Positions 1-64,000 of a stretch of DNA of 64,000 nucleotides are shown here, piece by piece. The DNA comes from Acidobacteriaceae bacterium. GTDB taxonomy: Bacteria > Acidobacteriota > Terriglobia > Terriglobales > Acidobacteriaceae. A program made the position numbers and the translations under genes. Every line of letters starts with the position of its first letter. Position 1 is the first letter of the stretch. A model generated the notes under the pieces. The model did not search any database. It was not told where the DNA came from and saw nothing but the letters and a program-made list of their open reading frames with translations. The DNA lies in assembly GCA_027306695.1 (NCBI GenBank), contig DAHUZH010000001.1, positions 1 to 64,000 of the forward strand, in the 5' to 3' direction.

Positions 1-352
1 ACTGGCGATTCACAAAATGTCCCAGGGTTCGGGTGCCATTTTCTTCAATGCGCTCCAGCAAGCCGGGTTTCTGGGGATGCGGTTGATAGTGAGGAAACGG
101 CTGACTCTGCAGATAGGCAGTCACGCGCTTTCGGCCTGTGGGCGTGTCCACCGATGCAAGGCAGGAAGAAAGAGGTTGAAGCGCCGCGCTGCGGCACAGC
201 TTCAATACTTGCTGTCCTTCGAGCAACAACTCGACCGAACGGCCCAGCCGCGCCCAGAACTCCACCTGCCCGGCGATGGAACGTTCCACGGTCTCCCCGG
301 CAAGCCGGGCATCCAGAACGAGTGCGTCAGAAAGTTTCACGGGTTGGCTCAT
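1..352 (-). CDS. ParD-like antitoxin, 3' part cut by window edge
   Basis: The reverse strand reads an open frame from an ATG at 352 down to base 1, 117 codons, with no stop before the edge, so the C-terminus is missing. It begins MSQPVKLSDALVLDARLAGE, followed by RSIAGQVEFWARLGR and, near the edge, ENGTRTLGHFVNRQ. These are typical of the ParD-like antitoxin family, whose N-terminal ribbon-helix-helix-type segment binds the operator. A perfect palindrome lies ten bases upstream and fits autoregulation. No toxin gene is seen upstream, so any partner would lie outside the window. The family call rests on recognition of these motifs. Confidence 0.75.
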   Translation of the reverse strand, partial: MSQPVKLSDALVLDARLAGETVERSIAGQVEFWARLGRSVELLLEGQQVLKLCRSAALQPLSSCLASVDTPTGRKRVTAYLQSQPFPHYQPHPQKPGLLERIEENGTRTLGHFVNRQ

Positions 353-361
353 GGTCTCTAT

Positions 362-378
362 GGTAGCATAACGCTACC
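362..378. promoter_or_regulatory. Operator-like inverted repeat before the antitoxin gene
   Basis: Half-sites GGTAGC and GCTACC are perfect reverse complements separated by five bases. The palindrome ends ten bases before the antitoxin start codon. Its size and position suit a small dimeric repressor, probably the antitoxin itself. The palindrome is seen; the binding partner is inferred. Confidence 0.5.
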
Positions 379-712
379 TGGATTGAGGTCAACATGGCAG
401 ACGATGAGTTGACGGGTTTCCGGCAGCAAGCGGGTCTGCACGCCCAGCTTGCCGGTTAAGGAAATATCTATACTTCTGGCTACGCGACAACAGATTGTAT
501 TGGTTGCATACTGCGCACTTTTACTTTGATCGGCATTGCCGAATGCTTGTCGTCCCGCCGAATTCTTCGCCGAATTGTGCGCCGAAAAGACTCCATTTTG
601 TCCTCTCGGCTCCTCTGTACTCCGTTGATACCATGCACACTCCAAGCCTTACGACTGCGCTGTTAATCCAATACTAATCTTTGGCGCACTGCTGCGAGGG
701 CGCATGTTTCGT
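379..712. other. Gene-poor stretch without supported features
   Basis: No open frame here has recognisable family motifs or a good ribosome site. The stretch lies between a toxin-antitoxin gene and a decayed Fic gene, so it may be degraded accessory DNA. I could not identify what it derives from. Confidence 0.3.
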
Positions 713-943
713 TTATGAAGGAAACACGATGGAGTAACTCGTACTCCCACCGCCCTCGTCATTGCGTTTCAAAATGCCTTGGTGGACGAGAGCCAGGATA
801 TCTCGTGTGATCGTGTCTTGGGAGCACTTCGCCAGCTTCGCCTATTTTGACGTGGTGAGCTTGCCTTCAAAGCCCTCCATCATTCGATGAAGCACAAGTC
901 TCTGGCGTTTATTGAGGGATTGTGGCTCGTGGTCAGGCCAAGT
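713..943 (-). pseudogene. Fic-family protein C-terminal remnant
   Basis: One reverse frame reads SLNKRQRLVLHRMMEGFEGK, then LTTSK, an in-frame TAG, then AKLAKCSQDTITRDILALV and a glycine-rich GGGSTSYS ending at a TAA at 713-715. This matches the C-terminal winged-helix segment of Fic-family AMP-transferases, where the family usually has SKWAKLAKCS; the TAG sits exactly where the Trp codon belongs. No Fic core motif (HPFxxGNGR) is present upstream, because that sequence is now the IclR gene. It is therefore a truncated, nonsense-mutated relic that overlaps the IclR 3' end in another frame. Confidence 0.65.
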
Positions 944-1707
944 ACAGCTGTAATTTGATCTGCAAATGTTTGAATGACAGGTACCAGTTGCCTTTCTTTT
1001 CCGTGATTGAAACCGCCGGGCAGGAAGGGGACTCCCAGCGCGGCCAGAACGCCAATGCGCGGATTTCCGACGATGCAGGAAATATCGAGACCTGTGCGCC
1101 GACTGCTGTGCGCAACCAAGAACCCCTCCTCGCGGATTCGCTTGATTTCTGCCATAAGCTTGGTTCGGTCCGTTCTCCCCATTTCCTTATAAGTGGTATC
1201 CGCAGCAAGAAATCGAGATATTTTCTCCGCCTCTAAAAACGACATCAGCACGCGACCGGAAGCGGTTTTCAGCGGCAGCGCGCGATAGCCGACTTCAATG
1301 GACAGCCGGACGGGTTCGGGGCTCTCCGCCTGTGCAACGACGATCAGCATAGGGCCGCTGAGCACGCTAAGATGGCAGGATTCATGAATGGTTTCGGCCA
1401 GGTCTCGCATGGGTCCGGCAGATGCCTTTAATAACTGGTCGACAGGCGAGTGAGTATGCGCCAGTTCATACATTTTCAACGTAAGATGATAGCCGTCGGA
1501 AACGAGGTCGCGTGCAATGTAGGAACGTCTTTCCAGGGCGGCCACCATGCGAAATAATTCGCTCGATGTGCGGTCCAAGGTACGCGCGAGGGCGGTCAAC
1601 GACTGCGGGACCTCCGCGACGGACAGGGCTTCCAGGATGTCCAACCCTTTTTCCAGTGCTGGAACAAAATACTTCGGTTCTGCTCTTTTCTTCATGGACG
1701 GACGCAC
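880..1707 (-). CDS. IclR-family transcriptional regulator
   Basis: The 275-residue product has an N-terminal winged helix-turn-helix (about residues 15-75; ALEKGLDILEAL, LARTLDRTSSELFRMVAALE) and a C-terminal effector-binding domain (about 90-255; TASGRVLMSFL, LDISCIVGNPRIGVLAALGV). IclR proteins sense small organic acids and usually control a neighbouring catabolic operon. It lies 96 bases downstream of the binding-protein/CoA-transferase genes on the same strand and is their likely regulator. The GTG at 1707 opens the frame, and an ATG at 1695 (MKKRAEP) is an equally good start. The last roughly 17 residues, after ADQITAVLG, are read out of Fic-remnant DNA and are not part of the normal fold. 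Confidence 0.9.
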   Translation of the reverse strand: MRPSMKKRAEPKYFVPALEKGLDILEALSVAEVPQSLTALARTLDRTSSELFRMVAALERRSYIARDLVSDGYHLTLKMYELAHTHSPVDQLLKASAGPMRDLAETIHESCHLSVLSGPMLIVVAQAESPEPVRLSIEVGYRALPLKTASGRVLMSFLEAEKISRFLAADTTYKEMGRTDRTKLMAEIKRIREEGFLVAHSSRRTGLDISCIVGNPRIGVLAALGVPFLPGGFNHGKERQLVPVIQTFADQITAVLGLTTSHNPSINARDLCFIE

Positions 1708-1802
1708 ACCTCAAGGAACGTAATTAATGTATTCGTGCCAGCGAAAGAATCTACAAGCAATCAAAATAACCTTACCGGATGAATGCCGTCTACGGTATTG
1801 GA

Positions 1803-3038
1803 TTACACATTCAAGTGACTGGTTTTTTCATCCGCCCGACGCATGAGTTGTTCCACGGGTGTATCGGTCTCTAGAACACTCAGTACGAGTTCGTCGATGA
1901 CCGATGCAATGCGCGGCCACGCTGGCGTCTGCGGAAGTTCCCGCACATTGCCATGCAATTGTTCCAGGCGATGGAAGAAGGGGACGGTCGTGTTTACCTG
2001 CGGGTCCGTCCAGGTTGATCGGCGGCAGCCTACACCACCTTCCGTAGTGAGCAACTTGTCCATCGCAGGCGAGGCGCAATGGCGCAAAAAGTCATACGCA
2101 AAGCGCGGATGAGGGCTTCCGGCAGCAATGGTCAGCAGCCAATAAATGTTTAACGAGGTACTGCACGCTCCATCCGCGTGCGGTATCGGGGCAATCTCCA
2201 CCAGTCCCTTCACTTTGGAATCTACGGTGGTTTCAGCGAACGCGGCAAAACCAAACCAGTTGACCATCATGGCCACTTCGCCAACTGCGAAGGCGAGACT
2301 GGCCTGCACAGAATCCATGTCACGACTGCGCGGATGGACAAAGGAATCGTCCCGGAGCAACTCTTTATAAAATCTGAGCGCCGCGGCCATCTCTGACCCC
2401 GTGAAGCGAACTTTCCCGGAAGCATCGCTCAATTCCCCCCCGCGGGTCCAAAGTTGTAGAAGAAAGTCGTAGACGGTATTGTGTCCATCGGGAAATGCGG
2501 CGAATACCGTGCCATAAAGCCCCTGTGCCGGGCGCTGAAAGAATTGCGCGGTTTGCCGAAACGTATCCCAGTCCTGCGGCACATGTAAAGGTGCGCCGAA
2601 TTGCTGTAGATAAGCCGCCTGTTCCTGGGGATTCTCAAACAGGTCTTTGCGGTAGATCAAACATTCCGGGCCATCGTGGTACGGAATGCCAAGAACTGCA
2701 CCATCGATCGTATGCAGACGTAATAGGGAAGGGGTCCAACCGTGCGGATAATCTTCCGGCGGGTCCTCCGCGATCTGTGGCGCAAGATCGAGCACAGCCT
2801 GCGATGCATGCGCCGTTGCCACCCAATCGGTGTTGATGAATGCCACGTCCCAGTCGCCGTTGCACAGTCCTTCGTGGATAAAAAGAGTTTCGTAGAGCGA
2901 GGGAAGCTCCATCGGCACGATTTCCAGCGTTAATCCACTCCCTGTGGTCGCATTCCAGATGTTCCACTGGTGTCGAATCGCCGCTTCAAAGGGATCAAAT
3001 TTTCGGACTGCGATGCGGAAGGTTCGCCGGGCGTTCAT
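1803..3038 (-). CDS. Extracellular solute-binding-protein fold, no signal peptide (1)
   Basis: This 411-residue protein resembles family 1 sugar ABC-transporter binding proteins: a start typical of the mature domain ([17 protein letters not shown]), the [14 protein letters not shown] region, and a central [13 protein letters not shown] / [13 protein letters not shown] segment like the hinge of such proteins. The protein begins where a mature binding protein would, with no hydrophobic leader or lipobox, so it should remain in the cytoplasm. Its start overlaps the CoA-transferase stop by four bases (ATGA), implying coupled translation. No ABC permease or ATPase gene is nearby. It may act as a cytosolic sugar- or acyl-binding protein working with the CoA-transferase; that role is inference. 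Confidence 0.75.
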
Positions 3039-4222
3039 ACATTTCCCTGGTTGGACGTCGATGAATTTTCCGTGCTCCCTGAAAGAGAAAATTCCCGCCT
3101 GAGCTGTTTTGTGTCCGCGCCCAGGCGAGGAGCGCCACGCTCACTGCGCAATATCGCTCCATCGATGCGAATAGGGCAACGTGTGGTCTGCATGCGAACA
3201 TTGTCGCCTCGAGTTATTTCCTGCACCATGTCGAGCGTCTGAAAACCTTCATGCTCCAGCAACTGGGTCCAGGTGTAGACATCGGCGCACCATACGTCGG
3301 CTGGTTCCAGAATGGAGAGCCAATGTTCTGTAGTGTGTGTTTTGAGGTGCTCGACCAGCAACCGCTTAATTTCGTCCCGGCGATCAAAGAGCGATTTAGG
3401 GTCGGAGTAGGCGAGCAGTTCCGGGCAATTTAGTAATTCACCCAGTTGTGGAATAGACCCCATCGCCAATGTCAAATATCCGTCGGCGGTGGCATAGATA
3501 CCATACGGCGCGCCAAGATAGGCATGTGCGTTATTAATAGTGCTTCGTTGCGGAAGTTGGCCTCCGTCGTTGAGGAACGTGGTTAGCACTTCAAACTGAA
3601 AGTCCATGATCGATTCCAGCAGGCTGACTTCGACTTTGCCGCCTTTGCCGGTTATTCCCCTTCGTACCAAACAAGCAAGGATCCCTTGCGCAAGATGAGC
3701 ACCAGCGTAAAGATCCGCCACGGCGATACCGAAGGGGACCGGAGGCTGGTCTGCGTTGCCGCTCAACCAGGGCAGGCCGGAGAGCGACTGCACCAGCAAA
3801 TCCTGTCCAGGTTTTTTTCGCCAGGGGCCGGTTTTTCCGTAACCGGAGATTTCTCCATACACGATGCGGGGATTCACTTCGCTCACCGATTCGTAATCGA
3901 AACCAAGTCTCTCGATGACGCCAGGCCGGAAGTTGTGAATCATGATGTCGGCATGCCGGAGCAATTTATTCAACTGCTCGCAATCCTGCTTATTCTTCAA
4001 GTCCGCAGCAAAGCTTTCTTTGTTTCGATTGATGGAATGAAACAGCGTGCTGTCGCCGTCTAATTCCAAGTTAGAGATATAAAGCTGGCGGCATAAGTCT
4101 CCCCCATCGGGACGCTCGATTTTAATTACCCGCGCTCCCAGGTCCGCCAAGCGCAGGGAAGCGGAAGGCCCAGATAGGAACTGGCTTAGATCGATGACCA
4201 GAAGCCCATCCAGAGGATTCAT
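3035..4222 (-). CDS. CaiB/BaiF family III CoA-transferase
   Basis: The 395-residue product begins with [24 protein letters not shown] and continues with [24 protein letters not shown] and [19 protein letters not shown], all classic for class III CoA-transferases. The catalytic aspartate that forms the acyl-anhydride is D170 in [10 protein letters not shown]. The enzyme moves CoA between carboxylic acids without a free intermediate. It sits between two signal-less binding-protein genes with four-base overlaps on each side (4219-4222 and 3035-3038), and a MaoC dehydratase gene diverges from the same promoter region. The cluster therefore probably activates and dehydrates an organic acid; the acid is unknown. 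Confidence 0.92.
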
Positions 4223-5391
4223 GATGCTCTCTCTTCCGCGTACGTTGTTGCAGCTAAAAGACGGTTCAATGCTTCGATTGCAATTCCTTCTTTACCACCA
4301 TCGGTCAGATGGCGATGCACGATGCGCCCCGCTTCATCTTGAAAATCGAGATATCCGTCAAAGCGCGGCCGGACATAGGCCGCATCCAAAGTGGGCAGCG
4401 TGTTGACGAAAAAATTATTGCAGCGCCGGTTGGCTTCCGCATCCAGCCAGGCGGAACGGTGTCCTGGCTGGCCGCCGGAATCCAGATAAAGCGTGGACTG
4501 ACATTCTGGACTGGCAACCAACTGCGCATATCTCGCAGCCACGTCTTTGTGTTGGCAAACGGTCGAAATGGCCAGCCCTGCTCCGCCTAGTGTGGATATC
4601 AACCTTGCATTGTTCTCCAAAGTCACCAGACCGCCGGTTTGCAGTGGGTGCCGGGCATAGCCTTTGCGGGAATAGTTGGAATATCCGTAAGCAAACGGGC
4701 AATACGCCACAGTCTCGCTGGTGGAAAGTTTTTCCCAGGTCGCGATTGGGTTGCGCGTGAAGCATTCCGGTCCGCACAGCAAAAGCAGTTGCCGCAGCCG
4801 GAACAGCGCCTCGGTCCCGACGGCCTCCGATACGACCTTGCCGGTATGTTGAAAAGGCCCTTCGCCCAGCGCGCCACATAGCATGTAGAAATTCATCAGG
4901 CTATCGATGGCGATTCCAGGCAGAATCACCAGGCCCTGCCTGGCAAGGTCCAATAATTCCTGCCACGTCTCTGGAACTTTTGCCTGGGCCCGCTCCAGCA
5001 GGTCAGGCCGCCAGCCGCTGATGGGCGCTGCGGCATCGATGGCAAGCGCGTATGGATGGCCCTCGTATCGATAGCTAGCATGGGAGGAGCCGACGGAGTT
5101 GGCCGCCTGGTCTGCAAGAAAATGGGATGCGATGTGTTCATCGAGCCGCAGCAGCGCGTTGCGATTTGCGGCTTTCGCTATGGATGGATGATCGACGACC
5201 AGCAGATCGTACTGCTTGGCGAGCACTTCAATGGGCGCATCGGCAAATGCCTGCAAAGAACGCACATCCCACTGAATTGTAGCTTCGGGGCACAATTCGC
5301 AAAAGCGTTGGGCAGTCGCCACCATCGGCAGGTGTCCGCGAGTGTGGTTCCAGGTAATTCCGCGCAGATGGACCGGTCCAGGATTACTCAT
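4219..5391 (-). CDS. Extracellular solute-binding-protein fold, no signal peptide (2)
   Basis: This 390-residue protein is the first gene of the three-gene unit. It starts directly with [19 protein letters not shown], followed by [13 protein letters not shown] and [20 protein letters not shown], a pattern of sugar-type periplasmic binding proteins after signal cleavage. There is no leader peptide or lipobox, so a cytoplasmic location is expected. It differs in sequence from the second binding-protein-like gene in the operon, so the two are not a recent duplication. A sigma70-like promoter lies 24 bases upstream. Function unknown; a ligand carrier or enzyme partner for the CoA-transferase is the likeliest reading. 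Confidence 0.7.
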
Positions 5392-5414
5392 TGGCGTCCG
5401 TGCTTACGAATGGT

Positions 5415-5442
5415 ATGATATCTCAGATTGTTTCACCTGCAA
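5415..5442 (-). promoter_or_regulatory. Predicted promoter of the CoA-transferase operon
   Basis: On the reverse strand, TTGCAG (5437-5442) and TATCAT (5415-5420) are separated by 16 bases and lie shortly before the first gene's start at 5391. The match to the sigma70 consensus is fair and the position is suitable. The 135-base divergent region would also hold the MaoC promoter and any IclR operator. Confidence 0.45.
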
Positions 5443-5526
5443 AATATAGTTTTACATGCTGGTGAAAACCATCACTACAACTTTAATCGCGGCATATTCT
5501 TTGCAAATTACTTGAGAAATCCACGT

Positions 5527-5979
5527 ATGCAGCACGAGCAGCACTTTGAAGACTACACGGCCGGAACCCGGCGTGAGACTACAGGTAGGACCATCACAGA
5601 GACGGACATCGTGCTCCATGCCGGTCAGACGGGAGACTTCTATCCTCATCACATGGATGAAGAGTGGTGCAAGACGCAGCCATTCGGAAGGCGTATCGCC
5701 CACGGCACGTTGATATTCAGCGTGGCGGTTGGAATGACTGCAGGGGAAATCAATCCTTGCGCCATGTCGTATGGTTATGACCGGCTTCGTTTCATTCGGC
5801 CAGTTTTTATTGGAGATACGATACGCGTGAGCGTCACGGTACGCGAAAAGCGCGATGACCCCAAGCGTCCCGGACATGGCATGGTGGTGGAGACTTGCGA
5901 GGTATTCAATCAAAAGCAGGAACTGGTGCTGGTCTGCGACCACTTGCTGCTGGTGGAGCGGAGAACACCGGCCGCGTAA
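5527..5979 (+). CDS. MaoC-family dehydratase (hotdog fold)
   Basis: The ATG at 5527 ([13 protein letters not shown]) is preferred over an upstream in-frame ATG at 5428 because the family begins at this FEDYTAG segment; this gives 150 residues. The hydratase motif is clear: [13 protein letters not shown] with the catalytic Asp-His pair, then [14 protein letters not shown], followed by [17 protein letters not shown]. MaoC enzymes hydrate or dehydrate enoyl-CoA thioesters. It diverges from the CaiB operon and is followed 28 bases later by the racemase-like gene, so it probably handles a CoA ester made by the CoA-transferase. Confidence 0.88.
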
Positions 5980-6007
5980 TGGAGCTTCTCGAGAAAGGTC
6001 TTTAGGT

Positions 6008-6670
6008 ATGGCGAAAACACTGGCGCTGATTCACACCAGCCCCGTTTTGACACCTCTTTTCACGGCCCTTTGCAAACAGCATCTCGTCAACGTGCAGTGG
6101 TTTCACATGGTGGATGAATCTCTGATTCGTGACACGATTGCGAACCAGAGATTGCGAAAGCCGACGATTCGGCGGCTGATTTCCATGGTGGAGTCTGCAC
6201 AAAACGCGGGCGCCGATGCCGTTCTGGTGACATGCTCTTCGATCGGCCCCGCCGTCGATATTGCCAAAGATATTTTTGATGTTCCTGTCATGCGTGTCGA
6301 TGAGGCGATGGCAGAGCAGGCTGTGCAGCACGGCCCGCGCATCGGCGTGCTTGCCACCTTGCGCACCACACTGGAACCCACAATGGAATTGCTCCACCGC
6401 AAGGCTGAAGCTGCGAATGTCAAGGCGACGTTGGTAGAGGGGCTTTGCGACCAGGCGTTTGAAGCTGTGCTCGCAGGCGACACCGCATCCCACGATCGCA
6501 TCGTCAGCGCGGCGCTCCTCGGTATGGCCCCCAACGTCGATGTTGTGGTCCTCGCGCAGGCGTCGATGGGCCGCGTGGTTGCGAACCTGCCAGCAGGCAG
6601 CACCGCAGTGCCGATCTTAGCCAGCCCCGAACTCGGCATCATGCGGATGAAGAAAATACTTGAGGCATAA
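6008..6670 (+). CDS. Asp/Glu/hydantoin racemase-superfamily protein
   Basis: The start chosen is the ATG at 6008 (MAKTLALIHTSPVL), about nine bases after an AAAGGTC stretch, giving 220 residues. The first active-site cysteine motif is VLVTCSSIGPAVD and the later conserved region is VVVLAQASMGRV, where the usual second Cys is replaced (QAS). Loss of one of the two acid/base cysteines argues against a classical two-base racemase and for a related reaction such as decarboxylation or isomerisation. It lies between the MaoC and MFS genes on the same strand, probably in one operon. The substrate is unknown. Confidence 0.75.
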   Translation: MAKTLALIHTSPVLTPLFTALCKQHLVNVQWFHMVDESLIRDTIANQRLRKPTIRRLISMVESAQNAGADAVLVTCSSIGPAVDIAKDIFDVPVMRVDEAMAEQAVQHGPRIGVLATLRTTLEPTMELLHRKAEAANVKATLVEGLCDQAFEAVLAGDTASHDRIVSAALLGMAPNVDVVVLAQASMGRVVANLPAGSTAVPILASPELGIMRMKKILEA

Positions 6671-6700
6671 GAAATAGTCGCCGTCGAGGAAGGTGCGCGA

Positions 6701-7952
6701 TTGAAAAAACGATATATCGTGCTGTTTCTTCTCGTCGTGTTGTCGGTCCTGACCTTTCTCGATCGACTGGCGATTGCCGTTTCCGGTCCGCGTATTCAGG
6801 ACCAACTGCATATTTCCTCCACGGCCTGGGGATGGATTCTAGGCGCGTTCGTGCTCTCCTGTGGCATCTTTGAAATTCCGTCTGGCGCGATGGGAGATCG
6901 CCGCGGACAGCACCTGGAGCTGACCCGCATCGTCGCCTGGTGGTCTCTTTTTACATCCTTGACCGGCGCATGCCGCTCTTTCTGGCAATTGCTGGCCGTC
7001 CGATTTTTATTTGGAGTGGGTGAAGCGGGCGCATATCCAAACGCTTCGGGAGTCATCTCTGGTTGGTTTCCAAAACAGGAGCGCGCGCGAGCGCAAAGTT
7101 TTGTCTGGGCCGCCAGTCGTCTTGGCGGAATGCTGGCGCCGCTGCTGCTGGTACCGATGGAAACCAAATTGGGCTGGCGGGCCATCTTCGCCGTGCTGGG
7201 GGTCTTGGGTGGTGTGGGCAGTCGTCTGGTGGAGATGGTTTCACGATCGGCCTTCGATGCAGCCTGGAATCCAGCCCCAGGAGCTGGCGGAGATTGGCGA
7301 ACCACAACTGGTGGAAGATCGAGATGGAGTGCCGTGGCGGCGGCTATTGACGGCGCGGCCGCTGTGGCTGATCACGGGGGCCTACTGGTGTTATGCGTGG
7401 GGATCGTGGTTTTATTTCGCGTGGTTTCCAACCTGGCTGGTGCGTGGAGCTGGCTTCAGCGAAGCACAAATGGGAATCTTCGCGGCACTGCCGTTTGCCT
7501 GCGGCATCGTTGGAAATCTAGTGGGCGGTGTAGTGGGGGATGACCTGGTGCGCACCCGCGGAGTGAGTATGGCACGTCGCATCATGCTGACATCGACTTT
7601 GCTGCTCTCCGCCGTTCTGTTGCTATGTATGAGCGTGGTCCATGGTCACGCCGCCGTTGTGGTGGTGTCGTCAGTTGGCTTTGGCGTCATGGACCTGATG
7701 CTGCCTTCTGCCTGGGCCTTGTGTCTGGACATAGGTGGGCCATTTGCCGGCACCGTGACTGGCGTGATGAATACTGCCGGCCAGTTCGGCGGGCTATGTT
7801 CCACCATACTTTTTGGCTATGTGGTGCGGGTGATGGGGAACTATCACGCCGCATTGTGGGTGATTGCCGCAATGGTATGCACCAGTGGGCTATTGTTTTC
7901 GCAGGTGGATGCCAGCCAGCCACTGCTTCAGGATGTTCGAGAAGCATTTTAA
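6701..7952 (+). pseudogene. MFS transporter with +1 frameshift
   Basis: The gene opens at a TTG (6701) behind GAGGAAGG and encodes a typical anion:cation-symporter-type MFS N-half: FLDRLAIAVSGPRIQDQL, GAFVLSCGIFEIPSGAMGDRRG and FLFGVGEAGAYPN. Near 7198-7212, in and after a run of five G, the reading shifts by one base. The C-half then continues in the other frame (WAVVWWRWF, LWLITGAYWCYAWGSWFYF, LPSAWALCLDIGG) to a stop at 7950-7952. The two halves together make one full-length transporter of about 415 residues. Removing one G from the run restores a single frame, so this is either a recent inactivation or a sequencing error. It would import the acid or sugar used by the flanking enzymes. Confidence 0.8.
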
Positions 7953-9256
7953 GCGTGGCCGCGTAGGACGTTCTGGAAGAAGGATGCCGCACCAACCTGG
8001 CCGCCCTTCAGGACAAGCTCCAGCCCGTGGAATGCGGCATCGTCCGCATAGGTGCTACAGAGCGGTGCGCCAGGCTGCAGACTGGCCAGAAAACGCAATG
8101 CATAAAGACCAAGCTGCTGCACTGCATGGCTGGACGTGTCCCCACCGGCAACGACGACACGTCGCACCCCGCTCTGCTGGATCATGTTCCGTAAGAGCCG
8201 ACCCATCCGCATGGACAGTTCTCTGCTGGATGTAAGCGGTGAAATATCCTGCGACCCCAGCGCGCTATAAAGTACGATGCTCAATCCGGCTGCGAGTTGC
8301 CGCACCGCTTCACGCAACAAATTCTCCTGGGTTTCGGCAGTGTCTTGGAGAAGCGCATGGGGGTCGATGGCGATACACGTAAATCCATTGGCCATGGCCC
8401 AGCGAATCTGTTTTTCTGTCGCCGGAGAACAGCTTCCAGAGAGGACGAGGAGCCGATCGGCGCGCGGCGCGGAGAATGCGGCGTGCTGTGGAGACAGCAT
8501 GTCACTGGCGCGCCAGTGCTCGATCAGTGCGTAGGCCGCGCCGGAACTGCCAACGACAAATTGCGGCGACGATTGGCCCAGGGAGTCCAGCAAAGAACCT
8601 ATGCTGCGTAAAGACTGCTGGTCCAGGCCATCGAATACGATGGCTCGATGCTCCTTCGACAGCCGCTGATATATCGCGGCGACATCGGGTTGCCGTAGAG
8701 AAAATACATCCAGAAGTCCGATGTCGCGGGGTGTCTGCTGGGCAAGGTGTAGACGCAGATCGCTTTCCGTCATCGGGGTAACTGGATGATGGCGCATGGT
8801 TGGATGATGGTCTATGCGATAAATCCGCTGGCCAGCCGCGGCGAACAAATTTCCGAAGAGCACGTAGCGTTGCAGGTGCGGCGCCGCAACCACGACGGGA
8901 ACGCAGGCCCCGCCGAAGATGTCCTGTCCAATCTCCAAGGCCCTGCCGATGCTGCCGATTTTGGGCGAGCTGTCGAATGTCGAACAGACTTTATAGAGGC
9001 AGATGGGAGCGCCAAGGGTTTTCAGAAATGAAAAAACCTCCGGAAGATTTTCCGACATCCACTGCGGGTCGCGGCTGCGGCTTTCGCCTGCAATTCCAAT
9101 GGCCTGACAGTCCGCAAAGGCGGCAAGATGGCGGGCCTCCGGCACGCAGGGGAAAAGCACGGTTGGGATTCCGTTACTGGCCAGGGCCTCCAGAACATCG
9201 GTCGAGCCGGTAAAGTCATCGCCATAATAGGAAAAGCGCAGATTGTGAATTTGCAT
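7949..9256 (-). CDS. DUF1537 four-carbon/branched sugar-acid kinase (OiaK-like)
   Basis: The 435-residue product has both halves of the DUF1537 kinase family: the N-terminal substrate domain opens with SYYGDDFTGSTDVLEAL and includes FDSSPKIGSIGRALEIG, and the C-terminal nucleotide-binding domain has LLVLSGSCSPATEKQI and VVAGGDTSSHAV. Family members phosphorylate D-threonate, D-erythronate, 3-oxo-tetronates or 3-oxo-isoapionate using ATP. It starts six bases after the RuBisCO-like gene stop and has no PdxA2/OtnA dehydrogenase beside it. Pairing with a RuBisCO-like protein instead points to 3-oxo-isoapionate kinase (OiaK). That substrate call is inference from context. Its end overlaps the MFS gene by four bases in convergent orientation. 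Confidence 0.85.
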   Translation of the reverse strand: MQIHNLRFSYYGDDFTGSTDVLEALASNGIPTVLFPCVPEARHLAAFADCQAIGIAGESRSRDPQWMSENLPEVFSFLKTLGAPICLYKVCSTFDSSPKIGSIGRALEIGQDIFGGACVPVVVAAPHLQRYVLFGNLFAAAGQRIYRIDHHPTMRHHPVTPMTESDLRLHLAQQTPRDIGLLDVFSLRQPDVAAIYQRLSKEHRAIVFDGLDQQSLRSIGSLLDSLGQSSPQFVVGSSGAAYALIEHWRASDMLSPQHAAFSAPRADRLLVLSGSCSPATEKQIRWAMANGFTCIAIDPHALLQDTAETQENLLREAVRQLAAGLSIVLYSALGSQDISPLTSSRELSMRMGRLLRNMIQQSGVRRVVVAGGDTSSHAVQQLGLYALRFLASLQPGAPLCSTYADDAAFHGLELVLKGGQVGAASFFQNVLRGHA

Positions 9257-9262
9257 CGCGGC

Positions 9263-10549
9263 TCAGTCGGGAAAAGTATTTAAGGACTCGCGCAATTCCT
9301 TGTGCGTTTGCGCATAGCTCTCCAGCGGAGTTCCCGACATGGCTGCGTCCCAAGCCTGATGCAGGCTCGCAACCCCGGCGGCTGGCCCGGAAGGATGCGC
9401 CAGGATGCCGCCGCCGCAGGCAAAGATCAGATCCGTCGAACCGAGCGCGCGGTACGTATCCGGCGCTTGCCGGGCTGACTGGCCGGAAGAAAAGACAGGC
9501 ATGATTTCGCAGCCGAATGCGGGCGGCGCAAACATCGGTGTGAGGCATGCACGCGCCGACGCGATGACAGAATCGTCCGCTTCGCAGAATTTATTCCTGA
9601 GTCCGTTGACGTGAGTGTGGTCGATTCCCGCCAACCTCCAGAATTTTTGATACGCCACAAAGCTCATCCCGATTGCAGGGCTGCGACTGAGCATGCCCCA
9701 CCCGTTGCGATGCCCGTGGATGGCAACCTTCGCATGTTTGCGAAGCAGCGTAAGCGCAGGCAGTCCGATGCTGTTCATACTGGCCATGGCGCAGGTCCCG
9801 CCTGCCGCGTAGACCCATTCCAGGCGCTCCAGCATCTCCTCCATTTCGCCCGTGATGTTGATGGCGTACATTACATTTTTTCCAGTGGAGGCGGCGTGTG
9901 CGGTGAGCGTTTCCATCACGGCATGGAGCCGGTCGCGAAATGGAGAATGAGGGCCGTTCGATTGCAATTCATCATCTTTAATGAAATCGATGCCAGCTTC
10001 GGCAAGACTGCGCGCCTGCTGTGCCGTCGCCTTGGGCGTCAGCCCCAGGCTCGGCTTCAGAATCGTTCCGATCACAGGGCGTCCATACACTCCGCACAAT
10101 CGGCGCGTACCCGGCACGCCAAACTGCGGACCCTGGTAGCGTTCGAGAAACCGAGAAGGCAGTTGCACGTCGAGAAGCTTCAACCCGGAGAATGGTTTAA
10201 GCTCGGAAAGGTTCCCGGCCACCGCCGCGAGCAGGTTCGGCAGCGAGGGGCCCATATTTTCCAGGGGCCAGGAGATCTCGACCTCGGCGCTGCGACGCAC
10301 TGGCGATTCCGAAACAGACTTTGGCACGCCCGACCCAGGCAGGGAGGGCCGATCGACAATTTCCAGTTCGGCGATTTCCTCCACGCGTGCGGCGTAACGC
10401 TCGCGCAGTTCGTCCGTCTCGCCGGGCACGCGAACGAAGGTGCCGGTCGACTGTTCCCCGGCCATCATCTCCGCAGCCTGCTGCAAGGGGAACGCCGTCT
10501 CGATCCAGTAGCGCGCGCGAATTCTGCTATCCACAATTTTGCCCGTCAA
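9263..10549 (-). CDS. RuBisCO-like protein (OiaX/OiaT-type candidate)
   Basis: This 428-residue protein has the RuBisCO large-subunit fold. The conserved lysine is K165 in GTILKPSLGL, and the carbamylation/metal site is complete: K191, D193 and E194 in FIKDDEL. Histidines follow in IHGHRNGWG (278, 280), a loop-6-like segment in HVNGLRNKF, and an ACGGGILAHPSGPAAG phosphate-binding stretch. The second lysine of the KPKxG motif is Ser, and there is no small-subunit gene, so carbon fixation is unlikely. With the adjacent DUF1537 kinase it matches RuBisCO-like enzymes that decarboxylate or cleave 3-oxo-isoapionate-4-phosphate in apiose/apionate catabolism. The fold is certain; the substrate is inferred. 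Confidence 0.88.
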   Translation of the reverse strand: MTGKIVDSRIRARYWIETAFPLQQAAEMMAGEQSTGTFVRVPGETDELRERYAARVEEIAELEIVDRPSLPGSGVPKSVSESPVRRSAEVEISWPLENMGPSLPNLLAAVAGNLSELKPFSGLKLLDVQLPSRFLERYQGPQFGVPGTRRLCGVYGRPVIGTILKPSLGLTPKATAQQARSLAEAGIDFIKDDELQSNGPHSPFRDRLHAVMETLTAHAASTGKNVMYAINITGEMEEMLERLEWVYAAGGTCAMASMNSIGLPALTLLRKHAKVAIHGHRNGWGMLSRSPAIGMSFVAYQKFWRLAGIDHTHVNGLRNKFCEADDSVIASARACLTPMFAPPAFGCEIMPVFSSGQSARQAPDTYRALGSTDLIFACGGGILAHPSGPAAGVASLHQAWDAAMSGTPLESYAQTHKELRESLNTFPD

Positions 10550-10563
10550 GTATCGGTTGCTCG

Positions 10564-12408
10564 TTAGGCATCGGTTTTCTGCAGATGGAAATAGGTGTTG
10601 TACCGCTCATTCTGAATTGTGTACCACGGTCGAAACTGCAAATTTGTCTGCGCCATTGGATACTCGAAAATACTCGATGAGCCAAGGAGCGGACGCAGTC
10701 CCTGCGGCAGACGGAGTGGCGTGCTGTACAGGTCAGCAGGAGGAGTTGCGGCGACATACATCAGTGGGCCGCGCATCAACGCTGCTGTCTCGGGATGCAG
10801 ATCGTCGACCGGCTCGGTGCGGAATGCGAAGGGCAATGTCACCTCCAGGACATCGTTGTTCTTCCATGTGCGATGGACAGCGGCAAACGTTCCTTTTTCC
10901 GCTCGAATGGAAATCGGCCCTCCATTCACAAAAATTTGCGGCGCCGCAGAGATCCATGCCGGGATGCGCACATAGAGCGTGAACTCGATTGGAGTGGGCG
11001 CAACGACGCGAAGCGCTGTCGAATCCCTATAAGGATACTCGGTCTGCTGGACTAGATGGATCGACGTCCCATTCATATTCCATCGCACTTCCGATGGAGT
11101 GAACAGGTTCACGTAGAGACCGTCCGCATCGTGGAAATAGATGTTCCGCGGATAATCGGCAACGCCCTGCACCAGCGTGCCGGAGCAGCACGGCCACTTC
11201 TGCGGGTAATATCCCTTCTGCGCCAGCGCGTGATAGTTGGAATAGTAAAAATAGTTTCCGTTGCCGTCGGTATCTTTTGCGCCCAGCAGCGTGTTGTAGA
11301 GCACGCGCTCCAATCCATCGCCATAGCGCGACTCGCCAGTAAAGCGCAATAGATAACGGGCCAGCTTCATCTGCGCATAGCATCCGCACGGAGTTTCAAA
11401 ATGGTCGGTGGTCGCGTTCAGGCTGTCATAGAGTTGGCCGGTATGGGGCTGCACGAATTTTTCTTTCGGCCCCCATCCGCCCGAAGCGTACTGCTGCGTG
11501 GCCACCAGCATGTCCCACGCATGCTGGATGGCCTCCAGATGTTGCGAATCACCCAACACAAGATAGGCCTTGGCGGCCGAGCTGAGCGCGATGACATGGC
11601 TGTACGCGTGTTCTCCGGGCAGTACATTCTGGCTCTGCGCCAAGGGTGCAAAAAACTCGGCATTCAGTAAGTATTTACGGGCCAGATCCAGATATTGCCG
11701 GTTGCCGGTCAGTGCGTAGGAATTGAACAGATTCTCCGGCAGGATATAAGTTTCGTCATAAGGGGCCTGCTTCGGACTCTTTGGGCCGCGATCATATCCG
11801 TGGTCTGGGATGTAAGGCAGAGCACCCTCGATGACGCGCGGTAAAAGCTCGCGCGCCTCCCGGACCCCGGCAAGGTTGTAGGCGTCGAGCAGGCCAATTT
11901 CGTATTTGTCCAGGATGTAGCACGGCCAGGTGGTCGAGGCAACTTTGCTGGCATACGGATAATTCTCCGGCCCGAGCGTCGCAGAGTATCCGCGAACCAG
12001 GGCGCGGACCTTCGCTGTAGCCGCCGGATCTCCCGTGCTGCGCGCATAACGCGACAGCCCAGAGATGTACTGTCCCAGCGAATGGCCCGGCACAAAACCG
12101 TTGGCGTCGTACCATCCGCCCATGTCCTGGCCCGGTGCGGGCAGTCCCGCGCGCTGCCGATAGACTTTCAATAGACGATCGTTGTCCAAGGCGAGATAGC
12201 TGGCATGCACCCGGTCGAACTGGTCCTTCAAGGGTCCGCCGGTGAGTTGTACATCGGCATAGTCGAAGGTGTGCAAACGCTCACGAGAGGAAGCTGTCTG
12301 GGCAGGAGACCCGAAGGCGCGAGAGATTTGTGCGGAAGCCGCCGTCGCCCCTGCTCCCAGGATGAAGTTGCGTCGGGAAATGCTCGCGAAACTGTATGTC
12401 CGTTTCAC
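10564..12408 (-). CDS. GH127 beta-L-arabinofuranosidase, Tat-exported
   Basis: The 614-residue protein opens with a twin-arginine signal (ISRRNFILGAGATAASA) and then the GH127 start FDYADVQLTGGPLKDQFDRV. Other family hallmarks are GHSLGQYISGLSRYARSTGD, the metal-site regions HFETPCGCYAQ and WPCCSGTLVQGV, the latter carrying the paired cysteines of which one is the nucleophile in GH127, and NIYFHDADGLYVNLF. It should remove terminal beta-L-arabinofuranose from plant glycans outside the cytoplasm. It lies just upstream of the RuBisCO-like gene on the same strand (14 bases) and diverges from a GH78 gene across an AT-rich region. Confidence 0.85.
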   Translation of the reverse strand: MKRTYSFASISRRNFILGAGATAASAQISRAFGSPAQTASSRERLHTFDYADVQLTGGPLKDQFDRVHASYLALDNDRLLKVYRQRAGLPAPGQDMGGWYDANGFVPGHSLGQYISGLSRYARSTGDPAATAKVRALVRGYSATLGPENYPYASKVASTTWPCYILDKYEIGLLDAYNLAGVREARELLPRVIEGALPYIPDHGYDRGPKSPKQAPYDETYILPENLFNSYALTGNRQYLDLARKYLLNAEFFAPLAQSQNVLPGEHAYSHVIALSSAAKAYLVLGDSQHLEAIQHAWDMLVATQQYASGGWGPKEKFVQPHTGQLYDSLNATTDHFETPCGCYAQMKLARYLLRFTGESRYGDGLERVLYNTLLGAKDTDGNGNYFYYSNYHALAQKGYYPQKWPCCSGTLVQGVADYPRNIYFHDADGLYVNLFTPSEVRWNMNGTSIHLVQQTEYPYRDSTALRVVAPTPIEFTLYVRIPAWISAAPQIFVNGGPISIRAEKGTFAAVHRTWKNNDVLEVTLPFAFRTEPVDDLHPETAALMRGPLMYVAATPPADLYSTPLRLPQGLRPLLGSSSIFEYPMAQTNLQFRPWYTIQNERYNTYFHLQKTDA

Positions 12409-12515
12409 AAATTGGCCTGCGACAGAAACTATTTCAAATATAAAAAACTATTTTATATTATGGATGGGTCATAATGGATGACGATCTAAGATCATTGCGA
12501 AACCCATCGGAGTGT

Positions 12516-15041
12516 ATGCAAAAAAGAATGTTCCTCGCACTCTTTCTGTTGCTCGGCTGGATGCCTGGCCCCCTGCGTGCGCAAAATGGCTTTCCAGACG
12601 GTCATCTGGACCCCACCCGTAACATTCCACAAACGGAGGCGCACAGTCCGCATGCTGGCCTGCCAGAAGAATATATATGGACGGCGGGAGATGCGGCTGC
12701 GCTGCATCCCCAGAATCATTATTCGTTCGCCCATCAGAATGAAAAGGCCGGGCCGCATTATTTTCGGGCGACATTTAAGGTCAAGGACGTTCCATCGGTC
12801 GCCACTTTATATGTAGCCGGGCCGCGCTCCGCCATCATGTTTGTGAACGGACGCAAGGTGGGTGAAGTGAGTAGCGACCTCACCTCGCCGCTCGGCATCC
12901 ATGTGTATACGACGGATGTAACGAAGGCCTTACGCGCGGGAAACAACACGATCGCATTGCAAGTGGTCCGAGGGACCGGAATTGTGAGCGTCGATCCGTC
13001 GCCTGTCGTTAAGCAGCAGACCTTCGGAGAAATTTTGGCGGTCAAGATTGTTCCAGCGGCAGCGGGAGTGTTTACCGCCCCGATTCTAATCAGCGATGGC
13101 AGTTGGAAGAGTCAGCTTGCTGCGCCCATGGGATGGGAACAGCCGTCCTTTGATGACAGTGCGTGGGACCCGGTGCAGACGTTAGGCCCGGTGGAAAGCT
13201 CCATCGATATGTTTCAGTGGAACGCGGATGCCGGCATGTATGACTGGCCCGGCTATGACGGCGCCTCATCTTTTCTGCGGCATTATTCGCTGCAACCGGA
13301 AACAGTGACGCACATCTTCCTAGGACGCAGTCATTTTGAAAACCTCGCCGCTCTGACAACGCCACGCAACTCGACAATGGAAATATCGGCGGAATTTACC
13401 GTGAAGCCTGCTACAAAACTTTTACCGGATGAGGAAGCTCCGAGCCTGCTGCTCGATTTTGGCCGGGAAGTTGCGGGCCGTGTGGAGCTGCAATTGGATT
13501 GCGATTGCGATGCGCTGGTCACGATCCAGTACGGCGAGTCGGAAGAAGAGGCGATTCTAGGCGGCGATTATCTGGGCATCAATCTGCTGCGCGTGCCCGC
13601 GTACGGGGTTGCGTATGGACCGAAAAGCGGCTTTCGCTATGTCAAGATTCGTTTTGTCGGCGGCGCGCCCCAGACCCGCTTCAAGGCCATTCAACTCGAT
13701 GGTATTGAATATCCCGTCGATTATGAGGGGTCATTCCAGTCTTCAGATCCACTGTTGAACAGAATCTGGGAGACCGGCGCGTACACCATGCATCTGTGCA
13801 TGCAGGATGATATTTGGGACGCCGTCAAACGAGACCGCGGGCGTTGGATTGGCGACCTGGATGTTGGCGGGCATGTCGTCAATGCAGTCTTCGCAGACCA
13901 TTTTCTGATGGAAGACACCATGACGCGCCTGATCGGGAAGGCCCCGGTCACGGACGATGTGAATGGGATACCCGGGTATTCCGCGCTTTGGGTCACTTCG
14001 CTGGCCGACTATTATCGCCATACGGGAAGCAAGAATTATCTGAGAAGAATGCATCCGCGTCTGGTTGAGCTATTGCGGTTTATGGATTCCGGCTTTGACA
14101 GCAAAAATCTTTTTGTCAATCCTGGAAAGAAGTGGCTCTTCGTCGATTGGTCGCCGGGGCTGTATGCGGACACTCCGGCAGCAAGACGTGCCACGGAAAT
14201 CGAATTCTATCGCGCCTATCGTGAAGGAGCGTATCTGCTGCGTGAAGTTGGCGACAATAGCACGGCGGAACACTATGAGCAGCGTGCAACGGCGTTGAAA
14301 ACCGCGACCGACAAATATCTCCTGGATCCAGCGACGCAGACGTATGGCATGCGCTGGCAGACCAATGCCATGGCGATTCTTTCCGGATTGGCAACGCCGG
14401 CACAGTATCCAGCGATCTGGAGCAAGGTTCTCTTCAGTGTAGGGCAGGAAGACCCTGACGCGCCCATCATTAGCCCCTATTACAACTACTATGTCGTGAC
14501 CGCGTTGGCGGAATCTGGTCACAGGCAGCAAGCACTGGATTGGATTCGGAAATACTGGGGCGGCATGCTGGCCGAAGGGGCCACGTCATTTTGGGAATCG
14601 TACGACCTGCGATGGCCAAAGAACCATTTCCATGAGTCGCTGCAGGCGGACGGCACCAGCGGATTTTATGTGAGCCTGGCGCATGGCTGGTCCAGCGGGC
14701 CAACCGCATGGCTGATGGAACAGGTGCTTGGCATTCAGCCGACGGGAGCAGGCTTCAGTAGTGTCACCATCCGCCCGGATCTGATCGATCTACAATGGGT
14801 GAAGGGAGCAGAGCCAACGCCGCATGGATTGATTGTGTTGGAGTTGAAGAAGCAGCAGGGAACCGCGATCATACTGGATATACCCGCTGGCGTGGATGCG
14901 CAAGTGCTGGTTCCCATCATGCAGTCATCGGCAAAGGTTTATGTGAACGGCGCGACGATGCGCTCGACTCTTGCGGAAAAGAACCAGCGCGCCAGCATTC
15001 ACTTGGACCGCGCAGGGCATTACACCATCGAAGCACACTGA
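12516..15041 (+). CDS. GH78 alpha-L-rhamnosidase, secreted (1)
   Basis: The ATG at 12516 is chosen because GGAG lies four bases upstream and it begins a signal peptide (MQKRMFLALFLLLGWMPGPLRA, cut near RA-QNG); an ATG at 12474 would only add an unlikely leader. The 841 residues comprise an N-terminal galactose-binding-like region with WRATFKVKD-type strands, a beta-sandwich, and the (alpha/alpha)6 barrel. The barrel carries the signature AVKRDRGRWIGDLDVGG with the general-acid region, then GATSFWESYD and SLAHGWSSGPTAWLMEQVLG, ending in a beta domain. The expected reaction is hydrolysis of terminal alpha-L-rhamnose from pectic chains or glycosides. Confidence 0.85.
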   Translation: MQKRMFLALFLLLGWMPGPLRAQNGFPDGHLDPTRNIPQTEAHSPHAGLPEEYIWTAGDAAALHPQNHYSFAHQNEKAGPHYFRATFKVKDVPSVATLYVAGPRSAIMFVNGRKVGEVSSDLTSPLGIHVYTTDVTKALRAGNNTIALQVVRGTGIVSVDPSPVVKQQTFGEILAVKIVPAAAGVFTAPILISDGSWKSQLAAPMGWEQPSFDDSAWDPVQTLGPVESSIDMFQWNADAGMYDWPGYDGASSFLRHYSLQPETVTHIFLGRSHFENLAALTTPRNSTMEISAEFTVKPATKLLPDEEAPSLLLDFGREVAGRVELQLDCDCDALVTIQYGESEEEAILGGDYLGINLLRVPAYGVAYGPKSGFRYVKIRFVGGAPQTRFKAIQLDGIEYPVDYEGSFQSSDPLLNRIWETGAYTMHLCMQDDIWDAVKRDRGRWIGDLDVGGHVVNAVFADHFLMEDTMTRLIGKAPVTDDVNGIPGYSALWVTSLADYYRHTGSKNYLRRMHPRLVELLRFMDSGFDSKNLFVNPGKKWLFVDWSPGLYADTPAARRATEIEFYRAYREGAYLLREVGDNSTAEHYEQRATALKTATDKYLLDPATQTYGMRWQTNAMAILSGLATPAQYPAIWSKVLFSVGQEDPDAPIISPYYNYYVVTALAESGHRQQALDWIRKYWGGMLAEGATSFWESYDLRWPKNHFHESLQADGTSGFYVSLAHGWSSGPTAWLMEQVLGIQPTGAGFSSVTIRPDLIDLQWVKGAEPTPHGLIVLELKKQQGTAIILDIPAGVDAQVLVPIMQSSAKVYVNGATMRSTLAEKNQRASIHLDRAGHYTIEAH

Positions 15042-15062
15042 CGGAACGGCGAGACGCCATTC

Positions 15063-16169
15063 TTACGTCCATGGCGTCGACCGTGCCACGGAGATGCCGC
15101 GCACTTCATGCGGCCATTTTCCAGAGACCGCGCAGTAGAAGTGATAGAGGCTGTCCTGGTGATAGACCAGCGATGGCTTGTGTGCAAAGGTTTCATCGAC
15201 GCTTCCATGCTGCCCAACGTCAATTATGATTTTGGCTACTTTGGTGAAGTGAAATGGATCCTTCCCAAGCGCTAACAGATCGCGCGCTTTGCCCTGGAAG
15301 TTGAAGCCGTAATAGAACATGGCCCACTGCTTTCCATTTCTATATACAGCCGGATCGCTGGCGAAGCGATCGTCCCAGCTACTGTTTCCTGGGCCATTCT
15401 GTAGGATTGGGTTTTTAGCATAGCGCTTCCAGGTTTTTAAGTCGGTGGACGTGGCGACGCCAGTCTGCTCATGCCAACCGCCTCCTTCCGCTTTAGGAAG
15501 GTTGTGTGTCTTTGCGTTGTAGAACAGATAGTAGGTGCCTCCGTCTTCGACAAGGCACGGTTTGTAAAGTCCGCCCTGCTCCCAGGCTGTTGCGTTCGGA
15601 TCGTTCGGGCGAAGGACCGGTTCGGCCAATTCCCAGTGCATTAGGTCCTTGCTCCAGCATAAGCCAATGACTGCAGGGCCAGCTTCGTATCCCGCGCTGG
15701 GATATGCGTGGTAAGCGCCGAGATAACGTCCGTGAATTTTCTTCAGGTTTCCCGGGGACTTCAGTTGGTTTTCGCGGACGATCCAGTTCATTGCTACGTT
15801 GTAGCGCGTGATGGAGGACTTGGGATCGCGATGCAGAATGCATCCTAGTTTTTTCCAATCCACCAGATTTTCTGAAGAAGCCAAGCCTGTCTGGTATCCC
15901 GTACTGTCATATCCCATATACGTCATATAAAATCGACCATTGGCGTGGAAGACAAACGGGCCATCCACAGACCGGCTATCGAATGCAGATGGATCTGTAG
16001 AGGCGGACAATACGAGTTTGCCGAATTTGTAAGGTGTCTCGTACGGCGAGGCATCTGTGGCAGGAAGGTCCTCCCCCAACATAGATGGCGGGTAGGACAA
16101 GGCAGTTCCAGCCAAAGAACAGGCCGCTGCTGCAAGAAAATCTCTGCGTGTGTGGTTCCGTACTTGCAT
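15063..16169 (-). CDS. Five-bladed beta-propeller glycosidase (GH43/GH130-like), Tat-exported
   Basis: A twin-arginine signal (HTRRDFLAAAACSLAGTALS) precedes a beta-propeller of about 330 residues. Blade repeats are visible as VDGPFVFHANGRFYMTYMGY, KPCLVEDGGTYYLFYNAK, FASDPAVYRNGKQWAMFYYG and HKPSLVYHQDSLYHFYCAV, each with the Asp/Glu-rich turns of GH43/GH32/GH130-type enzymes, and ASSENLVDWKKLG-type interblade strands. Which family it belongs to cannot be decided by eye. It is convergent with the first GH78 gene and sits in a run of secreted glycosidases, so it probably removes an arabinose-, xylose- or mannose-like residue from the same glycan. Confidence 0.7.
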   Translation of the reverse strand: MQVRNHTRRDFLAAAACSLAGTALSYPPSMLGEDLPATDASPYETPYKFGKLVLSASTDPSAFDSRSVDGPFVFHANGRFYMTYMGYDSTGYQTGLASSENLVDWKKLGCILHRDPKSSITRYNVAMNWIVRENQLKSPGNLKKIHGRYLGAYHAYPSAGYEAGPAVIGLCWSKDLMHWELAEPVLRPNDPNATAWEQGGLYKPCLVEDGGTYYLFYNAKTHNLPKAEGGGWHEQTGVATSTDLKTWKRYAKNPILQNGPGNSSWDDRFASDPAVYRNGKQWAMFYYGFNFQGKARDLLALGKDPFHFTKVAKIIIDVGQHGSVDETFAHKPSLVYHQDSLYHFYCAVSGKWPHEVRGISVARSTPWT

Positions 16170-16343
16170 AGGTTCGGTTCCTCCGTTCGGTCCAATCCAT
16201 CACTTCATGTAAAACAATTGCCACGCGCTGCATTGCGGGCGGTTCCTTCTGGCTATGGTTGCGCCGTCAAGAATTCGCGGTGCGCATCGATAGGCTCCTA
16301 TCCAGACAAACAAAGTTTTGCAAGCTTGCGTCAATCCGCAGAT

Positions 16344-18440
16344 TCAATGAGTGACGCTTGCCTGTTCCGATACTACGGCGACCCCTTCCGGGTCGAGATA
16401 AAGTGCTTCGACAGGTGGTCCAGCCACCAGCCAGTTCCGCATAGGTGAAGGAAGCGGAATTGTTACCGGTAGTTCTCCGTGATTGATAAAAATGAAGACC
16501 TGCGTGTTGCCTCGCTCACGCCGGCATACTTCAACATTGGCCGGCACAGCTCCAAATGCGGGCCGTACATGCGCTCCGGCGACCATCCATTGCACGGCAT
16601 CGTGCATCAGAGACGCATCGAGAATAGTTCCCAGATAAGCGATTTTTCCTTTGCCAAAATTTTGAACAACCATTGCCGGATGACCATCTAGCCAGCCATT
16701 ACTCTTTTCGTAACTCAGTAGGACGCGCACATCCTTTGCGTGAATGGACAGTGGCTCGGCCCAGATACTGGCGCGTCCTTGCCCCCAAATCCCGCGGACC
16801 GGTACGCTATTTTCCAGAGCATAGTATTGCGAAACACGCCCCCCCAGGTCGGCGGCCAGCGGTCCGGGCTGACGTTCTATGTTGAGCGCGTCGTAGCCAT
16901 TCTTCATGCCGGATCGGGGACCCAATACAAGATGACCGCCGTGGCGCACGTAATTTCGCAGGTGGTTCGCGAGATCCTGCGAAATGACATTCAGGCTGGG
17001 AGCAACCACCAGCTTGTATTGGTCCAGCGGCGCGTCTGCGCTGATGATATCGACGGATTGCGTGAGGTCACGGAGCGGACGATAGTAGTCGAGCAGCACC
17101 TGGAGTTGATCGTAGTCGCGAGTGTGACGTTGGAAATCGATTGCCCAACGGCTGTCATACGTGTAAAGAATGGCAACCTGAGAGACAGGCCGCGTTCCTT
17201 GCAATACAGGCGCAGCAAGCGCAAATTCGCGACCTATCTGTTGAATCTCGGAATAGATCGGCAATGGGCCGCCATCGGGGCCGACGATTGCGCCGTGGTA
17301 TTCCTCTTGTCCGTTGAGTGCGTCGCGCCATTGCCAGTACAACACTGCGTCGGCCCCATGCCCGATGGCCTCCCAGGCCATGGCCCGCGTTTCTCCTTTG
17401 TCCAAGCTGTTATTGACCGGCGCCCAATTGACTGAGCCGGGCTGCATCTCCATGACCCAGAAATTCTTGCGTTTCCATCCACGCACAAAGTCATGCATGG
17501 CGCCGTTTCTATAAGGATGAAGATGGCCTTCTCCCACGTAATCGTCCCAGGATGCGAGGTCGAGGTCTTCTGAGATCTTGTAATGGTCGAAATTCGCGGA
17601 CCATCCCAGTCCGCCGAGATTGGTCGTGATGAACTGCTGCGGGTCGGCATACTGCCGTATCGCATCGATCTGGTTGCGTTGGAAAGAGCGCCATGTGTCG
17701 CTGACGAAATGGCGATGCTCCAACATCAGTCCTGGATTCTCCGGGCCTGCGGAAAGTGGAATCTGGTTCCAGTTCGTATACATTTGGCTCCAGTAGGCCG
17801 TGGTCCAGTTGGCATTCAGTGCATCGAGTGTTTTGTAACGCTGCTGGAGCCATTGCTGGAACATCCGCTGCGTCTCTGCGTCGAAGGACTCGTCCGTATA
17901 TTCATTGCCAATTTGCCATCCGATTACATCTGGATCGTGGCCGAATCGCAGTGCAAGCTGGCGAACAATCCGCCGGCTGAGTTCGCGGTACTTGGGATTG
18001 CTATAGGAAAACTGCCGTCGTCCACCATGCTGGGCGCGTATGCCTTGCGCATCCACGCGTAGAGTCTCGGGGTATTTTTGCGTCAACCAGGCGGGAGGCG
18101 CATCCGTAGGCGTGCCGATCACAATCAAGATATGGTGTCGTTCTGCATCGCGGATGGCGCGCTCCATCCAGTCCAGGTGGTATTGTCCTTCGGCTGGCTC
18201 CAGTCTGCTCCATGCAAATTCCCCGATGCGGGCCACACGAATGTTGGCGGCTTCCATCAACGCGAGATCTCGATTCCATCGCCGCTCCGGCCACTGTTCG
18301 GGATACCATGCCGCTCCCAGCAATAACGGAGGCACAGGGTTGGCACTCGATGGCTTGCTGGCGACACAAAAATTCCAGGAGAGCAACAGCACCGATGCAA
18401 ATAGCGCCAAGGCCCGGCGATGTCGAGACCACTTCCGCAT
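16344..18440 (-). CDS. GH42 beta-galactosidase, secreted
   Basis: The ATG at 18440 is preferred: it follows AGGAAA and begins a signal-like stretch (RRALALFASVLLLSWNFCVA). An in-frame TTG at 18491 overlaps the fucosidase stop and is an alternative. The 698-residue product shows GH42 order: LLLGAAWYPEQWPERRWNRDL, then acid/base Glu180 in GWQIGNEYTDESF and nucleophile Glu331 in NFWVMEMQPG, then a trimerisation-like domain and a C-terminal beta domain. A signal peptide is uncommon in GH42, which is usually cytoplasmic, so periplasmic or secreted action on pectic galactan side chains is suggested. It is downstream of and probably co-transcribed with the GH29 gene. Confidence 0.87.
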   Translation of the reverse strand: MRKWSRHRRALALFASVLLLSWNFCVASKPSSANPVPPLLLGAAWYPEQWPERRWNRDLALMEAANIRVARIGEFAWSRLEPAEGQYHLDWMERAIRDAERHHILIVIGTPTDAPPAWLTQKYPETLRVDAQGIRAQHGGRRQFSYSNPKYRELSRRIVRQLALRFGHDPDVIGWQIGNEYTDESFDAETQRMFQQWLQQRYKTLDALNANWTTAYWSQMYTNWNQIPLSAGPENPGLMLEHRHFVSDTWRSFQRNQIDAIRQYADPQQFITTNLGGLGWSANFDHYKISEDLDLASWDDYVGEGHLHPYRNGAMHDFVRGWKRKNFWVMEMQPGSVNWAPVNNSLDKGETRAMAWEAIGHGADAVLYWQWRDALNGQEEYHGAIVGPDGGPLPIYSEIQQIGREFALAAPVLQGTRPVSQVAILYTYDSRWAIDFQRHTRDYDQLQVLLDYYRPLRDLTQSVDIISADAPLDQYKLVVAPSLNVISQDLANHLRNYVRHGGHLVLGPRSGMKNGYDALNIERQPGPLAADLGGRVSQYYALENSVPVRGIWGQGRASIWAEPLSIHAKDVRVLLSYEKSNGWLDGHPAMVVQNFGKGKIAYLGTILDASLMHDAVQWMVAGAHVRPAFGAVPANVEVCRRERGNTQVFIFINHGELPVTIPLPSPMRNWLVAGPPVEALYLDPEGVAVVSEQASVTH

Positions 18441-18487
18441 TTTCCTGGAAACCTCCAAAGCAGCGAACACCTTTTCAGCTATGCAAC

Positions 18488-20110
18488 TCAAAACTGATTT
18501 TGGCTGGCGCTCGGGTTTGTGTCCGCATCCTGCGGTTGAATCTTGAATACATACGCAATTTCATTGGGCTTTTGCGGTGGAAGCTGAATTGTCAGAGCAT
18601 CCGGTCCCTGCTCCCAGTGCAAGGCCTGCTTGGTGCCGAGGAGATGGATACTCTGAATTTTTCCTGAGAGGTAAGGAGTGCCCGACCATAGGGTTTGCAT
18701 CTCGATTTTTCCGTTCGCGGGCCAGTCGAGAGCGATTGCGTATAACGCTTTTCCTTTCGTGGTATAGCGGATATCTTGGGCGGTAAAACTTTTGCTGGCG
18801 TTGTCATTGAATGTCCCGGTTACGACCGTTGTTGGCCCTTCGCCGTAGAGTTTCCACGGACGCGTTCCGTAAATGGCCTCGCCGTTCACTGCGAGCCACT
18901 GGCCCATTTGTAGCAGCACAGTCCGCACCTCGGGGGGAATCGTACCGTCGGATTCCGGGCCGACGTTAAGCAGGAGATTTCCATTCTTACTGACGACATC
19001 GATCAGTTCATCGACTAGGGACTTGGCGTCTTTGTAGTTATCGTTGCGGACGTATCCCCAGGACTTGATGCTGACGGATGTGTCCGTTTGCCATGGCAAC
19101 AACCGCAGTGTGTCCAGGCGTCCTCGCTCGATATCCAATACGGCGGTATTGGCGGGGAATGCCTCATCTTTGTAGGTGAGGACGACACCCTTGTTCCAAG
19201 AAGCAGCGCGATCGTAATAATAGGCTGCCATCTGCTTGAGATAAGGCCGGAAGGCAGGCTGCCATATCCACCAATCGAAATACATCAGGTCAGGATGGTA
19301 TTTATCGACAAGCTCCGTACTGCGCGCCAGCCAATCGTTCAAGAAGGCGTGGTCCGGCGGCAACCATCGTTCGAGATGGTTGGGGTTGGGATATTTTGTG
19401 GATTTTTCCGCTGGCAATGTCGTGGGTTTTGCGGGCCCGTAGAGTCCGGAATACTTAGCGTTTTTTACATCGGAATCGAAGGTCATTCCACCGTCATACC
19501 ACCACCAATGCTCGGCGCGATGAGAAGAAACTCCGAAATACATTCCATGGTCGCGAACGGATTTTTCCAGTTCTCCAATCACATCGCGCTTGGGCCCCAT
19601 CTTTGCCGCGTCCCAGTTCGTGAAGTCGGAGTTGTACATGGGAAAACCATCGCAATGCTCCGCGACCGGGACGACATAGCGCGCACCCGCTCGGTGGAAC
19701 AGATCAGCCCATGCATCTGGATCAAATTTCTGTGCCTTGAACATAGGGATGAAGTCTTTGTATCCGAATTTCGACTGCGGGCCGTAGGTCTCCACTTGAT
19801 GGCGAAAAGCGGGGGTGCCTTGCAGATACATGTTGCGGGGATACCATTCGTTGCCAAACGCAGGTACGGAGTACACGCCCCAATGGATAAATATCCCAAA
19901 TTTCGCATCGCGGAACCAGTCTGGAACGCGATAGTTCGCAAGGGAATTCCAATTGGCCGTAAAAGGTCCGTGCGTCACCTCCGTATTGACTAGCGCGAGT
20001 CTATTCTGCAATTTTTTTTGATAATTCTGACCGTCCGCATGATGGGAGAAAATTCCCAGGGCCGCGAGGAGGCCCATCGGAAGCGCGAGCGATTTCGAGA
20101 TAGAACGCAT
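18488..20110 (-). CDS. GH29 alpha-L-fucosidase, secreted
   Basis: A signal peptide (MRSISKSLALPMGLLAALGI, cut near ADG-QNY) precedes the catalytic TIM barrel of GH29: WFRDAKFGIFIHWGVYSVPA, AGARYVVPVAEHCDGFPMY, and the nucleophile Asp279 in PDLMYFDWWIWQ. A C-terminal beta-sandwich follows. Length (540) is typical. The WxTDTSVSIKSWGY and NLLLNVGPESDGTIP segments are further family markers. Release of L-fucose fits the cytoplasmic SDR at 24618, which resembles 2-keto-3-deoxy-L-fuconate dehydrogenases. It leads a two-gene unit with the GH42 gene, and a promoter-like pair lies about 170 bases upstream. Confidence 0.9.
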   Translation of the reverse strand: MRSISKSLALPMGLLAALGIFSHHADGQNYQKKLQNRLALVNTEVTHGPFTANWNSLANYRVPDWFRDAKFGIFIHWGVYSVPAFGNEWYPRNMYLQGTPAFRHQVETYGPQSKFGYKDFIPMFKAQKFDPDAWADLFHRAGARYVVPVAEHCDGFPMYNSDFTNWDAAKMGPKRDVIGELEKSVRDHGMYFGVSSHRAEHWWWYDGGMTFDSDVKNAKYSGLYGPAKPTTLPAEKSTKYPNPNHLERWLPPDHAFLNDWLARSTELVDKYHPDLMYFDWWIWQPAFRPYLKQMAAYYYDRAASWNKGVVLTYKDEAFPANTAVLDIERGRLDTLRLLPWQTDTSVSIKSWGYVRNDNYKDAKSLVDELIDVVSKNGNLLLNVGPESDGTIPPEVRTVLLQMGQWLAVNGEAIYGTRPWKLYGEGPTTVVTGTFNDNASKSFTAQDIRYTTKGKALYAIALDWPANGKIEMQTLWSGTPYLSGKIQSIHLLGTKQALHWEQGPDALTIQLPPQKPNEIAYVFKIQPQDADTNPSASQNQF

Positions 20111-20693
20111 GTTTCCAGCCTTTCATTGCAGATACTATACGTCCCAGCCTTTGAACATCTCGCGGAACTGGTTCTTTCTCACTGGCGTTCGGAATGCAAG
20201 CAAGACAACGTGGGACGCGAGTCGGCATCTGCTACCCGGACGAACCAGAAACAAAATCTTCGACAGCAAACGTTGCCAATGTATTTATATATGAAATATA
20301 TTTTTGTTGACAAACTATGCTGGCATTCTTAAAGCTTCCATGCAATGTAATTTATACGCTCGAAAAGCCCCTTCCTTAACTGGGCTGCGCGACGATGATC
20401 CGTCTGGGGTAAAACAGTCTTAGACATTTCCGCGTGCATGTGGGATGGCAGCCGCATGCAAACAAGGGAGTTGCATTCCACCGTAAGGAGATTGAGATTT
20501 CTTACCCACCAAATTCCATCCCTCCCGTGGATTCCCGAAATCCAGTCCGGATCGCAGTGGGTGTTGGACCCCTGGCAGACAAGCTTCGCATGCTGGCGGC
20601 CATTCTTGGGGGCGAATGCATTTGCGTCTGTGAATCTCCTGCCCATGGGCCGGAGAAGCCGTCTGCCAACGACGTTGCAAAAAGGGAAACCCC
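20111..20693. other. Divergent intergenic region between GH29 and GH78 genes
   Basis: The AT-rich centre (about 20280-20330) contains a reverse-strand promoter candidate. An open frame at 20434-20697 on the forward strand (87 codons) ends four bases into the GH78 start but has no recognisable motif and no convincing ribosome site. I do not call it as a gene. The rest of the stretch holds nothing I can support. Confidence 0.35.
20284..20313 (-). promoter_or_regulatory. Predicted promoter for GH29-GH42 unit
   Basis: Reverse-strand TTGTCA (20308-20313) and TATAAA (20284-20289) are 18 bases apart in a strongly AT-rich stretch. This would give a leader of roughly 170 bases before the GH29 start at 20110. 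Good match, unproven. Confidence 0.4.
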
Positions 20694-23474
20694 GTGACAT
20701 TCAGAAGAACCTGTGGTCTCATCCTGCTTGGGGTTTTTGCGGCCGCAACGCTCGGTAGCATGCGCGCGGCATCGCTACTCTCTTCTTTGGCGGCGCCTTC
20801 CCACCTACAGTGTGAATCACAGCATGGGCCGCTGGCGATCCAAACGCTACAGCCGCGTTTTTCCTGGCTGCTCGCTCCCGTAAAGCCAGGGGCGCGGTCT
20901 ATCGCGCAGTCCAGCTACCGCATTCTGGTTGCTTCCTCTCCTACTCAGTTGGCGCAAAATCGCGCGGATGTCTGGGACAGCGGCATGGTGCGTTCCGCGC
21001 AAACCTTTCAGATTTCGTATGCTGGAAAGCCGCTGGAAAGTAGGAAGACTTATTTCTGGAAGGTAAGAGTATGGGACCAAAACGATCATGCCACTGGGTG
21101 GAGCCAAGCTGCCAAGTGGAGCATGGGCCTTCTTCAAGCTGAGGATTGGCGCGCGACATGGATCGCCGCTATGCCCGACGGCACTGTGGCTTCGCCGCAG
21201 ATGCCCGTGTTCCGGCACTCCTTTTCGTTGCGGAAGCCTGTTCGGCGAGCAGTCGTCTACATCGCGGGTCTCGGGCAGTACGAATTGCGCATCAATGGAG
21301 CCAAGGCTGGCCATAGTGAGTTGAATCCTGGATGGACGGATTATCGCAAGACAGTTTTCTATAACACGTACGATGTCACTGCACAGTTGCTGCAAGGGCA
21401 GAATACGTTGGCCGTTCTGCTCGGCAATGGGATGTATAACGTGGCCAAAACCCCCGGCCGATACACGAAATTTATAGGTTCCTTTGGCCAGCCAAAACTA
21501 ATTCTCCAACTCATGATCGAATACGTCGACGGTTCCACGGATACCATCGGCAGTGGCCCGGCATGGAAAACGGCGCTGGGTCCAGTTACCTTTTCTTCCA
21601 CCTACGGCGGTGAGGATGAGGATGCGCGCATACTGCCTTCCGGATGGGACCGCGCGGGCTTCAAAGATGCTGGATGGGAGAACGCGCTCGCAGTTGCAGG
21701 ACCTGGCGGAAAACTTACAGCGCAGGAAAACCCGCCCGTCCGTGTTCAGCATGTCTTTCATCCTGTTGCCGTGCATGAACCGAAGCCAGGCATTCTGGTG
21801 TATGATCTGGGCCAGAATTTTTCTGGATGGCCGCAAATCCGCGTCGAAGGGACTGCGGGAAGCATGCTGAAACTTGTCCCAGGCGAACTGCTGGACGCGC
21901 ATGGACTTGTAACGCAGGCGAGCTCAGGTGGTCCGCAGTGGTTTGCATATACGCTGCGGGGGCATGGGCAGGAGGTCTGGCATCCACGCTTCAGCTATTA
22001 CGGTTTTCGCTACGTGCAGGTGGAGGGCGCCTCAACCCCGCAGCTTCCAGATGCGCACAAGCCTAAGGTCTTCGCGCTGGAGGGTCAGTTCCTATATTCT
22101 TCTTCTCCGCAGACAGGAAGTTTTGCGACCTCGGATGTTTTGCTCCAACGGATCCATGTATTGATTGTTGCGGCGATTCGCAGCAACATGCAGAGCGTTC
22201 TGACCGATTGTCCGCACCGGGAAAAATTAGGCTGGCTGGAACAAACCCACTTGCTGGGGTCCGCGCTGATGGACAATTTCAATCTGGAGAGACTGTACGA
22301 AAAGATTGCCAACGACATCCAAGACGCGCAGCATGCGGATGGCATGGTGCCGGAGATTGCTCCGGAATATGTCAAGTTTCCTGCACCCTTCAACGATTCT
22401 CCTGAGTGGGGCAGCGCGGTCGTCCTGGACCCATGGATCGCCTATCGATACTATGGCAATCGGCGCAATCTCGCACTTCACTATAGCGATATGCAGCGCT
22501 ACGTCGACTATCTTGGCACGCGCGCCAACGGCAATCTTATAAATTATGGGTTAGGGGACTGGTATGACATTGGGCCGCAGCGTTCCGGCTATTCTCAACT
22601 TACTTCGCAAAGTTTGACTGCTACAGCAATGTACTATCAGGACCTTACAACGATGGTTCAGATCGCAGGCGTTCTAGGAGATGCGGAAGATGCCGCACGA
22701 TATACCCGGCTTAGCACGGAGGTCCGCGATGCCTTTAACGCCTCACTGTGGCGTCCTGATAGCGGGATTTATGACCGCAACAGTCAGACCGCCAGCGCGA
22801 TGCCGCTCGTTGTAGGCTTAGTTGCTCCGGAAAATCGCCAGTGTGTACTCGATAATCTAGTCGAGGATATTCGCGCCCACCACAATCATGTGACGGCGGG
22901 GGATGTCGGATTTCATTACGTCGTGGATGCGCTGTTGGAAGGCGGCCGCTCCGACGTGCTATATGACATGATGTCGCGCACCGATCCGCCGAGTTACGGA
23001 GCGCAACTGAAGCAGGGGGCGACCTCTCTCACGGAGGCGTGGGACGCCAACCCGCATTCTTCGCAGGACCACTTCATGCTGGGAGATGGCGAGGAGTGGC
23101 TCTTTCGCGGACTGGCTGGAATCGATTTAGATATGACGCGCTCGCGGGATGAGCGGATCACCATCCGTCCGAACCCTGTAGCGAATGTAACGTGGACCCG
23201 TTGCACGGAACATTCCGTACTCGGCGATATTGTGGACAACTGGAGCCGTCAGCGGGGAAAGTTCGTGCTGGACGTTACCGTACCGGCAAACGCAACAGCC
23301 ACTATTTACGTGCCTTCGCGGGCAGGCACAAAGATCGAAGAGAGCGGTCGTCCAGCGGATCGCGCACCGGGAGTGACCCAAATTTCTGTCGATAACAACG
23401 GAGCAGTTTTTCGCGTCGCCTCTGGCAGGTATCATTTTGCTTCGCGTCTGGAGTTCGTACCTTCCGCTCATTAA
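20694..23474 (+). CDS. GH78 alpha-L-rhamnosidase, secreted, large multidomain (2)
   Basis: A GTG start with AAGGGA eight bases upstream opens a signal peptide (TCGLILLGVFAAATLGSMRA). The 926 residues follow the full GH78 order: N-terminal fibronectin-like domain (ETRKTYFWKVRVWDQND-like WxVRVWD motif), the D domain (FSLRKPVRRAVVYIAGLGQY, ELRINGAKAG), the concanavalin-like domain, then the helical barrel with LTDCPHREKLGWLEQTHL, AWIAYRYYGNRR-like helices and a GLGDWYDIGP loop carrying catalytic acids, and ATSLTEAWDANPHSSQDHFMLG. It differs strongly from the first GH78 gene, which lacks the N-terminal fibronectin domain, so the two probably cut different rhamnosyl linkages. Confidence 0.9.
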   Translation: MTFRRTCGLILLGVFAAATLGSMRAASLLSSLAAPSHLQCESQHGPLAIQTLQPRFSWLLAPVKPGARSIAQSSYRILVASSPTQLAQNRADVWDSGMVRSAQTFQISYAGKPLESRKTYFWKVRVWDQNDHATGWSQAAKWSMGLLQAEDWRATWIAAMPDGTVASPQMPVFRHSFSLRKPVRRAVVYIAGLGQYELRINGAKAGHSELNPGWTDYRKTVFYNTYDVTAQLLQGQNTLAVLLGNGMYNVAKTPGRYTKFIGSFGQPKLILQLMIEYVDGSTDTIGSGPAWKTALGPVTFSSTYGGEDEDARILPSGWDRAGFKDAGWENALAVAGPGGKLTAQENPPVRVQHVFHPVAVHEPKPGILVYDLGQNFSGWPQIRVEGTAGSMLKLVPGELLDAHGLVTQASSGGPQWFAYTLRGHGQEVWHPRFSYYGFRYVQVEGASTPQLPDAHKPKVFALEGQFLYSSSPQTGSFATSDVLLQRIHVLIVAAIRSNMQSVLTDCPHREKLGWLEQTHLLGSALMDNFNLERLYEKIANDIQDAQHADGMVPEIAPEYVKFPAPFNDSPEWGSAVVLDPWIAYRYYGNRRNLALHYSDMQRYVDYLGTRANGNLINYGLGDWYDIGPQRSGYSQLTSQSLTATAMYYQDLTTMVQIAGVLGDAEDAARYTRLSTEVRDAFNASLWRPDSGIYDRNSQTASAMPLVVGLVAPENRQCVLDNLVEDIRAHHNHVTAGDVGFHYVVDALLEGGRSDVLYDMMSRTDPPSYGAQLKQGATSLTEAWDANPHSSQDHFMLGDGEEWLFRGLAGIDLDMTRSRDERITIRPNPVANVTWTRCTEHSVLGDIVDNWSRQRGKFVLDVTVPANATATIYVPSRAGTKIEESGRPADRAPGVTQISVDNNGAVFRVASGRYHFASRLEFVPSAH

Positions 23475-23495
23475 TTCTGTCGTAGGAGCCTCGCG

Positions 23496-24560
23496 ATGAA
23501 AAAATCTCCGCATATCCTATGGGCTGGTGCATTGGGGCTTCTTACCGTGCTTCCAGCGATTGCTCAATTAGCCATTGCTCCACAGCCCTTGACGAAGCAG
23601 GGTCGCCAGCAGTTTGCCGATCTTGGCACATGCCAGTTGGAGAGCGGACGCACCATCGAACATTGTCGTCTTGGCTATCGCACCTTTGGTATACGGAATG
23701 CAAATAGCAGCAACGTAATTCTGTTTCCAACTTGGTACAACGGCGTATCCGGCGATTTGAAGCCGTTCTTTGGTGCTGACAAAATGATTGAAACAGGCCA
23801 TTTTTATGGGGTCGCCATCGATGCGTTCGGCGATGGCGTTTCCTCGTCTCCATCGAACAGCAAAACGCAGCCCGGTGCGGACTTCCCGGCATTCACCATT
23901 CGCGACATGGTGCGCGCTGAGTATCGGCTGGCCACGGAAGTGCTGCATCTTCAGCATGTCTACGCAGTGGCCGGTATCTCGATGGGCGGTATGCAGACGT
24001 TCGAGTGGGTCGTGGATTATCCCACTTTCATGAATAAGGCGGTAACGATCGTCGGTACTCCACAGCAGACATCGTACGACTTATTGAACTGGCACGTTCT
24101 TGGGGACGCTATCGAAGCCGATCCGGCGTATATGCATGGCCACTATCAAACCGGGCCGCCGCTGGTTCTGGCCAATGAAATTGGCGCGCTGACGAGCGGC
24201 TCGCCGGGATACATTGCACGCACCGTAACACGCGCGCAGTTCCCGGACTTCTATGACGATAGCAAGAAGGACTGGCGCCCGCTGGACGCGAACAATCGAA
24301 TGTGGCAGTTGAATGCGATGCTGGGTCAGGATGTGACGCACGGACAGGGAACCCTGGCGGACGCATCGCATCGCATTCATGCCAAGATGTTCGTTGCCGT
24401 TTCTGAAAACGACCATCTGGTGAATCCAGCACCGGGTCTGGCATGGGCCACAGCCAGCCACGCACAAAGCTTTCTGGCCCACGGAGATTGTGGCCACCAC
24501 ATTTTTGCCTGTGGCGGAGGACTGACGCAGCAAGTACGGCAGTTTTTGGCCCAACCTTAA
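23496..24560 (+). CDS. Secreted MetX-fold alpha/beta hydrolase
   Basis: An AGGAGC ribosome site precedes the ATG, and a signal peptide (MKKSPHILWAGALGLLTVLP, cut near IAQ) follows. The 354-residue body has the homoserine O-acetyltransferase fold: RLGYRTFG near the N-terminus, nucleophile Ser162 in VAGISMGGMQTFEW, Asp306 in SENDHLVNP and a His pair at 334-335 in GDCGHHIF. MetX enzymes are cytoplasmic; a signal peptide argues against methionine synthesis and for an esterase or acyl-transferase outside the cytoplasm, for example removal of acetyl groups from pectin. It is 21 bases behind the second GH78 gene and probably co-transcribed. Confidence 0.82.
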   Translation: MKKSPHILWAGALGLLTVLPAIAQLAIAPQPLTKQGRQQFADLGTCQLESGRTIEHCRLGYRTFGIRNANSSNVILFPTWYNGVSGDLKPFFGADKMIETGHFYGVAIDAFGDGVSSSPSNSKTQPGADFPAFTIRDMVRAEYRLATEVLHLQHVYAVAGISMGGMQTFEWVVDYPTFMNKAVTIVGTPQQTSYDLLNWHVLGDAIEADPAYMHGHYQTGPPLVLANEIGALTSGSPGYIARTVTRAQFPDFYDDSKKDWRPLDANNRMWQLNAMLGQDVTHGQGTLADASHRIHAKMFVAVSENDHLVNPAPGLAWATASHAQSFLAHGDCGHHIFACGGGLTQQVRQFLAQP

Positions 24561-24617
24561 CAGGATTTGATTTTGATAATTTTATGGATGACTGCCGTTT
24601 GATCGATTCGCAATGGC

Positions 24618-25379
24618 CTACGCAGCCGTCCATCCGCCGTCGATGGGCAACACAGCGCCATTGATAAATTCTGCTTCCTTGGAACAGAGATACCGCGCGA
24701 GAGAAGCCACGTCTTCCGGCGTGCCGAGCCTCCCGATCGGTTGCCGCGCAATCAGTTCAGCACGCACCTTGTCCTTTTCGTGCGCATGGTATTTTTCCAG
24801 ATAGCCCTCAACAAATGGCGTGTCTACTGTGCCGGGCGCAATACAGTTCACGCGCAATTCCTTCGGATAATCGACAGCAAGCTGGCGCGTCATGGCGATT
24901 ACTGCGCCTTTACTGGCGCAATACGCAAACCGCTGCTTCACGCCGACATACCCTGCAACGGAACCAATGTTTATGATGCTGCCTCGACTGGCCAGCAGTA
25001 AAGGAAGTGCCGCACGAGTCACTAGATATACGGACCGTGCGTTGACATTCATGATGCGGTCGAAATCTTCTTCATTCGTCTTTGCAATGTCGCCGACCAG
25101 GCCGATACCGGCATTGTTCACGAGGATGTCCAGCACTTTCAGTTTGGACACCACGGCCTGAATGGAAGCGTTGTCGGTCACGTCCATCGAGATAGCTTCT
25201 GAGGATGCAAGCGTCGATGCGAGTTGAGAGGCTGTTTCAAAGTGAATGTCCGAGATCGTGACCCGTGCGCCCGCGGCATGCAGTGTGCGGCAGATTGCAG
25301 CGCCGATTCCACTCGCTCCGCCAGTGACGAGGGCCACTTTTCCATCTAAACGATATGGGCAGGGTTTCTCTTGGCTCAT
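24618..25379 (-). CDS. SDR dehydrogenase, 2-keto-3-deoxy-L-fuconate dehydrogenase-like
   Basis: The 253-residue product has the classical SDR motifs: VTGGASGIGAA (NAD binding), NNAGIG, the Ser of IGSVAGYVG and the active-site Tyr-Lys in FAYCASKGAVIAMTRQLA, ending with FINGAVLPIDGGWTAA. The CASKGAV form and overall spacing resemble 2-keto-3-deoxy-L-fuconate dehydrogenases of the non-phosphorylating fucose/rhamnose routes. It is 17 bases downstream of a Gfo/Idh/MocA gene on the same strand. Acting on a deoxy-sugar acid released by the nearby GH29/GH78 enzymes is plausible but not shown. Confidence 0.85.
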   Translation of the reverse strand: MSQEKPCPYRLDGKVALVTGGASGIGAAICRTLHAAGARVTISDIHFETASQLASTLASSEAISMDVTDNASIQAVVSKLKVLDILVNNAGIGLVGDIAKTNEEDFDRIMNVNARSVYLVTRAALPLLLASRGSIINIGSVAGYVGVKQRFAYCASKGAVIAMTRQLAVDYPKELRVNCIAPGTVDTPFVEGYLEKYHAHEKDKVRAELIARQPIGRLGTPEDVASLARYLCSKEAEFINGAVLPIDGGWTAA

Positions 25380-25396
25380 TGGAAATACTCCTTTTC

Positions 25397-26500
25397 CTAT
25401 TTATCTGCTCTCGGTACGATCTCTTCGCCGCCGTGTTCGCTGGAACGGTAGGCCGCTTCGACGATGCGCATTGTCTGGATGGCGTCTGCCACTCTCGTCG
25501 GCAGTTTCTGCGATAGTCCACCAACATAAGCTTGCAATGACCCCATCGAGCCGGCAAAAGCATCGGGGAACCAGTTGCCAACAAGGGGAATATTTTTCGG
25601 ATCCTGACCGCGTTCGGAAAGTATCAACGAATCAGGCTTGCCGATGGGGTAATCCAGGATTGCGCCCATACAAGCCTGCATGGCGGCTATGGTCCCTTCC
25701 CACTTTACATAACTGTGTTGTAAGGTAGGGCCGAAATCGTGACTGTGGTTGGTGGCAATGTAGGCGCGGATTGAATCTCCATAGTCAAGAATAATGACAC
25801 TCTTAGTAGCGGCAAGGTTAGGCGTTCTGGGGCTACGAACGGTTTTTGCGTATACGCTTTTCGGTTCGCCCAGCCACGCGCGGACAAGGTCGATGTAATG
25901 AATGCTGTGGTAGAGAATTTCCAGTCTCGGCGCAGCAGCCAGGAAACTCCATAGTTCCCATGGAGTATGGGTGTTGACTTGCACCTCCATATCATGGATC
26001 GGCCCGACAGCGCCCGTTTCGCAAAGAGCGCCAGCCGCCAGCATATTCGGTGCCCAGCGCAATTGGAAATTGACCGCGGCGACAAGACCTTTCTTGTGGC
26101 ACAAGGCAAGTATCGCTTCTGCTTCTTCGAGAGATTCCCCCATCGGTTTCTGTAGCAGTACAGCCGCTCCGTCTGGCAATTCTGGCAGTATGCGCAGAAA
26201 TGCTGACGCAGGTACGGCAATATCGAAGATGCAATCTTTTGGTGTGCGGCGGATGGCCTCTGCCAAATTTTGCGTGGCGAAAGGAACACCGTGAAGCACG
26301 GCTAGTTCCTGCGCCCTCTCAAGGTTGGAATCGACGAGGGCCATGATCGGAAAAGCGGCCTGACGATAGGCTGGGAGATGCGCCTCGCGCACAATGCCGC
26401 CGGAACCAATGATTATGATGGGACGGGCGATTTCGGGCTTGGGTGGCCTCAAGCGGCCCAACATGGCCGCTGTCGCAGGACTTGCGGGATCTCCGAGCAT
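25397..26500 (-). CDS. Gfo/Idh/MocA-family oxidoreductase (1)
   Basis: Start ATG at 26500 is supported by two GAGG motifs just upstream. The 367 residues comprise an N-terminal Rossmann domain (IIIIGSGGIVREAHLPAY, ALVDSNLERAQELA) with the conserved lysine in VLLQKPMGES, and a C-terminal substrate domain with HSIHYIDLVRAWLGEP. Such enzymes oxidise sugars or inositols with NAD(P), often to lactones; D-apiose dehydrogenase belongs to the same superfamily. It forms a pair with the downstream SDR, and the GntR gene lies 182 bases upstream on the same strand. Confidence 0.85.
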   Translation of the reverse strand: MLGDPASPATAAMLGRLRPPKPEIARPIIIIGSGGIVREAHLPAYRQAAFPIMALVDSNLERAQELAVLHGVPFATQNLAEAIRRTPKDCIFDIAVPASAFLRILPELPDGAAVLLQKPMGESLEEAEAILALCHKKGLVAAVNFQLRWAPNMLAAGALCETGAVGPIHDMEVQVNTHTPWELWSFLAAAPRLEILYHSIHYIDLVRAWLGEPKSVYAKTVRSPRTPNLAATKSVIILDYGDSIRAYIATNHSHDFGPTLQHSYVKWEGTIAAMQACMGAILDYPIGKPDSLILSERGQDPKNIPLVGNWFPDAFAGSMGSLQAYVGGLSQKLPTRVADAIQTMRIVEAAYRSSEHGGEEIVPRADK

Positions 26501-26682
26501 CTAGCCTCAACCTCAATTCCCCAGTCAGCCGCTTCGACCTTCATCGGAACAACCTCTTGAGCCTTCACAGCTAAATCATCAGGTAATCGTCCAGAAGATG
26601 AGTTTTATATCTGTATTTACGCAGGCGATTGAATTTGAAATCCGGGGCAAGTATGTTGCACCTTGTGTCTAAAGGGCACGTC

Positions 26683-27429
26683 TCACTTTCGGGTACTGTT
26701 CCGTCTTCCGATTCTCCACGAGCTCTCTATCTCGATGCTGAGTTTGCGCATACTTTGTATTGTGGCCTCGAGGCCGTATTGTACATGCGCGCGCATGGCA
26801 GCATCCGCAGCCGTCTGGTCCGTAGCAGAAATGGCAGCAATCAAGTCACGATGAAAATGCGGCGGAATTGGCGGTTGTTCCCCAATCAGGTCGAACAGCC
26901 AGTTGAAGATCAGGACAGCATTGGTCTCGATCATCTGGCACAAAGCAATCGTCCCAGAGCATTCAGATATGCGCGTATGCAGCCGCAGGTGATGGCTGTT
27001 CACCTGAAATACCAGGGAAGAATTATCCGGGTTAGAGTCGCGCTGTAAGTACAGCGCATCCAACTCTTCCGCCGACTCTCGCAACTCCCGCCGTTCCGCC
27101 ATACTGGCCCGCTCTGAAAAAAGTCGTGCTGACTGGCTCTCCAGCGCTTCTCGAATCACAAAACGATCGCGGATGTCCGTCTCTGTAGGTATCCGTATAC
27201 GAGTCCCCACTTGCGGCTTACTTTCGATTAGACCTTCTTGGGTCAATCGCTGGAAAGCTTCGGAGACCGGGACCATGCTCATGCCCAACTCAGCGGCCAG
27301 TTGTCGACGTGAAATTGGCGCACCCATGCGAAACCTTCCGGAAAGGATCTGCTCTCGAATGGCCCGATATGCCAGTTCAGGCAAAGCCTGCATGGATGAT
27401 TTGCTGCCGTCTTTCAAACGTCGCGCCAT
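26683..27429 (-). CDS. GntR/FadR-subfamily transcriptional regulator
   Basis: The 248-residue protein has an N-terminal winged helix (LAYRAIREQILSGRFRMGAPI, SRRQLAAELGMSMVPVSEAFQRL, QEGLIESKPQVGTRI) and an all-helical FCD ligand-binding domain with metal-ligand candidates in VNSHHLRLHTRISEC and FHRDLIAAI. This subfamily senses sugar acids and related carboxylates. It stands alone between the Gfo/SDR pair downstream and the SDR-Gfo-DUF6282-aldolase operon upstream, and could govern both. Confidence 0.9.
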   Translation of the reverse strand: MARRLKDGSKSSMQALPELAYRAIREQILSGRFRMGAPISRRQLAAELGMSMVPVSEAFQRLTQEGLIESKPQVGTRIRIPTETDIRDRFVIREALESQSARLFSERASMAERRELRESAEELDALYLQRDSNPDNSSLVFQVNSHHLRLHTRISECSGTIALCQMIETNAVLIFNWLFDLIGEQPPIPPHFHRDLIAAISATDQTAADAAMRAHVQYGLEATIQSMRKLSIEIESSWRIGRRNSTRK

Positions 27430-27629
27430 GAAGGTAATCTCCGGGTCAGCTTCTTACAAATCTACTGACCTCTTGATCTACTCGATAATTCGTCCAATAG
27501 CTGTATTGGGGTTATAACTGTGAAAGCCTGCCCCGCTAGAAACAATTGATATCTGAATAGTTTTGGCAGCAGCAGGCGAGGCTTTCATGGGATCGGTTTT
27601 ATCGTGATTGCCTTCATAAATCATGCAGG

Positions 27630-28412
27630 TTAGCCGCGTCCGATAAAGGGCATCTTTGTCGCCATCACGGTCATGAACTGTACGTTTGCGTCCAGCGGCA
27701 AGCTGGCCATATAGAGAACGGCTTCTGCGACGTGCCGCAGATCGAACGTCGGCTCCGCCGCAGTGCTTCCATTTGCTTGTAGAGCTCCGGCCGCCCACTT
27801 CTCAGTCATCTCCGTGGCCGCGTTGCCGATATCGATCTGGCCGCAGGCAATGTCGTGCTGACGGCCATCGAGTGAGATGCATTTGGTCAGGCCGGTGATG
27901 GCATGTTTGGTGGCAGTGTAAGGCGCGGAATAGGGCCTCGGCACATGCGCCGAAATCGAGCCATTGTTGATAATCCGTCCCCCGCGTGGCTGCTGCGACT
28001 TCATCAGGCGGATCGCTTCCTGAGCGCACAGGAAAGCGCCGGTCAGGTTCGCGCCTACCACCTGGGACCATTGTTCGTAACTCAGATCTTCCATTGGGAT
28101 TCCCGGAGCGCCCATGCCAGCATTGTTAAAGAGGACATCCAGGCGGCCGAACATGTTGCGAGTTTTGGCAAACAGCGCCTTCACCGAATTGGGTTGACTG
28201 ACATCGGTAGGGACGGGGTACATTTTTGCGCCGTCAAGATTAGCCATGGCCGCAGTCCGTTCAAGCTCCGCAAGTCGGCGTCCGGCCAACACTACGGTAT
28301 ATCCGGCAGACTGCATGGCCAGGGCCACTGCTCGTCCGATGCCGCTGCCTGCTCCGGTAATGATCACTACTTTGCCATCGTCGGAACGCTTGTCTGAAAG
28401 CTCGAAGTTCAT
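27630..28412 (-). CDS. SDR-family oxidoreductase
   Basis: The ATG at 28412 ([14 protein letters not shown]) overlaps the upstream Gfo stop by four bases (ATGA) and gives 260 residues. Motifs are [40 protein letters not shown] and [13 protein letters not shown] with the active-site Tyr-Lys. The C-terminal [20 protein letters not shown] is typical of a branch of SDRs of unknown substrate. It is the last gene of a four-gene run (aldolase-like, DUF6282, Gfo, SDR), probably oxidising a hydroxyl in that pathway. Confidence 0.85.
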
Positions 28413-29419
28413 TGCTTCACCGTCATCATTTCTGAGATTTCTACGCATCGGCGCGAGGAGATACTTTGATAGGCTGCCTCGACTACGGCAAACGTTTTTT
28501 CCATGTACTCGCGGGCCTCAGACTCAAAAGCCCGGCCAGTTTCCAGGGAGTCGATGAAGTGCGCCTGCGTAGCATAGACGCTGTCTCCACGATATCCATT
28601 GGCAAAGTCATCAGTCCAGATATTCTTGTCCCCACGCCAGATTTCACCCAGCCCAGTGATGCGGATCGATCCCGACTCTCCCTCGAAAGTAGCCGTGTCG
28701 AGACTGGGACCGCACTCCTCCTGATCGGTAAAGCTATGGCCGTCAATCCATCCTATCAACTCGTTACTATGCCGGACCGTCAGGATTGCATGGTCTTCTC
28801 CAACGATGCGAGCGTTTCGCCTCGCGGCTTCGGCATAGATTGAAAGAATGTCGCCAAATAGGAAACGCGCCGTATCAATGTGATGTACCAGGGTCTCATC
28901 GATCATAAAACGCCGGAGTTGGCGGAAATACGCTTGTTTCGGATAAGGTTCATCGCCTTGACCGTCCTTCCACCGGCATCGAAACCCAAAGCCCACGGGA
29001 GTTCCGATGTCGCCACGGGCAATCATCGCATGGGCTGCCCGATACCACGGCTGCCATCGCCAGTTGTCGTGAATCATGAATCGGACACCGTGGTTTTCTG
29101 CTTTCTCAACCATGCGGCAGGCAGTGGGCCAGTCGGGAGCCATGGGTTTTTGGCAGATAATCGCCAGACCGTTCTCCGCTGCCATCGAGATTAGTTCCAG
29201 GTGCTCGGTAGAGCGAGTAATGATGTCGACAAAATCCAGGTCTTCGGCGTTCAGCATTTCTTCTGCTGAGGAATAGGCCCGTTGCGCTGTGGCCCTGGCC
29301 CTTTCGATGGAAGGGTCGCATGCGGCTACGATCTGGACGTTCGGCATGCGGCGCCAGGCTTCCAGATGATGCTGGGAGAAGAATCCACATCCAATCAATC
29401 CACCCTTGAATATCTTCAC
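28409..29419 (-). CDS. Gfo/Idh/MocA-family oxidoreductase (2)
   Basis: Residues 1-125 form the Rossmann domain ([34 protein letters not shown]) with the catalytic-type lysine in [10 protein letters not shown]; the rest is the substrate domain, with [17 protein letters not shown] carrying the conserved His pair. Length 336 is typical. It overlaps its neighbours on both sides by four bases (DUF6282 stop, SDR start), so tight operon membership is clear. The two Gfo proteins in the window differ too much to be recent copies. Confidence 0.87.
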
Positions 29420-30270
29420 AATTGTCCTGTTCCTTTTTCAAACAGCAGGCGAGCTGGGTTGGTGCACATCATTTGTCGAATGTGTTCGCGAGAGAAACCG
29501 GAGCTGCGCAGCCGCTCCGCGTACAGCCGTAGTCCCTCAGCTGGCGGAGGTGTTTGTGGCTGGCCCAGGTCTGTAGACAGCACCGTAGTTTCCACTCCGG
29601 TTTCAATAATCGCCTGCTCAATTACCTGAAAGGGCACGCATCCGCAAAGGTGCGTCGTAGAGACAAAGCATCGCTCGAACCAGACGTTGCCAAACTGCGC
29701 GAGGTTTTTCTGCTCTTCGACAGAATAGAAAGTCGGCGACCATTCTGGATGGGTCACAAGTACCTTGCGGATTCCGCGTTGGCGCGCCTGATGAATCAAG
29801 ACTGAGGACTCGCGTGGGCTCAAATGACCGGTACTGAGGATGCAATCACTCTGGGCAATCGCTTCCAGAATGGCCATTGCTTCTGGAACAAGGTCTCCGC
29901 TCGCGTCAAGAATGGAAATGCCGCCAGACTGGTCATGCTGCAGACGGTGATTCAGCGCGGACCTGGTTGGCATCCAGATTTCTTTCGCCCCCATTGCGAG
30001 CGCAAGTTTGACGGCTTCAACATTCAGTCCGCCTACCGTGTCGTTCAAAACCAAACCGCCAAAAACCTGGATGCCGGACACTACCTTTGCAACCAGCCAT
30101 GCACGCTCGACCGTGGAGTTCTGGTGAGATTTGATGAGGATGGCGCCCATTCCCACACGCTGCGCTTCCCGCGCAAGCTCCAAATCGTTGAAGCGCCGGG
30201 CGTCCACGTCCGGCGCGCTGTGGACGTGGAGATCGATGGCGCCTTCCAGGCAGTCAGGCAAAATGCTCAT
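29416..30270 (-). CDS. DUF6282-type amidohydrolase-like protein
   Basis: The ATG at 30270 (MSILPDCLEGAIDLHVHSAP) gives 284 residues. An in-frame TTG at 30363 would add an implausible Cys-rich leader. The protein has a metal-hydrolase look: IDLHVHSAPDVDARR near the start (HxH), ILIKSHQNST, a STGHLSPRES segment with a metal-type His, LVTHPEWSPTFYS, and a late VLSTDLGQPQTPPPAEGL where the Asp could be catalytic. This resembles DUF6282 members of the amidohydrolase superfamily. The reaction is unknown; hydrolysis of a lactone or amide is the general expectation. Its end overlaps the Gfo start by four bases. Confidence 0.75.
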   Translation of the reverse strand: MSILPDCLEGAIDLHVHSAPDVDARRFNDLELAREAQRVGMGAILIKSHQNSTVERAWLVAKVVSGIQVFGGLVLNDTVGGLNVEAVKLALAMGAKEIWMPTRSALNHRLQHDQSGGISILDASGDLVPEAMAILEAIAQSDCILSTGHLSPRESSVLIHQARQRGIRKVLVTHPEWSPTFYSVEEQKNLAQFGNVWFERCFVSTTHLCGCVPFQVIEQAIIETGVETTVLSTDLGQPQTPPPAEGLRLYAERLRSSGFSREHIRQMMCTNPARLLFEKGTGQL

Positions 30271-30350
30271 CGAGTGGCGGCTTCCTGAAAAATCCGTTGG
30301 GCCGTTACTACAGCAGCAACGGCCGACGAGGATTGATATTTTTTGCTCAT
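30267..30350 (-). CDS. Possible 27-residue leader/small protein
   Basis: An ATG at 30350 opens a short frame (MSKKYQSSSAVAAVV, then a helical TAQRIFQEAATR) whose TGA overlaps the ATG of the DUF6282 gene in ATGA fashion. It fills the 94-base gap after the aldolase-like gene exactly. The ribosome site is weak and no homolog is recalled. It may be a translationally coupled leader or chance. Confidence 0.25.
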   Translation of the reverse strand: MSKKYQSSSAVAAVVTAQRIFQEAATR

Positions 30351-30364
30351 CTTTGCGACTCAAA

Positions 30365-31420
30365 TCAGCTTTCCAGCGTGAATGTTTCTTCTACTCGCCC
30401 ACCACGTACTCCGAACATCCGGCGATGAAGATTGACCGTTGCGTCGCTATAGTGGACCCAGATTTCTACCTGGTCGCCCACGCGCACAGCCAGATTGGGG
30501 TCGATAATATCGACGATGGTATGCTCGGCATTGAGCTTGCGAAGGTGCGCGCCATCTAGGTTCTTCAATATGGGCACGCCGTGCTCCCCGCTGATCGCCT
30601 TCAGTCCCACGTCAAGGATCAGCCATTTGTTGGGAGTTATGCTGATGATCGTCCCTAGAACGCTGGGCACGAGTTGAAAATCTGTACAGACTGCACGGTA
30701 ATCGGTATCCATCATGAGGTACGACCCGGCCTGAATTTCGGTCACGCCAGGAAACCTGCCGGACGTGGAATAGGTTCCAGTTCCGCCGCCGCTCACGATT
30801 TCCACGGGCAGGCCGTGTGATTGGATGAGCTTCGCCGTGGCGACCAGTTTCTCCATGGCCTGATGTGCGGCGTTGGCCTTGTCTGGCCCTGGTTGCATGT
30901 GGCCGCAATGGCCTTCATAGCCCATGACGCCGCGGAACCGGAGGCCTTGCGCAGATGCCAGTTTCGCCAGTGCGAGGGCTGGTTCCCCCGGCGCCGCTCC
31001 ACAACGGGCCATGCCCGTGTTTACATCGACGACGACACTCAGCGGTACATTCATCCGGGTGGATGCCGCTGCAAGGGCCGTGATGGTAACTTCGTTGTCA
31101 ACGGCAACGATGAGGTTGGCATGCTGCGAGAGATGTGCAAACTGCTCGATCGCGACTTCGCCTGCGATTTCATTGGCCAACAGGATACTTTGAATGCCAC
31201 CCTTCACCAGCGCTTCCGCTTCGCCAAGCGTCGCGCAGCTCATTCCGATCGCGCCACACGCCACCTGCTTTTTTGCAAGGGCCACGCACTTGTGGTTCTT
31301 GTAGTGGGGACGCAAACGGGTCGGCCCTTCACTGAAGAATGCCGCCATTTTCTTTAAGTTCGATTCCATGGCATCCATATCGAGCAGAAGCGCAGGCGTT
31401 TTGATCTCGGACAGTAACAT
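30365..31420 (-). CDS. D-threonine aldolase-like PLP enzyme (alanine racemase N-domain fold)
   Basis: The 351 residues show the fold-type III PLP barrel of D-threonine aldolase/D-serine dehydratase-like proteins: IKTPALLLDMDAMESNLKKM, the Schiff-base lysine K41 in RLRPHYKNHK, VDVNTGMARCGA, VSGGGTGTYSTSG and QAGSYLMMDTDY. The C-terminal beta domain ends with VWVHYSDATVNLH, where this family has its divalent-metal His and Asp ligands. Reversible cleavage of a beta-hydroxy-D-amino acid is expected. It starts nine bases after the DUF4038 glycosidase stop and opens the cytoplasmic part of the operon. Confidence 0.85.
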   Translation of the reverse strand: MLLSEIKTPALLLDMDAMESNLKKMAAFFSEGPTRLRPHYKNHKCVALAKKQVACGAIGMSCATLGEAEALVKGGIQSILLANEIAGEVAIEQFAHLSQHANLIVAVDNEVTITALAAASTRMNVPLSVVVDVNTGMARCGAAPGEPALALAKLASAQGLRFRGVMGYEGHCGHMQPGPDKANAAHQAMEKLVATAKLIQSHGLPVEIVSGGGTGTYSTSGRFPGVTEIQAGSYLMMDTDYRAVCTDFQLVPSVLGTIISITPNKWLILDVGLKAISGEHGVPILKNLDGAHLRKLNAEHTIVDIIDPNLAVRVGDQVEIWVHYSDATVNLHRRMFGVRGGRVEETFTLES

Positions 31421-31429
31421 GTGGTTAGT

Positions 31430-32950
31430 CTACTTTCCAGTTGCAATTGTTGCGTGAGAGCCGACCTGGCCCGCCGTGTCCACCAGGTAAAGAACAGCAT
31501 CCCCACGGAATGGAGGAATAAATGCTCGGGCATTCGACCCAGCGGAGATGAGGCTGGCGTGCATCGTAGTCCCCGTCGCAGGGTTGAACCATTCCACAGA
31601 GAGCTTTCGTGATCTTGGCATGGCAGAGAGGTCCATGGTGAATGGGCCGCCAGAAGGCGCATAGACCAGATACTCCGCACCAGCGGATGGAGTCTGAGCA
31701 AGACAATACTTCGTCGAACTCAGAGAGCTACGTGGAGTGACACTGCCAAGATTGAGCTTTCGAGAGTATCTCAAAATGTAACCCAGATTGTTTCTGAAGT
31801 TGTCCCAGCGCGGGTCCGGCGCGCTACAGATCATGTCCGTTGGGGACACACACATGTTACGGTGCTCACGCGGGTAGTACACCAGGTAAGGGTCCATGAA
31901 CAACACCTGGTTGCCATTCATGAAATTTTCCCATGCATAGTTGCGGTTCTGTTGTGCCGTCTCATTCCACATCCCAAAGTAAGAGTGGTCGCTGTCATTG
32001 ATGTTTACTTTGCAGGCGGGATGGCCTTGCCCACACGTACGGACCGGAGAAATTCTAACAGCCGGCGCCACCCAGTCCGCATTGGAGTTGTAAATCGTCG
32101 CGTCTGGAGTGCCTGTCAGAGCGGCGTAGCCGATGGGGTGTTGATAACGCTTCTTCGATTCATACTCTCTAACACGAGAAATCAGATGATTGTTCCACCA
32201 GACGGAATTTGCAGGAGCTTCCTCGGAAACCATCCAGAGTACATTCGGCAGATCGTTTAACGTGTCGATGGTTTTTTCGACATACGCATCCTGAAACCTG
32301 GTGATTGCGTTCGGGGCCGTCATGGTGACAGATCCAATTCCGCGCTTCCCGCCGACGTAACCATCATCGATGCCATTGATATTGTTGGCTCCAGTGAAAG
32401 GATAGCCATCGCTGGAGCAGCGAAAGACATTGAGCCATTCTCCGATGAACAGATCGACGCCCACGTAAATGCCGGCCTTGTTCAGGGCCAGCGCCCTCGT
32501 TCGCAGGCGGTCGAAATAGTTTTGATTGAACTTTGCAAGGTCGAATTTCAGGCCGCCGTCCGTTGCTCTTCCTGGACCGGTCCTCAGCCATGGCTGCGGG
32601 CTGACAGTCATGTCCGGTGGAGAACTTACTGTAGTTGGAAGAGAGCAAAAATGCGGTAATTCCACCCGCCATAACAAAGTGAAATTATGTCCATGTGTAG
32701 TAAGGAAATGGACATAAGCGTTGAAATCTAAAGCTTGCGGAGAGCCATTACTACCCCAATCTTGAAGAGTATTCCAAGTCTGCGACCCACTCAGAATCAG
32801 TACCGAGCCGTCAGCGTCCTGGAAGTAGTTGGGATTGGAGGAGGCAACCAGCGGCCCGGCAGTCCGGGTGACAACTTGTGACGGCGCAAGGCGGGCGAGT
32901 AGCAGGAGCACGAAAGGGAGCAGTGCAAGCCGTGGCCGAAGATGCAGCAT
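31430..32950 (-). CDS. Secreted DUF4038 TIM-barrel glycosidase (GH140-like)
   Basis: GGAGG six bases before the ATG at 32950 fixes the start and a signal peptide (LRPRLALLPFVLLLLARLAPS). The 506-residue product has the DUF4038 barrel: GSVLILSGSQTWNTLQDWG, FTLLWRVELPHF, AGIYVGVDLFIGEW and NVLWMVSEEAPANS with the likely acid/base Glu. A C-terminal beta domain of the putative collagen-binding type follows (VYAPSGGPFTMDLS, SVEWFNPATGT). This pairing is seen in GH140 apiosidases, but also in uncharacterised enzymes. If apiose is released here, it would fit the RuBisCO-like/kinase module at 7949-10549. Confidence 0.7.
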   Translation of the reverse strand: MLHLRPRLALLPFVLLLLARLAPSQVVTRTAGPLVASSNPNYFQDADGSVLILSGSQTWNTLQDWGSNGSPQALDFNAYVHFLTTHGHNFTLLWRVELPHFCSLPTTVSSPPDMTVSPQPWLRTGPGRATDGGLKFDLAKFNQNYFDRLRTRALALNKAGIYVGVDLFIGEWLNVFRCSSDGYPFTGANNINGIDDGYVGGKRGIGSVTMTAPNAITRFQDAYVEKTIDTLNDLPNVLWMVSEEAPANSVWWNNHLISRVREYESKKRYQHPIGYAALTGTPDATIYNSNADWVAPAVRISPVRTCGQGHPACKVNINDSDHSYFGMWNETAQQNRNYAWENFMNGNQVLFMDPYLVYYPREHRNMCVSPTDMICSAPDPRWDNFRNNLGYILRYSRKLNLGSVTPRSSLSSTKYCLAQTPSAGAEYLVYAPSGGPFTMDLSAMPRSRKLSVEWFNPATGTTMHASLISAGSNARAFIPPFRGDAVLYLVDTAGQVGSHATIATGK

Positions 32951-33168
32951 GTGTGTCCTCCAGGTGCGGCCCGTCATTTTATTTCAGAAACGGCTGCGAA
33001 AGCCATACGGGTTTTTGATGCAAGTTGCAATAGCACTGTTATTACAGAACTTTTCCCAGCTTCTCTTATCCCTCCGCCAGTTGTCAATAAATATTGCGGG
33101 CCGGAATGGCTGCAGCCTTGCGTCGCAAGGATCATGGGCCGTGTGAATGTTACCTTCTAAAATATTTC

Positions 33169-33197
33169 TTGACAGGGAAGATTCTCTGGGCTTATTA
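33169..33197 (+). promoter_or_regulatory. Promoter-like element far upstream of the TonB receptor
   Basis: TTGACA (33169-33174) is a perfect -35 hexamer, followed after 17 bases by TTATTA (33192-33197), a weak -10. It would give a leader of about 600 bases before the receptor gene, long enough for post-transcriptional control. Prediction only. Confidence 0.35.
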
Positions 33198-33492
33198 CTG
33201 ATATGCCAGTTAGAACATGCGGTGCGACCCTTATGGCGCGTTCCCCGTGTTGCAAAGCTATGGACGGATCGTCCGGCTCGACGACCAGGGTTTAGGGCAT
33301 ATCTGGAGGAGCGGTGAAGCTTGCGAAGTCTGAAAACGCGACGCAGAGATTATGTCGCCTCTCCATGAATTTCAGCTGTTGGATTTGTGACGTATTCCTG
33401 CCGGTTGTTCCAGCTTTATGCAAGATGTCTTTGACGCCTTGCAGGACTAACTTTTCGATTCTGTCGCTGCGTTAGGAGGATTTTTAAAGCTC

Positions 33493-33525
33493 ATAGGATT
33501 TCACTAGAAAATTATAGGATTTCAC
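33493..33525 (+). repeat. Two direct repeats phased by 21 bases
   Basis: ATAGGATTTCAC occurs at 33493-33504 and again at 33514-33525, identical over 12 bases and spaced 21 bases start to start, which is two turns of B-DNA. Such phasing is typical of tandem activator sites on one face of the helix. The regulator is unknown. Confidence 0.5.
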
Positions 33526-33564
33526 GAGACAGTTTCTACATGTATGACCCAAACTGATCGACAG

Positions 33565-33587
33565 TCCATATACCGACTCAATATGGA
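33565..33587. promoter_or_regulatory. Inverted repeat before TonB receptor gene
   Basis: TCCATAT and ATATGGA are perfect reverse complements separated by nine bases. The right arm runs into a GGAGG ribosome-site-like sequence. It could be an operator or an mRNA hairpin masking the site. Confidence 0.35.
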
Positions 33588-33595
33588 GGCAGCAG

Positions 33596-33784
33596 TTGAA
33601 CTTTCGATCCAGCGCGGCTAGGTGCATCGGAACAATTCCCTCCATCGGAAAGCAACCACAATTGCATGTGGCATTTTACGAAAATGAAAACCTGAATAAC
33701 AACACGAAGAGCCAAGCGATAGAACTCGGCCGGAAGCTAAACACAGTGCTATCCAGGACTTTGAATAACCACCAAATTTTATGA
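33596..33784 (+). CDS. Possible small protein upstream of TonB receptor
   Basis: A TTG start lies seven bases after GGAGG (33584-33588), and the frame runs 62 codons to a stop 22 bases before the receptor start. The product is polar, with ENENLNNNTKSQAIELGRKL in its second half, no membrane segment and no motif I recognise. Because the ribosome site is partly inside an inverted repeat, it could be a regulated leader peptide, or simply chance. Confidence 0.25.
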   Translation: MNFRSSAARCIGTIPSIGKQPQLHVAFYENENLNNNTKSQAIELGRKLNTVLSRTLNNHQIL

Positions 33785-33806
33785 AGTTTGATTTTCAGGA
33801 GGCTTA

Positions 33807-36800
33807 ATGAAACATACATCCAGACTCAACCAAATGTTCTGGTTTGCGCTGATCGCGTTTCTGCTCTGTAGGCCAGGACAAGCCCAGAACGGAAATGCGG
33901 GCGACATCCGCGGCACAGTGACGGACAAAGCCGGCGCTGTCGTTCCCGGCGCGAAAGTCACTTTGCTGGAAACCACCAGAGGAATCAGCAAGGTAGTCAC
34001 CACGGATGGTTCCGGGATATATGATTCCGGTTCGATTCTTCCAGGGAAATATACAATCACCTTTGAAAACCCTGGTTTTGAGACATTTGTCCGGACGGGA
34101 ATCATTCTCGATGTCGGCGCCACTACTGTTAATGCAAAACTCAGTGTGGGTGCAGTCACACAGCAGGTAGTTGTGAATGGCGAAGGCACGCTTCTTCAGA
34201 CGGACACAGCGGAGCAGACCACAACGCTGGGTTTTAAGACGATGAACGACCTGACGAACATGAATGGCAACGGCCCCGATTGGGTTGGCCTGATACAGAC
34301 CCTTCCGGGAGTCAATGGGTTCTTCAATCCCGGCCCCAGCCAGGTTGTAGCTGCCATTAACGGTTCCATGCCGGAGGAGCAGGGCGTCCTTTCTGATGGC
34401 GGCCTAATCACGCAGCAACAAAGCTCAAACTTCGACGAAAACGTCTTTGAAAACGTAGCGGAAGTCAAAGTCGACACCTCCAACTTCTCTGCTGAATATG
34501 GTGTTGGAGGGGTCGTCATCAATCAGATCAGCAAAGGCGGCACCAACGATTTCCATGGGGCCGCTTATGAATACATCCAGAACGATATATTCAATGCCGC
34601 TGGTTATTTCAGCCCCAACAGTACAGTTCCATTCGAGCGGTTTAACAATTGGGGTGGGGCGATCGGTGGCCCAGTTATCAAAAACAAGCTCTTCTTCTAT
34701 TTCAACTACGACCATTTGCACAACAGCAATGAGACGTTTCCCTTCGCCACATTTCCAACAGTAGCCATGCGGGCCGGTGATTTCTCGGATACAACAGTAT
34801 TTGCTCCGATTTACAACCCATACACTGCAAACGCCAGCGGTACCAGACAGCCCCTGTCTGGCAACAAAGTTCCACAGGGTCTGATGGATACAGTAGCGCA
34901 AAATATCCAACAGTATTTTCCTCTGCCAACCCTTCCTGGGACGTATAACAACTGGCAAGGTAAAGTGATCAATACCAATCCGTGGACGAGATACTTTGGG
35001 CGCGGAGATTATGACATCACCCAGAACAACCGTGTGATGATGACGGTCACAGAGCAAACCAACCCAAGTTTCAATGGCAGTCCTGACGTGATCGATGATT
35101 TGATCGGAAATGGTGTGGTTTGGCAGGGGCTCATCGATGACACATGGACTTTCAGTTCAACGACGAACAACGAATTTCGCATGTTTTTCAATCGTCAGGT
35201 AGCGGGGTATTCATCCAATACTTTTGACCAGGGATATCCACAGAAACTCGGCATAAAATACGCCCTGGCAAACATCTTTCCAAATGTCACGATCGGCGGG
35301 TCACAGGGTTTTGGAGGGGCGAATATCGGCGGCGGCCAGACGGAAGCCCTATACGCTCAAAACACATTTGAACCTTCCGACGTTGTAACTTTGGTTCGCG
35401 GGAAACATATCCTCAAGTTTGGTGGAGAGCTGTTGGATTTCCAGGCCAACACAACCCCATGGGGATATATACAGTCTGGAAACCTGGGATTCACCGGCTA
35501 CTACACGCAGCAAGCGCCTTTTTCCTCAACCACTGGTGAGGGATACGCAGACTTTCTGATGGGACAACTGAATTCCTGGAGTGTCAATAACGGAGTCATG
35601 ACAGGAATGCGCAGTAAGCTTCCGCAAGCTTTTGTGCAGGATGATATCAAACTGAAACCTAATCTCACGATCAATCTAGGTCTACGTTTTGAACATCAAG
35701 GTTCCTGGACTGAGGTACTAAACCGGCTGGGTTCCTTCGATCCGAACCTGATAAATCCTGCTACTCAGACTTTAGGTGCAATGTGGTTTGCGCCAAACGC
35801 TGGCAGGAAAGGGATAGAAGACTCAGTGAACAATTTCCTGCCACGCGTTGGCTTCTCCTGGCAGCCAACACCGGCATTGGCGGTTCGTGGAGGATTTGGA
35901 TTATTCACCTATCTCTGGACGGGAGACAGATACTTTAACGGCGCGCCTGGAGTGGGTACATCCAGCAGCGGGAGCCTTACCGATTTTGCGCAGATTTCTC
36001 CAGTTTTTCTACTCAACGACCCAAACCCTCCATTGAATTATGTTCAGGCGAGCCGAGCGCCAGACGGATATAACGGGCAGAATGTCTCCTATGCTCCTGT
36101 ACATACGCCTGTGGCAATTCAAGAACAATACACCTTTAGCGTTCAACGGCAGCTCAATTCAATCACAGTTGCGGAAGTTGCTTATGTTGGCAATGTAGTC
36201 CATCACCTTTCGTTTCCTGTGGATTATAACCAAATACCTGCGAGCCAGCTAGGTCCCAATGGCACTCCACCTTATCCTCAATTTTTGAGCATCAGCGGCG
36301 ATAAATACAATGGAAACTCCAACTACAATTCTCTTCAGGCCTCGGTGCAAAGGCAGTATCGAAACGACCTGACCTATAACTTTAACTATACTTGGTCGAG
36401 GATGCTGGACGACCAGGACATGGCGGGAGGAGGCGGAAACGCCGGTGCACAGCCATACCAGCATGCTTATCACCCAAGCTTGAACTACGGTCCTTCAAAC
36501 TACGACATAACCAATGCGTTCAAGGCCAGCCTTGTCTATCAACTTCCTGTAGGAGTTGGCCATCGCTGGCTAAACCATCAAGGAGTACTGAACAGTGTCC
36601 TTGGAGGATGGCAGGCTTCCACAATCATTGTGAAGCAATCGGGAATGCCTTACACCGTTACTGTCGGCAGTGCAAACGAGACAGGCGCACAGGGTGGAAG
36701 CTGGTATCCGAATGTCGTTGGAAATCCTCATTTGTCGCATCCGACAATCCAGGAGTGGTTTAATCCGGCGGCCTTCGCAATTCCCGCTCCTTATACTTTC

Positions 36801-37052
36801 GGAAACTCCAGCCGAAATAGCCTGCGTGGACCAGGGTTGACGGGCGTGGACATGACGGTCGCAAAGAACATTCCCTTCACGGTGATGGGCGACCCAATGA
36901 ACATGATGTTGCGAATCGACGCGCTGAACGTGTTCAATCACACCGTATTTGGCAATCCCGACGCACAGATCGGAACATCTGGAGTAGGTCAAATCTCGGG
37001 CACGCAGATCGGCCCTCGTACGATTCAAGTGGGAGCGCGTTTCTCATTCTGA
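33807..37052 (+). CDS. TonB-dependent, Oar-like outer-membrane receptor
   Basis: AGGAGG (33797-33802) precedes the ATG. The 1081 residues comprise a signal peptide (FALIAFLLCRPGQAQ), a carboxypeptidase-regulatory-like beta-sandwich (about 30-120; IRGTVTDKAGAVVPGAKVTL, GIYDSGSILPGKYTITFENP), a plug region (about 130-260; YGVGGVVINQISKGGTNDFH) and a long beta-barrel ending in the aromatic terminus IQVGARFSF. This architecture is characteristic of Acidobacteriota, where it substitutes for SusC-type receptors in glycan uptake. Placed between secreted glycosidases and a GH3 gene, it is the likely importer of the oligosaccharides of this locus. No SusD-like lipoprotein is present, as is usual for the group. 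Confidence 0.92.
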   Translation: MKHTSRLNQMFWFALIAFLLCRPGQAQNGNAGDIRGTVTDKAGAVVPGAKVTLLETTRGISKVVTTDGSGIYDSGSILPGKYTITFENPGFETFVRTGIILDVGATTVNAKLSVGAVTQQVVVNGEGTLLQTDTAEQTTTLGFKTMNDLTNMNGNGPDWVGLIQTLPGVNGFFNPGPSQVVAAINGSMPEEQGVLSDGGLITQQQSSNFDENVFENVAEVKVDTSNFSAEYGVGGVVINQISKGGTNDFHGAAYEYIQNDIFNAAGYFSPNSTVPFERFNNWGGAIGGPVIKNKLFFYFNYDHLHNSNETFPFATFPTVAMRAGDFSDTTVFAPIYNPYTANASGTRQPLSGNKVPQGLMDTVAQNIQQYFPLPTLPGTYNNWQGKVINTNPWTRYFGRGDYDITQNNRVMMTVTEQTNPSFNGSPDVIDDLIGNGVVWQGLIDDTWTFSSTTNNEFRMFFNRQVAGYSSNTFDQGYPQKLGIKYALANIFPNVTIGGSQGFGGANIGGGQTEALYAQNTFEPSDVVTLVRGKHILKFGGELLDFQANTTPWGYIQSGNLGFTGYYTQQAPFSSTTGEGYADFLMGQLNSWSVNNGVMTGMRSKLPQAFVQDDIKLKPNLTINLGLRFEHQGSWTEVLNRLGSFDPNLINPATQTLGAMWFAPNAGRKGIEDSVNNFLPRVGFSWQPTPALAVRGGFGLFTYLWTGDRYFNGAPGVGTSSSGSLTDFAQISPVFLLNDPNPPLNYVQASRAPDGYNGQNVSYAPVHTPVAIQEQYTFSVQRQLNSITVAEVAYVGNVVHHLSFPVDYNQIPASQLGPNGTPPYPQFLSISGDKYNGNSNYNSLQASVQRQYRNDLTYNFNYTWSRMLDDQDMAGGGGNAGAQPYQHAYHPSLNYGPSNYDITNAFKASLVYQLPVGVGHRWLNHQGVLNSVLGGWQASTIIVKQSGMPYTVTVGSANETGAQGGSWYPNVVGNPHLSHPTIQEWFNPAAFAIPAPYTFGNSSRNSLRGPGLTGVDMTVAKNIPFTVMGDPMNMMLRIDALNVFNHTVFGNPDAQIGTSGVGQISGTQIGPRTIQVGARFSF

Positions 37053-37065
37053 ATAATGGATTAAC

Positions 37066-37100
37066 CGCCTTACGAAGAGATTGAACCTCTTCGTAAGGCG
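37066..37100 (+). terminator. Strong hairpin after TonB receptor gene
   Basis: A perfect 14-base inverted repeat (CGCCTTACGAAGAG at 37066-37079 and its complement at 37087-37100) encloses a seven-base loop, 13 bases after the stop codon. No T-run follows, so it may act as an mRNA-stabilising or Rho-assisted terminator hairpin rather than a classic intrinsic terminator. Confidence 0.7.
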
Positions 37101-37165
37101 ACTCCTACTGTGTCCGATCCCACCTCCATTGCGCCGTTATTCTTGATCCAATCGACATCTCTGCA

Positions 37166-37186
37166 CACTATAGGCTGTCTATAGTG
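37166..37186. promoter_or_regulatory. Operator-like palindrome before GH3 gene
   Basis: CACTATAG and CTATAGTG are perfect eight-base reverse complements with a five-base spacer, 41 bases before the GH3 start. Size and spacing suit a dimeric repressor of GntR, LacI or TetR type. The regulator is not identified. Confidence 0.6.
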
Positions 37187-37227
37187 ACGATAGTTTGTGC
37201 TATTTCGCATATGCTCGGGAGAAATGA

Positions 37228-39882
37228 ATGAAAAATTTGCAAGTACAGACCTTTGCTCATTTTCTGTTGCAACTACAGCGTGCAGCTACGATTGCGCTCC
37301 TGGGATTGTCAAGCATTGGGGTTGGTTATGCAGCCAATAAGAATACTCCTGCAGCCACGGGTCGTACTGACTCAGTTGTGACCGGAGATGCTCGAGTAGA
37401 CAAGCTGCTCCTAGAAATGACGCTGGACGAAAAGATCGGCATGATTCATGGGATGCATGAAGATCCATCTACCTTTCAGGGGCAGGCTGGATATCTGCCA
37501 GGCATTCCCCGCCTGGGGATTCCTTCGCTGCGTCTCGCCGATGGCCCTCCTGGCATACTTACCCGCGTGCCTTCGACTGGCATGACCGCAACAATGGGAT
37601 TGGCTGCGACCTTTAGCCGCGAGGACGCTCGACAGAACGGCATTGTCATCGCTCGAGATGCGCACTCGCTCGGCATCGACGTTGTTCTCCAGCCTTTCAT
37701 CAACATGGATCGTGACCCGACGTTTGCGCGTGCCTACAATACGTTCGGTGAAGATCCATTATTGACAGGATTGATCGGCGCGGCAGAGATTCGCGGTATT
37801 CAAAGCCAGGGCATTATGGCCCAGGCGAAACACTATGTGGGCTATGACGGAGGAGGAGACGTCACCATAGGTCAGCAGACGCTTCATGAAATCTATGTTG
37901 CGCCGTTTGCTGCTGCTGTAGAGGCCGGTGTGTCGTCCATCATGTGTTCGTATAACAAGATCAACGGACTCTCTGCATGCGGAAATCCGGACACTCTTAC
38001 AACGATCCTTCGCGACCAGATCGGTTTTCGTGGCTTTGTGACCTCCGATTGGGGAGCGACACATGCCACAGACTTTATCAATGCTGGGATGGATCTAGAG
38101 ATGCCCGGTCCAATTCTTCCATCTCTGACCCATCAGACGCCTTCGTACTTTGCGTCTGATCTGCCAGAAAAAGATACAGCGAGAACTATGCGGCTTGCCG
38201 TACAGTCGGGCCAGGTGAGTGAAGCAACCATCACGCGGGCTGTAGGACGCATACTTTATGAAATGGATCGGTTCGGGCTGCTGAATGGAAAATCGAAGCA
38301 TGACATTACGTCGCTCGATACAGCCGCCGATGCGCCGGTCGTCGAAAAAACCGCCGAAGACGCGGCTGTATTATTGAAGAACGATCACGCCGCTCTACCG
38401 CTCACTAAACAGGATATTCACTCCCTCGCCTTCATCGGGCCGGGAGCAGGCCAGACGATTGCAATCGGAATTGCAGGAGAAAAGGCGGTGGGAATTCCTG
38501 CGCGAGAAGTTGGCACACTATATGCATTGAAGCGGGATACGGCAGGCAATCCAGATGCGCACATTACCTATGCTGTGGCCGATGACATGACTGGTGTTCC
38601 AATTCCAGCAAAATTTCTTACCCACAATGGTATGCCCGGACTACAGCGCAACTCGCCGTCGGGAAATCCGATGCAGACAGACGCAGAACTCAACTTCACG
38701 CAATCCAATGGCAAGTCACTGCCCGCAAACTCCACATGGACATGGGATGGAACTCTGACCATACCTTCGGATGGAAAGTACAGCTTGTATCTACAGAATC
38801 TCGGCTCCTATGCGACGTTGAAGCTGGATGGAAAAAGATTGACTGGCAACGCGCAAATGGTGATCCACGGAGATGTCACACAGGCTGGTCAGAACAATGT
38901 GCTTCCCACCAAGGACGGTCTGGATGATTTACGCGTCGAGATGGGATTGAAGGCTGGCCCACATACGATTGAAGTCTCGGTTGTGCCAGATACATCCAAC
39001 CAGCCCACGCAGATACGGTTGAACTGGATGACGCCCGAGCAGTGCAAGGCCGACTATGACTCCGCGATCGAGGCAGCCCGACATGCAACGATGGCAGTCG
39101 TCTTTGCGTGGAGCGCCGACAAACCTGTATTTCATCTACCCGGAGATCAGGACAAACTCATCGCGGACGTTAGCGTCGTCAACCCGAACACTGTTGTCGT
39201 GTTGAACGTCACGCAACCCATTGCCATGCCATGGCTATCGAAGGTCAAAGCTGTGCTGCTGACGTGGTATCCCGGAGATGAAGGTGGATGGGCAACTGCA
39301 AATCTGCTGCTCGGTAAGACGAGTCCTGCGGGCCGACTACCCTTCACCTGGCCGCTGCACTTGCAGCAGGGTGTCGCGAATGACCCTGCCCATCCTGACC
39401 GGTCCTCGCACCATGAAGGCAAAACCACTTATTCCGAAGGCATCTTCATGGGCTATCGCTGGTACGACCAGCAGAAAATCCAGCCACGGTATGCCTTTGG
39501 CTATGGCTTGTCTTACAGTTACTTTCAGTACTCCCAAATGAAAGTAGCGCGTGCTGACGACGGTGGACTGAACGTAAGCTTCAGCTTACGCAATGTGGGG
39601 CAGACCGCAAGCGATGAGGTTCCGCAAGTATATCTGGATGCACCGGGCCGGGAGCCTGGCAGAGATGCGCAGTTTGCGGTCCATGCATTGGCTGCCTTCG
39701 ATCGCGTCCACCTGGATGCCGGCCAGTCTCGGGAGATCGCCCTGCATGTGCAGTTGCGCGCATTACAGTATTGGTCTACCACCGCCAATCGATGGACGCT
39801 GGCCACCGGACAGCGCATCGTCCATGTTGGTGCGTCTTCACGCGACTTCCGACTGCAAGCTGCGACAGTTATCGCTCCTTGA
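37228..39882 (+). CDS. GH3 beta-glycosidase with PA14 insert, exported
   Basis: A long N-terminal leader with a hydrophobic stretch (TIALLGLSSIGVGYAA) indicates export. The 884 residues follow GH3 order: barrel domain (DEKIGMIHGMHED, LRLADGPPGI, QAKHYVGYDGG) with nucleophile Asp274 in GFVTSDWGATH, an alpha/beta sandwich (EDAAVLLKNDHAALPL, VFAWSADKPVFHLPGDQDKL), a PA14 domain inserted in it (about 475-610; TWTWDGTLTIPSDGKYSLYL, GPHTIEVSV), and a C-terminal fibronectin-like domain (SFSLRNVGQTASDEVPQVYL). PA14-containing GH3 enzymes act on beta-linked oligosaccharide ends, for example beta-glucosides or xylosides. The PA14 insert often restricts chain length. It is downstream of the receptor gene behind its own operator-like palindrome. 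Confidence 0.92.
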   Translation: MKNLQVQTFAHFLLQLQRAATIALLGLSSIGVGYAANKNTPAATGRTDSVVTGDARVDKLLLEMTLDEKIGMIHGMHEDPSTFQGQAGYLPGIPRLGIPSLRLADGPPGILTRVPSTGMTATMGLAATFSREDARQNGIVIARDAHSLGIDVVLQPFINMDRDPTFARAYNTFGEDPLLTGLIGAAEIRGIQSQGIMAQAKHYVGYDGGGDVTIGQQTLHEIYVAPFAAAVEAGVSSIMCSYNKINGLSACGNPDTLTTILRDQIGFRGFVTSDWGATHATDFINAGMDLEMPGPILPSLTHQTPSYFASDLPEKDTARTMRLAVQSGQVSEATITRAVGRILYEMDRFGLLNGKSKHDITSLDTAADAPVVEKTAEDAAVLLKNDHAALPLTKQDIHSLAFIGPGAGQTIAIGIAGEKAVGIPAREVGTLYALKRDTAGNPDAHITYAVADDMTGVPIPAKFLTHNGMPGLQRNSPSGNPMQTDAELNFTQSNGKSLPANSTWTWDGTLTIPSDGKYSLYLQNLGSYATLKLDGKRLTGNAQMVIHGDVTQAGQNNVLPTKDGLDDLRVEMGLKAGPHTIEVSVVPDTSNQPTQIRLNWMTPEQCKADYDSAIEAARHATMAVVFAWSADKPVFHLPGDQDKLIADVSVVNPNTVVVLNVTQPIAMPWLSKVKAVLLTWYPGDEGGWATANLLLGKTSPAGRLPFTWPLHLQQGVANDPAHPDRSSHHEGKTTYSEGIFMGYRWYDQQKIQPRYAFGYGLSYSYFQYSQMKVARADDGGLNVSFSLRNVGQTASDEVPQVYLDAPGREPGRDAQFAVHALAAFDRVHLDAGQSREIALHVQLRALQYWSTTANRWTLATGQRIVHVGASSRDFRLQAATVIAP

Positions 39883-39898
39883 GAGATGCAGGTTGGGC

Positions 39899-40831
39899 CT
39901 AGCGTTGTTCCATCATGTTCTCGATGGAACGCAGATACTCGCGATTCCTTCCAGCGCTTTCCTTCGGAGTGCCCATACCTGGCAGAACATCCTGCTCGGC
40001 AAGGACATACCCGTCGTAATGATTGGATTTCAGCCACCGCAGCATTGCGGGAAAGTCCACCGAGCCGTTGCCAAGCTCGCAGAAGACCCCGCAGCGCAAT
40101 GCCTGAAAATAGTCCCATTGCTCCGCTCGTGCCCGGTTTGCCACCTGCGGCTGATGGTCCTTGCAATGGATGTACCACACACGCTCCTTAAAGCGTTCCA
40201 ATCCTTGAACCACATCGCAGTTGGCCGCCCCGTAAGCGTAATGTGCACTGTCAAATACCAGGCCGATCAGTTCCGGGTCAGTCAACTCTAGGAATCGCGT
40301 GATCTCTTCCGGCGTCTCGACATATCCGGCGCAGTGGTGGTGAAAAGCAGCCCGCAGTCCAGTCTCCTCCCAGACCGCGTGGGCGATTTGGTTGGCACCT
40401 TCGGTAAATGTCCGCCATTGCAGCGGAGTGAGGCCCAACTCAGGAGTGATCCTTCCGGCATTGGCGATTCGTTCTGGAACGGTGGCATTGTTATCCAACA
40501 GCACCAGATAGGGTTTGGGATCGGTAGCAACGGCCGCCAGCAGGCGCGCTGTGGTGAGTGCGTTAGAGACGCCCGCTGTATGGGCATCTCGGTCCTTCAA
40601 GGCCACGCACGCTATGCCCGCAAGCATGACCAGACTGCGCTTGCCGAGTTCGGCTTTCAGCCGCTCTGGATCGGTGGGCATATATCCCCACGCGCCCAGC
40701 TCAGTGCCGGTGTAGCCTGTCTCGACCAGTTCATCGAGCATGTATCCGTACTCGATTTGCGATTTGCTGCTTTCATCAAATTCCAGTATGCTCCATGAGC
40801 AAGGAGCATTACCAACGCGCAGGCTTGTCAT
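39899..40831 (-). CDS. Xylose-isomerase-like TIM-barrel (IolE/sugar epimerase superfamily)
   Basis: The 310-residue product reads as an AP-endonuclease-2-type TIM barrel: VGNAPCSWSILEFDES start, GYTGTELGAWGYM, AAFHHHCAGYVETPEEI with metal-type His and Glu, LIGLVFDSAHYAYG, YIHCKDHQP and YVLAEQDVLPG near the end. This resembles inosose dehydratase (IolE) and hydroxypyruvate-isomerase-like proteins. The superfamily also contains 3-oxo-isoapionate decarboxylase (OiaC), which would fit the apiose theme, but I cannot tell these apart. It lies 63 bases downstream of the DUF5060 glycosidase gene on the same strand and is convergent with GH3. Confidence 0.8.
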   Translation of the reverse strand: MTSLRVGNAPCSWSILEFDESSKSQIEYGYMLDELVETGYTGTELGAWGYMPTDPERLKAELGKRSLVMLAGIACVALKDRDAHTAGVSNALTTARLLAAVATDPKPYLVLLDNNATVPERIANAGRITPELGLTPLQWRTFTEGANQIAHAVWEETGLRAAFHHHCAGYVETPEEITRFLELTDPELIGLVFDSAHYAYGAANCDVVQGLERFKERVWYIHCKDHQPQVANRARAEQWDYFQALRCGVFCELGNGSVDFPAMLRWLKSNHYDGYVLAEQDVLPGMGTPKESAGRNREYLRSIENMMEQR

Positions 40832-40894
40832 ATCTCCTTGCCTCCATCCGATCCAGAATTGTCCAGCCTTACACTCTACTGTGATCGTAAGAAT

Positions 40895-42562
40895 CTATCT
40901 GGCTTGCAAAAGAATGGCCCAATCGTGACCATCCGGCGCGTCCAGGGAGGTCCATGAAGGACCCTCCACCGATGGGAGCGGAATTTTCTGGCCGCTCAGT
41001 GCACTGAACCAATAGCCCTGGTAGTGGCCGGATTGAAGCTGTACGGTGACTTTGTCTGCATGTGGAAGATAGATGGCGTAAATCTTGCCTGGTTCCGCAA
41101 GACAGTAGTTCCCGTTGTTTACCAGCTCATCGTGAGGGTTTGTCTTCCACCAATCGAAACTGGTGAAGAAGTCCACCATGTGGCCGTAACCAAGGAACAT
41201 CGTCATGGTGTCATCGCCGCGGCCATTCATCCAGCCGCCGCCGGTGTCGGGCCAGATGTTCGTGCCTCGTTTTGCTGTTTCCCCGGAGGTCTGATAGCCA
41301 CCCGCCATCACAATGTCCCATGCGGTGCGACGCAGTACATCGGCGGAATCGGACCTAGGAGCCGCCCAAGAGGGATAGTGGTTTTCATATCCATATTCCT
41401 CGTTGGTCTGAGGAATAATGCGGCCTGCTTTTTTCTGTAGCTTGCGCGATTCCAACATCAGGTTGTGCTGGTCGCGCGACCAGTCCTGATAAGAAGTGAA
41501 TCCAAACCAGCTCGAAGCTCGATCCTGATAAATAATTTTTGTCGGATGGCTGGTCGCCAGGTGATGATATGGGTCCCATTGCTCCAGCAGCATGCCAGTC
41601 TTATGCGTCCAGGCCTCATCGCGGTAGCTGTTCAGGTCATCACCCAGGTCCCAGGTAATGTTGGAGAAGCCGCCAAAGCGCGCAACGGCATACTGGATGT
41701 AACGATATTCATCCTCGCTGCCGGCTGCCGGATGGATTTTGCCGTCGTTCATATCGAGAACAACAGAGATAATCATGTTCCTGTCGCGCGCATAGCGAAG
41801 CATACGGTCGAACTTCTGCCAATACGACACATTGAAGCGGCTGTAATCGAAGCCTGGATGGGTAAAGTCTTCTGTATCGACGGCTGGCCACGGTGTTAGA
41901 AAGACGGTCCAGTTAGCGCCGATCATGACCGGTTCGCCATAGAAGACATTGGTCCTTCCCGCTAACGCCACGCGGATGCGATTGACCTTCAGCCGGTGAA
42001 GACGGTCGATGCTGTATTGAATCGTGCGTTCATCGCGCCAGCCCATCAGCCAGAAAGCGGTTGTTCCATTGAAGAAATAGTGCTGGCCTGTGCCTTCCCA
42101 GATAAAGTGCCACGGATATTTTGGATCGTCGCGCAATATACCCAAGCGATGCGCATCGACCGCGCGCAAAGTTCCCGTGGAGGTTCTTTGAAATTTTCCT
42201 TGGCGATAAATGACGGAGTATTTGTACTCTCCGGCGCGGGGCGGCATAAAACGAATCCTGAATATACTGCCGTCCGTGGAGTCGCAAAATCCGACGATGT
42301 TCCAGTGCCCACTGCCATCGGCAGCGTCGAACGAACCAGTCAGTGTGGCGTCTTCAAATGGATTGGCTGCGTCGGGAGAAAGCACGGTCGCTGTGATTTC
42401 CGTGTAGTCGTAGACTTCCACCTGGGCAGGAGGTGTGGAATACGCGACTGCCTTCGGAGATGCCATGCAGTTTGTGGCGATGGCGAACGCCGCAACTGTC
42501 AGCGAAATTCCGAGAGGATATGCGAAGCGAGAGTGGATGCGTTCGATTGAAGGAATTCTCAT
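40895..42562 (-). CDS. Secreted DUF5060/DUF4038 glycosidase
   Basis: The 555-residue protein has a signal peptide (LGISLTVAAFAIATNCMASP), a DUF5060 beta-sandwich (about 45-120; VEVYDYTEITATV, RFMPPRAGEYKYSVIYRQGK), a DUF4038-type TIM barrel (about 140-450; FFNGTTAFWLMGWRDERTIQ, NMIISVVLDMNDGK, PQTNEEYGYENH with a candidate catalytic Glu) and a C-terminal beta domain of the DUF5605 kind (VTVQLQSGHYQGYWFSALSG). Similar enzymes act on rare linkages in plant and algal glycans, but no activity can be assigned. It is the second DUF4038-type enzyme in the window; the two share only the barrel. Confidence 0.8.
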   Translation of the reverse strand: MRIPSIERIHSRFAYPLGISLTVAAFAIATNCMASPKAVAYSTPPAQVEVYDYTEITATVLSPDAANPFEDATLTGSFDAADGSGHWNIVGFCDSTDGSIFRIRFMPPRAGEYKYSVIYRQGKFQRTSTGTLRAVDAHRLGILRDDPKYPWHFIWEGTGQHYFFNGTTAFWLMGWRDERTIQYSIDRLHRLKVNRIRVALAGRTNVFYGEPVMIGANWTVFLTPWPAVDTEDFTHPGFDYSRFNVSYWQKFDRMLRYARDRNMIISVVLDMNDGKIHPAAGSEDEYRYIQYAVARFGGFSNITWDLGDDLNSYRDEAWTHKTGMLLEQWDPYHHLATSHPTKIIYQDRASSWFGFTSYQDWSRDQHNLMLESRKLQKKAGRIIPQTNEEYGYENHYPSWAAPRSDSADVLRRTAWDIVMAGGYQTSGETAKRGTNIWPDTGGGWMNGRGDDTMTMFLGYGHMVDFFTSFDWWKTNPHDELVNNGNYCLAEPGKIYAIYLPHADKVTVQLQSGHYQGYWFSALSGQKIPLPSVEGPSWTSLDAPDGHDWAILLQAR

Positions 42563-42693
42563 TCTTCCTGTTCCAGAAAAAATATGCGCACAGAAGTAAA
42601 TGCCGCCAGCTTAAACTGCCGTGCTCCCACAATCTATAGCAATCGGACGATTTTCTCTTGTAGACCTACGAGAGCTTGCAGGAAGCGAGCCGA

Positions 42694-43815
42694 TTATATG
42701 ACCCTGCTCCGTCCAGGATGCATCTCAATTTGACCTGCAATGTCGGTGTGGGGAAGCGCGAGGCCGCCTTTTTCCCATGGCGACTGGTCTCGAAAACGTC
42801 TCCGGTAAGCTGCCGGAGTCATTCCAACCAGCTTTTGAAACACAGTCCCGAAGTAGCTCTGGTCGCAGAACCCAACCTCCTGGCTGATGCCGGACATGGT
42901 TTCGTCGGTCGTGGCCAGCAGTACCTGCGAACGCTCCACACGGAAATGGTTCAAGTATTTGATGAACGACTGGCCGGTCACGCGCTTGAAGAAACTCATA
43001 AAATGCGACTCGCTCATTCCGCAGATGCGTGCGGCTTCGCGCACCTGGATCGGATTGCCGCAGTTGTTCCCTAGGAACTGAAAGAGCGGATGCAGTCGGT
43101 CGATGTCACGCTGCTGACGCTGGAAAGTTTCGATCGTTCCGGCGTAGGAAGAGTACTGGTTCACCAGCAGGACCAGCGCCATTTTGAGATAGGTCCTGAT
43201 CGTCAACCGGGCACGAGGCGACGAGGCCGGTGTTTCTGCGCGAATGCGTCGCATCCATTCAAATACCTGCGCCGGCACACCAGTTTCCGCCGGCACAATA
43301 TGAGGGAACTTTGCATCCTGAAGTAAAAATGGAGTTAGATATTCGGCGCTATCGCTGCTGCCATCGCAACGAATCAAGTCTGGCTCAAAGAAAAGCGCGG
43401 TCATCGTAACAGGAGAATGCGAGCGGCATTCCAGACGATGATAGACAGTGCTGCCGATGATTGCCAGATCGCCCTCGTGGAAAGGAAGCAGTCTGTCCTG
43501 AATATGATATTCCGCCGAACCTGAACATAAATACAGCACCTCAAAATAACTGTGACGGTTCATACGGACGTTGCGTCGCCGATCGCCTGACAAAAACAAT
43601 ACATCCAGGGGGAAGGACGTATCGAAGGGCCACGCATGAATTCCCTCGGCGTTGATCTGAGGCTCAACGAGAAGAAACTCGTCTTCGCAAGACTTCTTCG
43701 GCACATGTACCCGGTTTGTCTTGCCCGGGCGACGGCGCACGACAGACGCATGGGTATGCAGCCGTTCGACGCTTATACTGGAGATCGATTCAAAAGATTG
43801 CTTCCACATGTCCAT
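42694..43815 (-). CDS. AraC-family regulator with cupin-like N-domain
   Basis: The ATG at 43815 (MDMWKQSFESIS) is taken, giving 373 residues; the frame opens further upstream at 43866. An N-terminal cupin-type effector domain (RRNVRMNRHSYFEVLYLCSG, FHEGDLAIIGSTVYHRLEC) is followed by two helix-turn-helix motifs (IQVREAARICGMSESHFMSF and MSGISQEVGFCDQSYFGTVF, with the AYRRRF ending). It lies 78 bases downstream of the lsrF-operon on the same strand and is its likely activator, with the neighbouring DUF5060 gene as another candidate target. Confidence 0.88.
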   Translation of the reverse strand: MDMWKQSFESISSISVERLHTHASVVRRRPGKTNRVHVPKKSCEDEFLLVEPQINAEGIHAWPFDTSFPLDVLFLSGDRRRNVRMNRHSYFEVLYLCSGSAEYHIQDRLLPFHEGDLAIIGSTVYHRLECRSHSPVTMTALFFEPDLIRCDGSSDSAEYLTPFLLQDAKFPHIVPAETGVPAQVFEWMRRIRAETPASSPRARLTIRTYLKMALVLLVNQYSSYAGTIETFQRQQRDIDRLHPLFQFLGNNCGNPIQVREAARICGMSESHFMSFFKRVTGQSFIKYLNHFRVERSQVLLATTDETMSGISQEVGFCDQSYFGTVFQKLVGMTPAAYRRRFRDQSPWEKGGLALPHTDIAGQIEMHPGRSRVI

Positions 43816-43893
43816 TACACACCCCATATAAATTTGTGCAGGTTCACTACGCCATTCCGACGGCAAACCAACACTGCGAGGTCAAGGCCAGCA

Positions 43894-44205
43894 CTAGGGA
43901 AGGACCTCTTCATAGAGCTTCACCTCAAAGGATTCCACCAGTACAGGGCGGACTTCGTCGAAAAAATGCTTGATGTAAGGCATGGCGCAATGCTTCTGAA
44001 AGATTTCATTGTCCTGCCACTTTTCAATAAAGCTGATTCGTCGCGGGTCATCGGTCCGCTGGTTCAGTTCATAGCGAATACAACCTGGCTCCTGGTGCGT
44101 CGGGCGAATCAAAGAATGCAGCGCCGCCATCAGGGCATCGGTCTCACCTTCAATCGCGAAGAATTCCGCGATACAGACGACTTGCGTAGTATTTTTCCTG
44201 ACCAT
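43894..44205 (-). CDS. ABM-domain protein, LsrG/YgiN-like
   Basis: The 103-residue product is a single antibiotic-biosynthesis-monooxygenase fold: VVCIAEFFAIEGETDALMAAL, PGCIRYELNQRTDDP, SFIEKWQDNEIFQKH and the conserved HxxxPYIKHFF. It starts two bases after the lsrF stop. In enteric bacteria the same neighbour is LsrG, the isomerase that prepares phospho-AI-2 for LsrF, and LsrG is also an ABM fold. An equivalent isomerase role here is inferred from position; the sequence itself is as close to YgiN-type quinol monooxygenases. Confidence 0.75.
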   Translation of the reverse strand: MVRKNTTQVVCIAEFFAIEGETDALMAALHSLIRPTHQEPGCIRYELNQRTDDPRRISFIEKWQDNEIFQKHCAMPYIKHFFDEVRPVLVESFEVKLYEEVLP

Positions 44206-44207
44206 AT

Positions 44208-45098
44208 TTACCTGCCCACTGGAATGTTTTTGAGAGAAAGATAGAGGTCGTAGGCCTTTTCAGGCTTTTCGTCTTCGTGGACGACTGCGCGCACTGCCTG
44301 GATCATTGCCTGCGGAGCATTGCTCTGGAAGATGTTGCGCCCCATGTCCACGCCGGCAGCACCTTCCTGGATCGCGGAGTAGGCCATCTTCAGCGCGTCC
44401 AACTCCTCCAGTTTTTTTCCGCCTGCAATCACCAGTGGTACCGGACAGGCCGCAGCCACGCGAGCAAAGCCCTTTTCGCAATAGTAGGTTTTTACGAAGT
44501 GCGCACCCATTTCCGCACAAATCCGCGTGGCCAGGCCAAGATATTTGGCGTCTCGAACCAGTTCTTTTCCCACACCTGTAACGCCCATGGTGGGAATGCC
44601 GTGACGGTTTCCGGCATCGACAACTTTGGCCAGATTGCCGATCGACTGATGTTCATGTACACCGCCCACGTAGACCTGCACAGCAAGCGCGGAGGCATTC
44701 AGTCGTACCGCATCTTCTATATCGACGGCGACCAACTCGTTGGACAGTTCCTTCAAAATGCTTTGGCCTCCGGTTGCGCGAAGCACGACAGGCCGGGACA
44801 TTTCGGGCGGAATCGAACTGCGCAACGCTCCCCGCGTAATCATCAGAGCGTCCGCGTAGGCTACTAGAGGAACGACGGTAATGTCGATGCGTTCCAGGCC
44901 TGTGGTTGGCCCCTGGAAGTAGCCGTGATCGACCGCCAGCATCACAGTCCTGTTGTCGTGCGGGATGAAGATTCGCGCCAGGCGGTTCTTCATCCCCCAG
45001 TCCAGCGCATTGCTGCCTTTCAGCCCATAAGCTGCGTTGCGATGCGGCGTGTCGAGGTGATAGTTTTTACCATCCTGAATGTCGTCGAGATCTGCCAT
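44208..45098 (-). CDS. lsrF: LsrF-type thiolase (DeoC/FbaB aldolase family)
   Basis: The 296-residue sequence agrees with Escherichia coli LsrF almost without gaps from memory: MADLDDI at the start, [50 protein letters not shown], and the catalytic Lys203 in KTYYCEKGF, followed by [14 protein letters not shown] and [11 protein letters not shown]. LsrF transfers an acetyl group from 3-hydroxy-2,4-pentadione-5-phosphate to CoA, giving DHAP and acetyl-CoA. Here it follows DhaL by two bases and precedes the ABM gene by two, within a transporter-lactonase-kinase operon. No lsrACDB, lsrR or FGGY-type lsrK is present, so its substrate may differ from AI-2. Confidence 0.88.
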
Positions 45099-45100
45099 GA

Positions 45101-45751
45101 TTAAGTTCGCCTTTCTTGTAAGAGTCCTTCATGAAATCCACGGAACAGCAATGCGATGGAAACCGCGCCCGGGTCTGGAGAACCAAGGGTCTTTTCTCCA
45201 ACGAATTTCGCGCGTCCAAAACGTGCGACAAGATTTTTTGTAGAGTCCGCTCCAGCCTGGGCCGCCGTGGCCGCCTCTTCCATCGCTTGCATTACATTTT
45301 TATCGAGCGAAGCCATCGTGCGAAAGGCGCTTACTGCCGGATCGAGCGCATCCATCATGGTTTTGTCTCCTGGCTTTGCGCGACTCACTTTCGCAATCGC
45401 ACGCAGGCCCCCCTCGAACGCACGGGCCAGTTCGCGGCAATCTATGGATTTCTTGTCCGCAGCCGCATCGCCCATGCCGCTAAAAAAAGTGCCGAGCAGG
45501 GCGCTGGACGCGCCGCCATCTACTCCCATTACACTCCAGCCGAGATCGCGCAGCAGGGAACCCAAATTCTCTGTCGAGTCAGAATGTGAAGCCTCCTCCA
45601 TACATTGCACCACACGCAGCATGGTCGAGCCATGATCGCCATCCCCTGCCACTGAATCCAACTGCGAAAGATACTCGTGCTGCTCGCGAATCTTTCTCGC
45701 GGCTGCGGCGAACATCTGCGTCAGCTCGAATTTTCCGATCTCCTCAGTCAT
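45101..45751 (-). CDS. DhaL-type kinase subunit
   Basis: The ATG at 45751 ([18 protein letters not shown]) overlaps the DhaK-like stop by four bases (ATGA), so this start is favoured over the open frame at 45790. The 216 residues contain the nucleotide and Mg-binding loop [16 protein letters not shown], the [19 protein letters not shown] helix pair, [11 protein letters not shown] and [17 protein letters not shown]. DhaL subunits bind ADP/ATP and phosphorylate the substrate held by DhaK. No DhaM phosphotransferase gene is present, suggesting direct ATP use, as in erythrulose kinases. Confidence 0.88.
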
Positions 45752-46767
45752 CTGGTCACAAAGTAAGGCGCATTCGACGGTGCATCCCACAGGCGGACCA
45801 ACTCAGTATCCATGCGGGCGATCATAATTTGAAAGCCGGCCTGCTCCTGGGTCGTGATAAATTCGCCGACGGCACTACGGACAAGATTGATATTTCTTGC
45901 TTTCAAAATTTTGGACACAGCCCGGAAGACGATCCACAGTTCCATCAGCGTTGTGGCCCCGGAGCCATTGAGAACGACCAGCAGGTTTTCGCCTGCGGCC
46001 ACGCCTAGATTTTCCAGCAGCATGTCCAGCATGATGCCGGCAGTCTCGTCCGCCGACTTCATCTTCATGCGGCCGGTTCCGGCCTCGCCGTGCTGGCCCA
46101 TGCCAATTTCCATTTCGTCGTCGCCCAGCTCGAAGATGGTGTGGCCCGTGGAAGGATGCGTCGCGGTGCGCAATGCGACCGCCAGCGAGCGCGTGTTCTC
46201 CTCCATTTTTTGCGCGATGCGCAGGCATTCATCGAGCGAGTCGCCTTGTTCCGCCACTGCTCCAGCAACCTTATAAACCGCCATGCACCCGACCAGTCCG
46301 CGGCGGTCATTCGCGCTGTCCGAATTCTGTCCGTAGGAAATTCCGTCTCGGGTCAGCACCATCTGCACCGGGATATTGTTTTTTTTGGCGGCTTGCATCG
46401 TGATGTTTGCAGAGAGTACATCTCCCGCGTGGTTCAGCACGACGAGCAGCACTCCGGGCGAGTCTTTCGCAGCCATTTGAATCGCTTCGATACATCGAGG
46501 TGCGCCCGGGGCCGCAAAAATTTCTCCCGTCACGCTGTAGTCGAGCATTCCTTCGCCGACGAAACCGCTCAGGCCAGGTTCATGCCCGCTGCCGCCAAGC
46601 GTAACCAGCCGCACTTTGCCTGCGGCCTTCGGCACGGCGCGCGCGACGATATTGGTTCCGACAAGCCGCACCTGACGCGGAAAAGCGAGCGCCAGACCCT
46701 CCAGCAGTTCGGGCAACAGATGGTGCGGATCGTTGATAAATTTCTTCATTTGCATCGTTAAAGCCAT
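45748..46767 (-). CDS. DhaK-type kinase subunit (hydroxyketone-binding)
   Basis: The 339 residues match DhaK: MKKFINDPHHLLPELLEGLA, TLGGSGHEPGLSGFVGEGMLD, LNHAGDVLSANI, and the covalent substrate histidine H226 in EIGMGQHGEAG. DhaK binds hydroxyketones as a hemiaminal with this His. ATGs at 46755 and 46749 are alternative starts. The partner DhaL overlaps by four bases, and the LsrF thiolase follows. L- or D-erythrulose, dihydroxyacetone or a deoxy-diketose are the possible substrates; the LsrF partner favours an unusual five-carbon ketose. Confidence 0.88.
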   Translation of the reverse strand: MALTMQMKKFINDPHHLLPELLEGLALAFPRQVRLVGTNIVARAVPKAAGKVRLVTLGGSGHEPGLSGFVGEGMLDYSVTGEIFAAPGAPRCIEAIQMAAKDSPGVLLVVLNHAGDVLSANITMQAAKKNNIPVQMVLTRDGISYGQNSDSANDRRGLVGCMAVYKVAGAVAEQGDSLDECLRIAQKMEENTRSLAVALRTATHPSTGHTIFELGDDEMEIGMGQHGEAGTGRMKMKSADETAGIMLDMLLENLGVAAGENLLVVLNGSGATTLMELWIVFRAVSKILKARNINLVRSAVGEFITTQEQAGFQIMIARMDTELVRLWDAPSNAPYFVTR

Positions 46768-46770
46768 CCT

Positions 46771-48156
46771 TCATTCTAGTGATTCGAGTATGGCGGGGTC
46801 CGGCAGAACGATCGGCTGCCGGAACCAGCGCGTGTGGGTTGCCAGAATCACGAACCCAACAACAAACCAGATGCCGCCCGCGATTTTTGCTGGGCTGCCC
46901 AGTCCCAACCAGATGACCGCACAGAACAGAAAGCCGAGCGTTGGCAGTGCAATGTCGAGAACAACGCTCCTCGATCTTCCTTCCGGGCAGCGGACCCAGA
47001 ACCTCCAGAGGACTGCGGCATTGACGCCCATGAATCCAAGAAATGCGCCAAAGTTGAGGATTTCGGCGGTCAGCTCATAGCTGAGCAACTGAGAGCCGAT
47101 AAAGGCCAGCACTCCAAGGAAAATCACGTTGATGTCCGGTGTGTTGCGAGTCGGATGCAGGCGGCCAAAGAAGCGGCGGGGAATGACGTTTTCACGCCCC
47201 ATGCCGAACATCAACCTCGCGCCACCTACCTGCGACGTCAGGCCCGAACCGATGTTCGCCACCACCAGCAGAATGGCTGTGGCCTGCAATAAAGCATAGC
47301 CGCCGACCCGGCCCGTCACATCGATAAAAGCAGTGTCGACGTTGACGAAGGAGTGGTAATTTGGCCATGCAAGCTGCGCCAGGTACACGAGCAGGCCGCC
47401 GAACATCCCAGTAAAAATGCAGACCGTCACCGCGGCAACCAGTACATTTTTGCGTGGATTCTCCACTTCCTCCGCCAGCGTGGTGACGGAATCGAAGCCG
47501 AGATAGGTGAGCGCCGCGAATGAAGTAGCGCCTGCAACGCGGCGCAGGTTGAAGGTTGCCGGATTATAAAAGGGCGCGATAGAAAACAGTCCGGTCATGC
47601 CATGACGTACGACCAGATATTTGATGGCGAGCACGATAAAACTGCCCAGCACCAGGAACATAAAGAGCAACAAGACCTGGTTGGTGCGGGCCGTGGAACG
47701 GATGCCGCGCAGGTTCAGGATTGTGATTCCTCCAGCAAACAATAGAGCGCCTGCAGAAAATGGCAGCGCGGGAATTGCCCGCTCTAAAGAAAGCGTTCCA
47801 TAGATGACGCAGAACAACGGAATCAGCATGTAATCGAGCAGCATGGCCCATCCCGCTACAAAGCCGAGATATGGATGAATGCCGCGCCCGACATAGGTAT
47901 AGGCCGATCCTGCACTGGGATAGAGCGAAGCCATTCTGCCATAGCTGATCGCCGTCAGAACCATGGCGGCCATCGCCGCGAGAATTGTGAGCGCGACATG
48001 GCCTCGCGAGCGGACATCCGCCAGCCCGAAGATGGTGGATGGCGCGCTGGGTGTGACCGCAACGATGCCGTAGAAGATCAAGTCCCACAGCGTCAGTACG
48101 CGACGCAGGTGGGGAGTATTGCCGCCTGGAACCGAAATGACAGCGGGAGCGCTCAC
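46771..48156 (-). CDS. APC-superfamily permease (1)
   Basis: The GTG at 48156 (VSAPAVISVPGGN) overlaps the SMP-30 stop as GTGA and gives 461 residues; the longer upstream frame is an Arg-rich shadow of the SMP-30 gene. About twelve hydrophobic segments are seen, with APC signatures LTLWDLIFYGIVAVTPSAP, SYGRMASLYPSAGSAYTYVG, TYLGFDSVTTLAEEVENPRK and GSGLTSQVGGARLMFGMGRE. APC carriers import amino acids, amines or small acids by proton symport. It sits three bases before the dhaK start, so it should import the substrate of this operon. Confidence 0.88.
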   Translation of the reverse strand: MSAPAVISVPGGNTPHLRRVLTLWDLIFYGIVAVTPSAPSTIFGLADVRSRGHVALTILAAMAAMVLTAISYGRMASLYPSAGSAYTYVGRGIHPYLGFVAGWAMLLDYMLIPLFCVIYGTLSLERAIPALPFSAGALLFAGGITILNLRGIRSTARTNQVLLLFMFLVLGSFIVLAIKYLVVRHGMTGLFSIAPFYNPATFNLRRVAGATSFAALTYLGFDSVTTLAEEVENPRKNVLVAAVTVCIFTGMFGGLLVYLAQLAWPNYHSFVNVDTAFIDVTGRVGGYALLQATAILLVVANIGSGLTSQVGGARLMFGMGRENVIPRRFFGRLHPTRNTPDINVIFLGVLAFIGSQLLSYELTAEILNFGAFLGFMGVNAAVLWRFWVRCPEGRSRSVVLDIALPTLGFLFCAVIWLGLGSPAKIAGGIWFVVGFVILATHTRWFRQPIVLPDPAILESLE

Positions 48157-49055
48157 GAACGCCTCGTGTTGTTCGATTCGCTGCCGTCCCAAAGAGGCAG
48201 GCCATCGCAGTCGACTGGAAATGTTTCCAACCGGCCATGTTCGTACTCTGTCACCAGGATGCGATGCTCGCCGGGCAGAGCAAATGCCACGTTCGTCGGT
48301 AACTGGCCTTGCGTGGGAATTCGTTGAACGACTTCGCCCCTGCTTCCCAGCACTGTGACGTCGCCCTGCCCAAACACCGCGACATACAGCAGGCCGTTCC
48401 GATCGAAGGCCATGCCGTCCGGGCCTTTCCATCCCGCAGGAGCATCGGGACGGATGACATTTCCGAAGAACTCCCGCTCCGGTAAAACCGGTCCAGCGCC
48501 GAGCCGATAGCGATACACATTTCCGGTGAGGGTTTCATTCACGTATAGAAGCCCATCGGGACCAAAGGCGATTCCGTTGGTAAACCGGAGGCCGCCATCG
48601 AGCTGGATGACCTCACTATTGTTTGGATCGACGCGATACACTCGACCGTCGTAATCGACATCCATGTAGTCGGCACGAATTTGCCCTCCTGGCGAAAAGT
48701 TGTCGGTCAGAATGCCGGAGTCGGTCAGATAAATCGCGCCGTCCGGTCCAAAGCAAAGATCGTTGGGGAACAGAAACGGTTCGCCATCGCAAGCGGTCGC
48801 AATGGTTTGCATCTGCCCATCCATGGTCAACCGGAGCAGGGAAGGGAACTTGGATTCGGCGACCCAGATAGTTCCATCGTTATCGATGGCCAGCCCGTTG
48901 GGACGGCCAGTCCGCTGGATGATTTTCTTTGTCCGGCCATCCGCGCCGATCTGGGTCACACAGCCGCGCTCCGGCCCGCTCTCAACCACGAGCCAGCTAC
49001 CGTCCGGCAGGGCGACAGGGCCTTCGGGAGAATGGAGTCCGGCTGCGAAAATCAT
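48153..49055 (-). CDS. SMP-30/gluconolactonase-like beta-propeller
   Basis: The ATG at 49055 (MIFAAGLHSPEGPVALP) has GGAG about five bases upstream and begins exactly at the family's first blade, giving 300 residues. Metal-binding motifs are SPEGPVALPDGS (Glu), GRPNGLAID (Asn), FPNDLCFGPDGAIYLTDSG (Asn and Asp) and GWKGPDGMAFD. Such enzymes hydrolyse sugar lactones with Ca, Zn or Mg. Its end overlaps the permease start, and a dehydrogenase (SDR) precedes it, so a dehydrogenase-lactonase step is expected. Confidence 0.88.
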   Translation of the reverse strand: MIFAAGLHSPEGPVALPDGSWLVVESGPERGCVTQIGADGRTKKIIQRTGRPNGLAIDNDGTIWVAESKFPSLLRLTMDGQMQTIATACDGEPFLFPNDLCFGPDGAIYLTDSGILTDNFSPGGQIRADYMDVDYDGRVYRVDPNNSEVIQLDGGLRFTNGIAFGPDGLLYVNETLTGNVYRYRLGAGPVLPEREFFGNVIRPDAPAGWKGPDGMAFDRNGLLYVAVFGQGDVTVLGSRGEVVQRIPTQGQLPTNVAFALPGEHRILVTEYEHGRLETFPVDCDGLPLWDGSESNNTRRS

Positions 49056-49098
49056 AGAATTCTCCAGGGGAGTATCCCTATCAGGGTAAACCTCAATG

Positions 49099-49908
49099 TC
49101 ATACCTCCGCCGTCTGGCCTCCATCGACATACAAGCATGATCCAGTGATAAACGAAGCGTCCTCGGAGGCAAGAAACAATGCGGCTTTGGCAATTTCATC
49201 CGGGCGGCCCAGCCGCCCCATGGGGAACGTATTTGCAAACGCCTGCAGTTGCTCCGGTGTCATGGCTCTACGCAGCATGGGCGTGTCTGTGGGGCCAGGG
49301 CAGATTGCGTTGACGCGAATGCCCTGCCTGGCGTGGTCGATGGCCATGGCCCGCGTCAGCAATGTAACACCGCCCTTGGAACTCACATACGCCGCTGCGC
49401 GGGCACAAGCGTCGTGCGCTCCTGTCGTGGAGGCGACATTGATGATCGATCCACGGCCCTGTTGGACCATGCTGGGAATCACAGCCCGGCAGCAGAGATA
49501 CGTCCCAGTTAGATTGACGGTAAGGATGCGGTTCCAGTCCGCCGGTTCCGTTTCAAGGACCGTTCCATACTGTAAAATGCCCGCTGCATTCAGCAAAATG
49601 TCGATTCGTCCATAGGCTTCCAGCGCGGTTTGAACCATCCCGTCCACCTGCAATGGTTGCGATATATCGACCTCAGTAAACACGGCGGTTCCGCCACTCG
49701 CGCGGATCGAATCGACGGTTTGAGTGCCCAGGGTTGGGTTGCCGTCGGCAACGACAACGCGGGAGCCTTCGCGAGCAAACATTTCTGCGGATGCGCGGCC
49801 AATGCCCGAGGCCGCACCGGTAATAAGCGCTACTGTTCCTTCGAGTCTCGTAGAGATTTCCCGCCTCGGATGGCGCAGCGAATGAGGACTGGCTACTGGA
49901 TGATTCAA
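49099..49908 (-). CDS. SDR dehydrogenase heading the lactonase-kinase-lsrF operon
   Basis: A TTG start (49908) with AGGAC upstream gives 269 residues. SDR motifs: ITGAASGIGRASAEM, NAAGILQYG, NVASTTGAHDACARA with the active-site Ser, AAYVSSKGGVTLLTRAMA (Tyr and Lys), and the ending FITGSCLYVDGGQTAEV. It resembles sugar and sugar-acid dehydrogenases. Together with the SMP-30 protein it would oxidise a sugar to a lactone and open the ring. It is divergent from a second SDR gene. Confidence 0.87.
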   Translation of the reverse strand: MNHPVASPHSLRHPRREISTRLEGTVALITGAASGIGRASAEMFAREGSRVVVADGNPTLGTQTVDSIRASGGTAVFTEVDISQPLQVDGMVQTALEAYGRIDILLNAAGILQYGTVLETEPADWNRILTVNLTGTYLCCRAVIPSMVQQGRGSIINVASTTGAHDACARAAAYVSSKGGVTLLTRAMAIDHARQGIRVNAICPGPTDTPMLRRAMTPEQLQAFANTFPMGRLGRPDEIAKAALFLASEDASFITGSCLYVDGGQTAEV

Positions 49909-50252
49909 GAGTCCTACGAGATTGGACGGCTGGCTATAAGAAAACTACGAAATTGTATTGAAATCCGCCTATAGATCGCGGCAGTCGCCAATCGTGTTAG
50001 TTCAACAAAAACTTGGATAATTCTCAGAGACGTAAGCAGTTGCATCGCATAATCTGCTGGCGAGGAGATCCCCTGACCAATGAGCTGCAGACACCGCAAG
50101 CCAGCCGCGCAAAGTAGAGCACATAGTTCTTCCTGGAGTCTTATGGGCACTGGAGCCCTCCGATTCCGCACACACGACGGACAATTGGCAAGGCGCGAGT
50201 TGGCACGTTTGCGGGTTTCTCTTTTGATTATTGCAATGGATGGGCGGGGCCG
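49909..50252. other. Divergent regulatory region between two SDR genes
   Basis: This 344-base region serves both directions. I see one decent forward promoter (listed separately) and no supported small gene. TTGGCA occurs twice, 13 bases apart (50184 and 50200 region). Nothing else is recognisable. Confidence 0.35.
50200..50228 (+). promoter_or_regulatory. Predicted promoter of the forward SDR gene
   Basis: TTGGCA (50200-50205) and TTTGAT (50223-50228) are 17 bases apart, about 25 bases before the start codon. A reasonable sigma70-like match. Confidence 0.4.
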
Positions 50253-51014
50253 ATGAGACTGCGTGGAAAAGTTGCCATTGTGACCGGGGCGGCGGCTGGT
50301 TTAGGCCGCGCCGTGGCTGTCCGCTTTGCATGTGAAGGAGCGATCGTCGTGGCGGCAGACATCAATACGGCGGGGGGCGCCACTGTCATGAAACAGATTC
50401 ATGCATCGGGAGGGGAGGGTCTGTTTGTACCAACCGATGTCTCGCAGGAACGCGATGTCGCGGCATTGGTGGAAGAGACCATCCGACGCTATGACCGGAT
50501 CGATGTGCTCTACAACAACGCGGCTGTGCTGTTCCACGACCGCGACGCGCGCGCCCATCAATTAAGCCTGGAGACATGGGAGCAGACCATGTCGGTGAAC
50601 TTGCGAGGAGCGTTCCTATGCGCCAAGCACGCCATTCCGCCAATGCTGCAACAGGGTGGGGGGTCCATCATCAATCTAGGCTCGCCCACTGGCATGACGG
50701 GCTGTGCTCCCAATCTGACGGCCTATAGCACCAGTAAAGCAGGGATATTCGGACTGACGCGGATGATGGCTGCCGGTTATGCGAGGGACCAGATTCGCGT
50801 GAACGCCATTGTTCCGGGGACCATGGACACGCCCATGAACGATGGTTTGCTGATCGATGAAGCCGCGCGCGAGCAGTACCGCGAAGCCGTGCCCATGGGC
50901 CGCCTGGGATTACCGTCAGACATTGAAGGTCTGGCGGTCTTTCTTGCCTCTGACGAGTCGGCCTACTGTACCGGCGGTCTGTATACCTGTGACGGCGGAC
51001 TCACCACGGTTTGA
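50253..51014 (+). CDS. SDR-family oxidoreductase
   Basis: The 253-residue product has IVTGAAAGLGRAVAVRF, YNNAAVLFHD, the Ser of NLGSPTGMTG, YSTSKAGIFGLTRMMAAGY with the active-site Tyr-Lys and a CTGGLYTCDGGLTTV ending. It is related in length and motifs to the SDR it diverges from but is not a near copy. A monocistronic unit is likely: the next gene is convergent. Its role is probably oxidation of a related polyol or sugar. Confidence 0.87.
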   Translation: MRLRGKVAIVTGAAAGLGRAVAVRFACEGAIVVAADINTAGGATVMKQIHASGGEGLFVPTDVSQERDVAALVEETIRRYDRIDVLYNNAAVLFHDRDARAHQLSLETWEQTMSVNLRGAFLCAKHAIPPMLQQGGGSIINLGSPTGMTGCAPNLTAYSTSKAGIFGLTRMMAAGYARDQIRVNAIVPGTMDTPMNDGLLIDEAAREQYREAVPMGRLGLPSDIEGLAVFLASDESAYCTGGLYTCDGGLTTV

Positions 51015-51056
51015 AGAATTCCGCTGCTCATTCTTTCTTTACTCCACACTGTGGGG

Positions 51057-52502
51057 CTAAATACTGCGAAAGGGCCATTCTTTTCGGGTGATTGCGCGCA
51101 ATCCGTAAATTACCAGGCCGGTCAGCAACAGCAATCCGGCGAATTGAAGTTCCTTCGAGAGATTTTTTCCGTGGAAGAGGACGAAGAGAAAGCCAGCAAT
51201 CGCAAGCAGCGCTGGGATGGGGTAGAACGGCATCCGAAAAGGGTTCGGCTGACCTCCCAAACGCTTGCGAAACGCGACCAGACCAATTCCCTGCAATAAG
51301 AACTGAAAGACGATGCGGGTGATGATGAGCGCGGAGATCAGGTCGGGCAGGCGAAACAGGCAAAAGAAAATAGAGATCGCGCCCAGCACCAGCAGGGACA
51401 CTTTTGGAAAGTGCTTCGTCTTATGCAGAGTGGCGAAGCTCGCGAAATAATTTTTATCGAGCGCGGCGGCGTAGGGAACGCGCGAATAGCCAAGGAGCAC
51501 CGCGAAGACCGAGGCGAACGCGGTCCACACGATCAGCACGGCCATGGCCTTGCCGGCCCATGGGCCGTACAGGCGCTGCATCAGTACGGCAATCACGGAC
51601 ATCCTGGTGGCGGTCGCTCCCGGTTGCATAAATTCGCGCACGGGGATGACGTTCAGCACGCTGATGTTCATAAAGACGTAGAGCGCGGCCACTAGAAGAA
51701 TGGACCAGAAGATGGCGCGCGGGATGATGCGGCGCGGGTCCTTCACTTCTCCGGCGAGAAAGCAGATGTTGTAATAACCGCCGTAGTTATAGATTGCAAT
51801 CAGCAGTCCGGCGCTGAAGCCTCCCATGCCGCGTTTTGGAACAGACGCTAAAACATGTATCGGTGCGCCGTGCATGTGCGACAGTCCAGAAACAATCACC
51901 CAGAGGACGGCCATCAATACGCCGATCGACAGGACGCGCGAGATTCGTCCAATGGTTTGGATTCCGGTATAGATGAGAAAAGTCGCTACGCCACACGCGA
52001 GCATGGCCACGAGCGTGGCCAGCGTGATGGCAACAGAAACATGCAGCGCGCCAAGAGAAATGTTGCGCGTCCAAAGGGAAGCGGTCAGCCTGGGCCACAG
52101 GTAAGCTGCATATTGCGACAGGCCGACCGCCCCCGATGCCGTAGAGAGCGGAGCGCTGAAGGTGAGCTGCCAGATATAAAGAAATGAGAGCAGCCGCCCC
52201 CAGTTTTGCGCGCCGTAAAGGCGATTGAGATAAAGATAGCTGCCGCCCGCTTCTGGAAAGCGTGTGCCCAGTTCCGCCCACACCATGCCGTCGCAAAGCG
52301 CAAGTACCGCGCCGAAAATCCAGCCGAGGATGGCGCGATGCCCCAGGGCCGCGACCATAAGCGGCAACGTGATGAATGGGCCCACACCGATCATGTTCAG
52401 TACATTTAGATTGATGGCCGTGGTGAGGCCGATGCCGCGGACGAGCGCAGGCTGGCTTGCGGCGGGCGTTGCAGCTACAGTCGGATTAGATTGCAAATCC
52501 AT
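51057..52502 (-). CDS. APC-superfamily permease (2)
   Basis: The 481-residue protein has about twelve membrane segments. The first carries IGLTTAINLNVLNMIGVGPF, then AELGTRFPEAGGSYLYLNRLYG, FLAGEVKDPRRIIPRAI (the conserved E-x2-P-x-R type motif) and FASVFAVLLGYSRVPYAAA. The family imports amino acids or organic cations. It is monocistronic between convergent and divergent neighbours. It differs clearly from the other APC carrier, so the two are not a recent duplicate. Confidence 0.88.
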   Translation of the reverse strand: MDLQSNPTVAATPAASQPALVRGIGLTTAINLNVLNMIGVGPFITLPLMVAALGHRAILGWIFGAVLALCDGMVWAELGTRFPEAGGSYLYLNRLYGAQNWGRLLSFLYIWQLTFSAPLSTASGAVGLSQYAAYLWPRLTASLWTRNISLGALHVSVAITLATLVAMLACGVATFLIYTGIQTIGRISRVLSIGVLMAVLWVIVSGLSHMHGAPIHVLASVPKRGMGGFSAGLLIAIYNYGGYYNICFLAGEVKDPRRIIPRAIFWSILLVAALYVFMNISVLNVIPVREFMQPGATATRMSVIAVLMQRLYGPWAGKAMAVLIVWTAFASVFAVLLGYSRVPYAAALDKNYFASFATLHKTKHFPKVSLLVLGAISIFFCLFRLPDLISALIITRIVFQFLLQGIGLVAFRKRLGGQPNPFRMPFYPIPALLAIAGFLFVLFHGKNLSKELQFAGLLLLTGLVIYGLRAITRKEWPFRSI

Positions 52503-52639
52503 TTTTTATGATGCCGCGTGGAGTCTGAGATCATCAAAAGGCGAGTACGGATTGAGTTCCTCGCGGTCCAGATGTCAGACTATTACTCAAGAGCTTACGA
52601 GAAAGACTGCCGTAATTCCGCATTGGCGAAGGAAAATGA

Positions 52640-55465
52640 ATGACTCGAAATAAAAGAAAAAGGTCCGTCGTGAGCACGCTTCTGTTGTTTCTCGCCTGGA
52701 ATACACTACCAGCTTTCGCGCAGACATCGATAAAACCTGACCCGAATGCCCATGCGATGCAGATCGATCGCGGGGCTGCCGGTCTTTGGCAGAGTCTGCG
52801 CGCGCTGCATACGCGGGCCAGTCTGATCCAATTTACCGCGCATCCCGACGATGAGGACGGCGGCATGCTGACCTATGAGAGCCGCTACGTCGGCGCGGAC
52901 ACGTCTTTATTAACGCTGAACCGCGGCGAGGGCGGCCAGGACGTGATGTCCGCCGATTTCTGGGACCAGCTCGGTGTGCTGCGTACGCAGGAGCTACTGG
53001 CCGCCGACCGCTATTACGGCGTGCATCAATACTGGTCGCGCGCCGCCGATTTCGGATTTACCAAAACAAAAGAAGAAGCGATGCAGAAATGGGGCTACGA
53101 CCGGGTCCTCTATGACTCGGTGCGTGTGGTGCGGATGACGCGCCCGCTGGTGGTCACGTCGGTTTTTACCGGCAATGTTTCCGACGGCCACGGGCAGCAC
53201 CAGGTGGCTGGGCAGATGGCGCAGGAGGTCTACAAAGCCGCAGGCGACCCCAAAATGTTTCCCGATCAGATTCGAGCGGGTCTGCGGCCCTGGACGCCGC
53301 TCAAAGTTTACGAGCGCCTGCCCTTTGCCCCGGTCACGAGCAAGGGAATGTACGACTACGCCACCGGTCATTGGGCGCCCGCGCGTTTTCGCGACTACGT
53401 GAACGACACCTGGATTGAAGGCAAGCCATCGCTCACCTTGGATGTTCCAGAGGGCCAATACGATCCTGCTATAGGGCTGGCTTACATCCAGATTTCCCGC
53501 AGCGGGCTGGGCCAGCAAAAATCGCAGAATGGCGGCATCGGCATGCCTGCTGCTGGGCCGGATTTTTCCGGCTACCATCTCTATGCATCGCGAGTCGCGG
53601 CCACTCCAAATGAAGCATCGTTCTTTGACGGGATCGATGTATCGCTGACGGGAATCGCGAACTATGCTCCAGCGAGCCAGGCAGGCTGGATGCGCACAAG
53701 CCTTACATCGATCAATGCGCTGGTGGAAGCAGCCATGCGGAATTTTTCCGTGGACACGCCGGGAAAAATCGCGCCGACTCTGGCCAAAGGACTATTGCAG
53801 ACCGAAACGTTGATCCAGGAAGTAAAGAAGAAGCCGCTGCCCGAAGATGCACGCTACAACATCCTGCATGAATTGGAAACGAAGCGCGTGCAGTTCAATC
53901 GCGCACTTGCGCAGTCGCTTGCGCTGGCCATGGATGCCAACGTAACGAATGAAGATCAGTCGCGCGGGATGAGCTACTTTGGCGCGTCCTCGGAGACATT
54001 TCAGACCGCGATTCCCGGACAGAGCTTCCATGTGAACGTGCATGTGGCAGACCAGGGAACCGATCCGGTTGCAGTGAAAGATATTCGACTCGGAACCACG
54101 CCGGACAAAGACTGGACGCTCGAACGCGAAGGGCCAGCGCCAGTCAATTTGACGGGTGGCGAAGCCAGCGATGCGCGGTTCGTCGTTACGGTGTCTAAGC
54201 GCGCCACAATTACCAAGCCGTACTTTTATCGTCCGAATCTGGAGCAGCCTTATTACAACATTTCCGATCCTGCCTATCTTAACCTTTCATGGATGCCGTA
54301 TCCGTTATTTGCCAGCGCGACGTTCACCTACATGGGCGCGGATGTGCGTTTGGAACAGGTCGTGCAAACCTCGCACCGTGTCACGGGTTTAGGCCCAGTG
54401 ATGAATCCGCTGATCGTGGCCCCGGCAATTTCTGTGTGGGTAGCGCCTACCGCCGGCATCGTGCCGCTGACCAGTCACTCGTTTTCGATCACCGCGCTGA
54501 TTCACAGCAATGTGAAAGGGCCAGCGTCGGGTACTGTTTCGCTGCAATTGCCAAAGGGATGGACCGCGCGGCCTTCCCAGGCCGCATTTACTACGAATAA
54601 GGATGGCGACGAACAGAACATCCATTTCGAGATTGTTCCAAAAGACATCCAGACCAAACCGTATCTGTTGACAGCCGTGGCCAGCTATCAAGGCCATTCC
54701 TATACCTCTGGATCGACATCGGTCGGCTACGCCGGACTTCATCCTTACCCGTACTACCGCGATGCAAACTTTCGCACCACGGGCGTCGATGTTCACCTGC
54801 CTTCCGGCATGAAGATCGGCTACATCACTGGCACGGGAGACGATGTTCCACGCTCACTCAAAGACCTCGGCGTCCAGGCCCAGTTCCTGTCTGCACAGGA
54901 CATTGCAACCGGCGATCTCCAGAGTTTCAACTCCATTGTCCTTGGCGTGCGCGCCTATGCCGTCCGCCCGGAATTGAAGACCTACAATGCGCGGCTTCTG
55001 GCCTATGTTCATAATGGCGGCACGTTGATTGTGCAATACAACACGCCTGAATTCGATCATGATTACGGCCCGTATCCTTACCAGCTCAGCGGCAATCCGG
55101 AAAAGGTCATCGATGAAAATTCCAAAGTAGTTCTGCTGGAGCCGGACTATCCGGCCTTGAACTGGCCGAACAAAATCACAGTGCACGATTTCGACGGATG
55201 GGTGGAAGAGCGCGGCCACGGCTTTATGCGCGAATGGGACCCACACTACATTGCCCTGACCGAAACGCATGATCCCGATCAGGCCCCGCAAAAAGGCGGC
55301 CTGCTGGTGGCTTCCTACGGCAAGGGGTTCTACGTATATGCGGGCTATGCCTTCTATCGCCAATTGCCGGAAGGCGTGCCTGGAGCGTTTCGCATTCTGG
55401 CCAATTTGCTCAGCCTTTCCAATAATCCTGGCATGCAAAAGCTGCCAGCGGTGAACGGGAACTAA
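52640..55465 (+). CDS. Secreted PIG-L deacetylase fused to beta and GATase-like domains
   Basis: A signal peptide (VVSTLLLFLAWNTLPAFAQ) leads into a PIG-L/LmbE deacetylase domain (about 55-290), with Zn ligands His68 and Asp71 in FTAHPDDEDGG and the later DGHGQHQVAGQ. A linker follows (about 300-450), then a beta-sandwich of the NEW3 kind (about 460-560, and again 600-700; PVAVKDIRLGTTPDKDW, GTVSLQLPKGWTARPS), and a C-terminal class I glutamine-amidotransferase-like or ThuA-like domain (about 735-930; MKIGYITGTGDDVPRSLKDL, NARLLAYVHNGGTLIVQYNT). At 941 residues it is far longer than simple PIG-L enzymes. It probably de-N-acetylates or processes an amino-sugar glycan outside the cytoplasm. Confidence 0.85.
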   Translation: MTRNKRKRSVVSTLLLFLAWNTLPAFAQTSIKPDPNAHAMQIDRGAAGLWQSLRALHTRASLIQFTAHPDDEDGGMLTYESRYVGADTSLLTLNRGEGGQDVMSADFWDQLGVLRTQELLAADRYYGVHQYWSRAADFGFTKTKEEAMQKWGYDRVLYDSVRVVRMTRPLVVTSVFTGNVSDGHGQHQVAGQMAQEVYKAAGDPKMFPDQIRAGLRPWTPLKVYERLPFAPVTSKGMYDYATGHWAPARFRDYVNDTWIEGKPSLTLDVPEGQYDPAIGLAYIQISRSGLGQQKSQNGGIGMPAAGPDFSGYHLYASRVAATPNEASFFDGIDVSLTGIANYAPASQAGWMRTSLTSINALVEAAMRNFSVDTPGKIAPTLAKGLLQTETLIQEVKKKPLPEDARYNILHELETKRVQFNRALAQSLALAMDANVTNEDQSRGMSYFGASSETFQTAIPGQSFHVNVHVADQGTDPVAVKDIRLGTTPDKDWTLEREGPAPVNLTGGEASDARFVVTVSKRATITKPYFYRPNLEQPYYNISDPAYLNLSWMPYPLFASATFTYMGADVRLEQVVQTSHRVTGLGPVMNPLIVAPAISVWVAPTAGIVPLTSHSFSITALIHSNVKGPASGTVSLQLPKGWTARPSQAAFTTNKDGDEQNIHFEIVPKDIQTKPYLLTAVASYQGHSYTSGSTSVGYAGLHPYPYYRDANFRTTGVDVHLPSGMKIGYITGTGDDVPRSLKDLGVQAQFLSAQDIATGDLQSFNSIVLGVRAYAVRPELKTYNARLLAYVHNGGTLIVQYNTPEFDHDYGPYPYQLSGNPEKVIDENSKVVLLEPDYPALNWPNKITVHDFDGWVEERGHGFMREWDPHYIALTETHDPDQAPQKGGLLVASYGKGFYVYAGYAFYRQLPEGVPGAFRILANLLSLSNNPGMQKLPAVNGN

Positions 55466-55484
55466 GGATTGGCCTGCGAGGCTT

Positions 55485-56876
55485 CTATCGAAGCAAAGCA
55501 GCGTGTGGCAGCGTCACACAAAATACTGAACCTGAAGCTAGAGTGCTTTCGACGGTCAGCGTGCCGCCGTGTTTCTGCACAATCCATTGCCCAATCGAAA
55601 GCCCCAGCCCAGCACCGCCTGTGGCGCGTGTGCGTGCCTGGTCGGCGCGGTAAAAGCGCTCAAAAATATGCGGCAGGTCCTCCTCGCCAATGCCAATGCC
55701 GGTGTCGCTGATTTCCAGTTTCACAGCCGCGCCCGAGCCATGCAGGGCCAACTGCACGCTGCCACATTCGGGTGTATATTTCACGGCATTGTCGATGAGC
55801 ACGAGCAACAGGCGGCGCAACGCGCCTTCATCTCCATGCACATGCACCGGCTGCGGCGGAAGCGTCACGCTCCAGTGGAGATGTTTCGCCTCCGCCAAAG
55901 ATTCGGCAACGGCGGCGGTCGCACGCACCAATTCTGTCAGGTTGACATCGGCAAAATGTAAAGTCTCAGCTCCAACATCCGCGCGCGCCAGCAGCATCAG
56001 CTCTTCCAGCAAACAAGAGGTCTTTTCCAGTTCATCCAGGCTGGCCTCGATGGCCGAGCGATATTCTTCCGCGCTTCTCGGACGGCGCAGCAATACTTCC
56101 GCGCGGGTACGCAGGAGCGCGACCGGTGTACGCAGTTCGTGGGAAGCGTCGGCGGTAAACCGCGTGATGCGTTCAAAGCCTGCCTGAAGGCGGCCCAGCA
56201 TGCGATTCAGAGTGAGGGCAAGCTGTTGCAGTTCATCTTCCGCCATTGGCACAACGACGCGTGCCGCAAGGTCGCCGGGCTGAATGGCGTCGGCGGCCGT
56301 AATCATGGAACGCACCGGAGAAAGAGCGCGTCCGGCTACCCAGTAGCCTCCCGCTGCCGCCAGCAGAAGGAGCAAGGGGATTGCAATCCATAGAGTGCTT
56401 TCCACCTGTTCGATGGCCTCGACGAAATCATGAACTGGGATCGCGGCCATCACGGTGTAGTCGGTCTGCGATGCGGGAACCTTTTGCACCAACTCGCGGA
56501 GTGGATGGTGTCCATATTTGCGTGTGACGGGATGGTCCAACAACTGCGGGGGGCTGTCGGGGACCTGCATGCCGTTCATTGCGGCGGAACGATAGACTAT
56601 CTGACCATCCTGGCCCCAGATTTGCAGCAGAGTCAAATCCGGCGCGAGTTCCACATCTTCATTCAGATCGTGATGGAGGGCGGTCAGTGTTCGATTGCTG
56701 TCTTCGCGGACGATCCTGCGTATGGCGGCCATGTGGTCGCGGAGTTGGATGTCCACCGTACGATGGACGGCATGATGCAGGGCCGCCAGAATGATAAGTG
56801 CGAACGCGAGCAGGCCCGTGGCCAGAATGGAAAAATACCACAGCGTCAGCCGTGCGCGAATTGGGAGCGGTTTCAT
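55485..56876 (-). CDS. Sensor histidine kinase (two-component)
   Basis: The ATG at 56876 (MKPLPIRARLTLWYF) overlaps the response-regulator stop by four bases, giving 463 residues. Order: N-terminal membrane helix, periplasmic sensor of about 125 residues, a second membrane helix (TLWIAIPLLLLLAAAGGYWV), HAMP domain (RALSPVRSMITAADAI), HisKA with the phospho-His in FTADASHELRTPVALLR, and the ATPase with N-box LIDNAVKYTP, G1 DTGIGIGEEDL and G2 GGAGLGLSI. This is the CusS/QseC-like class; the stimulus is not evident. Confidence 0.92.
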   Translation of the reverse strand: MKPLPIRARLTLWYFSILATGLLAFALIILAALHHAVHRTVDIQLRDHMAAIRRIVREDSNRTLTALHHDLNEDVELAPDLTLLQIWGQDGQIVYRSAAMNGMQVPDSPPQLLDHPVTRKYGHHPLRELVQKVPASQTDYTVMAAIPVHDFVEAIEQVESTLWIAIPLLLLLAAAGGYWVAGRALSPVRSMITAADAIQPGDLAARVVVPMAEDELQQLALTLNRMLGRLQAGFERITRFTADASHELRTPVALLRTRAEVLLRRPRSAEEYRSAIEASLDELEKTSCLLEELMLLARADVGAETLHFADVNLTELVRATAAVAESLAEAKHLHWSVTLPPQPVHVHGDEGALRRLLLVLIDNAVKYTPECGSVQLALHGSGAAVKLEISDTGIGIGEEDLPHIFERFYRADQARTRATGGAGLGLSIGQWIVQKHGGTLTVESTLASGSVFCVTLPHAALLR

Positions 56877-57568
56877 GACTTGCCCCAATCTCCTGTTGTC
56901 CGGTCTTCCATCACGTAGCCGACGCTGCGGGCGGTATGGATCAACCGCGGTCGAAACCCCTTGTCTACTTTGTTGCGTAACAGGGAGATGAAAGCGTCGA
57001 GTGTATTTTCTTCCACTGGATCGTCGAATCCCCACACGGCTTCAAGAATTGCAGACCGTGTGAGCACGCGGCCCACACGGCGCAGCATGTATTCCAGCAA
57101 TCGATATTCCGTCGCCGTCAAGGGAATGATCTGACCGGACCGAGTGACGCGCTGCGTCGCGGGATTGAATTCCAGATCGGCAAGCCCCAGCAACGTGGGC
57201 GCAGGGTGCGGAGCGCGTCGCGTGATTGCCCGCAAGCGCGCCAGCAGCACGGCAAATGCAAATGGCTTGGTCAGGTAGTCGTCCGCGCCGGCGTCCAGTC
57301 CGCGCGTGATATCGGGGATGGCGTCGCGGGCGGTCAGCATCAGGATGGGCACTTCGCAGTGGGCCGCGCGCAAACGCCGCGCAACCTCAAACCCTTCTAC
57401 CTTGGGCAGCATTACGTCCAGCACAATTGCGTCGAACTCGTATATGCGCGCAAATTCAATCGCCGCCAGGCCATCGCGGGCCACGCAGACGGTATGGTTT
57501 TCCTCGGTCAGCCCTTGTTCCAGCAGGCTGGCCATCGCTGTTTCGTCTTCGGCGATCAGGATGCGCAT
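56873..57568 (-). CDS. OmpR-family response regulator
   Basis: The ATG at 57568 (MRILIAEDETAMASLL) is the natural family start; the open frame extends upstream to 57883 without receiver motifs. The 231 residues have a receiver domain with phosphoacceptor Asp51 in IVLDVMLPK and Lys101 in DDYLTKPF, then a winged-helix domain (LTATEYRLLEYMLRRVGRVL, HTARSVGYVME). It is the partner of the overlapping histidine kinase gene. Confidence 0.93.
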   Translation of the reverse strand: MRILIAEDETAMASLLEQGLTEENHTVCVARDGLAAIEFARIYEFDAIVLDVMLPKVEGFEVARRLRAAHCEVPILMLTARDAIPDITRGLDAGADDYLTKPFAFAVLLARLRAITRRAPHPAPTLLGLADLEFNPATQRVTRSGQIIPLTATEYRLLEYMLRRVGRVLTRSAILEAVWGFDDPVEENTLDAFISLLRNKVDKGFRPRLIHTARSVGYVMEDRTTGDWGKS

Positions 57569-57745
57569 GGCGCGAAGGTCCGCGCAACAAATGCGCGGTT
57601 GGCTTTTATCGTAGCAGCGAAGGCATGTATGTGATGGATCGGCTTGTGAAGACGAAATCGAGGATTGACCGCCATTTTCCTGTCCTTCCTTCGGGATGCT
57701 ACACTCATGGGTTTTCACAGACACCGACTTCCATTCGAGGTGAAT

Positions 57746-58915
57746 ATGGCGACCACTCTCAACCAGGCTCCTGGAGCTGCGGGGATAAAGCATTTGACGG
57801 AAGATGAAAAACTCTTCCGCGATACTGTCCGCCAATTTGCCCGTGAAACCATTGCGCCGCTGGTGCGCGAGATGGACGAGCACCAGAAGATGGACGCCGA
57901 GCTGGTCCGACAGCTCTACGAGCTAGGGCTGATGGGCATTGAAATTCCTGAGTCCCACGGCGGTTCGGGCGGCAGTTTTTTTGAAGCGATCCTCGCTGTG
58001 GAAGAAATCTCTGCGGTCGATCCCTCCATCGGCGTGCTGGTCGATGTGCAGAACACGCTGGTCATCAACGCGCTGCTGCGCTGGGCGACGGAGGAGCAGA
58101 AGAAAAAATATTTGCCAAAGATGGCCACCGAGTGGGTGGGTGCATACGCGCTGAGTGAAGCGGCCTCCGGCTCCGACGCTTTTGCTTTGCAGGCGCGCGC
58201 GGAAAAAAAGGGCGACCACTATGTGCTCAATGGGCAGAAACTCTGGATCACCAATGGCAAAGAAGCGGAGTTGTTTATTGTCTTCGCCACTACGGACCCA
58301 GCGGCAGGTTACAAAGGAATTCACGCCTTTTTAGTCGAGAAGAGTTTCGCCGGTTTTACTCTGGGAAAAAAAGAAGACAAGCTAGGGATACGCGCCTCCA
58401 GTACCTGCGAAGTGGTGCTTGAGGATTGCAAAGTCCCGGTGGAGAACCTGCTCGGCGAGGCGGGGAAGGGATACAAGATCGCCATTGAGACGCTGAATGA
58501 AGGGCGCATCGGAATTGGCGCGCAGATGCTGGGCCTGGCGCAGGGCGCATGGAACCACGCGGCGCGTTATGCGAAGGAGCGCAAACAATTCGGCAAACCG
58601 ATCGCGGATTTTCAGGCAGTGCAGTTTCAACTCGCAGAAATGGCGGTCGACATTGAAGCGGCCCGGCTGATGGTCTACAACGCCGCGCGGTTGAAAGACG
58701 CCAAACAGGACTTCGTAAAGGAAGCGGCGATGACGAAGTATTTCACCTCGCAGGTTGCCGAGCGCGTCGCCAGCCAGGCCGTGGAGGTCTTCGGCGGGTA
58801 CGGCTTCGTGAAGGACTACCCAGTAGAAAAATATTTTCGCGACTCGAAGATTGGAAAAATCTACGAAGGCACATCAAATATGCAGTTGGCGACGATTGCC
58901 AAGATGGTGCTGTAG
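57746..58915 (+). CDS. Acyl-CoA dehydrogenase
   Basis: GAGG (57737-57740) precedes the ATG at 57746, giving 389 residues of typical acyl-CoA dehydrogenase: helical N-domain (FARETIAPLVREMDEHQKMD, GIEIPESHGGSGGSFFEAIL), beta-domain FAD motifs (YALSEAASGSDAFALQ, KLWITNGKEAELFIVFA) and the C-domain (KQFGKPIADFQAVQFQLAEM) with the catalytic Glu in KIYEGTSNMQLATIAK. Its Glu position is that of short- and medium-chain enzymes. It stands alone, divergent from the response-regulator gene, so it looks like general fatty acid metabolism. Confidence 0.93.
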   Translation: MATTLNQAPGAAGIKHLTEDEKLFRDTVRQFARETIAPLVREMDEHQKMDAELVRQLYELGLMGIEIPESHGGSGGSFFEAILAVEEISAVDPSIGVLVDVQNTLVINALLRWATEEQKKKYLPKMATEWVGAYALSEAASGSDAFALQARAEKKGDHYVLNGQKLWITNGKEAELFIVFATTDPAAGYKGIHAFLVEKSFAGFTLGKKEDKLGIRASSTCEVVLEDCKVPVENLLGEAGKGYKIAIETLNEGRIGIGAQMLGLAQGAWNHAARYAKERKQFGKPIADFQAVQFQLAEMAVDIEAARLMVYNAARLKDAKQDFVKEAAMTKYFTSQVAERVASQAVEVFGGYGFVKDYPVEKYFRDSKIGKIYEGTSNMQLATIAKMVL

Positions 58916-58928
58916 GGTTCGCAGCAGG

Positions 58929-59159
58929 CTATTCTCGCTCGTCTGACTGCGGAAATGCTTCTGCCTTGCGGCTGCCGTCTTTCTGCTTGAGAAGGATTTG
59001 TACTTTCCCTTCGGCTGCCTCCAGGTCCGCCTTGCAGGCATTCGATAGCTGGACGCCTTCTTCAAACAGACGGACGGACTCTTCCAGCGGCAGATCGCCG
59101 CGTTCGAGTTTGCCGATGATCGTTTCCAACTGCTTCAAAGATTCTTCAAAGTTTGCCAA
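58929..59159 (-). CDS. xseB: Exodeoxyribonuclease VII small subunit
   Basis: The 76-residue product matches XseB: ANFEESLKQLETIIGKLERG, DLPLEESVRLFEEGVQLSN and CKADLEAAEGKVQILL. It pairs with XseA (not in the window) in DNA repair. Its start overlaps the end of the methyltransferase/MTHFR gene by 14 bases on the same strand, so translation is likely coupled. Confidence 0.93.
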   Translation of the reverse strand: MANFEESLKQLETIIGKLERGDLPLEESVRLFEEGVQLSNACKADLEAAEGKVQILLKQKDGSRKAEAFPQSDERE

Positions 59160-61098
59160 GGTTGACTCCTAACCCCTCTGCCCGGCGGGACGCAGGCGTC
59201 TTCGCTTCCAGTTTGCCTGCGGACGTAGGCGGCTGGAGCACCGTCTCCATCACGGCAAGTGCTGCCTGATAGCGGCCTGATGGCGCGCTGACTTGCACGC
59301 CTTGCACCATGCCGCGCGCCTCCACCAGCATCTCCTGCGCGATGCGCACGCCTTCGGCGCGGGCCAGCTCTGGAGTATCCGCGCGCTGCATGCGCAGCAG
59401 GATTTCGTCGGGCACGAAGACCCGGAGATCGTTGCGCATAAATTCCGCATTGCGCAAACTGACAAGCGGCCAGATGCCGGCAATCACCGGAATATGAAAC
59501 TGCTCAATGCGCTTGAGAAACGCTTCCAGCAACCGCAGATCGAAGACCGGCTGCGTGATGGCATACTCCGCGCCCGCTTCCACCTTGTAGGCAAAACGGC
59601 GTACTTCATTGTCGATGTCCGGCACGCCGGGATTGGCCGCCACGCCGACGGCGAATCCCGTGGAGGCCCCAATGGGATTGCCGCCAATGTCGAGTCCGTG
59701 ATTCAGATTGCGCACGATGTTTACCAGGCCGATGGCGTCCACATCGAAGACGGCGGTGGCGTCTGGATAATTGCCCAGTTTTGGCGGGTCGCCGGTCAGG
59801 CAAAGGATGTTGCGCAGGCCCAGAGACGCTGCCCCCAGAAGGTCCGACTGGATGCTTAGTACGTTACGGTCGCGGCAGGTGTAGTGAAGAACGCTTTCGA
59901 TACCGACCTGCTGCTGGATTTGCAGACACAGGCTCAGTGCGCTCATACGCGCGGAGGCGCGCGGCGAGTCCGGCACATTGATCGCCTCAATGCCATTTTT
60001 CGCCAGCATGGCCGCAGCGTCCAGTTCCTTCTGGCAACTGATGCCGCGCGGAGGAACAATCTCCACCAGCGCGACAAATTTTCCAGCCGTAAGGTCCGCA
60101 CCCAGCTTCGACCGCTGCGCCAATGGCGGCGGCTCGATGGCATCCTGCACGCTGGCTGTGGCGGTTGGAGCCGGCGTTGTTTTGCGTGCCTCCAACGCCC
60201 GCAGTACAGAGCGCATGGCGCGAATATGATTGGGCGTAGTGCCGCAGCAGCCGCCGATGAACTGGACCCCGGCCTGCGCGAATTTGCGCGCGAAGCTGGC
60301 CATGTATTCCGGGGAGCAGAGGTAGATGTTGCGGCCATCCAATGCGCGGGGCATTCCAGCGTTGGGCATGGCCGCCAGCGGCAGCGTGGTTGCGGTGCGC
60401 ATCCGCTCGATTGCGGTCAAGATTGTGGCCGGTCCAGCGCTGCAATTGCAGCCGATTGCGTCGGCGCCCCACTCGGTCAGCCGCGCCGCAGCGGTCTCTG
60501 GCGAAGAGCCATCGAGAGCATTTCCCTCTTCATCGATCGTCATCATCACAATGACGGGCAACTGAGGGGCCGCTTCTCGAGCGGCGAGAATGGCCTGATG
60601 CACTTCACTGAGAGAGGTCATCGTTTCCAGCATCAGCAGGTCTACGCCAATCCCTGGGCCACCTTCGGCCAGTGCGCCAATCTGTTCTGCGAACGCGGCG
60701 CGGGCCTCTTCAAACGCAACTTTGCCGAGCGGTTCGATCTGCACTCCGAGCGGTCCCACCGAGCCTGCGACATAGGCATTGGCGGCCAGCTTGTCATGCA
60801 TCTGGTCCACGGCGTGCCGCGCCAGTTGCGCGCCGGCCAGGTTCATGGCGCGGACCTGGTCCTGCAATCCATGGCGCTGGAGCCGGTAGCGATTGGCCCC
60901 GAACGTGTTCGTCTCCAGGATTTCCGCCCCCGCCTGTAGATACTCTTCATGCACGGCGCGAATAAGTTCCGGCTGCGAAAGGTTCAATTCGTCATAACAG
61001 CGGTGGATGAACACACCGCGTCCGTAGAGCATCGTGCCCATGGCGCCATCGCATAGGACGCTGCGTGTGGAAAACAATTCGCTTAAGATCTGGGGCAT
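59146..61098 (-). CDS. Bifunctional homocysteine S-methyltransferase / methylenetetrahydrofolate reductase
   Basis: The 650 residues contain a homocysteine methyltransferase half (about 1-290; LCDGAMGTMLYGRGVFIH, ILETNTFGANRY) with the Zn cysteines in GCNCSAGP and FIGGCCGTTP, and an MTHFR half (about 330-625; FVALVEIVPPRGI, YTCRDRNVLSIQSDLLGA, LCLTGDPPKLGNYPD, YAITQPVFDLRLLEAFL). This fusion is the YitJ type that links reduction of methylene-THF and methylation of homocysteine. It is a housekeeping gene transcribed with xseB. Confidence 0.93.
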   Translation of the reverse strand: MPQILSELFSTRSVLCDGAMGTMLYGRGVFIHRCYDELNLSQPELIRAVHEEYLQAGAEILETNTFGANRYRLQRHGLQDQVRAMNLAGAQLARHAVDQMHDKLAANAYVAGSVGPLGVQIEPLGKVAFEEARAAFAEQIGALAEGGPGIGVDLLMLETMTSLSEVHQAILAAREAAPQLPVIVMMTIDEEGNALDGSSPETAAARLTEWGADAIGCNCSAGPATILTAIERMRTATTLPLAAMPNAGMPRALDGRNIYLCSPEYMASFARKFAQAGVQFIGGCCGTTPNHIRAMRSVLRALEARKTTPAPTATASVQDAIEPPPLAQRSKLGADLTAGKFVALVEIVPPRGISCQKELDAAAMLAKNGIEAINVPDSPRASARMSALSLCLQIQQQVGIESVLHYTCRDRNVLSIQSDLLGAASLGLRNILCLTGDPPKLGNYPDATAVFDVDAIGLVNIVRNLNHGLDIGGNPIGASTGFAVGVAANPGVPDIDNEVRRFAYKVEAGAEYAITQPVFDLRLLEAFLKRIEQFHIPVIAGIWPLVSLRNAEFMRNDLRVFVPDEILLRMQRADTPELARAEGVRIAQEMLVEARGMVQGVQVSAPSGRYQAALAVMETVLQPPTSAGKLEAKTPASRRAEGLGVNLGKL

Positions 61099-61222
61099 GA
61101 TCGTGGTCCGTTGCGTTTATCCTAGTGCGTGCCGCGCAGAAGCGCCAGACGCCGCCGTTTGGTATACACTATCGTTTCAGCAAGAATGTCTAAAGTGCCC
61201 TGGAAGTGGAGCATTCGCTTTG

Positions 61223-62701
61223 ATGAGTCGCAGTTCTTTTTCTCGGGTGGCCCTGGTGGTCATGACCGCCGCCGCTGGCCTCTCGATGATCGGTTGTCTC
61301 GGCAAGAATTCCTTTTTTGCAGGCCGTCCGTTCCCGCCCAGCACCGTTCTGCAGCGCGTTCTGGTGGCCATTCAAAACCCCTCCCCATTGCAATCCGGGG
61401 AGTTGCAGATTGTCGATGCTCGTTACGACATCCGTAACAGCGAAAATGGCCAGATTCCGGATTTCTTTGTCAGCGGCTATTCCGGCAAATTGCCGAGCTA
61501 TATCCAGAACTATCCTGAACAGAGCGCTGGATATGTGTACGGCTCTGGCGATGGCAGCTTTACTCAGGTCAACTATGCAACGGAGCAGGTTGGCTCGCAC
61601 GTCGGCGGCCTGCCCAGTCTTTCCAGCAGCGTTTTCATTACAGAGGATGGGCTGCATGCCTTTGCCGCCAACCAATCCGCACAATATCTGACTGTAATCG
61701 ACAATCTGGCTGGCGTTGCGGTCAATCTGAACCTGCCCAATGTTTATAAGGTTGCGGTGGATCCCAGTGGAACAGTGGCGCTGGCCTTCGTTCAGAACAG
61801 CAATTATGCATATCGCGTGATTCACCTCCAGCAGCCGAACGGCACAGTGATGCCGGTGCCGACGTTTCCGAATGAGAGCAACTGGCCCAAGACCGTAAGC
61901 CCCGTCGACTGCCAGCCCGTAAATTTGCCGGTTTATTGTGTGGTCCCAGTGCTGGATCAATCGGGAAATCCTATCGTCTTCGACAGGCCGTATAACACGA
62001 TCTTCTCTTCCGACGGGACCACTGGATGGGTCCTGAATTGTGGGCCGGAATGCGGCGGACAGGAATCCAGCGTCAGCTTTCTGAATCTGGGACCGCTCGA
62101 CATCTATAATTTTCCTGGCAGTACGTACCCAACGCCTTATGTTGCGCAGACGGGGCCGACGGAGCAGCGAAGAGTCCCTGTACCCGGCGGTGCAACCATG
62201 GCCTTGTATGGGAATGGGAACCTTTATGTTGCCGGGCAGCAAATACAATCGGATGGCTTGCTGGAAGGGTTCCTGTCGATCATGAACCTCACCAGCTATC
62301 AAGTCACCGCCTACCCCATTTCCGACGGTACGCACACCAAGATGCTGTTCGGCGATGACAACACGCTGTGGATTGGCTCGCAGATTTGCCAGAGTGGATA
62401 TAGGACGGCGAATAACCTCGTCAATGGCTGCCTGACGTTCTTCAACCTCGCCAATAATTCCGTATTGGTGGAGCCATGGTACGGCGATCTGACGGGTCTG
62501 TGCGCCATCATCGAGTGGCACAAAATGTATACCGCGTACGGCGGTCAGTTACATATCTACGCAACCACAAATTCAGGCATTACAACGTACCAGACCAATC
62601 CGTATACAGCAGGCTCGGAGCTTTCCAACCAGTACGTGACAGTGCATGGCACGGCGTTCGACGTCGCGTATATGGATGCTCCATCGAACGCAGCCGACTA
62701 G
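61223..62701 (+). CDS. Lipoprotein, beta-propeller-like, unknown function
   Basis: The ATG at 61223 (MSRSSFSRVALVVMTAAAGL) gives a lipoprotein signal with the lipobox SMIGC, so the mature protein should be lipid-anchored; upstream in-frame starts lie in the shadow of the methyltransferase gene. The 492 residues hold repeated beta strands (FVSGYSGKLPSYIQNYPEQS, FITEDGLHAFAANQSAQYLT, GTVALAFVQNSNYAYRVIHL, GGATMALYGNGNLYVAGQQI), as in YVTN-type propellers common in Acidobacteriota. No enzymatic motif is seen. It is 19 bases before bshB1. Confidence 0.75.
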   Translation: MSRSSFSRVALVVMTAAAGLSMIGCLGKNSFFAGRPFPPSTVLQRVLVAIQNPSPLQSGELQIVDARYDIRNSENGQIPDFFVSGYSGKLPSYIQNYPEQSAGYVYGSGDGSFTQVNYATEQVGSHVGGLPSLSSSVFITEDGLHAFAANQSAQYLTVIDNLAGVAVNLNLPNVYKVAVDPSGTVALAFVQNSNYAYRVIHLQQPNGTVMPVPTFPNESNWPKTVSPVDCQPVNLPVYCVVPVLDQSGNPIVFDRPYNTIFSSDGTTGWVLNCGPECGGQESSVSFLNLGPLDIYNFPGSTYPTPYVAQTGPTEQRRVPVPGGATMALYGNGNLYVAGQQIQSDGLLEGFLSIMNLTSYQVTAYPISDGTHTKMLFGDDNTLWIGSQICQSGYRTANNLVNGCLTFFNLANNSVLVEPWYGDLTGLCAIIEWHKMYTAYGGQLHIYATTNSGITTYQTNPYTAGSELSNQYVTVHGTAFDVAYMDAPSNAAD

Positions 62702-62720
62702 CGTCGCGCAAAACATTCCA

Positions 62721-63449
62721 ATGACCCAATCGGTCGATGTCCTCGCGATTGCCGCCCATCGAGACGATGTGGAGCAGACCTGCGGAGGGACGCTGCTCCA
62801 GTCGGCGGCGCTTGGGCTACTCACGGCCATTCTCGATCTGACGCAGGGTGAAGCCGGAACGCGAGGCTCCGCCGCAGAGCGAGCTGCCGAAGCGGCAGAA
62901 GCGGCCCGTATTCTCGGTGTCGGATGGAGACAGGCGCTGGATCTTCCCGATGGGCGCATCGAAAATACCTGGGAAAACCGGCTGAAAATTGCGCGCATTG
63001 TGCGGGAACTACGTCCCCGTGTCGTCATTCTGCCGTATTGGCAGGCGCGCCACCCAGACCACGCGACCGCTTCCACGCTCGGTTACGAAGCCTGCTTTGT
63101 CGCGGGTTTAGCGAAAGTTGAAACCGGCGCGGAAACCAATCCAGCCCCGCACCGGCCTTTCAAAATTATTTATGCCAGCCTCTACGCGGATGTACGGCCC
63201 AGCTTTGTCGTCGATATTACGGCCTGTATCGAGCAGAGATTTGCGTCACTGATGGCCTATCGTTCCCAGTATGAAAATCAGTCCTCCGGCGGTAACATTT
63301 TTGTTCCACAGGAAGAGATACGGGAGCGCACGTTTGCGCTGGCGCGTTATTACGGAATGCTGGGTGGCGTACGCTACGCCGAACCTTTCGTGCAGAAAGA
63401 GGTTGGCCTGGTCGAAGACCTGACGCTCATTCCCGTCCAGTCGATGTGA
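62721..63449 (+). CDS. bshB1: Bacillithiol biosynthesis deacetylase BshB1
   Basis: The ATG at 62721 gives 242 residues. PIG-L metal-site motifs: AAHRDDVEQTCGGTLL (His, Asp-Asp; the usual Pro is Arg) and ARHPDHATAS. Other BshB1 signs are LDLTQGEAGTRGSAAERAAE, LDLPDGRIENTWENRLKIAR, YASLYADVRPSFVVDI and HERTFALARYYGMLGGVRYAEPF-like ending. It removes acetyl from GlcNAc-malate to give GlcN-malate in bacillithiol synthesis. The other genes (bshA, bshC) are not in the window. Confidence 0.92.
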   Translation: MTQSVDVLAIAAHRDDVEQTCGGTLLQSAALGLLTAILDLTQGEAGTRGSAAERAAEAAEAARILGVGWRQALDLPDGRIENTWENRLKIARIVRELRPRVVILPYWQARHPDHATASTLGYEACFVAGLAKVETGAETNPAPHRPFKIIYASLYADVRPSFVVDITACIEQRFASLMAYRSQYENQSSGGNIFVPQEEIRERTFALARYYGMLGGVRYAEPFVQKEVGLVEDLTLIPVQSM

Positions 63450-63504
63450 ATGGAGGCCGGTCGCCTCAAGCAAGTTTGAGATTGCCAACCCCAAAAGGAA
63501 TCTG

Positions 63505-63560
63505 TCATTTCGAGCAAGCACCAGAAGGGTGCGCGTCGAGAAACCTGCGGTTGTCCGTCG
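63505..63560. repeat. Extragenic hairpin repeat (REP-like)
   Basis: Between bshB1 and the convergent lipoprotein gene lies GTCATTTCGAGC, then a small hairpin (GCACC, loop AGAAG, GGTGC), then CGTCGAGAAACCTGC. From memory, this pattern of GTCATTTCGA ... TCGAGAAACCTG recurs in intergenic regions of Acidobacteriota genomes. Only one copy is visible in the window, so the dispersed nature is not shown here. Confidence 0.45.
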
Positions 63561-63585
63561 ATAGCGGGAACCACGTCGCGCGATT

Positions 63586-63969
63586 CTATTCACTTTTCGG
63601 CGTTGCCACAGACGGCTGGAGCTTTGCGCTCCACAGATTCTTGCCGCTCCCATCCAGCGTGATCTCCAGCGTCCCCTGCTGGCCCTGCGCCACGTAAGGT
63701 CCTTTTCCAGAATGGCTGTGCTCCGCACTATCCAGGAACTCGACCTTCATGCGGCCAGCGTCCTCAATCTGAAAGCGGTAGTGGAACGCAGCTCCCGGCG
63801 CGAGGCTCGAAAATCCGAAGCTGGCGCGGGGATAATCGACTTCGATGTTGTGCAGTTCAGTCCTGCCGGAATTGGTGATCGTCGTCTGCACGTAAGGGGA
63901 ACGGCAACCCGCCAGCAGTAGGAAGAATGCACCAGCAGCCGGCGAGAAGAAACGGACCAGTCCACACAT
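63586..63969 (-). CDS. Small lipoprotein, unknown function
   Basis: The 127-residue product has a lipobox (AFFLLLAGC, Cys22), then a beta-rich body (YVQTTITNSGRTELHNIEVD, FGFSSLAPGAAFHYRFQIED, GTLEITLDGSGKNLWSAKL). It resembles small immunoglobulin-like lipoproteins of Acidobacteriota. No function can be assigned. It is convergent with bshB1. Confidence 0.75.
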   Translation of the reverse strand: MCGLVRFFSPAAGAFFLLLAGCRSPYVQTTITNSGRTELHNIEVDYPRASFGFSSLAPGAAFHYRFQIEDAGRMKVEFLDSAEHSHSGKGPYVAQGQQGTLEITLDGSGKNLWSAKLQPSVATPKSE

Positions 63970-64000
63970 AGCTCCAGTGTAGAGTGTAGGCGGCTCCGAT

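Follow-up and report, generated by a model that had tools for sequence, protein, structure and literature searches.

An OiaK/OiaT-type kinase and RuBisCO-like protein pair in an acidobacterial gene cluster resembling those for RG-II side chain B

To our knowledge, few functions of RuBisCO-like proteins (RLPs) have been established. In the catabolism of apiose, ApnO and ApnL produce 3-oxo-isoapionate, and OiaT converts 3-oxo-isoapionate-4-phosphate to 3-phosphoglycerate and glycolate by a chemistry related to RuBisCO's own reaction. The RLP of Xanthobacter autotrophicus belongs to this OiaK/OiaT apionate pathway (Carter et al. 2018, as cited in PMC6302742). Here we analysed the window, a stretch of 64,000 nucleotides from a soil Acidobacteriaceae bacterium (contig DAHUZH010000001.1), in which the same kinase and RLP pairing and the same active-site residues are found, the RLP being 61-63% identical to Xanthobacteraceae relatives. 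In contrast to the X. autotrophicus system, however, the window lacks ApnO, ApnL and the apiose ABC transporter, and the pair is linked to GH127/GH137 glycosidases, a DgoT-type MFS transporter and a racemase-fold protein (Table 1). With the OiaK/OiaX systems of Agrobacterium radiobacter K84 and R. etli p42f (our L134) the window shares the pairing and the best curated HMMs, but RLP identity is only 46%, OiaX carries D, G and Q at the positions of E60, N123 and H327, and the R. etli locus holds a triose-phosphate isomerase and RpiB, neither of which adjoins the window pair. The DUF1537 tetronate pathways (OtnK, DtnK) have kinase fold and chemistry in common with the window, yet LtnD-type dehydrogenase, OtnI and OtnC are missing from it and an RLP takes the place of the class II aldolase.

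Table 1. Features of the cluster and its flank, with positions in the window.
Feature	Position	Strand	Basis or remark
IclR-family regulator, accessory	880..1707	-	Pfam; common to L056 only
Accessory operon: solute-binding-like protein, CaiB-type CoA-transferase, second solute-binding-like protein	1803..5391	-	Pfam; 4-bp overlaps
MaoC-type hydratase, accessory	5527..5979	+	Pfam
Asp/Glu-racemase-fold protein, single invariant Cys	6008..6670	+	PF01177, alignment, model, co-occurrence with RLP
MFS sugar-acid transporter, DgoT (anion:cation symporter) family	6701..7952	+	two overlapping ORFs in different frames; frameshift near 7204 in assembly
DUF1537 (SBD_N/NBD_C) kinase, OiaK-like	7949..9256	-	NCBIfam OiaK 457 bits, kinase tree
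RLP, OiaT-type, predicted 3-oxo sugar-acid phosphate transcarboxylase/hydrolase	9263..10549	-	NCBIfam OiaX, tree, catalytic residues
GH127/GH146-like furanosidase, exported (twin-Arg SRR motif)	10564..12408	-	Pfam GH127 catalytic domain 175 bits; alignment; model
GH78 alpha-L-rhamnosidase-like	12474..15041	+	Pfam
GH137-like beta-L-arabinofuranosidase (RG-II side chain B)	15063..16169	-	BT0996 GH137-domain structures; NF049877
GH42 beta-galactosidase	16344..18491	-	Pfam 384 bits
GH29 alpha-L-fucosidase	18488..20110	-	Pfam 348 bits
GH78 alpha-L-rhamnosidase	20694..23474	+	Pfam 310 bits

A first-pass annotation of this DNA had described the RLP (428 aa) and the DUF1537 kinase (435 aa), separated by 6 bp, as a candidate apionate pathway. 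Both ORFs were indeed present, with no small-subunit gene adjoining the RLP, whose neighbours are the GH127-type enzyme and the kinase, and no tetronate dehydrogenase near the pair, as had been noted. The RLP matched Pfam RuBisCO_large (238 bits) and RuBisCO_large_N, and its top PDB match was 3nwr, itself an RLP. The best NCBIfam model was OiaX (NF042437) with 449 bits, which is below the cut-off of 700 that R. etli OiaX clears with 784, and far above type III RuBisCO (238) and the DK-MTP-1P enolase models (178 and 127, the latter being MtnW, with a cut-off of 513.6). In the RLP tree, where OiaT is represented by Xanthobacteraceae relatives in place of the characterised X. autotrophicus sequence, the window protein lay within a 25-row GH127-linked clade nested in the ApnO-linked, OiaT-type RLPs, while R. 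etli OiaX and MtnW fell outside. Alignment to form I RuBisCO bore out the reported carbamylation lysine and metal ligands, K191, D193 and E194 corresponding to K201, D203 and E204. K165 corresponds to K175, and S167 occupies the position of K177; this serine, which had been singled out in place of the second KPKxG lysine, is invariant in all sampled OiaT-type relatives and hence no oddity. The RuBisCO catalytic residues are otherwise retained, including the equivalents of E60, N123 and H327. Judged from these sequence comparisons, the RLP belongs with the transcarboxylase/hydrolase (OiaT-type) group and not with OiaX decarboxylases, DK-MTP-1P enolases or RuBisCO, and OiaT activity is predicted. 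Active-site positions proved uninformative as markers of specificity, with consistent differences between the window clade and other OiaT-type RLPs only at T35 and F297.

The kinase gave its highest NCBIfam score with OiaK (NF042436), ahead of 3-oxo-tetronate kinase (OtnK, 210 bits) and D-threonate kinase (DtnK, 73 bits), and OiaK was also its clade in the kinase tree. It missed the family cut-off of 700, which we judge to be narrow because it also excludes the kinase encoded at the R. etli OiaX locus (473) and that of an ApnL-positive Phyllobacterium locus (418). Kinase and RLP are both nested in ApnO-linked clades, and neither falls in the D-threonate kinase or DK-MTP-1P enolase groups, placements which the first-pass annotation had named as refuting its proposal. 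The genomes examined carry a single RLP each and at most one OiaK.

The cluster around the pair, consisting of the GH127-type furanosidase, RLP, kinase, DgoT-family transporter, one-Cys racemase-fold protein, GH42, GH29, GH78 and GH137 homologue, is kept across Acidobacteriota, sphingomonads and one unclassified proteobacterium. Its GH137-like protein matched the GH137 domain of Bacteroides thetaiotaomicron BT0996 (5mt2, 5muj and 5mui, 8e-31; 5mt2 over residues 42-366), and the Glu at which 5mt2 and 5mui differ is aligned and conserved. On NF049877 it scored 137 bits against a cut-off of 1800, which covers the whole 1400-aa two-domain BT0996, whereas the window protein is one domain of the two. 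In RG-II degradation, GH137 serves to open side chain B (PMC9843283). The other glycosidase families of the window would suit this chain as well. The GH127-type enzyme conserves the Zn-Cys centre (E338, C341, C407, C408), and its predicted structure is closest to GH146 BT0349 (Z 35.2, 26% identity). Its identity with the B. thetaiotaomicron aceric acid hydrolase BT1003 was rejected, as it scored 112.6 bits on NF049879 against a cut-off of 950, GH146 being nearer in both sequence and fold. An intact orthologue of the MFS protein matched DgoT 6e9n (1.8e-34) and TIGR00893. By its gene families, the locus reads as a glycosidase cluster of RG-II side-chain-B-like type, in which a sugar-acid importer and a racemase-fold protein are also encoded. 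A supposed GH140-like gene at 31430-32977 turned out to match DUF6298/Collagen_bind_2 in place of an apiosidase domain, and Pfam Apiosidase was recognised instead at 40895-42562, 30 kb from the pair.

No homologue of ApnO or ApnL, the usual entry enzymes of the D-apiose/D-apionate pathway, was found in this genome (completeness 91%), and both were likewise absent from the acidobacterial carriers of the same cluster that were tested, near-complete relatives and a one-contig genome included. Among 31 RLP-bearing acidobacterial genomes, 12 had GH137 only, 18 ApnO only, one neither and none both (Fisher 9e-8). The gene for the racemase-fold protein occurred in 9 of 396 acidobacterial genomes, eight of them RLP carriers (Fisher 3e-14); the genomes being related, both p-values overstate independence. 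GH127 was dropped as a marker of the variant, L015 and L024 carrying it together with ApnO, and GH137 divides the groups better. The earlier proposal of an apionate pathway thus stands insofar as both proteins group with 3-oxo-isoapionate kinases and RLPs, but the absence of ApnO and ApnL and the RG-II side-chain-B-like setting speak against it.

The racemase-fold protein was modelled with a pLDDT of 95 and matched the aspartate racemase fold with Z 22. The two catalytic cysteines of PF01177 are reduced to one invariant Cys, the second motif reading LAQASM in nearly all 22 sequences. We know of no PF01177 member that isomerises sugars. Arylmalonate decarboxylase was among the fold matches, not at the top, and a function cannot be read from this match. 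Outside the cluster, racemase-fold genes adjoin LacI/GntR regulators, an aldo/keto reductase and an amidohydrolase, contexts which suggest sugar metabolism and point to no particular reaction. A one-for-one replacement of ApnO by this protein, which we considered, is weakened by L028, L029, L032 and L050, which hold both, and by copies elsewhere in many ApnO-positive acidobacterial genomes.

Since the RLP and kinase sit in an RG-II gene set without the usual apiose enzymes, the organism probably digests a rare branched sugar acid related to that of apiose, and we put at about 0.6 the probability that the pair is an OiaK/OiaT-type module functioning without the apionate entry enzymes and fed by an RG-II-derived sugar acid. 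We infer that exported glycosidases (GH137, GH78, GH29, GH42 and GH127-type) would trim an RG-II-like pectin side chain, and that the DgoT-family transporter would take up the released acid. The one-Cys racemase-fold protein would probably prepare it, for example by suprafacial aldose/ketose isomerisation, after which the kinase may phosphorylate the terminal CH2OH beside the ketone of a branched 2-hydroxy-3-oxo acid. The RLP could then shift the carboxyl group and hydrolyse a C-C bond, yielding 3-phosphoglycerate and a second acid. The conservation of such an ApnO/ApnL-less cluster in several lineages, in association with RG-II glycosidases, suggests that OiaK/RLP pairs have a second substrate. 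Several points run against this RG-II-fed module: the racemase-fold copies elsewhere in ApnO-positive genomes, the lack of known sugar-isomerising PF01177 members, the ApnO and ApnL of sphingomonads, and the near identity of the active sites.

Perhaps the acid is aceric acid: by structural reasoning, its keto isomer equals 3-oxo-isoapionate with one methyl added, which makes it the most attractive candidate. A pathway specific to it, which we offer tentatively, would comprise import, isomerisation to the 2-keto form by the racemase-fold protein, phosphorylation at C1 by the DUF1537 kinase and a split by the RLP into 3-phosphoglycerate and L-lactate (or decarboxylation to 5-deoxypentulose 1-phosphate). 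Aceric acid is present in side chain B, the conserved glycosidase set and sugar-acid importer would suit it, and a dehydrogenase-free route fits the observed lack of a dehydrogenase in the conserved acidobacterial cluster. However, the GH127-type enzyme resembles GH146 arabinofuranosidases more than BT1003, and GH29 enzymes reportedly leave 2-O-methyl-fucose in side chain B untouched (PMC12282258). No publication on how aceric acid is broken down, whether through an RLP or in any microbe, emerged from a full-text literature search; if aceric acid is the substrate, four cytoplasmic or membrane proteins would make its breakdown directly testable. It is rather unlikely that the pair instead serves ordinary apiose/apionate catabolism, acting on 3-oxo-isoapionate(-4-phosphate) with unrelated enzymes encoded elsewhere in place of ApnO and ApnL. 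The nesting in ApnO-linked clades and the almost unchanged active site would agree with this, as would the sphingomonads, in which ApnO and ApnL were found in six of seven tested genomes with ApnO 15-26 kb from the same RLP, an eighth (L008) also carrying ApnO. These genomes have only one RLP, and the pair there may serve plain apionate; Sphingomonas kyeonggiensis is a sphingomonad without ApnO. In Acidobacteria, by contrast, the tested carriers are without both entry enzymes, their cluster holds no dehydrogenase, and GH137 and ApnO exclude each other. A simple decarboxylase of the OiaX type is an improbable identity for the RLP: NF042437 is its best curated family, but the score below cut-off, the differing residues at E60, N123 and H327 and the missing isomerase and RpiB neighbours all argue otherwise. 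The split MFS gene might signal a decaying cluster and an unused pair, which we consider very improbable, as the remaining cluster genes are all open and conserved and a one-base assembly error is equally likely in a genome of 381 contigs.

Upstream of the racemase-fold gene, the complete accessory operon is common to L056 and portions of it to L082, and the MaoC-type hydratase occurs also in L003, L056 and the L082 plasmid.

The ORFs of the RuBisCO-like protein (RLP) and the DUF1537 kinase, noted in the first-pass annotation as lying six bases apart, are indeed separated by 6 bp, with the kinase downstream. The top curated family was OiaX, the decarboxylase-type RLP, for the former (449 bits) and OiaK, the 3-oxo-isoapionate kinase, for the latter (457 bits), neither reaching the cut-off of 700. 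RuBisCO III (238) and MtnW (127-178) scored well below OiaX for the RLP, whose closest PDB relative is another RuBisCO-like protein, 3nwr.

Features discussed, with positions in the window
Feature	Positions	Strand	Remark
RLP	9263-10549	minus	428 aa; both RuBisCO large-chain Pfam domains
DUF1537 kinase	7949-9256	minus	435 aa
MFS transporter	6701-7952		two reading frames, switch near 7204
Solute-binding-protein-like	1803-3038		
Solute-binding-protein-like	4219-5391		
Apiosidase-domain (PF13204) protein	40895-42562		adjoins IolE-like gene

The retained K191, D193 and E194 align with K201, D203 and E204 of form I RuBisCO, and K165 with K175. The Ser reported for the second KPKxG lysine was confirmed as Ser167 (K177 in form I), and is no peculiarity of this protein since it is common to all sampled relatives of the transcarboxylase/hydrolase (OiaT) type. 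A passage of PMC6302742, citing Carter et al. 2018, places an OiaX-type decarboxylase in Agrobacterium radiobacter K84 and a transcarboxylase/hydrolase in Xanthobacter autotrophicus. The window RLP was 61-63% identical to Xanthobacteraceae relatives from loci with ApnO and ApnL, which make 3-oxo-isoapionate from apiose, and 46% to R. etli OiaX. In a tree that had Xanthobacteraceae relatives in place of the characterised X. autotrophicus protein, it fell in a GH127-linked clade of 25 rows (aLRT 89). This clade is part of a larger one of 33 rows (96), itself nested within the ApnO-linked RLPs, with R. etli OiaX outside. At RuBisCO positions 60, 123 and 327 it has Glu, Asn and His vs. Asp, Gly and Gln in R. 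etli OiaX, and whereas the R. etli locus encodes triose-phosphate isomerase and RpiB, neither lies beside the window pair. Cumulatively, these comparisons lead us to predict OiaT-type chemistry.

An apionate pathway was not supported for this organism: searches with ApnL, and with the ApnO of a Phyllobacterium locus in which ApnL scores above its curated cut-off, found no homologue of either in its genome or in any other tested acidobacterium that carries the cluster, one of these being a single-contig genome. Each of the genomes searched has a single RLP and a single OiaK-like kinase, apart from one (G407) in which the kinase was not found. ApnO and ApnL were present in 6/7 sphingomonads tested, with ApnO 15-26 kb from the RLP.

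Comparison of the window with 80-kb acidobacterial and 60-kb sphingomonad stretches and several shorter loci revealed a conserved cluster of GH127-type enzyme, RLP, kinase, MFS, racemase-fold protein, GH42, five-bladed-propeller enzyme, GH29 and GH78. The propeller enzyme shows homology to the BT0996 GH137 domain (5mt2, 8e-31) and keeps the Glu replaced by Gln in 5mui. Cleavage of RG-II side chain B starts with GH137 of BT0996 (PMC9843283). Alignment shows the Zn-Cys centre conserved in the GH127-type enzyme, which is nevertheless closer to GH146 arabinofuranosidases than to the aceric acid hydrolase BT1003. The MFS belongs to the D-galactonate transporter family (6e9n, 1.8e-34) and is thus a predicted sugar-acid importer; its orthologues are intact, and the frameshift in the window may be an assembly error or mark a pseudogene. 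The racemase-fold protein is modelled with an aspartate-racemase fold (pLDDT 95, Z 22) but retains only one of the two catalytic cysteines.

Among 396 acidobacterial genomes, ten of them RLP carriers, the racemase-fold gene occurred in nine, eight being RLP carriers (Fisher 3e-14), and GH137 in 12, seven being carriers (3e-10). RLP-bearing acidobacterial genomes scored for both had GH137 only (12), ApnO only (18), both (0) or neither (1) (9e-8), some ApnO-positive entries being locus-level detections; because the genomes are related, the p-values exaggerate the evidence and should not be read as exact probabilities. The exclusion is broken in sphingomonads, whose ApnO-bearing members also carry GH137.

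Aceric acid is 3-C-carboxy-5-deoxy-L-xylose. Since the conserved cluster contains no dehydrogenase, we infer that entry would have to be redox-neutral: imported as the acid, aceric acid would need a single aldose/ketose isomerisation to give HOCH2-CO-C(OH)(COOH)-CH(OH)-CH3, which is 3-oxo-isoapionate plus one methyl, and a one-cysteine racemase fold would suit such one-base, same-face proton transfer. A kinase of the OiaK-like class would phosphorylate the terminal CH2OH of the 3-oxo sugar acid, and an OiaT-type RLP would then transfer the carboxyl and split the C-C bond. The OiaT route of Carter et al. 2018 reportedly leads from apiose to 3-phosphoglycerate and glycolate; the same chemistry on the aceric acid ketose would yield 3-phosphoglycerate and L-lactate.

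The active sites of the window and ApnO-linked clades differ consistently at two positions only, T35 and F297, so both clades may share one substrate, as ordinary apionate catabolism with replaced entry enzymes would have it. The racemase-fold protein also occurs away from the RLP in ApnO-positive genomes and in other sugar-gene contexts. Given these near-identical sites, the racemase-fold gene elsewhere and the frameshifted MFS, we put at 0.6 the probability that the pair is an OiaK/OiaT-type module working independently of ApnO and supplied with a sugar acid derived from RG-II, the aceric acid case included; aceric acid specifically is a tentative substrate, and ordinary apionate catabolism through replaced entry enzymes is only slightly less likely than that.

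Further RLP and DUF1537 kinase pairs occur on Caballeronia, Bradyrhizobium, Chimaeribacter and Azospirillum plasmids (L135, L137, L138, L142), mostly in the company of transporters of the TRAP or MFS type and of SDR or LysR genes. No ApnO turned up in the four loci, nor when the L137 and L138 plasmids were searched in full, and the group probably acts on yet another substrate. A haloarchaeal pair on a Natronosalvus rutilus plasmid (L136) has aspartate/glutamate racemase family and SDR genes nearby. In Streptomyces sp. NBC_00184 (plasmid locus L139) the pair adjoins GH78, and genes for GH28, GH2 and beta-galactosidase lie close by, so that a pectin context also occurs in a distant phylum. Within the window, the real Apiosidase-domain protein has DhaK/DhaL and LsrF-like aldolase genes nearby. 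The two solute-binding-protein-like proteins look cytoplasmic, as no signal peptide is evident by eye; they flank a CaiB CoA-transferase with 4-bp overlaps, a set found whole in locus L056 and in part on a Croceibacterium plasmid (L082/L097).

Follow-up and report, generated by a model that had tools for sequence, protein, structure and literature searches.

Among the described systems nearest to the locus considered here is the lsr operon (lsrK, lsrR, lsrACDB, lsrF and lsrG), in which LsrF is described as a thiolase; its thiolase reaction was reportedly the subject of work by Marques in 2014. Other systems that resemble it in part are the DhaK-DhaL dihydroxyacetone kinases, the 5-deoxyribose salvage pathway (DHAP shunt) and the oxidative D-apiose pathways, which Carter is said to have described in 2018. 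Here, we analysed a window of 64,000 nucleotides from an Acidobacteriaceae bacterium, with an operon that can be compared with each of these. Like the lsr operon, it has an LsrF with identical named catalytic residues and an ABM-domain gene right after it; however, a Dak-type kinase replaces LsrK, an APC carrier replaces the ABC importer, LsrR and LsrB were not found in the loci searched nor LuxS in the genome, and the ABM protein is distant from LsrG. The Dak1 and Dak2 subunits, with equivalents of His56, Asp109 and His218, are those of dihydroxyacetone kinases, but the pocket motifs are replaced and DhaK falls under the equivalog cut-off. The likeness to 5-deoxyribose salvage lies in the conversion of a ketose-1-phosphate to DHAP and a C2 fragment, and in other bacteria LsrF is found beside MtnA and aldolase/SDR fusions, whereas the operon kinase belongs to a different family and LsrF stands in place of DrdA; family assignments revealed neither an MtnA-type isomerase nor a class II aldolase among the window genes at 40895-49908. 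As in the oxidative D-apiose pathways, a sugar dehydrogenase, a lactonase and a kinase lie beside an apiosidase-family glycosidase, but here the first two are of SDR and SMP-30 types and LsrF would be the lyase; no RuBisCO-like proteins (OiaX/OiaT) or ApnO oxidoisomerase were seen among the genes scanned.

The operon occupies the minus strand from 49908 to 43894 in the order SDR, SMP-30 lactonase, APC carrier, DhaK, DhaL, LsrF and ABM, and all seven open reading frames (families adh_short, SGL, AA_permease_2, Dak1, Dak2, DeoC and ABM) are present where the earlier note had placed them. The first gene encodes a short-chain dehydrogenase, SDR1 (49099-49908; PF13561, 237 bits; GxxxGIG, NAAG and YxxxK motifs), relatives of which (62-72%) hold the same position in loci L046-L049, L054 and L171. 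It lies about 43 nt upstream of the SMP-30/gluconolactonase-like lactonase (48153-49055; PF08450, 107 bits) if the latter starts at ATG 49055, the probable start in a frame open from 49238; the SPEGP, PND and PDGM motifs of the lactonase presumably have a metal-ligand role. The lactonase gene overlaps by 4 nt that of the APC-family permease (46771-48156; PF13520, 92 bits), whose GTG start at 48156 is deduced from this overlap, and a 3-nt gap separates the permease from a DhaK-like kinase subunit with an altered substrate pocket (45748-46767; PF02733, 331 bits). Then follow, after a 4-nt overlap, a DhaL-like subunit (45101-45751, with a probable ATG start at 45751; PF02734, 163 bits) and, after gaps of 2 nt each, the LsrF-family class I aldolase/thiolase (44208-45098) and the ABM-domain protein, a possible isomerase (43894-44205; PF03992, 58 bits). 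The tight packing from lactonase to ABM described earlier thus stands, but this run holds six genes and not seven, the SDR being the seventh.

Directly 3' of the operon, also on the minus strand, lies an AraC-family regulator (42694-43866; PF12833, PF07883), relatives of which (56-74%) adjoin the operon in L039, L046-L049, L051, L054, L128 and L149, and further on a DUF5060 plus PF13204 (apiosidase-like) glycosidase (40895-42562) that is the sole PF13204 match in the genome. On the plus strand, a divergent short-chain dehydrogenase, SDR2 (50253-51014), is conserved near the operon in several relatives (65-70% in L046, L047 and L049; 66% in L045). A BhcC-like PLP enzyme of the D-threonine aldolase family (30365-31420, minus strand; PF01168 and PF14031) reaches 240 bits with NF045642, below the cut-off of 690, and its relatives (48-55%) adjoin the operon in L046, L047, L050, L052, L053, L054, L128, L149, L153 and L154. 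AP_endonuc_2 proteins also occur nearby, at 39899-40831 in the window and in L052. An Iol-type route, prompted by the IolE-like gene at 39899-40831, was dropped because matches listed for the mapped loci included none to this gene.

The LsrF gene is the single LsrF match in the genome. Its product shares 63.9% identity with E. coli LsrF in an alignment spanning 291 residues, exceeds the cut-off of the NCBIfam LsrF equivalog NF006081 (494.7 bits vs 297) and keeps Lys203, Asp57, His58, Gly226/227, Asp251, Gly253 and Arg254, residues whose roles are given in the accessible part of PMC2728841. The earlier claim that Lys203 is kept and that the protein agrees closely with the AI-2 enzyme is therefore borne out by the identity and the intact set of named active-site residues. 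The operon LsrF falls in a clade separate from the LsrFs of lsr operons. Elsewhere, LsrF adjoins class II aldolase/SDR fusions, MtnA or FGGY kinases, neighbours consistent with action on sugar phosphates. When genomes were searched for the LsrF family, all 14 named controls, E. coli among them, stayed below the cut-off, despite the presence of lsrF in E. coli MG1655. A Gln112/His148 signature shared by DhaKL-linked LsrFs was also considered; it occurs in 21 rows, which make up most of those from Acidobacteria, and we did not use it as evidence since Bacteroidota (Thr112) and L050 (Tyr148) break the pattern.

The DhaK gene is likewise the sole Dak1 match in the genome. The kinase has Dak1 and Dak2 domains with the catalytic His and Asp, and DhaK retains the equivalents of His56, Asp109 and His218, which we take to be the functional positions of dihydroxyacetone kinases; DhaL scores above its model TIGR02365 (151.5 bits, cut-off 138.3), and DhaK below the TIGR02363 equivalog (309 bits, cut-off 406). 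Four pocket changes mark the protein: Lys104 to Leu, Tyr106 to His, FTSP to FAAP and GIHGEPG to GQHGEAG. Among rows aligned over at least 280 residues, the full set was present in all 17 distinct subfamily genes (31 rows) and in none of the 14 other DhaK rows, although Lys104 itself is missing in other Dak1 genes too (Gly in 11 of those 14). Two Bacteroidota DhaKs encoded beside LsrF have the same motifs, except for GEGG in place of GEAG, and in the comparison the acidobacterial and Bacteroidota LsrF-linked DhaKs separate jointly from the remaining DhaKs. Judged by its motifs, this DhaK is a member of a subfamily in which the pocket motifs of DHA kinases are replaced, and a plain DHA kinase function is disfavoured. 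The altered pocket is a point additional to the earlier note.

The operon was found again in other Acidobacteria, thus its gene arrangement is not due to chance. LsrF follows DhaKL at 18 of 20 assessable acidobacterial loci, the window counted, with DhaK damaged in three of the 18 (truncated in L042 and L043, spread over two frames in L053). DhaKL-ABM stands without a neighbouring LsrF in L150 and L154, hence DhaKL is able to occur without an adjacent LsrF; both genomes have LsrF elsewhere. The neighbourhood search for LsrF with DhaK/DhaL that the earlier note had called for thus showed a recurring pairing in Acidobacteria, strengthened by the two Bacteroidota cases, in which the same DhaK subfamily lies beside LsrF. 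One of the DhaK-LsrF pairs is in a record of Parabacteroides distasonis, a gut commensal. The Bacteroidota LsrFs group apart from the acidobacterial ones and have Thr112 instead of Gln112. In the literature searched, which included few subscription papers and no preprints, the DhaK-DhaL-LsrF pair is apparently undescribed.

One rival reading is degradation of AI-2 or DPD (quorum quenching), with DhaKL in place of LsrK. Such a role would agree with the order of LsrF and ABM, which is that of E. coli lsrF-lsrG, and a Dak-type kinase could substitute for the FGGY kinase. However, LuxS was not found in the genome (assembly 91% complete), and neither was the AI-2 kinase LsrK in the same assembly: the best match has 28% identity and scores 222 vs 528 with the AI-2 kinase model. 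That match, the best of five LsrK-like ones and the one classified by NCBIfam, is a xylulokinase (541 bits, cut-off 380). When E. coli lsr proteins were compared by tblastn (E<=1e-6) with 23 acidobacterial loci (L032-L054, ten of them under 4 kb), only lsrF was returned, with a match of merely 33% in L041; this upholds the view that LsrR and LsrB are absent from the loci and that the FGGY kinase and ABC importer are replaced. The ABM protein does follow LsrF as LsrG does, as noted earlier, but its sequence gives no support to an identity as LsrG, with 19% identity and no BLAST match at E<=1; profile comparison by hhalign (96.8%, 21% identity) places the kinship at superfamily level, and the best solved relative is 2bbe/SO0527. 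The lactonase and the glycosidase would be left unexplained by AI-2, and DPD probably lacks the ketone beside CH2OH that Dak kinases need. The operon thus appears unlike an AI-2 system, since no LuxS was found, the best LsrK-like protein is a xylulokinase, the ABM protein is far from LsrG and LsrF has its own clade. A quorum-sensing reading was rejected on the failure to find LuxS and LsrK in the 91% complete assembly, the tblastn result and the LsrF clade, and AI-2 or DPD degradation appears very improbable. The earlier preference for a catabolic operon over quorum sensing gains support from the same data, and two parts of the contrary evidence that it had named first did not appear: LsrF does not cluster with the canonical proteins and no LsrK was found, the search for lsrA, lsrB, lsrC, lsrD and lsrR covering the 23 loci.

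The glycosidase directs attention to other substrates. In five of the seven operon-bearing genomes searched, every PF13204 gene found lies less than 10 kb from DhaK, a linkage counted within operon-bearing genomes; it is an observation additional to the earlier note. In L050 the PF13204 gene precedes the lactonase and overlaps its start, and the enzyme resembles the solved apiosidase 8t9w over most of its length (E=3.3e-44, residues 61-459). To our knowledge, apiose is the only PF13204 product, and the family hints at apiose, a poor fit for LsrF chemistry. D-Apiose would be converted to apionolactone (SDR1), apionate (lactonase) and then, by rearrangement, 3-oxo-isoapionate or L-erythrulose, phosphorylated by DhaKL, with LsrF as a Schiff-base decarboxylase or aldolase and not a thiolase. 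Besides the linkage and the L050 enzyme, this route is favoured by the AP_endonuc_2 proteins and by the passage of known apiose pathways through 3-oxo-isoapionate-4-phosphate, according to the accessible part of PMC6302742. Yet closeness to the solved apiosidase was seen for L046 and L050 only, the window protein being of the DUF5060 type with the uncharacterised hydrolase 4n0r as its best solved relative, and LsrF would need other chemistry though its catalytic set is unchanged; we regard this route as unlikely. A deoxy-sugar would make use of the reaction for which LsrF is reportedly known: a 6-deoxyhexose or 5-deoxypentose (e.g., L-fucose) would pass through a lactone and an aldonate to a 3-keto acid, lose CO2 to give a 5-deoxypentulose, be phosphorylated by DhaKL and oxidized at C4 by an SDR to P-HPD, which LsrF would cleave to DHAP and acetyl-CoA. 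In L054 the operon, and in L150 the DhaKL-ABM cluster that is without LsrF, has alpha-L-fucosidases at its flank, but these two loci are the only ones; we know of no deoxy-sugar product of PF13204, and both the CO2 loss and the C4 oxidation are without an assigned enzyme. In L092 the neighbours of LsrF are MtnA and an aldolase/SDR fusion, and in L104 it again adjoins MtnA, which fits 5-deoxyribulose-1-phosphate, an intermediate of 5-deoxyribose salvage according to the accessible part of PMC6079011; a word search of the accessible text of that paper and of PMC12632272 gave no mention of LsrF. On balance, such a substrate seems improbable. Still another course would oxidize a pentose to a pentonate and 4-ketopentonate, with DhaKL forming the 5-phosphate and LsrF acting as a class I aldolase to yield DHAP and glyoxylate, the latter removed by the BhcC-like enzyme. 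The SDRs, lactonase, kinase and aldolase would suffice, the BhcC-like gene adjoins the operon at many loci, and a class III aminotransferase occurs in L050, with relatives in L052 and L053. The BhcC-like score is, however, far under the BhcC cut-off, and LsrF is described as a thiolase; we consider this course distinctly unlikely.

We give an even chance to a dedicated sugar-catabolic operon serving carbon supply and not signalling, in which DhaKL and then LsrF would produce DHAP and a second fragment. The PF13204 glycosidase would free the sugar, which SDR1 and the lactonase, probably with SDR2, would convert to an acid and then a hydroxyketone. DhaKL may phosphorylate its CO-CH2OH end, in keeping with Dak-family chemistry, the pocket suggesting a substrate other than dihydroxyacetone. 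The Schiff-base lysine of LsrF would act on the phosphate-side keto group, and the bond past the DHAP unit would be cut to release DHAP and an acyl-CoA, an aldehyde or CO2. Since every named active-site residue of E. coli LsrF is kept, we prefer CoA-dependent cleavage of a 2,4-diketose-1-phosphate (e.g., P-HPD, 3-hydroxy-2,4-pentadione-5-phosphate) to DHAP and acyl-CoA; cleavage to DHAP and an aldehyde ranks next. Isomerization of the diketone, a reaction of LsrG, may fall to the ABM protein. A catabolic role of this kind is supported by the conserved operon, the identity, active site and separate clade of LsrF, the lack of any LuxS or LsrK found in the genome, the DhaK pocket changes and the PF13204 linkage. 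Against it, the branched skeleton of apiose yields no linear LsrF substrate, the APC carrier and nearby PLP enzymes hint at an amino compound, and the C4 oxidation making the 2,4-diketose is without an assigned enzyme. Moreover, LsrF is absent beside DhaKL-ABM at two loci, the lactonase was not found at L054, L129, L149 and L153, DhaK is broken at three loci, the Bacteroidota LsrFs are separate and without Gln112, and in G414, of the same genus, with an 89% LsrF, no DhaK was found (genome 73% complete).

The NCBIfam model labels the operon LsrF an AI-2 (3-hydroxy-5-phosphonooxypentane-2,4-dione) thiolase, and public Bacteroidota records label the paired genes dihydroxyacetone kinase and AI-2 thiolase; our analysis suggests that these labels do not fit what the pair does. 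Because the pair occurs in a Parabacteroides distasonis record, the correct reaction would matter for the reading of gut as well as soil genomes. It is possible, though doubtful, that DhaK-DhaL-LsrF is a catabolic module common to soil Acidobacteria and Bacteroidota, in which a specialized Dak kinase would phosphorylate a diketose and LsrF thiolysis would yield DHAP and acyl-CoA. If true, central metabolism would be fed in an unusual manner, by the CoA-dependent splitting of a sugar phosphate directly to DHAP and acyl-CoA, in a sugar pathway proceeding through a retro-Claisen and not a retro-aldol step, and the signalling role of LsrF would be just one use of a general sugar-phosphate thiolase.

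The operon lies on the minus strand of the window. SDR1 (49908-49099) is its first gene and stands about 43 nt upstream of the SMP-30 lactonase gene, given a presumed lactonase start at 49055 (the gene ends at 48153). Genes for the APC permease (48156-46771), DhaK (46767-45748), DhaL (45751-45101), LsrF (45098-44208) and ABM (44205-43894) follow, and the junctions from lactonase to ABM are 4-nt overlaps or 2-3-nt gaps. The open reading frames, protein families and junctions found thus bear out the operon as the earlier note had described it. After ABM, on the same strand, come an AraC regulator (43866-42694) and a DUF5060 + PF13204 (apiosidase-like) glycosidase (42562-40895). Dak1, LsrF and PF13204 have one match each in the whole genome, all within this stretch. 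An IolE-like TIM barrel gene (39899-40831; 169.6 bits against a cut-off of 290) adjoins the glycosidase gene and had no match near the operon in the mapped loci of relatives. A second gene set, at 25397-32977, encodes two Gfo/Idh-like proteins, a GntR protein, an SDR, a DUF6282 protein, a BhcC-like enzyme and a DUF6298/PF12904 protein; in other genomes (loci L049, L154 and L046), the operon is adjoined by relatives of several members of this set.

The operon is real and conserved. LsrF was matched at E<=1e-40 in 11 of 200 genomes of the family, 9 being above cut-off, and DhaK adjoins LsrF in 7 of these 9 (it is cut short in genome G369). Genome G386 (L032/L045) has only a DhaL remnant of 29 residues beside LsrF, and in G414 (L035), which is 73% complete, no DhaK was found beside LsrF or elsewhere in the genome. 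A scan of genome contigs, in which the best 80 of at least 469 confirmed LsrF loci were kept, placed acidobacterial loci (L042-L054) in all of the best 13 positions; DhaK is present in 11 of them, the exceptions being L045 and L044, the latter arranged as in G414. Among 250 genomes of the class, 15 have a DhaK at E<=1e-60; the subfamily of the window's DhaK (at least 65% identity) occurs in 6 of those 15, at 7 loci, with LsrF adjacent at 5. Across the entire phylum it occurs in few genomes: at E<=1e-110 it was matched in 2 of 396, the window's own being one of the two.

With each acidobacterial gene counted once (duplicate records merged) and the window included, there are 21 loci of this DhaK, and LsrF is next to it in 18, among them three with a broken DhaK (L042, L043, L053) and one (L171 of G301) with just 51 LsrF residues on the contig. 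Of the others, the locus of G188 is cut off by a contig edge, and L150 and L154 are DhaK-DhaL-ABM without LsrF; their genomes have LsrF elsewhere, a 65% one in G576, and in G580 one at 80% (its other operon copy) and another at 60%. In the wider phylum, LsrF is above cut-off in 46 of 247 genomes, and DhaK, DhaL and ABM were found at none of 29 LsrF loci besides the window's (flanks up to 1.5 kb on each side); thus LsrF alone is common and it is the operon that is special. It also looks dispensable, since L042 and L043, the closest by LsrF among the matches listed (92%), have lost the upstream half: SDR1, the lactonase and APC genes, and at least the first half of DhaK (which aligns from residue 172 onward in L042:6319-10968 and from residue 237 in L043:1039-5652).

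The LsrF keeps Lys203, as the earlier note had stated: the eight active-site residues of E. coli LsrF (57, 58, 203, 226, 227, 251, 253, 254) are identical in 120 of 121 aligned rows, the last row being gapped. At the 23 acidobacterial loci L032-L054, ten of them under 4 kb, a search with the E. coli lsr proteins gave lsrF alone, in agreement with the reported lack of LsrR and LsrB near the operon. Over L032-L121 the same search picked up sets of lsr genes in Gallibacterium, L061 and many alphaproteobacteria. In a midpoint-rooted FastTree phylogeny of the 121 rows (120 distinct locus rows, including E. coli locus L122, plus E. coli lsrF again), the DhaKL-linked LsrFs form one group (support 0.942; 19 labelled rows and 4 more, some of them incomplete, that repeat genes already in the group), and no lsr-operon LsrF falls inside it. 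LuxS was not found in the genome (91% complete), and E. coli LsrK gave five FGGY-type matches there, the best (28% identity) being a xylulokinase. Together with the separate LsrF group, this agrees with the view that quorum sensing is not involved; judged by sequence, the operon does not look like an AI-2 system.

In comparison to the E. coli and Lactococcus proteins, the window's DhaK has Leu for Lys104, His for Tyr106, FAAP for FTSP and GQHGEAG for GIHGEPG, while His56, Asp109 and His218 (E. coli numbering), which we take to be catalytic in E. coli DhaK, are kept. With rows left out whose alignment covers fewer than 280 residues, the full set of changes is present in 31/31 subfamily rows (17 distinct genes) and in 0/14 other DhaK rows, where position 104 is Gly in 11 and Lys in 3. 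The whole-protein score is 309 bits against a DhaK equivalog cut-off of 406. Given the replaced motifs and this score, "dihydroxyacetone kinase" is here the name of a family, and as an activity only putative.

A tblastn search of plasmid records with LsrF gave 19 records, and six were examined: Shinella (two, one unannotated), Sagittula, Parabacteroides distasonis, Aureibacter tunicatorum and Lacticaseibacillus. The order DhaK, DhaL, LsrF recurs in Parabacteroides and Aureibacter, whose DhaKs show 52-53% identity to that of the window and share its pocket motifs except GEGG for GEAG; DhaK was matched in 508 plasmid records, and the next best of these reaches 41%. The DhaK tree splits the acidobacterial and Bacteroidota genes from the other DhaKs compared (support 1.000). 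The LsrFs of the Bacteroidota fall outside the acidobacterial group, which speaks against one common origin of the DhaKL-LsrF pair. Two propeller proteins (a beta-propeller one and a cytochrome-type one), a RidA/chorismatase-like protein, a protein of 104-105 residues that matches no Pfam family, and one further unnamed protein are common to both Bacteroidota clusters. A very large FGE-sulfatase/HZS_alpha protein is also encoded in both (L172:11235-25466, L173:12066-24530).

A PF13204-type gene lies within 10 kb of DhaK in 12 of 20 relative loci checked; among the 8 that lack one, L149 and L150 are long, and the other 6 either are short or stop at the gene. PF13204 is matched by each of the 17 proteins given this label, that of the window among them. 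Matches were counted in seven genomes, all operon-bearing. In G000, G426, G324 and G377 the sole match, and in G591 both matches, are no more than 10 kb away from DhaK; G332 has 1 of about 5 such genes near DhaK, and G580 has a sub-cut-off match by one DhaKL copy and four others elsewhere. Since the chance of such a place in a 4-5 Mb genome is about 0.5% per gene, 6/6 genes in five genomes would be an improbable coincidence, in a tally that covers operon-bearing genomes only, three of the five being 84-91% complete. The lactonase gene start in L050 is overlapped by the PF13204 gene, whose protein aligns with a solved apiosidase over residues 61-459, lining up the Asp and Glu that are presumably catalytic there. 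The window's protein is of the DUF5060 type, and the solved structure closest to it belongs to a putative glycoside hydrolase for which no activity is named.

From the chemistry of these families, we prefer a route of sugar catabolism in which the SDR and lactonase would oxidise the sugar released by the glycosidase, DhaKL would phosphorylate a CO-CH2OH group, and LsrF would form an imine at that ketone and break the bond beyond the next carbon. A second ketone beyond that carbon would allow a CoA-using split to DHAP and acyl-CoA, a hydroxyl there would give DHAP and an aldehyde, and a carboxylate CO2. Of these we favour the CoA-dependent split, given that the active site of LsrF is unaltered and that the Pfam families of the operon genes include no aldehyde dehydrogenase. 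Several observations count against this sugar-catabolic reading: the loci without LsrF beside DhaKL (L150, L154), the presence of an APC carrier and of PLP enzymes close by, and the lactonase not found in L054, L129, L149 and L153. The hints about the sugar also conflict: apiose is suggested by PF13204, a linear deoxy-sugar by the chemistry of LsrF, and glyoxylate by the BhcC-like neighbour; alpha-L-fucosidases occur near an operon-type cluster in two cases only (L054, L150).

LsrF was also seen in other surroundings. A class II aldolase/SDR fusion, MtnA and LsrF stand in a row in L092:6892-10897, MtnA precedes LsrF in L104:8750-10897, and LsrF is beside or near MtnA and the fusion in L063:3204-10882. 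The chemistry proposed above for LsrF would also account for such neighbours, which suggest that 5-deoxyribose salvage has an oxidative branch with LsrF as its last step, in which C4 oxidation of 5-deoxyribulose-1-phosphate would yield P-HPD (3-hydroxy-2,4-pentadione-5-phosphate), the LsrF substrate. In Shinella (L164, 7001-14870) and Sagittula (L166, 2752-8081), the neighbour of LsrF is a long protein annotated as an SDR, or else a class II aldolase together with an FGGY kinase, and in Sagittula there is also a glycerol-3-phosphate-dehydrogenase-like gene; this is apparently a further non-AI-2 use of LsrF. In Deltaproteobacteria and others, LsrF adjoins a member of one zinc-alcohol-dehydrogenase cluster (L058, L073, L084, L097, L100, L108, L113, L117, L118, L121; Pfam checked in L058 and L060 only).

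In the literature searched we found no description of the operon's function, and its genes have probably been misnamed by automatic annotation.
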